Source: Branchiostoma floridae
Lineage: Eukaryota; Chordata; Leptocardii; Amphioxiformes; Branchiostomatidae
Reading direction: 5' to 3'
Length of the DNA stretch: 64,000 bases
NCBI RefSeq assembly: GCF_000003815.2
Contig: NC_049979.1
Location: 8,102,217-8,166,216 of the forward strand
Positions within the stretch are counted from its first letter, which is position 1. Every line of letters starts with the position of its first letter. The position numbers and the translations under genes were made by a program. The notes under the pieces were generated by a model. The model ran no database searches, was not told where the DNA came from, and was given only the letters and a program-made list of their open reading frames with translations. Below are positions 1 through 64,000 of the stretch, in pieces.

Positions 1-526
1 CTACAAACCAAGCTTAGTTTTATCTCCCAGCTGACTCGTGCAACCGCAGAGTTGACCTACAAACGTTGGGTCAAGTCCGAGGAGTTTGAGAATAACGGAT
101 CAGCTACGAGAAAATAGATCACTTCTAGCCTCACCATGCATCTGACTTCCTTTCTACGTAGGTTTATTGGTCTACAATCGGTTACATGGCGACAAAACGT
201 ACCATAAGTAGAAGATACTGACCTGCTTTTTCGTTGCCCTCCCCACTTTGTTTTCACACAGTTGGAAGCGTATTACGTCATCGCACTTCTGACAAGTTCA
301 AAGTACGCATGCTCAGAAAGGATGGGCTACCTACAGAGTTTTTCAGCGACCTTTATTCTGTATTTCATCGCTGATAAAGATAATGTAGATGTGACAGTTA
401 TGCGTTATACGTACTTATACGTTATATACTAATATATGCATATGAATAAAAGAGATACTGGGGTGATAAACTATAAACTATATCAACTGTTGCGTGGTAT
501 CTGAAACCCCAAGCAGAGCCTTAAAA
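1..526. other. Upstream spacer of POLE2
   Basis: No convincing exon was found on either strand. The only open stretch is a 66-codon minus-strand frame at 57-257 with no recognisable content. The last part before 527 is AT-rich and probably holds the POLE2 promoter. Confidence 0.5.
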
Positions 527-538
527 TTTGGCGGGAAA
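527..538 (+). promoter_or_regulatory. Putative E2F site in the POLE2 promoter
   Basis: The sequence TTTGGCGGGAAA is a near-ideal E2F/DP site (TTTSSCGC type), ending 16 bases before the POLE2 ATG. E2F control is well known for replication genes, so S-phase regulation is a reasonable inference. Binding itself is not shown. Confidence 0.7.
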
Positions 539-554
539 TTTTGCACCAAGCAAA

Positions 555-3500
555 ATGGCTGGACGACTGAAGTCTTCGATCGTGAGCGCCTTCAAAATGC
601 ACGGTTTGTCACTAAGGATGTAAGTTGGGGCTACATTGTGGTTGTCAACTAAGACATTGAAGTTAGTCATAGTTTAGTAATATTTCTTGTTGGAGTCGTC
701 CATTCTACGAAGTTCAAAATTAACGTAAAATATAAGTAACGTAAGGTGGGAGGGGGGCATCGTAAGTTTCAGGTATAAAGCAGGTCTCCTAGGCATGTCT
801 CCATGTATACCAATTGTAGACCAATAAATGTTTTAACGTCCTTGCCCCAACAAAGGAATGTTACATGTTTGAATTTTACATATCACGTTATGATTTTGTC
901 TCTTATTATGCAGTCACTGCCAGTAACCCATAAATCTGGTGTTGAGGTAGCAGAACACAGTTTTCGGCCTATGGGGATTTCTATAGTTAAGGGCCTCAAG
1001 GTGACTGGCTTCGACGCATTAAAAAATATAGTAGGGTGCACTTTTGGAATAGCAAAATCGGATATGTTTGAGTTGCTGTCGGCGTATCGTCTGCTCACGC
1101 CCTCTTTGAAATGCCCCTCTGCGGAGGTCATAGAACTGCAGCCGGCTCACGCTAGAAAGGCAGTTGCGTAATGGAGCGCATTTATACACGAAATAGAAAA
1201 CTTTCACAATCCAAACCATGCAGTCTCAGAGTCGACACCTTCTGTGACCACGTAGCACAGATTATATCTGGCTGCCCCTCAAATAAGGCTTTTTACCTCT
1301 CCTTCAACAAATTTATCCGTACTATTTTATGTACCCGCGTCATACACCCCGGGGTTCGCCCATTAATACTGTGTTCTGCTACCTTGATACTGTAACTTAA
1401 CGTTAAATCTTATAAAAAGGATTAGGAAATGTTTACCAGTATTGTTTTTGTTATTGGGTGGGCCGACTACTCTCTCTTGGCAGCCAGGGGCTGAACTGCG
1501 AGGAGTTTACAATAGATCATGATGGGGCTAAATCGTTTGATATCGATGGATACGTAACGTTACATATGATTTGTGCATCTAGAATGCTGTTGATGTTTAC
1601 TCTTTAATATCATAAGTATTGGAAAAAGAAATGCAGTGGTTAAATTATGTTGATATGAATGGGATACTAAAGCACAGCTATGTTTACAGCGAGGCCAGTA
1701 AGTTCCTGGTTGAAGCCTTGACTCCGGTGAATGAGGTAGAGAGGGAAGAGTGGCTGGACAGGATCATTGAGGCAGTGCAGAAACAACCTTGTGAGTAACA
1801 AGGGTTTACCCTTCTGGGGTATGACCATGCAGGCTTTTCATATGGTGTCATTTGTGCAGTGCCAATAAAAATCTCCTGTAGAGTAGGAAGGCAGGGTCTA
1901 ACACTGTTACAAAAGCCACAACCCAAAGCCTTAACTTTGTTGAGACTGCATGTCGACTTATGATTTGTATTGTAAGAGAAAAATGTGTGGTGATTGCACA
2001 TTTTGGCTTTCCTTAATTTTTCCATTTTTGTTGTTCACCATTTTGAAATGATGACAAGTGTTGTGTTTCTTCCAGTGGAGTCTTCTATGATAGACAGATT
2101 GACACTAGAAGCAGCTGTAAATGACTGTGTGCAAGGAGGAGAGGAAGACAGGTAAATGCTTTAGACCTAACATGGTGACTGTGACTTTTGAATGGCAAGA
2201 TGGGCAGTAATTATATAGAAGATGTTTCTATTTTGATGTACAGTTGTGTCTTTGTCAGCCAACCTACCTGCCAAAGTACATGTAACATGTTATCCATTAT
2301 TATTAATCTTCATTATTATCATTATTTTGCAGTGACCAGGTCTTCAGTGTAATTGATGCTTTTGACATTCCCAAATTTGATTACAACTCAGAAAGGAAAA
2401 AGTTTATGCCGTAAGTACATGCCCTATCTTAATTTAAGATGAAGTTGATGTACATACATGTATGTTTTAATAGTAACGTCAGAATGCTTAGATGTTCACC
2501 TTTTGAAATCTTACATGTTAATCATCTGTCAACATATATGTTTTCAAAAGATCAGTTATCTTCTCTTATGTTATATTTCATGGATAAAGAAAGTACAAAC
2601 TTCTTTCAGGGGTAGGTATTAATTACTGTATTGTCAAATTGTGGCTTCAGTGTTTTGTAGTAGTTCTTATGTGTAGGTACCATTTTATTAGGTTAGGGGT
2701 GACAGGTTTTTTACATTCATTTCACAGTTCTACAGCACCAAGAAGTCTACATGGCCAGGCTACAGACAAGGCCCAACTCTTCAGGGACAGATACACTGTC
2801 CTATTTCAGGTTGGCAGCACACAGTTATACACTATATTTGTCATATTTCTTCATAGAAATATCCTCCAGTGTCGCAGCACTGTTGCTCCTGCTTGTGTTG
2901 AATACATAGCTGATTCGTAGCATTCAATCATGAAATAATTTCTATATTTTGTGCGTTCTGTTGAAGTAGATTTTGTCATTCCCACAGAGAACATCCAGAC
3001 ATGAGTTGTTTACACCTCCTGTCATGGGAGCCAACCCTGTACACCAGACAAAGAAGTTCCAGGTAAACAATTAGAAATGGATGTTGAAAATCTTTTGCTG
3101 TTTAAAGCACTTGATACACATATGCATACTTTGTGTGTAAAATGCAGTGTACATTTCAAAGGTGGGCCACCGTAGCTTTGCACAGTCATTGTATTAAGCA
3201 GCATGACACTGATGTAGCGAGTCTTTGTCTTTGAATCAGTAGTGTGACTTGTTTTGTTGCCATTGATAGTTGAGACCTGTGGAGTACCTGCTAGGCAGTG
3301 TTGCCAAGCTGGGAGAAATCATTGTGCTGGGGATGGTCACTCAGCTCAAGCCTGGCAGCTACTACCTGGAAGATCCTACTGGAGCAGTCAAGATGGACCT
3401 CAGTCAAACTATATCCTTTTCCTTAACTAGGGTACATCGTTTGTCAGTTGTGTTTATTATAGAATATAACACAGAGTATTCTGTATTGCCCAAAGTACCA

Positions 3501-6500
3501 CAGATAGGATTGCCCAATGGTCAAATATTTATCTATATAAAGCAAATGTTTGTCCACATGGCCCAGGTATGACATAATAAAGGTTATATGACAGTCATGA
3601 TGATCCTGAGCTCCAGGGTTGCAAACTATATATGCATGTATCACAGCGCACCAAGGCAATACCAAGTCAAATTTTTGGTTGGTTTGTTACCAATGCATAG
3701 AGAGCCATCTCCTTAACTGCTCTGTACAACTTTCACAATGGCTTGTTCACAGAGAACTGCTTTGTCCTTGCTGAAGGTAAGTAACTTGTTTGTAAGACTT
3801 TATTGACATGTACACATGTACTTGATTTTATTTTGCATAACACACTTTGTGTTTTCAATTTGACACAAAAATACACTCATTTTGTTTTTCAGGATGGTAC
3901 GAAGACCAGGTTTTCCATGTAACTGCCTTTGGGTTTCCTCCACCTGAACCAGCAAAGACAACAAGGTACATTGTACATGTATAAAGACAGCTCTTGTAAC
4001 AGCAATGTAACAATATACACAGTTACTGAAAATGATGTATGAGAAAGTATGATAATCTTCAGTAATTAGAATTTTATGCCACATTCATTGTAGTAAATGT
4101 AAGTGAATTGAAGCCTTAAAAAAACACATTTTGAAAAAAGCGAAAGCTCAAAGTAAGACATGCATTTTCATGGAAGAGCTGTTGTAAAATGTGTTAGTTT
4201 CCTATTTTGGTCTCACAACTCACTGTTATCTGCAGGGCCTACTTTGGAAACATCAATTTCTTTGGTGGTCCATCTGCAACATGTGCCAAGGCCTCCACCA
4301 AGTTGAGAGTGATTGAGAGAGAAAATGAAGATGCCATGATTGTCTTCCTCTCAGATGTGTGGCTTGATGATTCAAAGGTGCAAAATTTTTTAATGACAGT
4401 TTTCCGTGCTCTGCTATTGGTATTTTTTTTGGTATTTTTTTGTAATAACAGTTGATCTAGACTACTGGCGATTTTTTCATCTTCATTCTGTGTCGTAATG
4501 TGTCTGTGCTATTTTTTCAGGTGATGGAGAAGCTGAGAGTGTTGTTCACAGGCTACAGCGAGATCTGTCCAACAGCTTTTGTGCTGTGTGGAAACTTCAC
4601 ATCAAGTCCATTTGGAAGCTCCCACATCAAAACCCTAAGAGGTATTTAAGTTTATACTGTTTGCATCTACTTTTAATTTGATTAGAAGAAAATCTGTTTT
4701 GCACTTAAAACAGCAACTTAATCTTGACCAGACTGTGTTACTCATTGCCAGTAAGTTTTTAAAGTTAAATTTGCCATGTCAAGATCAATAGAGAAATATG
4801 TAAAATAAATACTACTGTCGGCACAAATTTTGTTTTATTTTCGTTTGTTGCAGAGTCCTTTCGAGGACTGGGAAATCTTATTGCACAGTTTCCAAGTCTA
4901 GTTGAAAGGTAAGCCTTTGCTTTATTGGGTCTGGTATACTCAAACCTTTCATGGCCTTATATTATTACATAAATATCCACACTGCTGAAGCATAACCAGC
5001 CTTCTGTCACAAGTTCACAACTTAAATTCCTAGAAAAATTGACTACATTCCAGCTAGCAGGTTTTGAGTTCTGAACAATTTTGTACTTTTCCTGTTCAGT
5101 TCTAGGTTCATATTTGTACCAGGAAGCCAGGACCCTGGCCCAGGAAACGTCCTGCCCAGACCAAATATTCCTGACTGTGTGACAGAAGAACTCAGGAGGA
5201 AAGTACCTACTGCCACATTCACCACGAACCCCTGCAGGTAGGGATCAGAGTACATGTACCATACTTTTTAGCCCCATCAGTTGATATAGATTACTTAGTA
5301 AGTCTGTTTTGAATTGTTAGGTTTACCTCTGCCATCAGAGCTACAGCTCATCTGAGATCTGTTTTACTTAATAACTATGTAATGCCTCATGAAAGCGGAC
5401 TACTGCCTTGGATGGACCACAGCAGAAGTATTATCAAAGACTGGATACTACTACTACTACTTCTGATTTACTACTACTATTACTAATCTACTACTACTAC
5501 TGTTGCTCCACATGATATACCAGGCTTAAAAGTTAAATGTGTACATTAACTGTTACACATCTCTTATCAACTGGTTCGAACTAATTGCTGGTTCTGTGCA
5601 ATGTTATTGATTAAACTGTAATACCGGTATTCTTTCTAAGGATCCAGTACTGCACCCAGGAGATTGTGGTGTTCCGTGAGGACATGGTCACCAAGATGTG
5701 CCGAAACTGTGTCAAGTTTCCCTCGGACAGAGACATCTCAACGCATGTAAGTTTGGCTTCCAAGTCAACTATTCACAGCTCAATCTGGCTGGAATCTACA
5801 TTTGTATTTTTACAGGTCTCCCATCATCATACATGAATATTCAGAATCCTGGTTATCTCGTTTTTGTACCAGCTTTCTGTGTCCAGTTGCAATATGGAAT
5901 GGCGTGTTAACCTACACAGAAGCCTTTTGACTCCTCTTTTTTTAAACCCACAGCATGAAGTTAAGATCTCTGTGTATGTTACAGTTTATAAAGACCCTCG
6001 CCTCCCAGGGCCACCTGTGTTACTGTCCTGCTTTGTGATCAATTTTGTATCCATTTACTATATGGAATGGTGGCCTTTTGACTTGTCTTTTTTTTTTAAA
6101 TTAATAAATCACAGCATAAATTTACGATTTTCATCTCTGTGTATGTTACAGTTTGTGAAGACCCTTGCCTCTCAGGGCCACCTGTGTCCCCTCCCGCTGC
6201 ACGTAGAGCCTGTGTACTGGAGTCATGACCACGCCCTCAGGGTCTACCCTCTACCCGATGTGGTGGTGGTGGCCGACAAGTTTGATGCCTACAGCAACAC
6301 ACATGTGGACTGTACCTTTGCCAATCCTGTGGGTTTGCCACTCCACTTTATACATATCATTTTAAGGTGTCAATGTAAGGTATGAACCAGGATTTCAGGC
6401 ACAATTTGTTATCAGACTTGTCCATGGCAAAACAATTCCAAGTTGCAATTTCTGTAAAATTTATAATTTTTTTGTCTGCATCATGGCGTCGTAAGCTTGG

Positions 6501-6927
6501 AATGGTTGAATCAACTTGAATGTATTAATTGCGTGGACAAAAACACCTTTGCCCTTAATTTCAATACATGAAATACACATGCACGTTACTTCAGGTATAT
6601 TTGTTTTGTCGTTTCAGGGTTCTTTTGCATGTAATGATGCAGTCTTCAAGGTGTACTATCCAGCAACCAGGCAAATGGAAGACAGGTATTTGAAAATATG
6701 TATATTATATTTTTTAAGGCAGTTAGTGATAACAATGCCTAACATTTCTTATTACATGAAATCCAATATTCCCCTAGACTGCAAGAAATTAATTATTTCA
6801 AAGCAGATTATTTACGATATAAAAAGTTGCGGGCTTATGAACTTTTTTTAAAGATTTTCTTACTGTACAATTCGTTCATGTGTGAACCAAAATCTTTTTG
6901 TTTGCTTCCAGCCAAATCCAAGATTGA
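555..6927 (+). CDS. POLE2: DNA polymerase epsilon subunit 2 (B subunit)
   Basis: Non-catalytic B subunit of the leading-strand replicase Pol epsilon (nuclear), which holds the catalytic subunit in the CMG-linked holoenzyme. Seventeen coding exons give 520 aa (human 527): 555-619, 1690-1790, 2076-2151, 2333-2410, 2728-2809, 2988-3062, 3270-3410, 3728-3776, 3893-3965, 4236-4377, 4521-4641, 4854-4908, 5100-5237, 5641-5746, 6152-6328, 6618-6685, 6912-6927. Phase closes at every junction. Recognisable blocks are [16 protein letters not shown] near the N terminus, an OB-fold region ([19 protein letters not shown]), NINFFGGPS, and the inactive calcineurin-like phosphoesterase core ([46 protein letters not shown]). 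The intron at 3411-3727 is AT-AC, U12-type; the others are GT-AG. A decayed copy of exon 15 lies just upstream of the real one. The ATG at 555 matches the family start and follows an E2F site. Confidence 0.97.
620..1689 (+). other. POLE2 intron 1
   Basis: Intron of 1.07 kb with a GTAAGT donor and TTTACAG acceptor. It contains a 122-codon open frame (803-1171) that resembles no family I recognise; it may be a transposon relic or chance. Confidence 0.75.
3411..3727 (+). other. POLE2: AT-AC U12-type intron of POLE2
   Basis: The donor reads ATATCCTTTT, the U12 AT-AC consensus. The branch-site sequence TCCTTAAC lies at 3710-3717, with its A at 3716, 11 bases before the terminal AC at 3726-3727. 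Splicing here joins ...DLSQT to [10 protein letters not shown], matching human POLE2 without gap. No GT-AG choice in this stretch preserves the alignment. The intron is 317 bases. Confidence 0.92.
5445..5510. repeat. (CTA)n-rich simple repeat
   Basis: Interrupted tandem CTACTA triplets in the POLE2 intron between exons 13 and 14. Confidence 0.85.
5870..6192 (+). repeat. Tandem duplication covering the start of POLE2 exon 15
   Basis: Two adjacent diverged copies, about 5870-6033 and 6040-6192. Both carry an ATATGGAATGG motif, a GCCTTTTGACT block, a T-rich tract, CACAGCAT and TCTCTGTGTATGTTACAG, followed by the first 40 or so bases of exon 15. The second copy is the functional exon. Confidence 0.85.
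5985..6034 (+). pseudogene. Decayed duplicate of POLE2 exon 15
   Basis: Downstream of an intact TATGTTACAG acceptor, the frame reads [12 protein letters not shown], as in the true exon ([12 protein letters not shown]), then diverges and meets a TGA within a few codons. Use of this acceptor would truncate the protein, so it is a pseudo-exon or poison exon, not an alternative coding exon. Confidence 0.8.
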
Positions 6928-7119
6928 GCACACGTCCAGCTGTCATGGAACATCATATTATAACAAGTAGATGTTGGTTTGTGCTTCATGTATTTAAAAG
7001 AGTGCCTTTTTAAAAGTCATGACAAACTACTGAATGTAATCTGTGGAGAATTGTGCATTTATTCTTAATCACCTGAAATCAGAAGAACAGATGTGTAAAG
7101 TGTAACCGTATATAAGATC

Positions 7120-7125
7120 AATAAA
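7120..7125 (+). terminator. Polyadenylation signal of POLE2
   Basis: AATAAA about 190 bases after the POLE2 stop codon, the first canonical signal downstream. Confidence 0.75.
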
Positions 7126-7213
7126 AGTTGTACATCAAAGCTTTACTCTGATATGGTGTTTTTGTAAGTTTAGTGCTACATGAAGAGGATATGACAAATC
7201 TAAAGCAAGATCT

Positions 7214-7280
7214 GCCAAATAGCAATTACTCAAGCAGCTGGATATGATTTTGCTTGAGTAATTTCTACTGGTATTTGGCG
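7214..7280. mobile_element. MITE-like palindrome, family A (copy 1)
   Basis: The left arm GCCAAATAGCAATTACTCAA and its imperfect inverse ending in TTTGGC enclose GGATATGATTTT. The same arms recur at 29224, 44466 and 45939. This copy is internally deleted. Confidence 0.7.
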
Positions 7281-7557
7281 TATCTTATTGAATGTCAAAC
7301 CTCAATCGAGGTAATACAAGATGTAGTTAGCCTTATTTTCTGTGGTCTTCTGGCCAGTAGGTACACACATGTGCTTACTAAGATAAATTTGTGGCTTGAT
7401 AAACTACATACCCTTCATGCTGTGTTAAGGTGGGTGCATACATTGCACATGACGGCATAACGTTACACTTTTACAAAAGCGTACAAAATTTTCTCAGAAT
7501 ATGTAAGCATGGTTGATTAAAGGTGAGCACTGCTTGGTTCAGGACTGAGGGGCTGTT

Positions 7558-10500
7558 TCAGCATTCCGCATCCATCACCACCTCCTGGAGGTTGTCCACC
7601 CCATATATGGGGTTCTCGATGCCCCCGTCCCTGGTGTCCCCGTCAGGAGTGGTGGGTGGGGTGGTGGTGACGGAGGCCGGGTCCATGGTACCTGACAGGC
7701 TGGTGTCACTGTACATGGGGTTATCCTGTAGGAATAACCAGTGTTCAGACTTCAGCACAGGAGAAATACATGAAGCTAGTACAACATACAAAAAACTGCA
7801 CTGAGGAAGGAGAGCCATTTGACATACTTGAAATGCTCAATTCATGAAATGCAAAATTATGCTCCCCATTAAGTGAGCACAGGCCTTATAATATTCATTT
7901 AAATAGAGCACAAATTGTAGCGGCTTTATGTTGCTCTTGGAATAGACAGCAGGTCTACCCAGATTGCTTCGTGGCCATGACTAGATTAGAATGTTTCACA
8001 GTCTGTTAGGATGTTCATATATCTTCCTATCCTTTTGTGATGATCAAGTAAATGATTAAGTTGCAGCAGGAGTTATGCCAAGGGAAATCTTGTTGAAACA
8101 CTGACCTCCACAGGGTTGTCGTACATGGGGTTGTTGAAGCCCTTGCTGCTGCCCAGATCTTCCACCCCGCTGTAGCTCAGGCTGAAGTGGTCAGGGCTGT
8201 TGGGGTCGAAGTTCGGGTTGGAGAAGGTGGCTCCACCCATCTCAAACTCGTTGGTGAGAGTCTTCTTCCCATTGAAGGCCGGCATCTTGGGCATTTTCGG
8301 CATCTTTGGTAGACTCAGTTCCAGTGGGGTGCTGTGGAAGGGAAACAGAAGCACTTATGACCCAGCTGAACTGATATAAACATTTTTAATCTTTTTCATG
8401 TACAAGAATGTCATTTTCTAAACATATCACTATTTAACAATATAATTCATTCAACTTTTGTCAACAGTACAAATAGAAGAACTACCATTCATTTCAACTA
8501 TTGATGTATCTATACTGTTGGACAGTTGAGGTTCACTTAATCTAAATTTGGCAGGCAACTTTGCCTGCAACTTTAATATATGCTTAACAGGACTTGGTTA
8601 ATGTTAATTAATGTATTTGGAATCTTCATTTCCATATCACCATATTCAGTGTGCCCTTGGGTTGCAATGCTACCTACTTGAAGAAGCATCATGCATCACC
8701 TCAATTGAGGAAGACAAAGTGTTAAATATATAAAACCATAATAACAGTACCTCCTACGTCTGACGAAGAAGGCTACCAGGACAATGATAAGGAGGACAAT
8801 GATGACTGCAATGACTATCCCTGCTATTGTTCCTCCAGCCATACGGCCACCTGTAAGGAGAAGAAAGAACAGAAGTTATGCTTTATTAACTTAGGTTGGC
8901 AATTGCCATAGATGGGTCAGCTCTGACAAATCTCTGTGAACCAGCAACAAGTTGTAGGAAGTAACAAAGGTGATCATGAGTAAAAGCAACCTCGCTTCAG
9001 GTTGAAAAAAAGTGTTCAACTACTAAATACTATACAATATAATGGTACGTGACATTCTAGTTCCTGTACAGTTTTACTTTTGGAAACAATCAGTCTACTG
9101 ATATTAATGATGACAATTAAGATTTTTTTTAAATTTGTCACCACCAAGAAAAGAGTGATATTATTTGCCCTTGTCCTTGAACGCACCTGTCTGTCCAGAT
9201 GGTCCTGATCCCTTTGTAGAGGCCTGTACATCAACAGCAGTTATCCCCAGGCCAGCTAGAACAGATGACAAAAATTTCAAAGAGGTTAAGTAGAACCTTA
9301 CGGACATTGGTGTCGCACTGTTAAGCAGATTAGTTTGAAACCATAAAATAAAAATTGAACCCCCTGCAAACAGCGGACATAAGGCCAAGTGTTGTGTACC
9401 TGCTGGTAAGGTGTCCCTGACCTCCTGTGCCATGGCAGCAGCAGTCTGCCCATTCTGTGTGCCTGGGGCGTTATCCTGAAGCACAAGCTGCACTTGTCCT
9501 GCTCGCGACACCGCAGACTTGGATAGGATCGTTCTCACGCCTTGATATTTGTCCTGAAAAAAAATAATAAAAATTTTGGTCCAGGTTAATTTCAAACATG
9601 CCTTTAGAAAGCCAACTTTACATCTTAATATCAAATTTACGTCTTACTGTTAGCTTCTGACTTCCAGAGATATGATGACAGATTAAGATATCTTTGACCT
9701 CTGATTTATGAGCTTTAGTTGCACATGTTCAATGTAATGCTATCAACTCTTTCCATACTTTTGTCTAGGTTGCTTTACCCAAAGCTTTTCTCTGTTTCTT
9801 GAAAATGACATTGGTATTTCCACCATTCCTACCTGTTGCAGATACTGTGTTCGGATGTAGCTCTCCAAGTTTTGGAAGTTGAAGTTGTCTCCATACCCAA
9901 TGGTCAGGACAGCCCCTAGAAAAGACAGGAGGCTCTGTAAGCAGGTATCACCAGAAGTTTCTAGCACCACAGCAAACAATGTAAGACAATTACAAACCTG
10001 GCATTACCAATAATTATTACACAACTGATAAGTGGAAAGATATGTAAAGGATCCTTTGATAACTTTGTCATCCCTGGATTCGGTGAGTGCTGTACTCGTT
10101 AATGGCTGTTAGCATCGCTTACCACATACGCCACAGCAGTGTCCCTGTGGGGTAGGGGGATTGTCACACTGTAGACCTCGATCTTGACATTGAACTGCAG
10201 CACAGATCACAGTCTTCATCTGAAAGTGGAGGTTTTCATAGTTTCTTAATAAGTACAGTCACTCTTGATAAGGCACTAAGGACAAGATAGATATACATGG
10301 GTACTAACTTTAAACCTTCATAACTTAAAAGAATTCAGCGGTCTAAACAGAAATATGAACAGCTACGAAAGTTTCATATTCATTATAATTAGTGTCAGAC
10401 TTGGATGTGGTAGAGAGAGAAGTAGATACATACTGCGTCATTCCCACAGGCACATCCTGTGACATCAGTACAGGAGCCTCCAATGTTCACAGTAGGCCTG

Positions 10501-13011
10501 TCCGCTCCTGGGTTGAGCTGAGACTTTCCACTGACAGTGTTCAGGAAGTCACTGAATGGATTTGTGGATGTGTATACCTGTGCAACAAACCATCACATCA
10601 TAAACATAGAAAACGCATTACATTGGTATAACGTGAAGACAGTGCATGGTAAAAAGAAGGCTGTTTTGATGTGGTATGTGGGGATAGAATAGACAATCCC
10701 TTACTTTTATAGTCAATGGTATGATACATGGTAGAAGCCACAAGATTGATTTTTGTGTTTCCAAAACATGTACATGAAGACAAGCTGATGGTATTTTTTT
10801 TCTGTAACCACTGATTGAATTTAGCAGTAAGAAATTATGTCACTGCTCAGTTTCTCACAAGCAGCTTCTGAACAAAAAGGTCTGCTTGGACTACCTTCCC
10901 AGCAAAGTTGAGCCTCTGCAGGCTGAGCGGCTGTGTTCCCATGTTGACCCTGAAGGAGTGGTTCTCAGGAAACAGAACTTCATCCCGTATGTAGCTCCCT
11001 GTGGTGTCCCCGCCACTGCTGCAGGGGATCTTCTCAATGTCCAGCACACCAACCTCCTTAGACACATCACCCTGCTGGGCATCAGCCAGGGAACCGTACA
11101 CCTCCCAGTTGTTAAGGTTGAACCACTCCTGGGTCTGCACCTGGAACTCTGCAAGCTGACCTGTATAACAGTGGAAAGATCATCGGTTAACATTTCAGGG
11201 TCGTATACGTTTCCTACTTCTTAAACACTTGGCTGAGCAATGCAATCTCTGCTGTTGAGGCTGCAACAGGCTCCTCCTGGAGGGGGCTGATATTGATTGG
11301 GCCGCTATAAGCGCAATTTCATCAGGCTGATCTTAACATGAGTGCTGGTTGTCTAAGAAGCTATTTAGGTAAAGATCTGATCCTGACCTGGAGTGGCACC
11401 TTGACAAGATGGGTCTATGTTGGCAGGATTGGCGGGGAAGTCCAGGATGACGTTAGGGCCAAGGATTATCTCACCAGTCATAGGAAGTGCCTTCAGGGGG
11501 TTAGAAAAGAGACAAGTTAATTGAAGAACACATACCAGAACCAGCAGTGGAACAATAATGATAGCAAAACATTATTTCATCTATGGGATGTGATGTAATG
11601 TAACAATTAAGCTACATTATGTAAGTACTGTGTATATGCTCCATCATCATCATCATCATCGGTCTGCCCCAGCACAAAAAATAAAAAGTTTCCCATTCTA
11701 CCGTCCTTCACTTGTAAAGATGTGCTCATGTAGCATTCACATATGAAAGCTGATTAAGAGAAAAACCTTAGCATCTTCATCATTCTTGTTTATCCTATTG
11801 AAGGTAAAATATGAGCATAGGTGGTCAAATTCTGCTGAGCTGATACTTACCAACTCTGTGATGGTCAGGTTGGACTGGATGTATACTGATACGGGCTGTG
11901 GAAAAAGAGGATAAAAATCATCAGCAAGTCTGATTTGAGAGATGACAAATAGCTTAAAACTATAAAATACTTGTGTTTTGAGACAAACATTTTTTGTGAG
12001 AAACAACCATATAGAATACACACGAGAGGGCGATGATTCAGTAGTTTGACATGTACCTGCATGGCTCCTAAGTTGATGGTGTCAGTAGGACAAGGTGTTC
12101 TGTTCAACCCTCCCCAGTTGTCTGCATCATTGTAGTCCGAGTACTTGATCCAACGTTTCACCACGGCATCGCTGCTGCCAGCTGTGGTCAAAAGGAAGTA
12201 CAAAGTACAAGTGGACTGTTTGCCATACTTTTATAACTAGGATCTTATGGATACTTTTTTGCAATGTCATTATTGCCAGTTGAAAGTTTGCCATCCATAC
12301 TGCTTTCTATTTGGTACTCTTCTTCCATGTCAAATCTTGGGCATTCTCCTTGGTCAAATCTATTCGAATAAACCTTCACAATCAATACAAAAATCTGAAC
12401 ATCCCTTCATATGTATAACGACCCGTCCCTACCTACACGTGTGTAGTGGTCCGCCCCTCCTTAGGGATGATTGACCTAGACGGGCCCATATGCCGACTCG
12501 AAATAAAAATTTGCACTTGGTTTGGCGCTGGAATCGATCAGTAAACCAGATAATCTTTCTTTTAGTTTTAATCATTGTTCCCTAATGAGATTTTCCACGG
12601 ATTATACATCAGTGGCCCAAGCCGTGAACCTGTGAAAACGGATTACCGTGGTGTAAATGGCGCTAAGTGTAGCTGATTAGCCTCTTTTGTTGACTCTTTT
12701 CTTTACGTAAGTTCGCCACCCCATCCCTCAATTCCACCTATCAATTATCTCATTTCAGACAATTATAGGAACAAATACATCCATTAGTGTCCTATACGAA
12801 GAGCACAGGTGTCAGAACTAAAATATTCCGAGCAAAGTACCGCAATCCCCTTGAAGAAAACAACAGAAAATTCTCGACAGAAGACCGTGCCAAAGTTCAT
12901 CAGGTAGCGGTCCCCACAGATGGACATGATCGAGCGCTTTTCTTCGAAAACCGTACCCTAAAAATCCAACTTACCAAGTATCAGAAACAACACAAGTATC
13001 TCCCTCATCAT
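7558..13011 (-). CDS. AMN: Amnionless (cubilin membrane anchor)
   Basis: Type I membrane protein that anchors cubilin and drives its endocytosis in absorptive epithelium. Thirteen coding exons give 538 aa (human 453): 13011-12975, 12181-12057, 11895-11851, 11490-11388, 11160-10895, 10577-10434, 10219-10123, 9915-9833, 9553-9400, 9255-9187, 8850-8751, 8331-8106, 7725-7558. Phase closes throughout. Residues 1 to about 18 are a signal peptide. The N-terminal domain has the family NW...NRTPCP signature. A VWC-like cysteine module covers about 228-273 (CACGND, CAAVQC, HCCGVCGA). One membrane helix spans about 379-404, followed by RRR and a 134-residue tail, much longer than in mammals. The tail carries FSNPNF (444-449), FNNPMY (473-478), DNPMY (484-488) and ENPIY (520-524), sorting motifs for PTB adaptors such as Dab2/ARH. 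Start choice: tandem ATGs at 13011, both leading into the signal peptide. Confidence 0.94.
11641..11661. repeat. (ATC)n microsatellite
   Basis: About six uninterrupted CAT triplets in an AMN intron. Confidence 0.85.
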
Positions 13012-14192
13012 GGAGGGTTGCAGACGATCAGCTCACTGTTTAGTAGATCGGTGTTTTGGAAGTTAGCGCTGTGGTTCCTTTTTTCCCGTCTTCTCAGAAT
13101 ATTTTTGCGCGGCCCGTACCAGACAGTGACGTCTGGAACTAATTACCTTGGACCGCTGAATCTTTAAAGCTGGGATGGGGGGTATCAAATAATATCTTTT
13201 CATATATAAAGATATCTTTCAAAATGAAAAAAATAATCGTTTGCAGTAGGCGATACATAACATTACATTTTTTTTTAGTTTTTCTTATAAATTTACCCGC
13301 CAAAATGAGTTGTAAGAAGAAAAGTAAACAGGTTAGTAAACTTTACCCCTTACTACCGTATGGTTTCTCCCGTCCAACCAAAGTTTTAGCAAACTTTACG
13401 CCCCTTTTTCCTCTGGAGTGAACGTCCTGGCTTAGAGTTGAGTTTACATCGCTGAATACCTACAGAACTGAACGAAATGTGTTCCTAATTCACCTCCTTT
13501 GCCTTTGATGATTTTTCAAGAAAAAGGAGGCATTGACCAAAATATTTGTTGTACCAACAAAATGAATGATCTCTCTACTAGTATCTAATGATATTCACAT
13601 CAAAGACATCATTGCCAAGCATAACACAAATGAATTTTAAAAATTCTTTATTTCTATCTATATTCTTCACTCACAATATACATTGCACACTGTGATCCTC
13701 CTTGCCCAGGCATGAATAAAAGGATATACTTGAATGAGGGATATCATATGGTATATTTCACATATGCCACATGCAGTACATCAATAGATAGGGCTGTAGG
13801 AATGTGAGTAGAGACAAGAATATTCAGATGGGTCCTTTGGAGGCTTTAATAGCTGCATACATACAAAAGGTTTATATGGGTACTGGTACATAGATAGGAA
13901 CTAACAGTCTGCAGTATAGTGTACATAGTGTCCACCTTTCTAGATGGATCTTTTCCATCATACAAGACAGAAAATCATTTTTTCATGAGCTTAAAGGATG
14001 GAGTGGCACTTCTTTTTTTTTTCATTTAGACAGGTGACTATCACCTTTGAAAAGGTCAAAATATCAACCCGGAGACCAGTCTGTAGGTTTTCGATCCACT
14101 CACACTGAGAGAGTCCCCTAATCTTTTCGATAAGTGCAGTGGGTTCTTTAACGTGTGTGGGGTGTGGCTCTCCCCAAACACGGGAGAACACT
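13012..14192. other. AMN promoter and B3GALNT2 3' UTR
   Basis: Spacer between two tandem minus-strand genes. The lower part should carry the AMN promoter and 5' UTR. From about 13640 upward it is the probable B3GALNT2 3' UTR. No coding exon was seen. Confidence 0.6.
13647..13652 (-). terminator. Probable polyadenylation signal of B3GALNT2
   Basis: TTTATT on the plus strand (AATAAA on the minus strand), about 540 bases past the B3GALNT2 stop codon. Confidence 0.5.
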
Positions 14193-17100
14193 TCATGGAC
14201 ACTGGCAGGGATTCCCACACTTCTGCAGGTTGCTCCACAACGTCATCAGCTGTGTCGGCTGCTGTTCAGGGGAGGAGTACATCTCTGTAGTACAGCCTTC
14301 CTCGCACTGCCAGGAGTGGTCCTGGGGTAAAATAAAGGACATGGGATACTGGTGAACAAAGTTCTTTGCACAAAACAAATACAACATAAAACTAGCCAAA
14401 GTTTTGGTAACCAACCATCACCTTCCTCTGCGCATTACTAACTGATTCTATTTGGTACTGCAGCTAGGTCTCGCTAGAAATGTTAGCTAGGTATCAAGAC
14501 TATAGTTGTGTACAAAAAAAAACTATGAAATGAAACTATTCAAGGTAATGACATACTGTTTATTGACTTCTCCAAAATGGATATACAATAATCATTAAAA
14601 GTGCAATATATAATCATGTTATCAGAAATGAAAAAAAAATGTAGAACACAAATAAGTATCTGGATTACATACAGATATAAGATTTGGTCCAACTGCAGAC
14701 AACCAGATCCCCAGTGACACATCTTCTCCCTAGACAAAAAAGAATTTCAAGTTCCATGATAAATTTCAGAATACATCTTATTCTCATGAAAAGAAGCACT
14801 TATAGAGTTTTTGATGTCTTAATGCTATATGTGATCAAGATATGAACAAAAACAGATTTATAGAAGGCCAAATCCACACACAAGAGCTGACATGTTTCAC
14901 CTGATATGGCCTGAGCTGGTGTGCATTCTCCGCTAACCAGGAGACAAGGTCAGCTGACAGGATGTTGCCTGCTCCACAGGCGAAGGCAGGGTAGACAGGG
15001 CTGGGGTAGTCCTGCTCTGCCCACTTCCCATGGTGTTCCACTGCCCAGCCACTACGAAATCTGAGGGTGAAAAATAGCTAGTGAAAAGCTCAGGAATCAC
15101 AATTTTTGCACTGAGTAGAAGGAAGTGATGGTTATCTCCAAGTAGTACGTATACAGCTTTTCATGGGCCTGCCAGCTTACTAACCCAAGACCATAACTGT
15201 TAGACCAAATGGTCCAGACCCATTGGACTGGTCAGTTGGTGGCGCTTAACCACACTGTCACACCAAGTTAGGAATTGACCATTGCATTCTCCAAATGAGC
15301 ACGGTAAGTTAAAACAAGCATGAGAGATAGTCACAATATTTGTTAATCACTTTTGATAAGTAACATCAAAGGTAAGACAGACTTACCTACTCCACCATAC
15401 TTTGCTTTTTTCCCGAAGTTTTAGAGTCTCAATCCCCTGTATAAAATCATACAGATGCAAACACTGTTAGAGATGAAGCGCACTGCTTTGGAACATTGCA
15501 ATCATGCATGAAAGACTTAGGAATCAAAATGGTGTATTCTCTACCTGTAATCTTACTCACCATTGCTATTTTGTCCACATCAATAAAACAGTCATCATCA
15601 GTTTTCAAAGTAAAGTTGAACTTCACATTTTCAGTGACCCTAAAGTAAGAAAGAAACAGTGTTTTCAATAAAACAATCTGAGCCAATCAGCATCCTGATG
15701 GTAGGAATACAAATGAATTGATCTACAGAAAGTCTGCCATGAGAATAAAATCCTAAACTGGTCAATCATTTATGAATGAGCAGTAAGTATATGACATTGT
15801 TATGTATCAATAGAGTTTCTGCATTCTCTATGAAGATATATCAGGCTACAAAACTCTACCTTGTAGCAAGTTTATCAAAAACATACTTTGATGAAATTTT
15901 ACCACTGTTCTCATATGAATGTACTGCAACTTTATGTATCCTCAACAAACATATTCATGAAGGCAGCAACCTTAATGTATCCTTACCATTTGTAAAACCC
16001 CAGGATCTTCTTTGGCAGGTTTCTGTAGAACTCTACTTCCTCCACCAGGAGGATGTCCCCGTACCGCTCCACCTCCATCTCCAGATGCTGCTGCTCTGCA
16101 CCAAGCTTAACTGACCACTCTTTGGCACGAAGGTCCTGAGGGGCCTGCTCCAAGAACTCTGGCTCTATATACAAAACATATGACTGACTAAAACCCTGGC
16201 TGAATAACTTTGGAAATTTCTCCTCAAGCTGCTACATTGTATAGAAGGACATTTATAGAAGAGATAATAACATCCTTGATATGTCTTTATTTCACTATAC
16301 TAAATCACTATTAGTATTACAAGTACATGTTCCTTCAGAAAAATAGGCTGCTAATACTTCCAGCACAAATCAACTTTCATTTTGTGACTATGGAATGGAA
16401 TAGACCACATACCAGAGTAATAATATCTTATCAATGATAGTGTAATGAAGTTGTGAATCTTACCAAAGACTCTGTACATAAATGTGGCTGCTGTGTGCTG
16501 CTGGGCATGGGTGTGATGAGGAAGATACCCTGACTCAGGCATGAAGTCAACTTTCTGAAAATCAACATGTCAGGTGTTATTCCTGAAAGTATCACCATCA
16601 TCATCATCTGAAGTCACAGTTGTGGGATACCATCAATTGCTTTCCTCTTTTATACACTGCTTGTTTTTTTTTTAAATAACAAAGTATGCATAACCAATTT
16701 TTTTCTTGTCCTATGATATTAATGACCAATAAAATATTGTACAATTATTGTACTTTTTCAGAGTCTCACCTTTCGGAGTTGAAGTACACCTCCTTTGTTG
16801 CTGACCTGTAGCTGGTCCAGTGGAAATGTCACCAACAACTCGTTATCAGCTGCTAGGCTCTCAACAGTGATGGTCCCCTGGAAACCCTGCAGCATAGAAA
16901 AACAAATACCTGCTTTGATATTTACAGGTTAACTCAAACAACCAAATAAGACCATCTTGACCAAATTAAAGACAAGGAAGATATTTTCTGAATAAAGTTT
17001 CAAAGTTTCAAGATGAGGAGGAGAATAGTAAACATACATCCCACCTTTGGTAAGACATAATTCTGCACAGCCTTAAAAGTGTTGCCCCCTGTATGTATCC

Positions 17101-20100
17101 CAGGGTTATCTGATGTGAAATTAACACTCAGTAAATTCTCCTGGAGGAAGGAAACAGATAAGGCAAAACATGTGATAATTCTAGTCCATATCATTTTCTA
17201 TCGAAATCGCCAAAGAAAAAGAAGTGCCAAAGAAGAGTTAGTTTATCAGCGTGTTCCCAGTGAAGGGGAAGGAATTAGCTATGAGGAGGATGGTAAGTAC
17301 GTATGCTAGCCTCCATATTAGGCTCTCTATGCCTTTTCTAGGCTTATAATTCCCTTTTATGCTGATGACTTGTTTTTGTGCAAATTACCCAATAAAAAAA
17401 AGGTATCAGCAAAAAGTGTATAATAAGACAAAAAAAGGCGCAGAGAGCCTGCTATGCCTATGGAGGCTAACTCAGACAAGCTTACTGGATTATGAATGTA
17501 GTTTTTGAAGCTAGTTTTTTTACCTTTGCTGCAGAGTCTACCAGCCTGACTCTGACACCTTCTGCAGGTATGTCCCCTCCCAGCACACCCAGCTTGGTGA
17601 TGACCACAGGGTGGTGGACAGTGAAGGGGGTCTCCACTGGACCTGTCTGCTGCTGGCTGCTGGGGAGACTGTTCTGGGAGGCCAGACTGAGGGCCACCAC
17701 CTCTCCTGCACATACTGGTACAGGGGGAAATAGGCTTCAATAAAACACGTTAACTTCAAATGCAACAAACAGGTCTTACAGTTCTAAGGTCTAAGCCATT
17801 ATTCGTAATACTCTTACTATCCATTTATTCATTTCCATCTTTCTACCTTCAACAATACTGTGGTCAATAAAGGCAAGAACTTGCTAACTTGAACTTTAAA
17901 AAGTTAATTGAAAGTATGATCAAAGCATAGGAAGTACTGTAACAATTCCTTTGTTATCAGTGTACAGCTCTTTTTTTTTTAAGAATCAAGTTCGTAAGGC
18001 CTGATGTTACCATCATGAAGATGAAGAGCAGACCATAGCGATATCTGTAGCAGCATCTCTTCTCCCTAAGTCAGAAACATCAAGCTTAGGCAAGCTTGAC
18101 TTCACTGACTCAATAGGTGAAGCAGGGGCTCAGGAGATTACCTACCCCATTTAGCTTTGTAGCTATCATACTCAGTACAGCAGTATTTAAAAATTTACTT
18201 GTTTCTGACAAGGACAGTTTCTGGCAGGTGAAGGGATCCAGTCTGTCAGCAGGTGGAACTGGGCAGGGTTTGCTCCCTACGACAAATTTCACCAGAATCC
18301 TGAAGGAACAACACAACATTTAGTCAGACAAGACAACTTCAAAACTCATCTCAACTGCAGAACAATACATTGCTTCTGGGGAATAATTTAGATACAGAAA
18401 AAAGCAATAAAATAAATCACACCATGCTTCAACATCCATCGTATGATTGATAGAAATTGTAAGTACATTTATAATAATTAAAAATGCCGTAGGGTAGTCT
18501 TTAATACATGCTGCAATTTCTACAGAAGACATATGGAGAGACACAATGAACATGGTATAATATATATATAATGTGAAAAGATGATGTTTAAAACACATCT
18601 GAGGTGATTGCATTTTATGTTTGATACCTCTTGCTATAGTCTGGATGCTGCTGTATGTAGCCCACCCATGTTGCTCGGAGAGCCCGACGTTGTTCAAAAT
18701 TCTCTCTGGCTGAAAGGATGCCAATAATTATGTCATACTCTGGCCTGGCCTCATCTATAGTGGGGGAATGAAACTTTGTGTTAGAAGTATGAAGAGCCCT
18801 TAAATAGACACCAGCAGAATTCCATTAGGGTTCGATGAAAGAGCTGGGCTGTCTACCTGGCCTGTCTACCTGGCCTGTCTACCTGGCCTGGCTATCACGT
18901 CAGGCTACTCAGATCCCCCCATTCATAGCCCCATCATATGGCACTCAGCTGATTGACAGGCATAGTAATTGCTAATCTCCAACCTGCGGGTGACCTGAGG
19001 CTGGCCTGTCTATGTGCACCACTGGCTGGCCCCTTCGGGAATGTGTCTGGGAGGCATTCCTTGCAGGAACACAAGTACCAGCACTGTGTGTGTATGTGTG
19101 TGTGTGTGTGTGTTTTCTTTATTGAATATCTATCTTCTAGGACAGAAAATCTCAGCTCGTACAACAAGAAAGACGAGCATAAATCACTGTAAAGCTAAAC
19201 TTGTACTGACCAAGGGGGGTATAATTACATGTACCTCCTTGTTCTCTATACTAGTATGCCATATTGACATATACGATGATATACAATCTCAGTCAGGTTT
19301 CTCCCCAGAATTTTTAGTATATAGTGGAGAGACTGGCAAAAATAACCTGACCGTAAGATGACTATTTTTTGGAAAGCCTAATCTTATTTTCTGACAAGTT
19401 GAGATTGTTAAGTGTAAAGATTGTGAAGTAAACACGTTTGCACTGTTTAAGTGTTTTCATGAAAATGGGATCATTTTGCAATGACAGAAGGTGTCAAGTT
19501 CTCCAAGAATAATAGCAATTCCTTTAGCAATAGTGAAACGACTATTGTTTCGATCATCGCCCATTCAGTCACAAGTTTTTGCAGCCAATGCTGATTGGAA
19601 AAGTGGCACAAAAATCTGTGAATTGTCATGAATTTTAGCAAACCTAACCAGGAAAATAGGAAGAAACACACTAAATTTTAAAAGTAGTAACGTTATAGTG
19701 GTGCTGGGCCAGGAACATACTGGAGGGCCGCCCTTGTTCCATCCTCTGGGGAGGACCCTGTCGGTAGTCACATAGCCTTTTAGAGGCTGTGGATTGTTAT
19801 CCACTGTACAATTTTTGTGTCCAGGACAGAGCCCAATCTTCTCCTTCCACTGCCAATAATCTCTTTAACCCCCTTGTACAATTGGATGGAGTGGGGAAAG
19901 TCCTGTATTACCAGCACAGCTTTTGTGACATGTCAAAGGATATGAACCCAGGACCTCTGTTTTCTAGGTCAAACATTTACCCAACACAACAAGGTAGGAG
20001 TCAGAGAAGATTGGACAGGCAGATTTCACCACAGGGGCATATATGAACAAACAAAATACTAACTAAGTAATTACTAGCTTGCAATTTTCAGACCAATCTG

Positions 20101-21018
20101 GTATATAACCGTTATAAAATCTTTTTACAAAATATAATGATAAAGGAGTATCTTCTAGACTAGGTTTTATATAACATGTGAAATCGGAGTCATTTGTTAC
20201 TTTGCAAATACTTCATTTTAGGAATGAATAGTCCTAACTAACAGCTTTTAGGAATACATGTAGTCCTGAAATGCAAGACTAAACAGCTTCAACTGAGACA
20301 CGTTCACAGATCTGGGACACTTCCCATAGTTACACACAGTGCTGGTACTTGTGTTCCTGCAAGGAATGCCTCCCAGACACATTCCCGAAGGGCCCAGCCA
20401 GTGGTGCGCATGGACAGGTCAGCCTCAGGTCACCCACAGGTTGGAGATTAGCAATTACTATGCCTGTCAATCAACTGAGTGCCATATGATGGGGCTATGA
20501 ATGGGGGGATCTGAGTAGCCTGACGTGATAGCCAGGCCAGGTAGACAGGCCAGGTAGACAGCCCAGGTAGACAGCCCAGCTCTTTCATCAAACCCATTCC
20601 ATTACACATCTCACACATTACATAGATACTTAAGATAAAGAAATGCCTGTGTCACCAGTTTTGCGGTAATCGTACTTCTTCTTCGGGATAGGTGACCAAC
20701 ATCGACAAGCCAATGAATCTGTCACCCTGTTGGGTCAGGTCAGAAGTCGGGCCACTGATGAGTACTTGAACATGTGGTAGTTTTGTGGTGATCGTACCAG
20801 TCACAACCTTATGTTCCGAAACCCCTATGTGCCTATTTGTACATAGGGGGTGTTGGAATAAAGAGGCGTCAGATGTTTCTCCTCATTTCCCATCTCATAA
20901 CCTGTTTAATGTTATACTAACCAACAGAAGAAAGTCCGAGGGAGGAAAGAATGAAGTCCCATAACAGACTGAGGGAGATGACTGCAGCCAACACAGCTCC
21001 CCATCTCCACCACTCCAT
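14193..21018 (-). CDS. B3GALNT2: UDP-GalNAc:beta-1,3-N-acetylgalactosaminyltransferase 2
   Basis: ER/Golgi type II glycosyltransferase (GT31) that adds beta-1,3-GalNAc to GlcNAc, as in the core M3 O-mannosyl glycan of alpha-dystroglycan. Thirteen coding exons give 487 aa (human 500): 21018-20922, 18754-18628, 18299-18199, 17705-17524, 17140-17045, 16886-16770, 16554-16464, 16164-15987, 15639-15561, 15436-15387, 15060-14901, 14729-14673, 14321-14193. A signal-anchor lies at about residues 7-25. Family blocks are YDIIIGILSAREN, RALRATW, ILVKFVVGSKPC, the DXD motif in LKTDDDCFIDVD (D344-D346), YPSPVYPAFACGAGNILS, GEDVSLGIW, and the C-terminal cysteine-rich QCEEGC...CGNPCQC. The exon 15060 acceptor was chosen because it restores WWSRFRSGWAVEHHGKW, equal in length to the human segment; a competing AG nearby gives a shorter reading. 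Confidence 0.96.
17305..17471. mobile_element. Short inverted-repeat element in a B3GALNT2 intron
   Basis: The left arm GCTAGCCTCCAT...AGGCTCTCT and the right arm AGAGAGCCTG...ATGGAGGCTAAC are imperfect inverses about 30 bases long around an AT-rich core. Confidence 0.65.
18845..18892. repeat. Tandem CTGTCTACCTGGC units
   Basis: Three to four copies of a 14-base unit near the tip of the left foldback arm. The right arm has three inverted copies with substitutions. Confidence 0.85.
19084..19113. repeat. (TG)n microsatellite
   Basis: A nearly pure TG run at the inner end of the left foldback arm. Confidence 0.85.
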
Positions 21019-22063
21019 CCGTTGAGCCTGCAGTCTCTCAGCCAGGCCGAACTGGAACAGACTAGAAGACACAAAAAAACAAGTTCTGAAAGTTGGAGCT
21101 TATCCATTATCATGTCACGTCCTAAACACATTAACAACGTTAACACATATAAACATGATCTAGTAAAGTTTTCTGCTGTGTGAATGTTTTGTCTGCATCC
21201 TGCGCCTTTCTCTTCTGCATCCCTATCCCTGCATCCAACCGAATATCATCAGCTCTCTCTGTGCATTCCATATGTCCTTATGAACAAATGAAAGAAATGC
21301 AAATCCCATTGTGTCAGAAGGATAGCTTGCAGAACTCATTAACATATGAGACAAATGACTATGAATTGATACAAGCTGATACCTTGTTCGCTATCTCCCC
21401 ATCATCTCCATCGATTTCATCTGCAAACTGACCCTATTGTTTTCAACAACAACGCCCTCTGGTGCTGACCTATAATATTGCACATGCAGGAAGTTGGATC
21501 AGCCCATTCGGAGTGGTGAAGATAATATTAGAATCATTATACAACAGATATTGTTCTAAAATTGATGAAAAAAATACAACAACTACCTTTAAAACAAAAT
21601 ATACTCACTTTCTTACGTTTAGTTTATTTGTTAACTTGGGGATGTCGGTCCTTAAAATCTTCTGCCCCCATGAAATAGTGGTTTATTCTAATCTACAAGA
21701 TGGCGGAATTTGGCTGAAACGACCCTGGAAAAGAGTTATCTTCTTGGCTTTTCGCCACTTCAGCGTTGATCAGAAGACTTCTGACCATACGGAAGTATAC
21801 AATAACGTCGCGTGAACATAGGGGGTTATAATCTGTTGCTTCTGTATGCTAAATGTGCATGTTTTGGATGTAAATGTAGCAGAGTTGTAGGTGGGAGGGG
21901 CTGACAGCTGTGACTGGCGTTTCGCGACCGTATTCAAATCTGAAAATAACCGGGCGCTTTACAACAGGATGTACCAACATGTTTACGACAATACTAGCAC
22001 AACTATGAGAAAACTCTTTCGGTTTCGGAGACTCTTGGTCAAGAAATCACCGTACAGTGCACG
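21019..22063. promoter_or_regulatory. Head-to-head promoter region of B3GALNT2 and the F-box gene
   Basis: Roughly 1 kb separates two divergent start codons and should contain both promoters and 5' UTRs. No coding exon was seen. It contains a YY1-like site and a GGAAGT (ETS-type) motif near 21789. Confidence 0.6.
21696..21706 (+). promoter_or_regulatory. YY1-like core promoter motif
   Basis: CAAGATGGCGG matches the YY1 consensus (AANATGGCGG), which in animals sits close to transcription starts in the direction of transcription. It lies 358 bases before the F-box gene ATG, so it may mark that gene's start site. Confidence 0.5.
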
Positions 22064-25000
22064 ATGAGCATGTTTGCAGACCGCGAAGCCGTAGCGAACA
22101 ACATCGTGGCGGCGTTCGACGCGTTCACGCCGGAGGAACAGAATGTGGTGCTGCGGCAGATCCTGCTGAAATGCCAGGTAAGGACCGTGCCTTTCTTGGG
22201 AATGTTTACAATAAGGCAACATCAATGTATCAATGCAATGTATACAATATACTCGATAAGTAATATGGATTTACAATTGTACATATCACAACCCACTACT
22301 ACTGTGAGAGAGCATCACCCATTTCTGTGCGGGACGGATCAAGGACATAAAATAAAAATCATATAATGTAGATGATACACTGTAGTTCTTGAAATTTTTG
22401 CAGTGATTTTATGTTTTTTTTTTTAAACTTAAAACTGGTTTGTCCATTACTGTACAGCATGTGACTTCAGCAGTAGCCCTGCTTAAAACCTCTGCAAAAA
22501 CTCAATTTTCCCTAGTGCAAAATTATATTCCTGCAAACTTACAGGCATTTACCATTATGTCCTTGACTGCAGCAAATGATAGGATAACTTGAGATCTACA
22601 CGTCAAATTTTGCAGCTTCTTGTACTAAGTTGTAGATCTTGCATTCTTGCATCACGCACTTGACGTGTCAAGCAGTATGAACCCTAAATAGTAATGTTAC
22701 TGTGAAAGATCCATCACTCCTCCTTATAGAGTTACCCACATGTGAGTTTTGCTATAGCCCCTTCAGCTGAGATTTGTGTATGCGGAGCTGAAAACCCTCC
22801 TGGCTGTGGACTTTGTGGCCCACCTGCCCCGCGAGCTGACAGAGAGGATCTTCTCCTACCTGGATGGAGTGGAGATGTCCCGCGCTGCCTGTGTCAGCAG
22901 ACTGTGGAGGGAAAAGACTAACAATGAGGGATTATGGTAACTTTTTCAAACTGTTTGTTGCGTCTCAGTGTTCCATCATTTCTAACACAAAAGTTATCTT
23001 AAATGTTGTGGTCTTGTTATTGCTATTATAAAAATGAAAAGGACCATGTGTACCACAAATTATTAATGTCAAGCTTGAACATATTGTGAACTTTGAAGAT
23101 CATGATGATTAACACTTATTACTCTGTCTTATCTCTTTTGCACTGCAGCAGGGTAACAGATTTCTAGTTTTGTAGACATAGATGGAGAGAGCATAATGCA
23201 ATTTATTAGTTTTTGCTGGGTACAGCCAACTCAAAACAAAATGCAGGCAATTAGAATAAATACCATGGCGGTTTACTTATTGCCTTCTGATATTCCTTCT
23301 TGCTGTAGGCAAAGGCTGTGTAAATTAAAGAGGTGGGAACATTTTGGGTTTAACGAGGACCTATCCCGTGAGGAGTCCTGCAGCAGCCCCACATCCACCT
23401 CCCGTACCTCCCCGCGCTTCACGCCTGTCAACAGTGACGTCATCTCCCTGTCACCGCTGTGTCACTGGAAGGATGTGTACATCAGGGCTCATCACCTCAA
23501 CAAGAACTGGGCGACAGGGAAGTACACGGTCATGCCTGCACTCAGGGGCCACGAGGGCAGGGTCAACTGTATGGACTGTGATGGTCAGTAGCATTCAAAG
23601 ACTCCTCAAGTTTCATTTTGCTGTGCTTTGTACTGCACTTATTTTCACAAGGCAGGTGTAGAAAAAAATTCCACTGATGAATAAGAATATACAAAATCTA
23701 TACATACTAATATAGTTCTAAAGCCTCTAGCTCACAACTGGTGGTACAAAATGTAGGTCCATGTTAATATTTGTTTCATAGCTTATAACAAGCATCATTT
23801 CCATTGCAGGCAAATTACTTGTGAGTGGAGGGGGAGACAATAGTGTTCGACTGTGGGACCTTGCAACAGGGAAGTGTATTAACCAGCTGGAGGGACACAC
23901 AGACTCTGTCACTGGCATAGAACTCAGGGTAAGTATGACTACTAGTAACCCTCATGATATTGCAGGGCTCGAAATATCCACTTGCCCACTTAAAAATGCA
24001 ACCACATTTTGCTTTGCGCAACTTAATTTTTAACCCAGGTTGCACACCGCGCAACCTGAAATTTTGCAGTTGGATTTTATTGGAACACTCCTTTTTCCCA
24101 CCTACATGCATAAGCTTTTGTATTAATCTTTTTATAACATAATACATATTACATAGTTACATATAACTGGAAGATAATGGATAGGTAGCTGATTTGAAGA
24201 AAGTAACAATTTGAAAGTGGGGCAACCTGAAATGTTGATGGCGCAACCTGGCTTTTGACTCAAGTTGCCACTTGGACAACCTGGCTGAAAAAAGTATTTC
24301 GGGCCCTGTATTGTTACAGATTGTGTCAGTATTGGAAAAATAAGTCAAGTCATCTGATATATACCAGGTACAAGTGCAAATATGCAACTAAGAATGTTTG
24401 GCCTGTGGCTTGGTATCAAATATACCTACATAATTTGATGAGTAGATACTAGAGTTAACTATTATACATGTCTGTGAATAGTTTCATAGGTTGATAAATC
24501 ACAGGTTGGATGGGTTTGGTTTCATTTCTTTGTTAACCAACTATCATATAGGCTACATATGCCCAAATTAGAAATGTCATATCTGTCACTATAAATGTAG
24601 CCTGAGCACCATCCTCCATAGTAAAGTAGTGAGCCAGCGGTCACTATGGAGGATGGTACTCAGGCTACTATAAACGTTCTTTAAAAAGCACTGTATCAAA
24701 ACAAAAAACGGTGAAGCTAGCATTTGTTATTTTCCGCAGAACAACATTGTAGTGACCAGCTGTGCAGACAGCGTGATCAGGGTATTTGAGGCTTCCAGTG
24801 GTCGGTGTCTGAAAGTCATGCAGGGTCACACATCAGGGGTGGAGCACCTCTGCTTTGATGGGGCAAATCTTGTTAGTGCATCAAATGACAGGTACGTATC
24901 AACTGGTAAAAGGCTTTACATGTATATATGGATGTTGTAATTTTCATCCTTAAATCACAGATCTTCATACAACCTTTAACAGGTACAGCATGTATGGAAA

Positions 25001-28000
25001 CCTTTAGCACACTGAAGTAGCTATTTGGCTACCAGTTTTTTATTGGATACTGGGAAAACGGAAGAGATCACTTTATGATATTGGAAAAAATCACGGAAAT
25101 ATTTTTGTGAACAATGCTGTTTTTTCATATTGACAGGAAACATGTAACTTGTGCAAGTGTATAGACTATTTGAAATAGGCTAGAATTAGTTTATGACTTC
25201 CATAATTGAGGTTGTCCTGTGTCCCCAGGACGGTGAGAGTCTGGTCATTGTCATCAGGGAAGTGCATCCACAACCTAACAGGGCACACAGATGATATTCA
25301 GGTAAGAACTTTTTATTGGTATTCAGTTCTAGAAAGCCTTTATCTACTGTACATCATGATGGGGATCATGTGAAGCACACAATGTGTGAAGTAATCGATG
25401 CCTGTTGGCTTTGTTGCAAGATTTGTATCTATTCCTATATATGTATTTCATGGTGAAGACAGTTGATTTTACTAGTAGATAACCTGATTGTGATTTGGAT
25501 TAGGATGCTAGGAATGTGTTCTGGTGGTCTCCAATTTATAAATCCTAAATTGATCTGAATTGACAGGAACTGAAGTTAAAAAGTTCTGTCTGTTAAGGGA
25601 ATATCTTACAGTCCCAGAATCCAATGAAGATTCTGTGAGTAGAGATCCCAATCAGAGTTTCTTTGAACAGTTTCGTTGGCCCCGATCAGGATCTCTACCA
25701 GCAGAAATCCACTTATGCCAGACTGCAGCCTCTACTCACACTCACTCGCCCACTGTACCAGGACATTGATATGTAGAAAAGATCTTGAGTTGATTATTTC
25801 TCATGTGGCTTGTCCCTGCAGCTCCTTTGTATGCATGGAGACCTTGCTGTCAGCTCGTCCTGGGACCAGACCCTGCGGCTGTGGGACATCAGAAGGGGGC
25901 TGTGCTTACAGATACTTGTGGGACATGCAGAAGGTACATGAAAATTTACTTTATGTAGGGATCCTTAAAACTTAGTGTGACATGATTATTTAATTTAGTA
26001 TTATCTTAGCATAAGGTCTTCAACACACAATATAGTATATCCAAATGTTGTGCTTTTGTGATGAAAAGGTACATTGACTTAACAAATATTTGTGGTTAAT
26101 TTTTTTTCTTGAAGAAAGCTAACTTGACATAAAGCTATCATTGATGTTCATCAGTGCAAGATTGTAACATGTACACCATTACTGTACAGTGAATCAGATC
26201 CCAGATAGATATATCGTTAGTGGTATTGGTACGTGAGCTAATGACTATGTGCCTCTCCTTCTCTCGTCCAGTTGTGTACTGTTGCCAGTTTGATGAGAGG
26301 AGAATAGTGAGTGGTGGAGCGGACTCCTTTGTTAAGATTTGGAACCCCCAGACAGGGGAGTGCACCAAGACTCTGAGTGGACACACAGGAGAGGTGGTAG
26401 GTACACAGTTTGAGCCACTAAGGCAAGTTTAATACTAGTAGTTCTGTGGTAGTATGTTCCTGGCTGCCAAACAAAATAAATACATGTAGTTTGAGTTGTT
26501 CAACCAATAAATTATAGAGTGAATGCATTTGTCCATTTTTGTTTTTCAGTACTATGTTTTGGAGGTAACGCTAGTTCACCTTTATCCGTTGGGTAACCTA
26601 TATCCGTTGTTTTCACAAGCTGGGTATTTAGGGCTATCATGCTGACAAAATGTGAGTTCAAACTGCTATATTTTGACAATATTGCAATTTAAAATCACCG
26701 TCTGTTGACTTGATATCCCTAAATGTGTTGTTTTGAAAAACAACAGATATAGGTTACCCCACGGATAAAGGTGAACTAGCGTTACACATGGCTATGGAAT
26801 CAACCTGTTGATCCTCTTCTAATATTGAAGTTTACCACTGAACTCCTAAGAGTTGTGGCATGGATATTTCTGACAAATTGCTTGTTCTCTTTGCAGTACT
26901 GTTTGAAGTATAATGAGGATGTCATTGCATCAGGGGCAGCTGACAGCATTGTCAGGTTGTGGAGCTTTGCAGGTAAATGCTTGTAATGAACAAGTAATGT
27001 TTTGCAGAAAAAAATCAGTGCAATAACACAGACCTATTGGCCTATTGTGTGCCTGATGATATAGACATTTGATTTGATTTCAATTCAAAAGATACCAACA
27101 AGTTGGTTGTTGGTATCTGGTTATTACTAGGGTGCAAAACCAGACACAAAAAGCTTTAAAGAGGAGCATATTTAATCATAATGAAAAACGTGTAATAATG
27201 TGGATGACCTCAGCACAACAGGCTAGTATCGCAGTAAGCTAGTAAGAGTATTTTCCATGTACTGCTATTATGTCTAACTCCTATATCCGCATACGCAGGT
27301 CATTTATTTATACATTATTCCAAATGCGAGACCAGATCACTCATATGTGACTGTATGTAGCCTTCTTGTACTGTTGTTTACTAGTTGTTGCCATACATTG
27401 TACCTTGTATGATTGTCGAGCAAGATAGTTCATTCATTCATCCATAGTGAGTAAACTTCTGTGCTGATTGACCCTGTAGGGGAGTGCCTACATGAGCTGA
27501 GGGAACACATCGGAGTGGTGCGCTGTCTCCTGCAGGAAGGGGACAGGCTCATCTCTGGGGGGGACCAGAAGAAAGTCGTCATCTGGAACACAAAGGTGAG
27601 AATGTCACTTTGTACACACGAACAGAGGTCTTGGAAACAGTTGAACGGACGGTTTAAGCAACCCCGCTGCTTGGCCATCTGGATCCAATTCCTTGGATCT
27701 GTGGGCCTGAGTTTGATCCCAGGTTCAGCTTGGCTCAAAAATGTTGTAAGGGATTGCTTTCCTACCTAGCCTGACGACTCTAAGTAAGAGTTCTCTATGA
27801 TATACATGATATACATCTACTAACTTGTGAGGTGCAATTGTCGTCAGCAGTGACACCTGGCAGAGAGGTCATGAATAGCAGCTGTGTCTGCCCAGCTGAC
27901 CAGCAAGGTTGGACAAGTTTTCTAAAATTCATGAAAACATTCACTTACCCAAAATTTAACTGACTTTTTTCTCTGCATTTTCACTTTCAGCAATTGAATT

Positions 28001-30042
28001 CTTTTTTATTATTGTCTCTATTTTTTTCTGTGTCGACCAATGGTTGATGCCATGACTCTGAAAAGTAACAAGCATATCAAAATGTCATTCATTGAAAAAT
28101 CTTGCCCAATTGGGGAAATGGGGTAGAACACAAGCTTGCCCAATGGGCTCAATGGGCAATTTCACCTGCCCGGGACAATAGAGCTAGAGGACATGTCCAA
28201 CCCTGGACCAGCAGAGATGCCCCCAGTACTAGTGCTCAACCACTAGCATGGGTTGTATGAATGTAAATCTACTTGGAAGTTGGAGGAAGGTTGTTGCCGA
28301 CATTGACATGCATTTCTAATGAAACCAAATGGAGAAACCCCTCCCCCTGTGATATATAAGTGCAGTGACAAACTTTGCACAGTTCTTAGGTCAGATTTGC
28401 TACGCTTATTCACATGTGTGCGGCAAACCTAAAAGCATTACACAAAACAGGGAAAAGTTGCTGTTGTGATGGGAACTGACAGGTCAAGGTCCAGAATGAT
28501 TTATTTTGTCCTTTGGCTCAAAAGATTGATGATTCTTGGGAGGAGAGAAGTCGCCATATCAATTACAACTCTCAAGGTCACATTGGTTGCTAATCTTACA
28601 TTGGTTTAAATGTGAGCCACATGGAGACTAAGCCTGATTAACAGTTGTTGAAATTCCATGGGACAAACACCCTTATCTTATTTGTCAGGAGTCAATTTGC
28701 CATGAAATGGCTTCCCATGAAGTTTATTTACAGTCCCACAGGTGTGAGCAATTTCCTTGTTATCTACTTGACCTTTGTTGAAGGTCAGACTTGACAGGCT
28801 GTGAATTATCACAAGGTTTGGCTACATTCCTGCATCTGCATCATGATGTGGGCCAATAGTAATACCATACAGGTGTCCAACATTCAAGGCCAAAGTATGT
28901 AATGTTACCATTAGTTATGATTTTTCTACAGTTATGACGTTCCTACTTGAGAGCTACTAGAAGTGAGGTATCGGAGATGGGACTTATATTAGTCTAGGAC
29001 CTGTCCCTTTGGTCATGGAAGGCTGGTTAGAGTTGATTTCAGGGCTGTATGGCTTAGGAGCCTGAGTCATGTCGCTGAAGTTACACTGTACTTGGGCTTC
29101 TAGGGTATGTCTCTGTGAGATGAACATTGCTGTAAGTCCTGATATCAGTAAAATCAGAGCCTCGAGCCATTATCCTGCTAGTCAAGGCCATTGCTCTGTC
29201 TTGTGCCTTTTTTAGACATAGCTGCCAAAAAAGCAATTACTCGAGCAACTGGATATGATTTTGGAAACAGGCATTGACCATTTCCAAAAATCATATCCAG
29301 TTGCTTGAGTAACTACTTTTTGGCATATCTTATTACCTGGATGTCTAACCTTTGTGGCTGGTTAACATAGTCCTTCTTAATCTTTAAAATTAAATCCTTC
29401 AAGTAAGCTTTGAGTTTCAAGAAGTTGTAGGCGTCCAGAAGGAATGAATATCAACTTTTAGCAGGTATCAAAAGATTGAGTATTCTGAATAATACATTTA
29501 GAACAAATCTAGAATTTCACATAACATCTTCCTTTACCAGCACCAGGGCTGTCTTCAGGACGAAAAAAAAAATATTACCCCATCTGTCCCCAAAATCTGA
29601 ACTTCTTTATATGTAACTAAAAAAATGCATTTTCTTGAGCTTTGTATGGCATGTTATACAAGGAAAATCATGGCTCCCAAACAATGAGTGGGATGAAAAA
29701 CAATTTTAAGCTGGAGATAGTCCTGATCAGTACATTGTATTATGTAAGGCACAAAATAAGCTTGAAGAGATATCATACTGTACCTGCACAATGTGGTTCA
29801 GATTTGATTGGTAATCATTCTTGATTGTCCGTATGCCCCATAGGAGACATTTTAATTGTCTGAACATGCTGCATGTGGAATGTGTCTGACTTTGTTCTTT
29901 TGCCGTCCCACAGGAAGGCAAGCTGCTGAATGTGGTACACAGGAACCCGACATTGCTGCACTTGATGTGGGCTAACGAGACCAAGTTGGTGCTGGCCTCC
30001 CCAGAATCCCCCGGCACTGTCTCCATTCTTAGTTACTGGTAA
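22064..30042 (+). CDS. F-box/WD40 repeat protein (FBXW7/Cdc4-like)
   Basis: Predicted substrate receptor of an SCF (SKP1-CUL1-F-box) ubiquitin ligase. Eleven exons give 489 aa: 22064-22177, 22758-22936, 23309-23583, 23810-23928, 24740-24891, 25229-25301, 25822-25933, 26272-26396, 26897-26972, 27480-27595, 29914-30042; all junctions are in phase. Residues about 18-55 resemble the dimerisation segment that precedes the F-box in FBXW2, FBXW7 and beta-TrCP. The F-box is at about 57-98 (VAHLPRELTERIFSYLD...VSRLWREK). After a Ser/Thr-rich linker come about eight WD40 blades, from LLVSGGGDNSVRLWDL to DRLISGGDQKKVVIWN plus a degenerate last blade ending SPGTVSILSYW. Eight blades is the FBXW7/Cdc4 count, yet the linker (CHWKDVYIRAHHL) also resembles FBXW2. 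I cannot name the orthologue. Confidence 0.92.
23963..24308. mobile_element. Element with CAGGGC(T/C)CGAAATA terminal repeats
   Basis: It begins CAGGGCTCGAAATA, ends with the inverse TATTTCGGGCCCTG, and is flanked by TATTG on both sides (23958-23962 and 24309-24313). The interior is rich in GCAACCTG motifs. It sits in an intron of the F-box gene. Confidence 0.75.
24598..24669. mobile_element. Hairpin MITE, family C (copy 1)
   Basis: GTAGCCTGAG(C/T)ACCATCCTCC and its inverse close a near-perfect 72-base palindrome. It is flanked by TATAAA-like sequence on both sides and related to the copy at 36080. Confidence 0.75.
26565..26785. mobile_element. 221-bp element with ~48-bp terminal inverted repeats
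   Basis: The left arm starts GTAACGCTAGTTCACCTTTA and the right arm ends with its inverse. The arms match over about 48 bases with a few differences. It lies in the F-box gene intron before exon 9. Confidence 0.85.
29224..29324. mobile_element. MITE-like palindrome, family A (copy 2)
   Basis: The most complete copy. Its arms are GCCAAAAAAGCAATTACTCG and ...GAGTAACTACTTTTTGGC, with GGATATGATTTTGG and its inverse inside. It lies in the last intron of the F-box gene. Confidence 0.8.
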
Positions 30043-31936
30043 CCTGCACCTGACACCACATACTTCACACAGGGTTCAAACCCATCTCAGAAAACGTCTT
30101 GCATACACAGCAAAAGTGGAACTTTCCCATAGCTCCCTAGCATCCTGGATAGTTTCTGGGATGGCTTAAACATGCAGTGGCTGCCAGAAAACTGTGACAT
30201 TTCGCAGTCTCTCAGTCTGCGGGGCTCGTGGGACGCAAGCCCAAGTGCTGGGAAAGACTTGGAATTGGCAAGGAATTTTAACTATGTGCAGGAATTTGAA
30301 CCCTGTGACAGGCACACAGCCCCCAAAGCAGGTGGCCCTGGCAGTATTATACTTCATTAGGTCCTCAGCACTACACACCTGCTAGTCATCCTTTCCCCTT
30401 TCCTCAGGTTGATGTACCTAGCATACTTTCTTCTTTAACAATGAGGTGCACCTAGCAAAGATAGTGTTTCTGGACTTCATGCACCTTGAAACATTGGCAG
30501 TGCTATTGAGTTATTACAAATGTATGTAGCATTGCACTGTGTATCTATTATAGACACAGCTGTAAATACATATCATGAAATGTAAAAGGAGAAAAAAATG
30601 GTCTTTCTGTAAAATAGACTGTAAAGTTTGTTCCAGTAAATGCCAGAGCTCATGTACAAACTACCCTAGTTGTCAGGAAAATAGCACTTTTGGTACCAGA
30701 TAGTGAAAAGCCAGTGGTTTAGTTGAGGAAAAGTTCCCAGTATTCCCCACTTTGTTGCATTCTCTTGTGCCATTTCTGACAGGTTGTCACATAATGGAAA
30801 TAAGTCCCAGAAATAGCCCAGTAGAGCTGGTAAGACTTGGGTGTAGTATCAGTCTAAAATTGTTGAATAGCCAGGAAACATAAACTGCCTTGTACAGAAC
30901 AACTACCCGGTACTACAGAGCCAAGTACATGTAGTAGATAGTGTAGTGATTGAGACTTTTAAACAAAACCATTTTGTGAGGAAGATAAGTAATGTTTGAT
31001 GTCAAAGTGTGGTTAAGATTTGCAGAAATGATATTAAACAAAAATGGTTCTGCTAGTTTTAATATATATATTGAATATGTACGGTATGCTTTTCTTGCAT
31101 TTTAACAGACTGTTTGTACCAAAGAACATAGAATTTATCATCTACAAGTGCAGTAGCTCAGCTTTGCTGGTATCCTCTTTCTGTTTCCATTCAAAGAACT
31201 AGGTTCTTTTGAAGGTACAAGTTTTTGAACTTTTGAAGGTACAAGTTTTTTCTGAAGTTGAATATGGCAGTGCTATTGTTATTCCAGGTATGTGAGCACC
31301 TGAGGTCAGCGTCTACTTAAACTTATATATGTTCACTCCTAGTAGCCAATGATACTGAGTACTATGGGGGTAGTAGTTTGTTTCTCACAGACAAGGGATT
31401 GCACATACTTTACAGAAGTAATTTCAATACAGGACGATTAGGACTGGACAACATCTACCCACTCGAAATGGTGCAGATCCTTTGCCTCAGAAAATGGACA
31501 TTTGTGTTGTTAGTCTATCAGCTAGTGAGTGCATCTTCTTGATGGAAGCTACATGTGTGTCCCCATAATACCTCTAATCCATTGTGAGGGTAGGCATTAT
31601 CCCACCTGTAGTGGTATAAGAAAGGACCACACTCAATAAGAACTCCAATGCCCAAGCTGCTGGAATGACTGGAACAGATCTCATTGACCAGTAAAGAAAT
31701 GCTGGGCAGTTGTAGAAATGGTGATTAGGAACGACCACAAACAATGTAGGGCTTACCCTCTGACCATAAACAAGGAATCTTAAGGGCTGAACCACCAGCA
31801 GCTGCACACAGCTGTAGCAGGGTTTGTAGAGAAGCTGCTCCTCATCCCCAGGGTGTCACTGTGGGCTGCTGAAATTCCTAAGGCCTAAAAGACTATTCAG
31901 GACCTGCCAGCATTAACTCCGGGTTAGCCTGTTCTG

Positions 31937-32086
31937 TACTCTCCAAGCAGAGTTTCGCTCCGGCTGTAGGAGTTTTTATCGGGCTCTCTATTTTGCCAAA
32001 CTGGACATAAAGAAAACAGCAGGAAATAGAAAGCCCAAGAAAAACACGTCAAAAGCAGCTGGAGTCAAACCTCTGCTTGGAGAGTA
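31937..32086. mobile_element. hAT-like MITE, family B (copy 1)
   Basis: 150 bp. The termini are TACTCTCCAAGCAGAG and its inverse, with an exact 8-bp target duplication CTGTTCTG at 31929-31936 and 32087-32094. The inner arms carry a TTTTTATCGGGCT block and its imperfect inverse. Confidence 0.9.
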
Positions 32087-33504
32087 CTGTTCTGCACTTG
32101 TCAATTCCAAAGGGAAATGTCCAGACTTATTTATGTGCAGGGAAAGCCCACATGAAGGAAAACAAATGTTCTTTTTAAAATTCAAATGTCTATTTGAAAA
32201 TTAGGAAACTGTAGTAGAATGTTTTATGTACATACTGTTGTTTTGTAGAATTATGTAAGAAAATGGTATGCCCTTATAAATCAATACATCTCTGAATACC
32301 ACCAGCAACCTCCTAGAAGCAGATGGATACGGTGTAGAAGTTATGCTGGCATTATCAAACTTATAAACATTTCGTGGAGATAATAAATCTCCTGAGCAAA
32401 ATCTGACCCCTTTTAGGTATGTGTTTAAGTCCCTGCCAGAATTTCAATATAATTTGATGTACACCACATGTACAGGCTGCATAGTCTTGAAAGTATGAAT
32501 GTTGGTATGGTATGTGTATGATGGACTCGTGACTACAGATGAAGTACATGTATCCTTGGTATACCCACAAAGCAGTCAAATATTGACGGTGTGCTAGACT
32601 TTTGGACACATGCTTGTCTATTGTCTATTTGAGTCTATTGTTAAAGTGTTACACAGATATGATTCATTGGTTTCTCCGATTTCAAGTCATATTACATATA
32701 GATTGTCACCTTGATTATAACTTATTGTACAACTAACCTTATCAGTGTACTAGAAAGGATCAGAACATGTTCATACAAGAAAGTCAATGCTGGCAAGTCA
32801 GAAGGCAGTGGTTTCTTTGTGCTTGTCTCCTCATTTTCTTGAAGATAACTGTCAACTAGGTTACCATACTGACTAGCTGGCATTGGAATTGCATTTGAAC
32901 ATACGACACCTTTTGGCTTCCTGGTTATCATATAAAGTGGTGTGAGTTAATCTAATGACTACAATGTACATCCTCATTGTTGTAGACAGATTTGATAGGA
33001 TGGAATGTCTGAATGATACTTGAAATTGGTTCTGAAATTTAGACTTATGTAGGCTGAGTCTGCATATTGCCAAAATGTTCTGTATCTATATCTGTATCTA
33101 TATAGCCGGTATAACCGCCGTTCGGCATAACACACCATGTTGTGATTTTAGTTTGTTTTCTTGTTTATATTCGGTGCTGTATATGTGTATGTTGTGAAAC
33201 ATGTCGTGCGCTCTGACTGTTTAAAAACCGTTTCATGTATCTACAGTGTAGATGCTTGCCGTGAGATATTGTTTCCCCTAGGCTGACAGCTGAAATATCT
33301 GATGAAATGTAATCAAGGAGGTTTACCTCATTGGTGTAATGATACATCGAATGGTGTTCTGCATTCAAATGTCATTGCAGCAGAAGTGTCCCATGTATGC
33401 TCATGCTGAATTTACAGTACAAAAGACGTTTTGTATTGTATATTATTTAAAATTGCTTTCGAATGCTGACAGCTATGTTTATTTGCCTGTCTGGTTGTTT
33501 TGAG

Positions 33505-33697
33505 TACTCTCCAAGCAGAGGTTAGGCTCCAGCTGTTTTTTTAGTCGTTTTTATCGGGCTTTCTATTTTGTCATTTTTCTTGAAGCCAAAAGTTAGGTTT
33601 TGATACAGCAAGATAAAATACAAAATAGAAAGCCCGATAAAAACAACTAAAAAAACGTTAAAAAAACAGCCAGAGCCTAACCTCTGCTTGGAGAGTA
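33505..33697. mobile_element. hAT-like MITE, family B (copy 2)
   Basis: 193 bp with the same termini as copy 1. An exact 8-bp target duplication GTTTTGAG lies at 33497-33504 and 33698-33705. Both ends contain GTTTTTATCGGGCT-type blocks in inverse orientation. Confidence 0.92.
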
Positions 33698-34093
33698 GTT
33701 TTGAGTGCTTGACAGATATTGTGTACAATGCATAGAGACCAGGATATTCAGCTGTGTGTGTAAATCTTTCCATGCTGAATTGTGTTGAAGAATGTATGAT
33801 GATGTGATTTAAATGGTGCTGGAGTCTGTAAATGCCAACTCTCTGCAATTCATTGCATTTAATGATCAAACTTGTTATAGAAAAAAAAGGAGTAAAGTAT
33901 ATGATGAAAAATATATCCTAATGTGCTGTGTATGCATCATTTATCCCAGTTTTCCTAAGCACCCTCCATCTTTTTCTGTTTCTGAGTGATAGAAGAGACA
34001 TCTCCCAAAATTCCCTTCCTAATGCATCTTTTGTCGTCCATTCCTATCCTATCCCCCCAAGATTTTCTGATTCGTCCCTTTTGTATTTTATTA

Positions 34094-34447
34094 TTTCTCC
34101 TGTGACCTGTTTACACTGGGCAGGTGGATAGATCCTGTTTGACAGATGTCAATCATCAACACTGATTGTAACAAATGTTGTTCCCTGGTGTCCTGATATA
34201 AACTTTGGTGGGTGGTATGGATTCTAGTCTTCCAAGTAAGCCTGTTCGATTCAACTATTCGTTTCTGGTTCTCTCTGAGCTTGGACAACCGTTCTTCACG
34301 AACGGAAGCCATTTCCTGAAGGACTCTGTAACTGGAAGACTGAAGTAAAACTAAAGACCATCCAAAGGCCTGGCATTCCCAGACAGCGGGTGTGTTGTAG
34401 GTCAGTTTGACAGAAAAACACGCACCCCGTCGATTCTGTAGCAACAT
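34094..34447 (-). CDS. Unassigned small open frame
   Basis: A 118-codon frame. The most plausible start is an internal ATG (MASVREERLSKLRENQ) with an A at -3 and G at +4, giving about 73 aa. The first part is highly charged and could be helical. I recognise no family and no partner exon; it may be an orphan exon or chance. Confidence 0.2.
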
Positions 34448-36079
34448 TAGAAAGATATACAGACCTGATGTTTACTTAAATCTCACGCCGGATTTAAAGC
34501 ACCTGGTTTTTAACAGACATGTTTATGCACACGCATTGCCATGACCGCCCTTTTCTCTAAAATCATGACACCACCCCCCACAAGAACTAGGCCACATGCA
34601 CGGGCCGACACAGGACTTCGGGATAGTGGAGATTAGGATCAATCGTCGCTCCTAATAACCAGCAAGTGAATAGACTAAAGCTATTTCCAGTGGAATTCCC
34701 TGGATAAAAATACTTCCCGGGCCGCTCCATCACGTCGTGACCTTTGAGTGGGGACCGCAGCGGTGTCTGGGGTGTGGGTGGCTGACTGTCTCCCTGCGTG
34801 AGCTATGCTGCCGTGGGGATAATGTTTCACACTCAATTTGGGTGCATCTTGACAGGCATCCCGCTCTTGACAAGGTCAGGGCTCCCCAGCAGGGGACGGC
34901 AGCGCCGAGATACGGGCCACAGCGGGCCCGCTGAGAGGCCACGGGGAGGCAGTTGTGTGGTCCACACCCAGACTACTGGAAACAGTGTCAATCACGACAT
35001 GGCTAATCTTCAAGCAGATGTTGAAACCAAATTCGTGATGCACCCCCGGAGCTGGAGGCTTGAAAACGTTACGATTTTTGCCTTAATACACCTGCTTGGA
35101 AATTCAGAGGCAGTCCAACTTGAACAGGAAAGCATTCATACCAGTGCGCCTTTTGACAAAAAAAAAATGAAAGAAACATTGATTAGGCTTATCTTCTCCA
35201 GTTGCAATTTAAAGTTGATGTGGCATTCCTCATCACCATATAGTCGTACTCCAACCATCTTCATTCCCCGGAGCGTTAAACAATATCACATTGAATATAC
35301 ACTCGCCGTCAGTACATGAACTAGCAATTTTTTCTGAGCATAGTATTTCCTTTCGGAAAGGACATCTCTCCGGTGACTCATATAAATTCTCGTGTCAGAG
35401 GCAGGCATCAAGTTATTAGACAAAATCATTACCGAAGTGAAGTAGGCTTTGCTTGACAACATGTCCTGATGGAGGGATGAGAGTATTGAATCAACAGGCG
35501 GCTCTACAGATCCTCTTGACTACCGAGAAAACCCGTTTAATTGAGCAAAATCCAACAGCATTCCTTGAACTTCTAAACTATCAAACAGACCCGACTAGAC
35601 AAGACTCGACATGTATTTTTCGGTCCATTTTGTAGGTGCAAAAGATAGTTGCCAAAAAGAAGCAACAAAACAATTCTTGATAAAAGATGGCAAAGCTGGA
35701 TGAATGAAGAGTGGAGGGGACTGCTTGAGAAAACGGCAAGAAGATATTCGTTCTTGACGATCCGACTAGTACTGTTTTGCTTCCGCAGACTGAAGTTGAG
35801 AAGACGCCAATGTAAAGATAAAACGTTACGAGGTGGTAAGAGTGATCTCCAACTCGTGGGCGGGGAAGTACAGTAAAAAGCTGACTTGGGGCAGGAGCAA
35901 GGGGATCGGAAACTACGGGGCAGGGATTAGCTGTGTCTGGAGCGCCTCAGTGGAAACTGTTTTTGGCTTTAGACATGTTGTCGTGGCCTAAACAATTACA
36001 GACGAACGGGATTTTGGAGACTTACCAATGACCTTGAGTTTGAGTACCAAGGAGCCTCTATAAAGTAAAGCCATTGAAT

Positions 36080-36168
36080 TAGCCTAAGTACCATCGTCCG
36101 TAGTGCTAGTGACCGCTGCCTCAATACATTGAGCCAGCGGTCACTACGGAGGATGGTACTCAGACTAT
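36080..36168. mobile_element. Hairpin MITE, family C (copy 2)
   Basis: An 89-base palindrome with TAGCCTAAGTACCATCGTCC and its inverse, related to the copy at 24598. ATTGAAT repeats on both sides (36073-36079 and 36169-36175), likely a target duplication. Confidence 0.8.
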
Positions 36169-36354
36169 ATTGAATGGCATTGATGTAGATTGCTTGGACA
36201 ATTTAGATGAGATTTTATAACCATTATAAGTAAATAATGCTTAACAGGGGATCATTTTGGTGATTTTCTGTCATGTGTGCATGTAGCCATGTAGTTTCCT
36301 TCTAACTTTATCAGAGTAGTATATATGTGGCAAAGAAAGAAGAAAATCGGAAAG

Positions 36355-36477
36355 CTACAAAAGGAAATTGCTTGTATGCTGCATCACAGTCCTGGGCTCC
36401 TCTGTAATAAGGTTGTACACAGCAGACACTGTCTGTCGGTAGATCCCTATCCCGGATACGTCAAACCATATGTCCAC
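36355..36477 (-). other. Exon-like frame of unknown origin
   Basis: After a TCGTTTCACAG acceptor the frame reads VDIWFDVSGIGIYRQTVSAV and continues to a TAG, 40 codons in all. The composition looks protein-like, but no upstream exon or family was identified. It could be a terminal exon of an unannotated gene or a fossil. Confidence 0.25.
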
Positions 36478-38313
36478 CTGTGAAACGACAATAACCCTCC
36501 ATTCAGCACATTTCCAAAATCCTGAATTCTTCTACGCACCCAGGGTTGTATATCAGCTTCAAGCGACATCGAAGCAATACCAGAATGTGTCAGTACGTTT
36601 GTGTTGGACTGGCCGCTAATAATATGATGTTGGCCCTGGGCTCGGAAGGAAATGATTTATAAATGTTGGCAGATCAACTAACATTTTCTCTTTGGTAAGA
36701 TTCCCCAGCGGATAAATTATGGATCAGCAATGCTATTGATGCTGACAGAAGAACAAATGTTAGTACCGTTAGAATCCCAGGCCGAATGTGTTGTTGTTGA
36801 TTTACAACTGTACTTTCATAAATTCATGTATGATTTTTTTTACACATGACACGAACACGCCCGTGTGCAGGTTTTTAGCCACGAATGTCAACAGCAACAG
36901 GACAGTCTTGATATGTATACGCTGATCGTTTTGCTACGACTATCAGTGAGCCCTAAACACCATAAGACATCGCAAGACTCCACGAGCGACTGTCTTCCCG
37001 GTGGCCGAGAAAGTCTATCTCCAAGAAACCAACCCATTTGTCAGTTTGTTTCTTTTCTTTTCTCATAAATAGTATCCGATGATGCAGTCCAAATCCCGCC
37101 ATATATAATAAGAACTGTTACCATATCCCTGGACGTATGCACAACTGTCGCCTAACGAAATGTACTAGCAAATGGCATGATTTCTATCACGCTTTGGTTT
37201 GGAGGAGGATGCGACAAATTCGGCTAACAGTGAGACGCGTAAACTCGTAGCGAGGTTGCCCTCTGATGACACCAGCACTTGGGAGGTCTGTGGCGTTTAT
37301 AGTACGACGGGGTCGTTCCCGTAAATGTGATGGAGGACAAATTCGAATGACGGTCTGGTAAGACAAGACATAAACCTTCAAATTTAAGCGATGCCAAACG
37401 TTTCATTTACTGATATGATTTATGTAGTACATAAACTAGTTGGGATAGCCTTGTAAAGAAATGTTAATTGCAGTTAGATAAACGGTTTGGGCCACATTTG
37501 CATTCATCAGTGTGAAAATGAGATCAATTCTCTGTTTCATTAACGTCAATACATACCAGCTACGTAGTATACATTAGTCATTGTAGATGACGTAGTAAGA
37601 CACCGCATTCTTATATCGCTATGGTATACGTCTGTTTCATCTCCAGGACATGATGTACTTAGCTTGAACATACAATAAAGATCCTTCACCCATTATGAAA
37701 ACGCCTTATTAATGTTGCTTGACTACAATAACAATTAAGTCACGAGAACATGGTTTATTTTCGTAGAGGTCCGAGCAATCACACAACCCATCATTTCTTC
37801 GTGTTGCATATTTCAGCACCTCCAAATACAGGGCTGTCTTGGGGCTGCCGCGTGAGGACGACAGCGGGCGAGACCATCAGAAGATTTATGAACTTCCAGG
37901 GGGCGGGAAGCTCGTGTTGATAATGAGCAAATAAAACAGCGGCCATTGCAGGTCGGGGGTCCATTCACTGTTGACACCTTTGGGGCAATTTTGCTAATCT
38001 TCTCGCCTTTTCGGTTTGGTGCAAATTTCCTGGCCGGATCTGACCTGTTGAAACCGCCAAGGGGTAATCCGATGTGACAGGAACAAAACACGCTAATTAA
38101 TCGAGTAGGTGACGAGTGTATTTGTCCCCATTTGTCACGTGCGCACTCCCATTCTCCCCCGCGCTGCCACAAGCGCCTGGGCGTCAGAACAGCGCGGGAC
38201 ACCTCTCAAAGTGGTCTGTGTGCACCGACTGGGCACAGGGCTGTCGTTAGTTGAACAGGTCCACGCTGTCGTGATTTGTCTGACGCCTGCCTCGGGACAG
38301 TGTGAGAGAGGAC

Positions 38314-41300
38314 ATGGCGTGCGGTCGCCGACTGCATCTGACCAGGGCCGTCACGGTCCTGCTGACGGTACTGGGGACCGCGATCGTCGTAAATATCTCC
38401 CCGCTGGGCTCCCGTAATGACCGTCACCTTTCCCCTGACCCCCGGCCGGGCGACGACCAGACCCTGCCGGCGAGGCTCACGGCGCACATCAGGGACTTGC
38501 AAAACGAACTGGAGATCAAGAGGAGAGAAATTGCGGAGTACAAGGAGAGCATGGACGTGCTGGTCTCCTCACGTAAGCCGGAGGAACCCAAATTCCGACG
38601 GCTCATGGACGCTAGGCGGGAGAAGCTCTTGTTGCAGGTTGTCAACACGGACGCGCCCGCCGGGGCCAACGGTACGGCCCGACAGGACCCCGGGTACATC
38701 GGCTGCAGAGAACTTGAGCACATCAAGGTTACCGGACCTGCTGGATCTGGGTACACCAAAGTTGTACAGAAGGGGGAGTACAACGGCGTGGACGTCGCCA
38801 TAAAATCAGTGGCCATGTCCGGTCACGACATGAGGCTTTGTCTGGACACAGGCATGGACCGTCGGGACTGCTCTGCGCTGGCCAACTACAAAATCGTCAA
38901 GGAAGTTGCCCTTTTACAGGCCCTGGCCCATCCCAATATTATCAAGGTACTGGAACCATCATTTCCTCCAAGTTTAGTGTGGAAACATTTTTATGTCTTT
39001 CAATGTTATCAGGGCACTGCAAGCCTGAATGCTTTCTAGCCGACTAGGTGGGTTCAGTTTCACCCACTTCAGCTCTCCAGGCCCTTCACCTCTGTATACT
39101 ATTCTGATATAGTTTTTTTGAAATGCAGAAATCATAGTATGAACGCCTCTGCCCCTAGCTCTTCCTGTCAGTGTGCCTACATATAGCTCGTTGCTCATCA
39201 GCTATTCCATGTATAACTTGTCTGTGCTGATATGGTAGTAGCCTTGGACCGTGCCTGCATCTGTGTTGACTCTTGTCGTTGTTGTGTTAGACAAAACGGT
39301 CCTACCCAGTTTATCTTGCACCATATGTACCAAGCTCTCCCGTTTCCCACCTCCAAACCTTGAAATGGTTGGCGGGGATTATTGCGTTTACTGTGGGTCG
39401 GGCATAAGAAAGGAGGGAAGGGCTTTCCCTTGAGCTGCCTTCCTTACGTGCTATTGTTTGGAACAACTGGAACGTACAAACACTTTGCAACACACAGACC
39501 CTAAACGAAACCCTAGAATAAGTGTCCATATTTTGTCCCTCAGGTCAAACCTATGGTTTAGAGGCAGAAGTAGGGTTTCCCGATTGGCTTCGTTTGTTCC
39601 GGGAGTGTGAAACTACTTTCTGTGATAAGGCAGCAGTTTTCGCAATTGCCCACAAATCCCCAGCGATGCACTTGCCGTGTGGTTTATCACAGGGACCGGG
39701 GACCGCCGTGTTGTGCTCCTTTATTTACCCTAACGAGCGAGGCGGGTCCACAAAATAGTTATGCTAATAATATGTGGGACGAACTGGGTCGACAGAGAGT
39801 GTAAATTATGTCGCAGTTTTGACATACATGGATCGCGATAAATGCACCTAGAGGGTACTTGATGATTTAACGACATTATATATCGCACTATGGCGCCGTC
39901 CGTTGTCCGAGCCAGTGCCACTTATCTCCAATGGATCAGAAAAGCCGGAGAGAATGGAGCGTGAGATAGGTTTTTACTGGCGGGCACTGGGCTCTCTCTC
40001 TGTGGAGAAACAGATCTCGGCTGACCCTAAATTTGGCCCGCCTGACTCTCTGTTGCACCGAGATGTGAGAGAATGTGCATACTTCGGGGCAGAGCGTCAT
40101 CGGAGAGGACCCAATGTCGGATAAGTAATCCCCATTATAACGCCGACAACACGCGTAGCTAGCCCACTTCTCACCACACTGAGACGTGTTTCCGACTTGC
40201 GGAGACGAGACCCAGGCCCCAAATCCCACTCTCCACCCTATCTCCACCTGCCAGGACTGACCAGACTCGTGTCAAAATCGGCCTTTCAATCTTCTGGTGA
40301 TTTCCGCTATGGAATGGGGCAGGCCGATTCTCTACGGCACAGGACACCCCATCTTTCAAACCAAGCTTTCCGAAGTGACGGAAGGCTCCCCTAGGCGATA
40401 CCTATTACAAACAACAAATCACACTCCATTTGAGGTGCTAGAGGCGGTTTATTTTTACTACTAATCCCCCATACCCCACCGTGACACACCAGGTCTGGTT
40501 CTCTCAGTAACGTTTAAAACTTTCCTTACAAATGGCGAGATGGTTAATGTCCATAATTTAGTTCACATTGCGACATTTCCGACTTTTATTTTTATTTATT
40601 TATAAGACAGACTAAGAAAAAGGTTAGATGAAAGTTTAGTTCTTCTACGCCTTCTACGGTACAACCATCATGTAGATTATATGGCACTTCAACATTGGTA
40701 TGGTGCCAGCATTTTGGGAAAGGCAATCCTCTCTTCAAAGCCCTTGGTTGTCTCGTGTTTTCTTACCCTGTTGATCACAATTTGTCCCCCCTACCAGGCA
40801 ACCTAACAAAATTACTCCTCATTTCTCAAGTTTCCTCAACCCTGGCATTGGCATACCACACATGACTAACTCGTTTATTTTCTAAAAGATAAATGAAGAG
40901 TCCCACAACTTGCGATAGACAAGAAGCCAACGATAAAACCTGACCAGAAAATGGGGGTTTTGACAGCAGAGGTGCTGGAATGAATTCCCCTTCCACTATC
41001 ACTGTGACTCAGATGGTATCTCCATCCTGGGCCAAGTATTTGGCCTCTTTCTCCATGGGTCAATTGCATGTCACTTGAATCACCTCAGCTGTTGTTGTCA
41101 GTGCAGTCTAGTAGTCCCCACACCTATAGTATGTCAGTGATAGTCCCATGTGCCAGACTAGGGGTGGGTACCGGTACAGTCAGTGGGAGTCGAATACTCC
41201 ACAAAACAGAGTTCTTTGTATTGAAATGGAGATTAATGGACTGTTGTTTTGAGTATCTTCCATTCACAAGTTATCACAAACTGAATCAGGTCCAGGTTCA

Positions 41301-44300
41301 GGTCCGGACCTGGACCTGATCCGGACCTGAATTTTCTGTACGGTACCCACCCCTATGCCAGACAATCCTGCCCTTTAGGCGCGAGGGTACAGCACTGAAA
41401 TTTATGACAATACTATACTAGACTGGTGTTTATAGGCAATGACACATTTGTTATCTATACATTGCCATACATTGTCACTGATGCAATTGTTGTGCAATAA
41501 ACCTATCTATCTATCTATATGTATACTAGATTTGAAGGAAAAAATGTGGCTTCTTTTTCAGTTTCCAATATATGGTGATGAATGACTTATGTTATCTTCT
41601 GTGGTTTTGAAATGTCCTTTAAAAAATCTCAGCAATGATGATGTTTGTCAGTTCCAAGGCCATCATACATGTATATGGGAACTGCTCATACACTGGTCTT
41701 CTATTTCTAGTTGCAATACCAGCAGGACAACCAATCTACAACCTTACTATGGACTTTCCGCTATGATTCTCAGTAGGTCCCATCCCAAGTCCAGGCAGTG
41801 AGGGTGTAAAGACAGAACAGCTTTAAGTATTTCTTATCTAAATATGTTGACCCGAAAACATCATTATGTTGTGGCAATTGTGGAAGTATCTGAGGCATTT
41901 GCCAGGAAGGAGAGGCCTTAACTGTGCACTACTGTACAAGTGATAAGTCCTGTTTCAAAGCTGTTCTTTTAGAGCGGAGGATTGTCTCAGACGGATGTGC
42001 CCTGCAACCATTGGTGCTCCCTTTGTAAATTCCAATTTCCTAATGGTAAGCCTCGCTCTATTTGGCATTAACCTCGTGATTGAGTGGATGTCAAGACTGT
42101 TCAACATCAAGTGCAGATCCAGGAGTTAGGGAGGGAGATATGTACTGTAGACTGTAGTCTACTCAATCCCCATAGTCTCTGGCAAGGATTGTAAAGCTGG
42201 CGTTACACCACAGAAAAGGATGCTTGCCAGATAAGTTTGCAAACTCTAATGCTCTAATAGACATTTTCGACCATAATACAGCTAATGTCCTCCATCAATG
42301 TTTGCAAGTCACCAATACAAGCCCAGTCCAATGTAACTGGATAGGTGTTCTGGTGAAAAATACACTCAACTCTCAAGTGATTTTGAAGTATTTGGGAAAT
42401 TTTCGGCAATGAACAAATTCGCTGTAATACCATCATAGCTGTTCAACAAGCTCAGGTTTAACAATTTTTTTATTAGCAACTTTTCTTTCTATCTTTTGTT
42501 GTTTTTTAGCACTTCTTGTTGTACTCTATCTATGTCACAACATGCCATAGTGCCAGGTGTTTGTTTCTGTGACTCGTGTGTGTGAGACCATTTCTATCCA
42601 GGGATAAGATGTGTAGTTTTGAGCCATTCTGTATAGTAAGTTCATTTCATCACAAATGTTAATATAACAAAATGTTCTCTTTTGCCTCAAGTCTAATCCT
42701 CCTGAGCCCATGGTGTCCATGTCCAACTGTAACTGACACTGGCACCATGTCAAATGCACCCTTGTCCCCTTCCACTCCAGGGAGCAGGCCACTTCCTGCT
42801 GGGGGCCAGACCAGGGGTGATCACTGCTTGTGGGTTAACCTGCCGGAAAATGTTCGACTCCCTTTTCCTTTGTCAACCCAGCATGGGGAAGGGCAAAGGG
42901 GGGATTCTCTTACCCACAGACCAGCTCTCATGCCCTTTGTAATACTAAAAGACACAATGATATAAAGTGGTATCAGAGATGATCCTTTCCTGGGTGCCAG
43001 ACCGGACTAGGCAGCCAGCTAGTTTGTTTGCTTGTTCGAAAATATTGCTACTGAAAATATTCTTATGAATCTACTAGCTCTTTGAAGTCTTCCCAACCTG
43101 CTGCAAATAGCTAATTTTGAGGAGATAAATACTAATTACCTTCCTCTATTCACTGTTGGTCTCTAATCTAATGTACACATGCAATTAACTGAGACTAAGT
43201 AACTGCGAAGCTGGTGTGTTTCACCGAAGGGCGGTTATACTGGCTATATAGATACAGATACAGAACTGCTTGTAACAGCACATACTGATCGGAAACTGAA
43301 CAACAACACAAGATCCTCGACCTGCCTTGGCAGTGGTGTTATGCAAAATTGCACACAACATCAGCCTGTCAGAGTGCTGGATGACCTAGATATTTACCCT
43401 AGAGTGGTAATCCTGTCAAATTGCTTTATTTCAACCCAGTTGGTTTCTCAGTCTGCGAAAGACTAATTTTGCAAGCACTTCTAATTTCTGCTTTATTCTA
43501 GACCTTTTTTCTGTTCCCAGCAAAGCCGCTGTGATTGACAGGACTTGCTGGGTTCTATTTATCCCAGCTCTCCTCCCCTTCCATCTGTCCCCTCCTGGGA
43601 GCCTTGCCCCTTTTGGCAGGGGGGAAATGCTACCAATGTGGCAAATGTTCCCCCAAGATTATACCAAAACAACGATTTCCAAACATCCACCCTGGGTGGT
43701 TGGAGTGGGCAGTTTGAGTTCTGTTGGAAAATTTCCGCTATGTTATCAAAGTTGTCCAGAAAGTCTGGTAAAAATGTCTCTAATAGCTCGTATCCAGCCG
43801 TATTATAGCCAGAATCATAAATATGGAGAGGAAGGAAGACACTCAGGAGTTACAACATGGCTGGATACCAGGCTACGTCTCCAATCACTTTAGTTTTAGG
43901 GCTCCTTTCTAGGCTGGACAGACAAATTCACTACAGCATCACTACTACAGTTTGCGTCCTATAACCACACGGGTGCAACTTACTAACTACAGTAATACAA
44001 ATTGTATAGTTTAAAAAAATGTAATGGTTTGGGGAGGTTCATGCGTATGATTGGATGTTTGATTCAATTTGCAAAGCAATGATATTTTTGTCTGTGACCC
44101 TAGCATTTCCCCCTGTTGGAAATGGGTCATTTCAATGGTGGTTTTCAGATTGTATTCCCTAAAGCTGTCATTAAGTACTGGCAAACTTGCTTATGTCACA
44201 CCTGAGTATGAATGCCTTTGTTTGTATCCTCCCAGTTGCTAGGTTACTGTTTCCATGGAGGCGAGGACGGCTCTGTCACCTCCATAATGGAGTTGGGAGG

Positions 44301-46684
44301 ACCTCTGGACATCATCAACCTACTGCAAGCTTCCTGGGAGGACCGCTTCAGGGTAAGGCTCAACTCTTTGGAGGTATATAGGCAGTTTGGTTTTATACAC
44401 TGTAGGCTGTGAAACAGTCATAGTGGTTTTATGTTCAAGGTTTTCATCACACTGTGAACATGTGTGCCAAAAAAACAATTTACTCAAGCAATTGGATATG
44501 ATTTTGGAAAGGTCAGACGTTTCAGATAGCCATCCAGCGTCTTTCGTCAGTGATACGGGAGATATCTTGCTGGAGAGGTTTTTTATAATCTTACTTAGCT
44601 GGGAATTGATATGCAACAGAGATCTAGTTGTGAACATGTGGCATGTCTTCATTTCTACCATACCTGGTACCACTGTATTGTTTCAGCTGCAAACTGAAAA
44701 CAGTGCAAACACCAACTTTCCTCCTTAGCAACTTAGCATGGTATCCAGTCCAGCCCAGAATAACAGGAAAACGAACCTAGATGTTACAAGTTGAAATGAC
44801 TCGGCCTAATTGTGTGCAAAACTGAAGTACCTACAAATGTAGGTATCAACTTGTCACAGATTTGCATTTCTGGCCTAAGTTCAAGTATATGTAGGTATCA
44901 TGTTGCCACAGATTTCTGTTTTGGGCTGAGGAGGTTGACGGTTTTGTGGTTGAATTACTTATCTTTATCTTTTTCCTCCACAGATAAGTCTTGGCCTGGC
45001 TCAACTCTTGGCTCACCTGAACTCCTCTCCCATCGGCCCTGTCATCCTCCATGACTTCAAGCTGCAGCAGTTCGTGCTTGTTGATGGGGAAGTGAAACTA
45101 GCAGACCTGGACGACGCTGACAGTTACGCCCCAAACTGTCACGACGACTCCGACTGCACCTTGGAATTCCCGGGGACGTCCTTCCAGCTGTCCTGTCGGC
45201 AGGGGACATGTTCGTCATGGAGCGACAAGAGCAACCTGTACAACGCCTACAGATACTTTTTTGTGTACCTGCTTCCTTTTGAAGTGCCAGAAGCATTGAA
45301 ACCACTTGTGGATGAGGCCATGAATAAGACAGGTAGGAGATTGAAACTGCTGAACCCATACCATGTCCTGGTGACATTTTTAGGGCATTTGAGAATCTCA
45401 AATGGCTCAAATACTTCTATCAAGTAGGAGATAAGTACTGTTTCAGACAGGCATAAGCATGACAGTACTATATGTACCTCTACCTATAATAAACAAATTG
45501 TGAAACACGGTATAGGCTAGAATATGAAGGTTTCATGTCGAAAATGTGGAGGTAACTTACCCTAACAGTGATAAGATAAGTTTTTGCTGTGCAAAAGTTT
45601 TGTACATAATGGATACTTGCACTGACTACCTTTGCCTCCTTCTGTGTTCCACTGTAGCTACCCTGCAGTGGTCCAGTGAGGAGACTGCTTCCCACATGGA
45701 GAGGATCCTGGACCTGTATCAGAGTGGGGCCTACCTACACAGGGAGGGGAAGTCAGACATTACTAGTGAGTAAAGAAAACTCATTCAGAACTTCTTGTTA
45801 TGTCAGAAGGCAACAATTCAAACCACACAGTAGTCCTTCATCTTTAGAAATTAGAGTAGTGTATTTTTATCACCAACAAATCCAATGCAATGACATTTTC
45901 ACATCTTTTGGGTGGAGAAAAGTTTTAGAACTGTACAAGCCAAAAAGCAGTTACTCAAGCAACTGGATATGATTTTCGAAATCCAATTGCTTGAGTAACT
46001 GCTTTTTGGTTTATTACCTGGATATTTAACTTTCATCGACGTTAGAACTGTATATAGTTGTGTGTATCATAACCAAACATTCTAAATGTTTATTGAAGTC
46101 AAGATGAAACTGTAGTAATCAACAACAATGTGACATACCAACTTGCATTCCCAGGTTACAAGAAAGTTCCCCAGTCTGATGTTCCAGGTGTGGGAGACTT
46201 CGACTGTCTGAGATCACTGTCCCGGGGAGCGTGTGCAGTTTCTGTGTTTGATGCGCAGGAAGCAGCCAGCATGTGTGACAGCGATGCTGAATGTCGGGGC
46301 TTTGTCCTTACCAAGAGGAAGACTTGGATAGGTGAGCTGGGACAGGGTTGCATTCACATGCAGTTTACGAAGGGATAACTTTGGCTTCAATTATGAAAGC
46401 ACAAGTAACTCATCAAGTAGACTTTTAACATGCTTATATGCACAAAGTATACCTTAAACGTTTTTTGTCTAAATTGTTTCCGATCGTGCAGTTATAGTTA
46501 ATGTTTCTAGAATATCTTTACTGTTAGCATTCATCATTAACTGCAGGTATCAAGATGCTAATTTGTTCTTTGTTTTCTTTTCTCCCTTTCAGGTCGTCCT
46601 GTGGCATACTTCAAGAATGATGTGTCCTCTCCAGTGGAAAATGCAGACACAATACTGTACACTAAGGTCCTTGCTCCAACATAA
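38314..46684 (+). CDS. PKDCC: Extracellular tyrosine-protein kinase PKDCC (VLK)
   Basis: Secretory-pathway kinase that phosphorylates tyrosines on secreted and ER-resident proteins, with roles in skeletal and lung development in vertebrates. Six exons give 491 aa (human 493): 38314-38946, 44236-44352, 44984-45332, 45658-45765, 46155-46331, 46593-46684. A signal or anchor helix lies at about 11-27, a predicted coiled coil at about 55-82, and an NGT glycosylation site at 119. The kinase domain shows a glycine loop (GPAGSGYTKVV, 141-151), VAIK with K164, the catalytic loop LHDFKLQQFVLVDG (D274), and DLDD (D291) in place of DFG, as in the vertebrate protein. ELGGPLDIINLLQASWEDRF and NLYNAYRYFFVYLLP are family hallmarks. 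The C-terminal cysteine module (CLRSLSRGACAVSVFD...CRGFVLT) matches too. The ATG at 38314 follows an in-frame GTG that I did not use. Intron 1 is 5.3 kb. Confidence 0.96.
41159..41355. mobile_element. hAT-like MITE with exact 8-bp target duplication
   Basis: 197 bp. The termini are TAGGGGTGGGTACCGGTACAG-like and its inverse, flanked by TGCCAGAC at 41151-41158 and 41356-41363. Near the right end is a palindromic cluster of CAGGTCCGGACCTG-type motifs (41290-41330). Confidence 0.9.
41503..41525. repeat. (CTAT)n microsatellite
   Basis: About four CTAT units in PKDCC intron 1. Confidence 0.8.
44466..44555. mobile_element. MITE-like element, family A (copy 3, partial)
   Basis: Left arm GCCAAAAAAACAATTTACTC with GGATATGATTTTGGAAAGGT, then a GACGTTTCAGATAGCCATCC block. 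No right arm was found. It lies in PKDCC intron 2. Confidence 0.65.
45939..46009. mobile_element. MITE-like palindrome, family A (copy 4)
   Basis: Arms GCCAAAAAGCAGTTACTCAA and TTGAGTAACTGCTTTTTGG form a near-perfect 70-base palindrome in PKDCC intron 4. Confidence 0.8.
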
Positions 46685-47512
46685 TGAGACTACTTTGAAA
46701 CTAAAGTCAACACTGCAATAATAAACATCAAAGTTTATGTTGAACTACACTAAGTGAGACAAAATGACAAGTTCAAAGCTTAACAAAGTGTATTTATTTA
46801 TATGCAATGTCATAAGTTAACAATATTTTAATAGTGCAATATATTGTATCAATGGATACAGACTATTTTTGATATTCTAATTACTGAACCTATATCTGGG
46901 AAGTAAATGCAAAGTCTAGGAACTAGTTTTTGAACAGCCATATTTTGGTGGTGACATTCCAAAACAACCAACATGAATTATACCAGTGTAAATAAACTGT
47001 AAATTTAACAGTAAATGTGTTGAGTTTCCTATTTTGTCTCATTTTTTTTCTCTTGCACTCTTTGATATTGTCTCTGGGGAGAAACCTTAGATGTTCCTAC
47101 ATGTAAGATTGTAAGTTGGCTACCAACTCAAGTTGCCTTAGATTTCTTCCATCATGGTGTTACTTTTAGACATCAATATTCTTTATGTTTGACAATCTCA
47201 CAATAAAGTTGAATTGTAATAATAGTAATTTCAAATATGAAAACTGGAAATGTTGATCAAATGCATGCAATATTTTTTTCTTAGCTCTTTGCAAATGATA
47301 AAAAAAAACCTTCAACCTCTTGCTTAACCACCAACCAACATGTCATATACATAGAACATACAAGTAGTGCCATGTAGAAACTGTCACAAACCAATTCTTG
47401 GGAGGCACTTGTCTGTGGAAAATATGTAGTCAACAGTCCTCATACAACAATAAGTATATGAAGCTAAAGATCTAGTTCTGTAACATCACCATATGAAATT
47501 AGAGCTTTCAGC
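46685..47512. other. Convergent 3' ends of PKDCC and the MEIOSIN-like gene
   Basis: AATAAA occurs at 46720 and 46991 for the plus strand. TTTATT at 46793 could serve the minus-strand gene. If so, the two 3' UTRs overlap or nearly touch. No coding sequence was seen. Confidence 0.55.
46720..46725 (+). terminator. Polyadenylation signal of PKDCC
   Basis: AATAAA 36 bases after the stop. A second AATAAA at 46991 may be used instead, giving a longer UTR. Confidence 0.55.
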
Positions 47513-50500
47513 TCATGTAACTTGCAACTCTGCTGCAGCTGAATCATCACCCGATGCACCCGAAAGTGTAGTCACAGTTGCTGTGCAGCTTGATCTAATA
47601 CCATACCCAGAAACAGGGACACATGCGTCTGACACAGGTGACGTATCAAGTGGTCCAGCAGCATCCAGTGGTGATGAAGAAGTAGTGCCTCCAAGAGCAC
47701 CAGTCAAGTCAAAGGCATCATGCGGCAGAGACTTCTGCACTATGACATTCCTGTTGTTCCTCAGACTGAATTCATAAGCAGCATCTCTGCATCAAAGACA
47801 AATTCACACACTCGTCAATACAGACATCATTACATGGAATGATACAGAATCAACGGGTAGCATATAGCAGTCATTTAAAATGGTTACCACCTCCAAGCTT
47901 ATTTGTGGACATCATCTAGGTGGAAAAGATAACTTCTTCAAGACAGTACTGCAAGATCAGGGGAGCTATTACAGTATCGCAGGACGTGGAACAATAAATG
48001 ATAAAGAGTATGTGAGAAAAAAATTTGACGACAGAGTATGGCATTGTGTTCGGTCACTTTTCTGGAAATCCAAGACCTTAAGAATCTTTAAGAAACAAAG
48101 AAGCTGATTTTCTGATAAACGCAAAGAAACTTGAACACTGCACTGATTAACGATATGGCTCTTCTACCCGTCTACTGTAAAAAGAACAAAGTTTTCTCAC
48201 TTGTAGGGCTTCCTCTCTGCTGGAGACATGGCAGCCCACTTCCTCCCCATCATGGTGCTGATCTGAGTAGATGCATATCCAGAGTACCTCCTGAAAAAAA
48301 GACAGAACAGAACTTGCTCACCTCAACCACAGAAGTCACTTTCTGGGCAATCAGACATGCAGAGCCCCCATGCTACAAAGAACTGAATTGCAGCTTTTTT
48401 TCTTTGCTTGAAGCACAGCTATTTGTTACGCATACTTCAATAAGGCTGACTATTTTGTAACGTCATCACATAACCACCACAATTTATTTATTTATTGAAA
48501 ATTCACCATAGACAGAAAATTGGCTGGGAAAGCAAAACAGGTGAAAGACACCTCTTCGAGTTGCCTCCCTTTATAAATGACAATTGTAATAACGATAACA
48601 AAGATCATAATGGAAACAATGATAAATAAAGCATAATTTTGTCAGCAACATAATACCCCCCCCCCCCAAAAATTGCTAGAGGTGCATGAATGTGACTCAC
48701 TGTTTCTGCTTCTCTCGAACTATCTTGCAGAACATGATGAAGCCATTCACACACTTCTTCTTGTTCTTAGCTCTCCCGTAGGAGAAGCGCCTCCTCCTGG
48801 TACCAGATCCCCTGTCCTCATCCCTGTCTTCAGAAGGCACCTTTTGGTTTGCTTCCTTGTCTGCCTCATCCCCAGATGTCAGCAGCTGACCAGCAAAGCT
48901 CCCATCATGCAGGGTGTCCACCGAGGAGTTGGATGTGTCGAAAATGCTTTGTTCATTCAGGTTCTTCCAGATTGGCGGGGTGAAGGTCTTGGGAGGAGCT
49001 GCCATAGTTGCAGAGTAGCAGGGTGGACAGGAGGATGGGCGGCCAAATGGTGAAGTTTGGATGTAATCATCCACGGCGAGCTTGCTGCATGGCATTTCTT
49101 CTGCCTCAGGGACAACAGAGTCCTTGTGTGGAGGATGTAACTCTGGAGAGGCAACAATTGGTGTCATCAAGTGAGCATCAGTCTTATCAGCCTGATCCAT
49201 AGGGACTACCTGCTGTGGCGAGGAGCTACGAGGGTCACTCCACAACTTGTCAGGCTGGAAGAAGGCAGAGAATCTGTCACCGATATCATCATCGTCAGGA
49301 ACGGCTGTCTCCACGCTGCTGTTGTCTTCACTACTGAAGAGTGTTCTCCTTGCATGGGGGAAGGGCCGACTCCTGTCCAACCTTCTCTCCCTCTGTACCA
49401 TCCATCCCAGATCTCTCCTTGGTGTACTGTCCTCCAGACATTCAGTGCAGCATCTCCTTGGTTTGGTCTTCCGTCTTGGTCTAGCTGCTCCTTGGCTCAT
49501 CCATTTCTTCTTCGATTGCTTTGGTGTTTTGATGTTCTCAGTTTGGTGGCAAGTACTTGCTTCAGACTTCATTGCTTCTGCAGCTAGGGTGTTACAATGG
49601 ATGTCTGCATCTCTGCAATGGGGCTGTACTGGGTTTTGATGATCCAGCCCAGCCATGTTTCCTGCCTTCAGATTGAAACTGCCACTGGTTCCTTCATCAG
49701 CATCCTGCTCCTGTTTTAGACTGCAGTACTTGTCAAGGCACCTACCCTCGATATGTTTAGCCAGCATGTGCAAGTCATAGCTGAGCACAGATGGTGACAT
49801 TGTGAGGATGGCAGGAGAAACACCAAGCTCCCTGCACACATCCTTCAGGCTGACCCTGGTGGTGCAGGGTTCGATTCCCAGGTTTGTGTAGGCCATTTTC
49901 AGTTCCGTGTGTAGCCAGTCAATGTACTGGATAGACTGCTGCAACACACGGCACTGAGAAAACATAAACAAAACCAACTTAATTGTCATGTACAAAAACT
50001 TATGGCTCTTTTCCAATTGTAATCATCCTCTTTTACAAGTATCATCTGTGTATTACACAGTAGAAAGAGCTTTTCTGTAGTACAGTGTTGAACACCCTAC
50101 CTTGGTCTGTTTCGGTCCATCCTCAGACACTGGCAGCAGCCCAGCCATCTCCTGCAGTGCCACCACCGTGCTGCGGTGTCTGTCCCTTTGGCATATAAAA
50201 AAATAGAAAACTCTTGTTACCGTCAGTCTTGTTAATTCCAACGTATGCAACATCACTACCCTTGTCCCATAAATGGTCATGTCCTTGGTGCTGAAATGGA
50301 TTATCCGTTAGGTTTTTCACACCAGCTGGTGTTTGTTGTTAAACTACACTCAGCAAAACTAATAGCACATATTTTTGCCACTTTCATGATTCTGAAATAG
50401 CGTATTGAAGAGCATATTTTCTATCATTCAAGACAGGCACAAGAAGTCCCCTTTTCCCATGGACATACATGTTTCAATCCCAGTCTCCTCATCAGGCTAC

Positions 50501-51666
50501 AATACTCTTAAACGGAAGAATGGCTCAGGAACACACAGGAATTCTCAAAATGTTACAAAGAATCATTGTACACAGGAGGCAGGCAGAATACTCAGAATGG
50601 GAGTTAGGAAAATGGAGACAGCTAGAATGTTCAAAACAGTGTCAAGAAAATGACCTGGCTGACCTCTCCCTTTGCCTGTGCACTGCTCTTGGAGAAGATG
50701 ATATCTGGGGCTCATCTGGACCCTCCACACTGGCTGTGCTGGACTCACTGTCAATTGATAACTAGACAGTGGGGGAAAATATACATTAACGCACACTGAT
50801 GCCCTGTACCATCAAAGAGTGGAATGAACTTGTGCCTTGTGTGATGGAGGCAAGAGTCCATCTCCCAGTTCAAAGATGAGCTGGGATGGGCTCCGCTGAC
50901 ATGAGCTGTCCCGTCTTTTGTACATATGTAAATAGGTGTAAATAACAACTCTAAACTTCACCTGTCCAGTCTTTTTGCGCATGTCTATGTTTTTCCCCGT
51001 TCTTACCCTTTGTTTGCACAGCTGCTAATAATCCGCTTTGTTTTGCGGGCTAAGCAGTCCCAAACCAAAGATGATGGAAGTCTTTTTCCTGAAATTTTCC
51101 AGATTCATACAGTCAGCTGGAATACAAGAAAGCAGCAAGGCCTTTATAGCTAGAGGGAATATGTGTCACCTGTGAGCTGGAGCTGTGGCTGGAGCCGGAC
51201 CAGTCCGAGTCCTGGCGCAGAGGAAAGTTCACTTCCTGCACCAGGTGATTAATGTCGGCCGTGAACCTCTGCTGGGAGCTCTGTAGCATGGTCAGGGGCA
51301 GGCAGGTAGCAGCGCCGGGGGACAGGCAGCCTATATCTGACAACTCACCTGGCTTGGGCTGGACACAACAGTACAGGATGAGGAAACTGAAAACAACTAC
51401 TGTAGTGTAAATGCAGAAAATTTCGCGGTGGTTGCTTCACTACGAATTTAAATCCACCGCGAACATTTTCCATGGCAGTAAGAGACTACAGTGCATGGTG
51501 CTACCGTGAACTTAAATCTACCGCGAAGTTAAATCCCCGTGAACTTAAATGCATTTACAGTATTGATACAAATATGGAGAAGAGATAAATCAAGTCTTTG
51601 ACAAAATTAGAAAATCTTTACAACAAACACTTGTCTGTTGTCTTGTTCTCCCACCTCATCTTCCAT
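47513..51666 (-). CDS. bHLH and HMG-box protein, MEIOSIN/BHMG1-like
   Basis: Predicted nuclear transcription factor. In mammals MEIOSIN acts with STRA8 to switch on meiotic genes. Seven exons give 658 aa: 51666-51655, 51352-51170, 50743-50664, 50185-50101, 49953-48701, 48290-48201, 47786-47513; all phases close. The bHLH spans about 84-140: basic region VHRQRERRDRHR, helix 1 STVVALQEMAGLLPV, loop SEDGPKQT, helix 2 CRVLQQSIQYIDWLHTEL. A long Ser/Pro/Lys-rich middle is mostly one 1.25-kb exon. The C-terminal HMG box is at about 519-580 (CVNGFIMFCKIVREKQ, MMGRKWAAMSPAERKPY, KDAAYEF). A bHLH before an HMG box is, to my knowledge, specific to MEIOSIN/BHMG1. The four-codon first exon and the 51352 and 50743 acceptors are the least certain parts. 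The orthology call is inference. Confidence 0.78.
48657..48668. repeat. Poly-C run
   Basis: A run of about 11 C just outside the large exon of the MEIOSIN-like gene. Confidence 0.8.
51399..51562. mobile_element. Short repeat with TACTGTAAATGC-type termini
   Basis: Starts TACTGTAGTGTAAATGCAG and ends with the near-inverse TGCATTTACAGTA. The interior repeats CCGCGAA and TTAAAT motifs (TTAAATCCACCGCGAA and variants). It lies in intron 1 of the MEIOSIN-like gene. Confidence 0.7.
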
Positions 51667-54600
51667 CTTGACTGACCACGATGACCAGGAGTTCAGTCCA
51701 GCAGGGTCCATCCTTCTCTGGCCAGCAGGCTGCCCTGCTGCATGACAGTATTAAAGGTGAAAAACTAATGTTGTTAAAGCTGAAACATCAGGCCATTGAT
51801 GGTACAGGAGTGCTTCCTACTCACATTAAATGGTCCAGCTTGGCTGTTTGGATTTGGAGGACTCTTAGACAACTTGAATATACATCATGTAAGATATAGA
51901 TATGTAAAATGTAAATATGCACATACATGCAACATTAAAGGAGAATTTAGCATCGTTCAAGCACGTAACGTTCTTCAAAATCAAACATGTTTACGCCCCC
52001 CTCCCAACATTGAGATTTAACCAAATTAAAAGCCATTATCGTTGGTACTTTTTCCAGATGATTCAAAGAGGTACTACTGTGAATATTACACTAAAACAGC
52101 GAAATGCACACATCAAGAGAAAACTTCACACATATACGTATACGCTCTTGACAAACATAGAGTAGATACAACAATTCACAAGTTACTAACGTTACGTAAA
52201 CCAAACTTTTCCCGCCATTTCTGGCCAGCCATGATTGAGGTTTCTCTCACAGAATTACTAATTTTTCTGCTCTCCGCCTACGCCATAACATGCAATTATG
52301 ACTATATACCATATGAAGAGACTTCCCACTCTATATACTGATTTATGAAATACGAACTTACTTTGTAAAAATGGACAGTCAATTCTTGTTTCCTCCAAGT
52401 CGATAATGTGCCAGCGATGATTCGGAATGTGCCATTACAAGATCAAATGGGGGATGTCAATTACCAGGTATAGCTTTGAATTATCAACGACAAAAATCGA
52501 TAAATACGACAAATATATGAAAGTAGTACATAATAACACTGATTGAATAGGTTAGAATGTAAAGGGGCCCTGCTATGGCATAAAAAATGTACGTAATGTT
52601 TAATAATTGTCCTTCACTTCAGAGGTCAATGGTTTGACCTATCCTTCACTCGGTGATGGAGGATTATGGAGGGAAAGTCAGTGGTTCGAAGCGCATAAAG
52701 TCGCAAGTGAGGCTGGTTCATACACTCTTCTTGGCCGTAGACCTCTTCGGTAAATGGTAAAGGTTTTGATAACTAGTATGTATTACATTTAGATCCGAAA
52801 CCTCTAATATACAACATAGTATTTGTATGCATATTCTTGTTTAATTGGAATCATGTAACGTTAGGTGTAGTTTGCACGTTGGTCGCTAGTCGACGCCCCT
52901 GCACCTAAAGTTTGAAGGGAAAAATATTATTCCTCTGATGTTAGGGTCTAACCGTTTAAGCCACCCTTTAGATTTGACGTTTGCGAAATCTGGTGACAAA
53001 TTGATTTGCTCAGGAACTCACATAAAGCAAAGCTGAACAAAAGGATAATGTTAACGTTATATGTTCCTGTTGTGTAACGTTAATTGTCCTCATATAAACG
53101 TTACAGTACCTTCCTATAATTTCCTCCCAGTCATAACCCGAAGCTCGACTTTGAGACTATCGGCATGTCGAGATCATTTCGAAGACGACTTTGATTATTA
53201 TTTTCATTATCCAATTCTTGACAACGCAGACTACACTCTACACTGACAACGCAGACTACACTACACTGTCTATTAGGTACAAAATTGCATGTAGAAAATG
53301 TCACTATATGCGCGCCAACAGTCACCACATCAGATAGACATACAACAATCTAGTAAAGTTACATTTATCTACTAGAAGTATATTTTCCATCTTTTTATGC
53401 CCCATAAGCAGGCAACTTTTTGCGACGCCAATTTCTAATGTCATCGAAGCGGTTCCATACCTTGTCCTTACGTGCACCCAATCGGTCATTTGAAGCTTTA
53501 CATCTGTCATGCCAGCAGACCCAGACATTGCTTCCAACCACGCTTCAGACCTGTAACGTTAACGTTATATAATATGGCTCGGCCCTGATATGCTGGCATC
53601 GCTATAGAAGCGTAGTAGCCTTCTTTCGTTTCTAACGAATTAGACAACCTTTGATAATAAAACATATCTGTCCCTATGTATCTCAGTGTATACCAGTCGC
53701 TTGTTGTAGCCTGTAGGTATATATGTGCAAGAAAGGTATTCATTCGACCATCGATTCATCAACGTGCAGTTTAAAATGTGCTCAATCACCATTCATAATC
53801 GGCTTTCATGTGGCGATTCATATCAGTATTTTTTTTCCGGTCGATAGACCCTCAAAAACCTTGAGTCAGATTTACACGTCAACTTGGCATGCTTGATTAT
53901 AGTTTATAGATAACGCGTCCTGAGCCTTGATTCTAAGATGCAGGGATGAGATACATTGCCTGTTGAATCAGCCGCTGCGAGCCCTTGACAACTGCGCAAT
54001 GCTGTAACAGGTGGTTGCCACATGCTAGGGTAAGGTGAAGGTTCGCCGCCTTCACTGTGTACAACTCATGAAGCGCCCCAACAATCTACAAAGAGCTAAC
54101 AGCGAAAACAACAAGGGCTAAGCGGATAAAGGCTTTGACAGAGTCTTTATGCAACTAAAACACATTTGGTGTGTGTGATGCTTTTGCCACTGCACATTGC
54201 GCACACCCTGTAAATATTTGCCGATCCGCCAGTTGGAAAGGCTTTTTGTTGAAAATCCACATCTTGGAAGTCGGAAGTGCAGACCAGACCCGCTATTGTG
54301 TCAGTATTCATCAGTTAGACATCTTTATTGATCGGAATTGCATGTCTGAGCTGTAACAGCTGGTGTAAACTGTCACTGAAATAAGGCGACGTTAGAGAAA
54401 TCTTTGATGTAAAAGAAACAGGTAACCATTAAACCGGCGTCACACAGCATGAAAATGACTCACCTGATGAGCCTGCGAGCTCTATAGAACATTTTTCGTT
54501 GAAAGAGGGCCGATGTCCTCTCGATCAATGTGTATTTTTCAGGGATCGGTCGACGATCACATGTCAACGAGCTCCGCCTAATATAAATGAGTACATTTCC

Positions 54601-54685
54601 ATGCAAATCATGCGCTCGACGCTCTGGTGGAGATTTTTTAAGTTCTGTGACATTCTGGGGAGCTAGGCCGAATGACACTGAGAGT
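51667..54685. other. Upstream region of the MEIOSIN-like gene and spacer
   Basis: Presumed promoter and 5' UTR of the minus-strand gene, then AT-rich spacer with many AACGTTA motifs. A 26-base tandem duplication (GACAACGCAGACTACACT core) lies at about 53218-53268. No gene was recognised. Confidence 0.5.
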
Positions 54686-54815
54686 TACTCTCCAGGTAGA
54701 GATTAGCCTGCGGCTGTTTTTTGACGTTTTTTAGTCGTTTTTATCGGGCTTTCTATTTTCTACTCTTTCTTGATGCCTCGCGGCCAGCCGGAGCCTAACC
54801 TCTGCTTGGAGAGTA
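54686..54815. mobile_element. hAT-like MITE, family B (copy 3)
   Basis: Termini TACTCTCCAGGTAGAG and CTCTGCTTGGAGAGTA, with the same inner GTTTTTATCGGGCTTTC block. CTGAGAGT lies at 54678-54685 and 54817-54824, an 8-bp duplication offset by one base. Confidence 0.85.
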
Positions 54816-55910
54816 GCTGAGAGTATGACGCCGGCTTCAAACAAGCAGATTTAATCAAGATTTGTCACACTATTAGTAAATCACAGATCAGCGAGAAGGG
54901 CAAGTAGCATAGCCAAATGTTTACAATCAAACCGTCTGTGGTGAACCGATCATATATATATTAAACATGTCAACTCATACTCATGTCTTTGGAAATTTGT
55001 GAAAGTATGCAGCAAAGACTGTTTTCTGGACGTATCCGAGGAGAATGCTTCATATGTGCGCCATCTGCAATGATCTATTTAAAATGTATTTAGAATGTAT
55101 GTCGACGTCACAAGGAAGCTAGTCATGTTACATAAAGTTTTTTGAACCTGTAAGCAATCAGATATTCAGGCGGGCGATAATTTGGCAGAACACTTTAACG
55201 AGCGTAAGGTCCTTCTCAATACCACTTCATGGTAGGCAAGGACCATAACCGTCGGCACGTTTCAGCGCTTCCTTTCTCGTTTCGGCATCCTAAATTGAGC
55301 GATTCTCAGGCCACACGGCCTACTGACTGTGCGCGTTTCGGGTCGCGGGGCACTCCGTCCTCACAGCACCAGTCATGCCATTTGTCACCAAAAGTTACAT
55401 TTCTTCATTTGAATCATATATAAGAGATATTTAGTATCTGGTTACGAGTACTTCGTGACAGGTTCGCGGATCAAACAAGCTACTATGATACAGATGGAGT
55501 ATCATATGGGGTGAACATAAAATGTTAATGTTGTCCTTGTTTACTACTTGATTAAGTACATTACATGTATAATGTTTCTTGACAGGTGAGCTGCTCATCT
55601 TTCGGTACAGACAGGTAAAACCACTAGTCATGCATAGTTTGGAGGGGAGAAGTACTCAACAGGTTCAGAAGCACAACGGACAGGAAGTTGAATGCAACAC
55701 TCAATGAACACAAAGTTTACGTTTACGAAGACCCCCTTCAAAGGAATATGTGATTATACTGTTACAATGCACATTTACGTAATATTGTAGTTGACCTACT
55801 ATCATTGTAGCTATTTTAGCGGATAGGTAGAGTACAGGTACCTTGTATCTTTCATCATTGGTACTAGTAGTTGCAAACGTCTGTCCAGGTACTGCCACCT
55901 GTTATGGCTA

Positions 55911-56082
55911 GGGCACATTTCCAAACCGGGGCCCGACCGGACAGTTTCTGAAAAGACACCAAAATACACAAATCGTAAGGGGGAGAGTCGTTGGTATAAA
56001 TTGTGTTTATTTCTAGTTATATATTTTTATTTTTCGTTTCCTAAAACATCCCAGTCGGGCCCCGGTTTGGAAATGTAACCCA
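55911..56082. mobile_element. TIR element with GGGCCCGAC arms
   Basis: Starts GGGCACATTTCCAAACCGGG and ends with its inverse (CCCGGTTTGGAAATGTAACCC). The arms are about 27 bases around an AT-rich core; total 172 bp. Confidence 0.8.
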
Positions 56083-57289
56083 AGCTTTAGACAGCGAGGC
56101 AATGACTATCTGGTAACTATATTTAGAAGACTATTGCTCTATTAACCCCACCCTTAGAAATACCAGGTTATCATACGATTTCTACTTCCCTCTTTTCACT
56201 GACCACATTCCCCTGGTACTGCACTTTCCGACTTCTCCAGTTGCAAGAAGACGGTTTGTTGTAGTTTCCAGATAACCTGTACTCATTGAACCAGTTTCGT
56301 GTTGTCAGTGCTGGACATGGTCTCAAAACAGTCCGGATCGGGCGATAAACACGGTTATGCCACTGTGGTTATATTGTCGATCAACAAGATACTAGTATGT
56401 ACAGTAGTTGATGAAGATGTCTTCCTAGGAACCATCTCATGAACAATTTTCTCAACGCGTGGATTCGCTGAACATTTGTTACACTGTAAAATGATGCAGC
56501 ATCATCATGGTATTGTTAAAAGGAACCTTGCTTGACCTTTAAAGTGCGAAACTGGAACAGAAAAAGCCACGCGATGACAAATGGGCAGCTAGAAGATTCA
56601 GACACACGAAGCTGCTGACCGGGGGGTGCATCCCAAGAATCGCACAATCAACACTGTCGCCACGTGAAACAAAGGACCGACGTCCTGGCGCGTGTTTGGA
56701 CACGCATGGTGCTCCGTACCAGTATCAACGTAACGTTAATGGCACGACAGAATGACAACCTAAATGGACCGGGACTTAAGTTTCAAACGCTGTAGATGAG
56801 ATGGCCTGATAGATGGCTAGTCATACGGACTTGTCCAACTCTTGCGCACGGGCTATGTAGGGCAGTTGTTAGAGGAGAATAGGTATTGATGGGTTAGGCC
56901 GGGCTTTCGGGTAAAGTTACAGGAAGCTATCCGTTGTCACCACTTAAATGTTTTGTTCGTGCGCAAATAGACAAGTGCTGTGTTCTGGGATATACAGTTG
57001 CTTACTAGGCCGGAAGGGTGTAGCCATTAGGTGTGGTGCCTTGTACTCGTAACTACCTTTATCACTCACACATCGACGCTACATCTTGGTCGGTGATGAT
57101 TTACAACTACAAGCTTTACATAATGGCGCTGTACAATGAGACACCTGACCAAAGTGGTACACAACTCCAAACCAGTCCTGGGAATACGCCAAGATGTTAA
57201 AACTACCCTCACTGTCACTGACATCTCTTACAATGCTTTATTCTTCCTTCCTCATTTTCCAGCTCTTTCATCGTCATCGACATCAGCAG

Positions 57290-57325
57290 CAGCAGCGACA
57301 GCATCATCATCATCATCATCATCGC
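57290..57325. repeat. CAG/CAT-rich simple repeat
   Basis: Short CAG run followed by an uninterrupted CAT run; further CAT clusters occur to about 57430. Confidence 0.85.
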
Positions 57326-59850
57326 CTTCTTGTTATCTTCACCATTGTCAGTTTCATCATCCGAAGTCTTCCTCTCCATTGCCGCCATCAGAGCCATCTT
57401 CCACAACATTGCCTCATCATCATCATCACACCCACCTTCTCCCGTTGCCCCAACAACGGTGCCAACATTGTTACTACTAATCAAGAAGTAGGGTGCTCTT
57501 TACCCCAGCCTCCAAAGTCGCTTCCACATATCGCCACCTGTTATCTTTCCTGTGTGTCCTATTCCATAACATCAGCTAAAAGTTTCATCCTCGGAGTGAT
57601 TGTTGACCTGATGACCGCCCAGCCGCTGCCTTCAAAGGAATCTTGCTATCAGATCAAGGTCTTCTTTCAAGTCGTCAACAGATCGTCCTCGCGAGATATG
57701 AAGAAAGTAACGCAGCGGATGTGGCAATAACGATGTCAAGCCGAAAGTTTTATGTTATTGCCAACAGACTGATTTTGAAGCCTGGTCAGCGTAACACAAA
57801 CTCCTGCCGTCCTGGGCTTTGGAGCCGATGAGTAGGAGGGTCACGGCGGGGGCGAGGTAATCAGCCTAATCTGAACCCCATGTCCCTAATGAGACTCCTC
57901 GTCAAATTGAATCAAAGACGTGTAACAGGGCATGTATTTTAAACCTGTATTTACTTTTCTACGCGTCATTCTGGCCAGGAAGTTTCTCAGAGAAACAATC
58001 TTGGTGGGTGGCAGCTTCCCACCTTGCATGTGTGTCTGTCCGTTATATCATATATCCATGAGTCCATGATAAATAGAAAAGATCAGACAACGGTTCAAGG
58101 AGATTCTTCATAAAAAACTTAAAGAAAATGAGCGACTTCTGTGACTTTTAAATACTATGGCTGTAATACTGGTAAGGAATATGTGGAGCGTCAAGGTCGG
58201 TCAGGATCGTTTCTGTGAGTCTTTCTACGTTTCTCTCATGTCTCTAGTAGTGCCACACTTATCACTTTATAGTTATCATTTGTAAGGCCACACTGACTTA
58301 ATATCATTGATTAATGTCACTTTCGCATGCGCGTCCCTTTGGCTATACCTTTCTATAAACAATTGCGATACCGATAATGTCGTTGGTACATTTCTAATAT
58401 TGCAGTAAATGGAAACATATTAACATCGTAATTGCCAGCCAGATCATGTGGCTTTTTCTATTCTTGATCTCATCGCCATAACACGTTACATATAGATGGC
58501 GTGCTAATGAATAGAACTACAAATCTATCTCCTTATTTTCACATACAAACACCCATAATGCACGCAATAGCCACAACACAACCAACGGTGTCTGCTTCAC
58601 TCAACAGCACTACCGGTGTCGGCTGACAAGTCTATAACCGACAGGACAAGACAGCAGGTCTAGAGTTACACTTCAGCTAACAAAACGTGGAGAGAGCAGT
58701 CATCGGATGACACTTTACATACAGCAGGTTACTCGGAAACTCTGTCCTCGACAAAATCATATTAACCAAAACCTATCATATTCGAAAGGAAATAAATTCT
58801 ACAGACGACCCTCTTCCACTGTTTATGTGTATTCTCCACAGGGGGCAATGAGCAAGTCAGTAGCAAGGAATTTCATGGCCACTTTTTGATACGTAAGGGA
58901 AATTGGTGTGTACTGTGCCGACGCTGCAGATTCTTCCCGTGGGCTGTAGGTGTCGCTTCTAGTCAGCCTGGGCTTGATAGTCTTCTTTCTTTATTGAGGT
59001 CTGTTAGATTTCAGTCGATAGAGTAACTCTGTTTGAATAAAACTGATGTCCTCCACTACTACTAGCAGAATGTAAACTTATTTCTATGAGATAGTATTTC
59101 AGACTCTGCCGATATGTTTGTCAGGGAGGCTACATTCTGTAGGTGATGAACGGTGGGCATTGTGACATCTCTCCGCTGACCTGTGAACGTTGTTGTTTTT
59201 CCGAATTGACGACACCTAGTACCTTGTCTGTTGGATATGTCTCTTCTAATTAGATACCCTATAGGGTGAAAGTGAGCAGACACCAAGCACCCTCTGTGAT
59301 GTAAGCTGCATATTAGAGCCCGCTGGAGTTCCTAGAATGGTGTCACTGACTTCTCCACATCTCGCCTTGACCACGTAACTACATCTTAGATTCATTCACT
59401 TCATTTAGCTGGCAATCTCAAAGATGTTCAGCAGCTGCGGTCAAGCAGAACGTTTCGCAACAGGAAATTCCATTTCTAATCCAATAATTAAGGATGCTTC
59501 GTCACAGGAAATAACCATGCAGATGTCCCAGCCTGTATGTAGCCACTACTAGTATTTCTCCCTTGTTCTGATAGGTAGCCTTACAATAACCACCCCATTT
59601 AAAATGAAGTAGAAGGGGCTTTTTCGGCTGGTATGTTTGGCTGGCGAAAAGGTCTGTCTACTAGAACTGAGTAGAAGTTCACAAAACTTCAAATGCAGTT
59701 TACTAGTACGCGGCAGAGGTGAAACAAGCTACATGTAGGTGGTATGATTTAGTTAGGAGCGCCTGGAAAGCCAGACTCGGTGAACCAGATCAGCAGAATG
59801 ATTTGTGCACTACAGGAAAGTGCAGTACGAACTAGAGTTCGGCGACCTCA

Positions 59851-60921
59851 TACCTCCATGAAAATTTAGAGCTTTCGTAAATTCCATGCAATTGACTAAC
59901 ACATTAACACAATTTATGCATGGTGTTGTTAATCATTGAATAACGTACACATGTCACAATTATAAAATTCCCATTATTAATCATAAAGTGGTTTTGTAAT
60001 TTTTGCATAAATTATGCAAATAAGTTCTTCATTACCATATTTGGTATCTGCTTATATTCCACCTATCATAATTAACATGTGTTACATGTATTGAGGTCCA
60101 GTTATTGAAAACAATGGAACTATGCAATTTCCTCATTAATTATGCAAATAAAGTCCTCATTTGCATAACATGTATATCATTATGAACATCTTTGCCTAAG
60201 CTACCTGCATGCCTAAAATGCATGCAATCCGTCGTTCCTTTCTGCAGTTATCCTCTTTGGAGTGTCTTGACAAAAACACCCCTGCAGTTACACTATTAAA
60301 TGTTAGGGGGCTGAAACTTGCCCCACTTGTTTATGGCGCTAAAAGCTATCTACCACCTAAATGTCAAGACCATAGCATGTCTGGAACAAGAGATACATTG
60401 AAAAAACTGCTATGATAGAATATTCTCATTAATTATGCAAATGTACTCCTATTTTGCATAATAAGTATCTTATCTTGTAAAACATTGTCTAAGGTACCTA
60501 CATACCAAAAATGATGAAAATCCGTTGTTCCCTTCTTGAGTTATCCTCTTCAGAAGTTTTTGACAAAAATGCCCCTGCTATCCCAAAACTAGACGCTAGG
60601 GGGGCCCAAACTTATGTCATTTCTTCCTGAGCACAAGATCTATCTAATACTCAAAAACCGTGACCATAGCATGTTCAGAACACCGAGATAGCAAAACCGA
60701 AAGTTGCGCTGCAGTACCAAGGGGAGCCGCTAGGGGGCCCAAAATCTAATCATTTTCAGCTTTCATTACACACTACCAACACATTAAGTATGAAACCAAT
60801 CCACCGAACCCTTCATGAGTTATGCTGACCACAAATATGCGGACACACAGACAGACACACACACACACAGACACACACACAGACACACCAAAAACTATAC
60901 CTCCATTTTTTCATGGAGGTA
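59851..60921. mobile_element. 1.07-kb element bounded by TACCTCCATGAAAA inverted repeats
   Basis: It begins TACCTCCATGAAAA and ends TTTTCATGGAGGTA. The interior has repeated TTATGCAAAT motifs and diverged modules starting near 60210 and 60500 (ATCCGT(C/T)GTTCC, GAGTTATCCTCTT-like, TTGACAAAAA, CCCCTGC). A third module near 60700 shares only the CTAGGGGGCCCAAA part. An (AC)n run lies near the right end. No protein is encoded. Confidence 0.75.
60838..60892. repeat. (ACAC/ACAG)n microsatellite
   Basis: CA-rich run with AGAC interruptions inside the 59851-60921 element. Confidence 0.9.
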
Positions 60922-63379
60922 AACACATGCTCGCAGCGGGTACACGTCGCCAGGTCCAAGCCTGAGATTTTCGTTGACAGGCTAGTCGATCAATGTCTTG
61001 TTGAGTCGATTTGGGGAGGAAATAGGGGTCACAGGGAGAGGTAGCCCGACTTCCTGATCTTGTGAGAGGTCTTGGCGGGAAAGAGCAGCAGACATCCAGA
61101 AAGTCTGGCTCTGCAGGGGGGCTGGGAAGACGGCTACCGGGGACAAGGTTCGGACGTATCTCTAGAGGGTAGTCTCAGAGTTTGAGTGTCGTCTGCAAAT
61201 GAAAGCAAACTCCATGGTCCATAGTACAGAAGGGGAGTGGCAGGTAACGGCTCTAGTCTCTACCAGACTCACGCCTGGCCGAATATATCAGACCAAGTTA
61301 GGAATAAAAGCCTAGTAGGAGTTAATTATTCTCCAAGCAGAGGTTGGGTCGTTTTACCGGTAAAAAACCTGACCACTACTATATCTCCGCGCCCCAACCT
61401 CTGCTTGGAGAACGAGTTATTTGGCCTTGGAGTGTGGTCGGTCTGGTGCCAACTGCACTCCTAGATCATCTAACTACTCTGGAGTGTTTTCTGTCTTATT
61501 TGACCAATTTCGACTATTTTTCCAGCGATCTGCGGAGCCTGGTAGAGGCTATAACAGCTCGTCGAGGTGTCCATAAAAGGAGCATGTGGTCGTCCTTCCC
61601 TCACTGGTGCACAACGATTGTACAGGATCCCCAAGTAAATGAGAAATAAAAAAAAGTTTTCTACCTTTCAATTATGGATCTTTTAAAGCACGCCCTACAG
61701 CATTTGACCCAGGACCTACTCCTGTCGATCGGTAAAAGCACTCGGCGTCAAGAAATATTTGAATCTATCCTGCTGGCATGAGGAACTGGTCGTACCGTGT
61801 CCATCGCCGCTTCCTGAGTGACATTCACTGTCCGTCTGTCTGTTATATAGTCTGTGGTGGCCGAGAAAAAAGTGCACGCGTATTCTTGCTGTTAAAAACT
61901 ACCATTTCGTAACTGATATAAACATAACGTTAGATATAAATGTTTGATTGACCTCATGTGATAGGCAAAATGCCCCACGTATCAAACTAACTATCCACTC
62001 TGAGCTGTCAGTGCCGTGCCTTATCCTTGTACCAGGGGAACATTACCTTTGGCGCTACCATGAATGGACAATCATCCTCCTAATCCCGTCTTGATCTGTT
62101 GTGGATTATGAACTGGTAGGGGCTCAGTGTACAATTTCCCAGACGTTATCTCTATTTTCTAAAGGCTTTTATGTGTCTTCTTTTGTCGTGCAACAAAGCC
62201 ATGTTTACAACGACGATTATTTTCTGCAACCTTTCCATTTTCTGATATCTATCTTCCCTTTCATTTTTTATGTATTTTTTCTTCCTTCTATGCTTTTCCC
62301 CACACCCGCTGCCCGGTCCTGTGCCAGCCTGATTACCCCCGTGGCCCAGAGGCCCCAGACCTACACCTGTGTCTGGTAAGTTAAGTGGTAGAAGGCAGCA
62401 AATACTATTACCAACCGGATCAGCGCGCTTGTGGCGATTATGTGGATTTTCTAGTAAGACCACATCCACGCATGGTACATCTTAGTACAAAGCACTTGAA
62501 ACTAGAACACCCCAGGAGACCCTAGGTATCAGGGACTGGACTCGGCCAGAGGAAAAGTAAGAAATCTATCGTCGAGTGTTGTTTTCTATTGTGTTAGAAA
62601 AGTGTGATATCCTTTTCTTTGAGCGAGTTGTACATTGTATATCAAACAGCATAAATGAAGAAAAAAAACTTTTACATTCTGTTGCCTTTGTCCTTTTTTG
62701 TGACTTCTATGTCTCAAGAAGGTTTTGGTGGGGAAAATTGAGCATCGATTATGAATATGTCTCTTATGTTGGCAAATCTTGCTTTTCCTACACACAGCAT
62801 AAATATCTACCACCTTTGCGTGAACCCTTAGCAAAACAACAATGAAGACAGCAGACGGCACCCTTGCTCGAAGAAGTGGAAAATTAAGGAACATAGCCCG
62901 AAACATTCTTTCTGCAACACCAACCTACTTAACATTCTCCAAACTTACACGTTCTTTCAACACAATAGAATAGAATGACAGCTTACAAATTCAATAGTGT
63001 TTATCAAGTGTGTTTATCTGGTCGGAGGGCGCCTCGGAGTCTGAATACTCCGTGTGGGGCTGCATATTGAGGTACATACTTACATAGTTGGCCCGGCTGT
63101 TCTACATGTCAGTGCTGTTTGTTAAAGGGTACAAACGATCGACCACTCTGATAAAGTAAAGGTTAACCTGTTTGTGTTCACTTAAGATCACCGGGCTGCT
63201 GTTGTATGTGATAGAAATAACAACCCATTCACGTTTAGTCTTCTTGAATCGATCAAGAATTTGAAGTTGTGGTCCATCAAGGAAATCCTTCATTTTTAAT
63301 GGGGAAGTTGACAAGACTGCGTCGATAATAAGTTTACATCGTATTGTCTCACTTTGATTCGCTTCAACGTAATGTTGAC
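60922..63379. other. Gene-poor spacer
   Basis: Apart from one small palindromic element at 61329-61412, nothing was recognised. Open frames of about 100 codons near 62152-62906 and 63102-63407 lack family resemblance or splice support. Confidence 0.45.
61329..61412. mobile_element. Small TIR element related to family B
   Basis: TTCTCCAAGCAGAGGTTGGG and its inverse bound an 84-base unit. The termini share CTCCAAGCAGAGGTT with family B, but the interior differs and no clear target duplication was found. Confidence 0.7.
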
Positions 63380-64000
63380 CGGAACAAGACATAGTTACCT
63401 TCGCCAAGAAGGCTGTTTAAGGCGCCGCTTGTCCTTCTGTCTGTGTCCGTCTGTGAACAGCAAAACTCGAGTCGAGAAGATATTTATGGGTCCTTTTGAC
63501 AGATGGATGGGGCCGTGGGGTCGGGAAAACGAAGGTCACGTTCGATGATGGGCTCCCTAGCGTCTTTCTGCGGTACTGCAACGGAAATTCCAGTTCTGAT
63601 ATCTCGTGTTCTGGACATGGTATAGTCATAAAGCGTGATTTTGCATTGCCATAAAGCTCTTGGGGTAGAGAATAAACGACGTAGGTTTGGGCCCTCTGGT
63701 TAAGTGCTATTTTGGGCGTGCAAGGGCCATTTGTGTACGAGTATCTCATGCTATGAAGAAGAATAACTCAAGAAGGGATCGGCAGATCGTCATGATGTTA
63801 GACGTAATTAGATACCAATCATGCAAATCATAATTCAATTTGCATAATTCATTAGGAAACTTTATCAATTAACTTCATGCCATGAAAGGACTCTCAAACA
63901 CATGACATACAAGTATGCATCTCAGTAAAGAGAGGAATATCGATCGATTAATTATGTATCTGAAGACCTAATTTGCATGAGAAAATGATATAATGTCATA
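63380..64000. repeat. Probable repeat running off the window end
   Basis: Starts near GTTACCTTCGCCAAGAAGGC, followed by GTCTGT-rich sequence and then TTTGCATAAT/ATTATGCA-type AT-rich stretches like those in the 59851-60921 element. The right end is not in the window. Confidence 0.35.

Follow-up and report, generated by a model that had tools for sequence, protein, structure and literature searches.

A lancelet gene encoding a bHLH and an HMG box as a probable relative of MEIOSIN (BHMG1)

Introduction

Does an invertebrate chordate possess part of the switch that sends mammalian germ cells into meiosis? In mouse, MEIOSIN (BHMG1) makes germ cells leave ordinary division and enter meiosis. It acts as a heterodimer with STRA8, and its control by retinoic acid in mouse is a regulatory trait rather than a defining one. 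MEIOSIN, formerly Gm4969/Bhmg1, is reported to contain a bHLH and an HMG domain. Passages of two papers describe meiosis as better conserved than the mechanisms that switch cells into it (PMC6392498, PMC12848572), and in part of another report zebrafish meiosin serves as a meiotic-entry marker (PMC12289312).

The window analyzed here is a 64-kb stretch of the lancelet Branchiostoma floridae (C1:8102217-8166216), and the lancelet genome that was searched comprises 513,431,437 bases in 431 contigs. A sequence-only reading of the window had proposed a MEIOSIN-like gene at 47513-51666, in which a bHLH precedes a C-terminal HMG box.

Gene Structure

The lancelet bHLH-HMG gene is on the minus strand, from 51711 to 47513, and its seven exons encode a predicted protein of 681 aa. 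Exon 1 (51655-51711, aa 1-19) includes the start codon and ends with a GT donor. The ATG at 51711, in the context AAGG-ATG-G, is the first of the open frame, and an in-frame stop precedes it by 13 sense codons. The proposed span was thus right at its stop end but not at its start end, as 51666 is an internal in-frame ATG (Met16). Exon 2 (51170-51358, aa 20-82, phase 0), exon 3 (50664-50761, aa 83-115), exon 4 (50101-50185, aa 115-143, entered in phase 2), and exon 6 (48201-48290, aa 561-590) all have AG/GT borders. Exon 3 codes for the bHLH basic region and exon 4 for helix 1 and the loop. Exon 5 (48701-49953, aa 144-560) codes for bHLH helix 2, the linker, and the first part of the HMG box. 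Exon 6 covers the middle of the HMG box and was also observed as a weak HMG_box match in a profile scan of the genome (C1:8150413, E 0.084). Exon 7 (47513-47786, aa 591-681), with an AG acceptor, codes for the end of the HMG box and the C-terminal tail, and its stop codon (TGA) ends at 47513.

The six introns are 147-478 nt long and all GT...AG, and their phases join the exons into a single frame of 682 codons including the stop. In the spliced product, each of the remaining five frames is interrupted by 14-46 stops. The stop-to-stop frame around exon 5 is 441 codons long, compared with a longest frame of 140-205 codons per window in 20 simulated 64-kb windows (second-order Markov). The G+C content is 0.556 at third codon positions versus 0.391 in introns. 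The gene is open, spliceable, and apparently intact.

Domain Architecture

Pfam recognizes HLH at aa 107-155 (E 1.3e-5, 25.4 bits against a curated cut-off of 20.7) and HMG_box at aa 542-595 (E 2.8e-10, 40.9 bits against 25.4). The domain ends given by the sequence-only reading (140 and 580) match those of Pfam after a shift of 15 residues, while its domain starts lie 8 residues earlier. The Pfam domains together with exon 5 bear out the order that it had claimed, with the bHLH first and the HMG box toward the C terminus of the same gene product.

The gene model is predicted from the genome sequence and both domains are split across exons, which would be compatible with a model that joins two neighboring genes. 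However, exon 5 extends into both domains: the last part of the bHLH and the first part of the HMG box are read from it in a single frame, and the phases agree at every junction. It is therefore one gene; this is a strong argument against two merged genes and contradicts the suggestion that the bHLH and HMG exons belong to separate genes. A join of two genes is hardly credible.

DNA-Binding Features and Candidate Sites

None of the 49 PDB matches was named MEIOSIN. For the HMG part, the best PDB matches were SOX- and HMGB-type boxes, headed by an SRY/HMGB1 chimera (E 2.4e-4). The N-G-F-I of the lancelet HMG box aligns with N-A-F-I in the SRY part of that solved chimera, and DNA bending is therefore suggested. 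The nonapeptide CVNGFIMFC, searched as degenerate DNA, had no exact match in the viral contig or genome contig collections. For the bHLH part, there was no PDB match below E 0.18. The basic region, HRQRERDRHR, shares a His and a Glu with MAD and with a Max/E2A chimera, but a His stands where both have Arg. Because of this His in place of Arg, the plain E-box may not be the binding site. CACGTG occurs 3 times in the window versus 8.37 expected.

MEIOSIN is reported to share the CNCCTCAG consensus with STRA8, and part of one paper reports STRA8 at CNCCTCAG, not at CANNTG (PMC6392498). There are six CNCCTCAG sites in the window against 6.56 expected, and none of them is located within the lancelet gene or between it and the upstream end of the window. 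An E2F-like sequence, TTTCCCGCC, is found three times as an exact match versus 0.41 expected (530-538, 52208-52216, and 61074-61082). The site at 52208-52216, on the plus strand, is ~0.5 kb upstream of the start codon. It is of interest because E2F6 and MGA are reported to repress Meiosin in mouse embryonic stem cells, and it is taken as a lead only. The DR5 pattern, allowing at most one mismatch, occurs 6 times in the window versus 5.16 expected; the nearest such element, a one-mismatch site at 56522-56538, is 4.8 kb upstream and no better than chance. There is also a perfect DR5-type element, AGGTCA-N5-AGGTCA, at 20416-20432 on the plus strand. It is ~31 kb from the lancelet gene and may be due to chance. 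A bacterial promoter scan was discarded as it has no meaning for an animal gene.

Relatives in the Lancelet Genome and Similarity to MEIOSIN

Comparison of the protein with its own genome, made exon by exon with scoring of the best candidates only (13 here), revealed neither a second copy nor a paralog. The 10 resulting matches were the seven exons of the gene itself and three weak HMG matches (E 0.014-0.46).

The profile scan of the genome yielded 78 HLH and 46 HMG matches. The bHLH tree contained 41 sequences, the lancelet gene and 40 others, since 48 of the 78 matches were retrieved and 40 of these had sufficient length. The HMG tree contained 19, the lancelet gene and 18 of the 46 matches, some of them partial. 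Neither domain of the lancelet gene falls in a supported clade with the 40 bHLH or 18 HMG domains sampled from the same genome, on alignments with long branches and few columns. The branch lengths are 3.23 in the bHLH tree and 4.54 in the HMG tree. The best identities among the sampled domains are 37% for the bHLH (to L006) and 30% for the HMG box (to L017). The bHLH joins five other lancelet sequences (L057, L065, L068, L070, and L072) with a weak 64/72, flagged as a long-branch join. Membership in another bHLH family, named beforehand as an outcome that would speak against MEIOSIN, is thus not borne out among the sampled domains, but resolution is poor for short domains on long branches, and the weak join remains.

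Pairwise scores give a similar picture. The best partner of the bHLH scores 74, and just 2 of 42 lancelet bHLHs have a lower-scoring best partner (69 and 70). The best partner of the HMG box scores 82, which exceeds that of 2 of 18 lancelet HMG boxes (50 and 62). Judged by these scores, both domains are outliers among lancelet domains, but they are not alone in this.

The HMG segment that we take to be that of human MEIOSIN is provisional, and its letters may be biased toward the lancelet protein, which had been read before. It aligns with the lancelet HMG box with a score of 132 and 26 of 64 positions identical. For comparison, among 18 lancelet HMG boxes the best score of the lancelet gene is 82 and that of the provisional segment is 91. 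Once the first 11 columns of this segment are removed, its scores are 73 with the lancelet gene and 64 with the best lancelet HMG box. This match is regarded as a lead only.

A scallop gene bears a name that is presumably the expansion of BHMG1. The gene was named for its bHLH and HMG domains in a 2019 scallop paper, where it is a core gene of a module that shows a positive correlation with male gonads; the word "meiosis" does not appear in the main text of that paper. This invertebrate gene resembles the lancelet gene in the pair of domains that its name denotes.

These observations bear on whether a bHLH and an HMG domain were fused independently in the lancelet, in a protein that serves something other than meiosis. 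As would be expected of such a fusion, each domain forms a long branch and lacks close kin among the compared sequences, and the common origin with MEIOSIN therefore depends on architecture and on the provisional MEIOSIN segment. On the other hand, the same domain order, together with the scallop gene in a male-gonad module, makes a chance combination less likely. Independent fusion is considered improbable. MEIOSIN likewise has a bHLH and then an HMG box within one protein, and orthology of the lancelet gene to MEIOSIN is likely. The weak bHLH join, the smaller margin of the trimmed MEIOSIN segment, the lack of CNCCTCAG in the gene and upstream of it, a nearest DR5-type element no better than chance, and neighbors that do not recall the human ones speak against it. 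At a rough probability of 0.7, the lancelet gene is a member of the MEIOSIN (BHMG1) family, which would be a germ-line factor turning on meiotic-entry genes.

Relationship to STRA8

STRA8 is the other protein with which the lancelet gene has to be compared. Part of one paper describes mouse STRA8 as a protein of 393 aa and STRA8 as having a putative bHLH at 28-79 and an HMG box predicted by Phyre2 at ~216-268 (PMC6392498), the same order as in the lancelet gene. A potential LXCXE motif is reported, in a passage of another paper, to be conserved in vertebrate STRA8 (PMC10600341). In contrast, L.C.E is absent from all 681 aa of the lancelet protein, its HMG box is plain to Pfam, and it is much longer than mouse STRA8. 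Therefore, of MEIOSIN and STRA8, the lancelet gene is MEIOSIN-like. The shared domain order would also suit an ortholog of STRA8 rather than of MEIOSIN, but with these three differences that assignment is very unlikely.

The sequence-only reading had raised the question of a STRA8 partner. A provisional human STRA8 sequence gave one match in the lancelet genome, at E 9.09. It is a weak query that also missed the lancelet bHLH-HMG gene, and a diverged STRA8 would therefore be missed as well. The single match was rejected; it lies in an open frame downstream of a reverse-transcriptase-like sequence (QGDPLSS and YADD, recognized by eye). HLH and HMG matches within 60 kb of each other on one contig were observed as two pairs among the 78 HLH and 46 HMG matches, in a scan that is poor at split domains; the HLH of the lancelet gene itself is absent from the 78. 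One pair, on C6, has a bHLH exon that looks TAL-like by eye and, 18 kb away on the same strand, an exon with a weak HMG-box match (L007 and L036; C6:9102327 and C6:9120116). The other pair, on C1, is on opposite strands and 47 kb apart.

The bHLH of the provisional STRA8 has its best z-score with the lancelet gene, 5.69 versus 5.67 for the ordinary lancelet bHLH L056, in a ranking that holds seven wrong-strand sequences (L001 and L003-L008). Its raw score is 53 with L056 versus 45 with the lancelet gene. Seen from the lancelet gene, it ranks 11th by z-score, with the same seven wrong-strand sequences in the ranking. The HMG-like part of the provisional STRA8 shows no similarity to the lancelet HMG box (z 0.2).

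The lancelet gene could also be an unduplicated relative of both STRA8 and MEIOSIN, in which case the ancestral protein would have paired with itself or with some other HLH protein, and a duplication in vertebrates would have given rise to STRA8. The common domain order, the lack of a detected paralog, and the narrow lead in z-score agree with such a history. So do a passage in Abby et al. stating that STRA8 is specific to vertebrates (PMC4729902) and the fact that the provisional human STRA8 finds nothing real in the lancelet genome. Part of a Ciona study places STRA8 among markers without homologs there (PMC9776925). Against it, the raw score favors L056, STRA8 is only 11th from the side of the lancelet gene, and the HMG parts are unlike each other; moreover, the STRA8 search and the scan for neighboring HLH and HMG matches, neither of which detected the lancelet gene, are too weak to exclude a diverged STRA8. 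This history is rather doubtful, and membership in the MEIOSIN family is the preferred reading.

Genomic Surroundings

The human neighbors are taken to be SYMPK, IRF2BP, and RSPH6A for MEIOSIN and NUP205 for STRA8. In a Pfam scan of 20 open frames, the recognized neighbors gave no sign of this human MEIOSIN neighborhood. At 5837-6382 on the plus strand, there is a DNA polymerase alpha/epsilon subunit B domain (PF04042, E 1.8e-9), which is POLE2-like by eye. Amnionless-like exons are present at 10850-12230 on the minus strand (PF14828, E 5.4e-8 and 0.011). The convergent neighbor of the lancelet gene is at 38284-46684 on the plus strand, its extent being judged by eye. A FAM69-type protein kinase domain was observed at 44954-45424 on the plus strand (PF12260, E 1.1e-4), at 22.2 bits under the cut-off of 25.2.

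The lancelet genome also contains a MEIOC gene, at C16:12764123-12765805 (L094 and L095), with four exon matches to PF15189 (best E 1.2e-17). In mouse, MEIOC supports Meiosin expression, according to part of one report (PMC12848572).

Discussion

As a member of the MEIOSIN family, the lancelet gene would act in pre-meiotic germ cells and turn on meiotic genes, an expression and control that we infer. The HLH of its protein would dimerize with a STRA8-like partner, with another HLH partner, or with itself. The basic region and the HMG box would bind DNA, perhaps at sites other than the plain E-box, and the HMG box may bend it.

It had been suggested that a copy in a non-vertebrate chordate would push back the origin of the switch. 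The argument loses force, since the same two domains already figure in the name of a mollusc gene. The lancelet gene is not the first outside vertebrates; MEIOSIN-like genes are already visible in invertebrate annotation. Among the matches listed from the open literature, there was no title or abstract start that dealt with MEIOSIN in an invertebrate.

It is possible, as a tentative view, that a MEIOSIN-type factor is older than both STRA8 and vertebrates and starts meiosis in the lancelet in the absence of STRA8, either by self-dimerization or through a different HLH partner. STRA8 would then be a later, duplicated partner that binds RB. Part of the mammalian meiosis switch may thus predate vertebrates. 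A MEIOSIN-like gene in the lancelet together with the one in the scallop would make at least half of the mammalian switch ancient, and the lancelet, where no STRA8 is obvious, would offer a setting for studying the role of MEIOSIN on its own or with a different partner.
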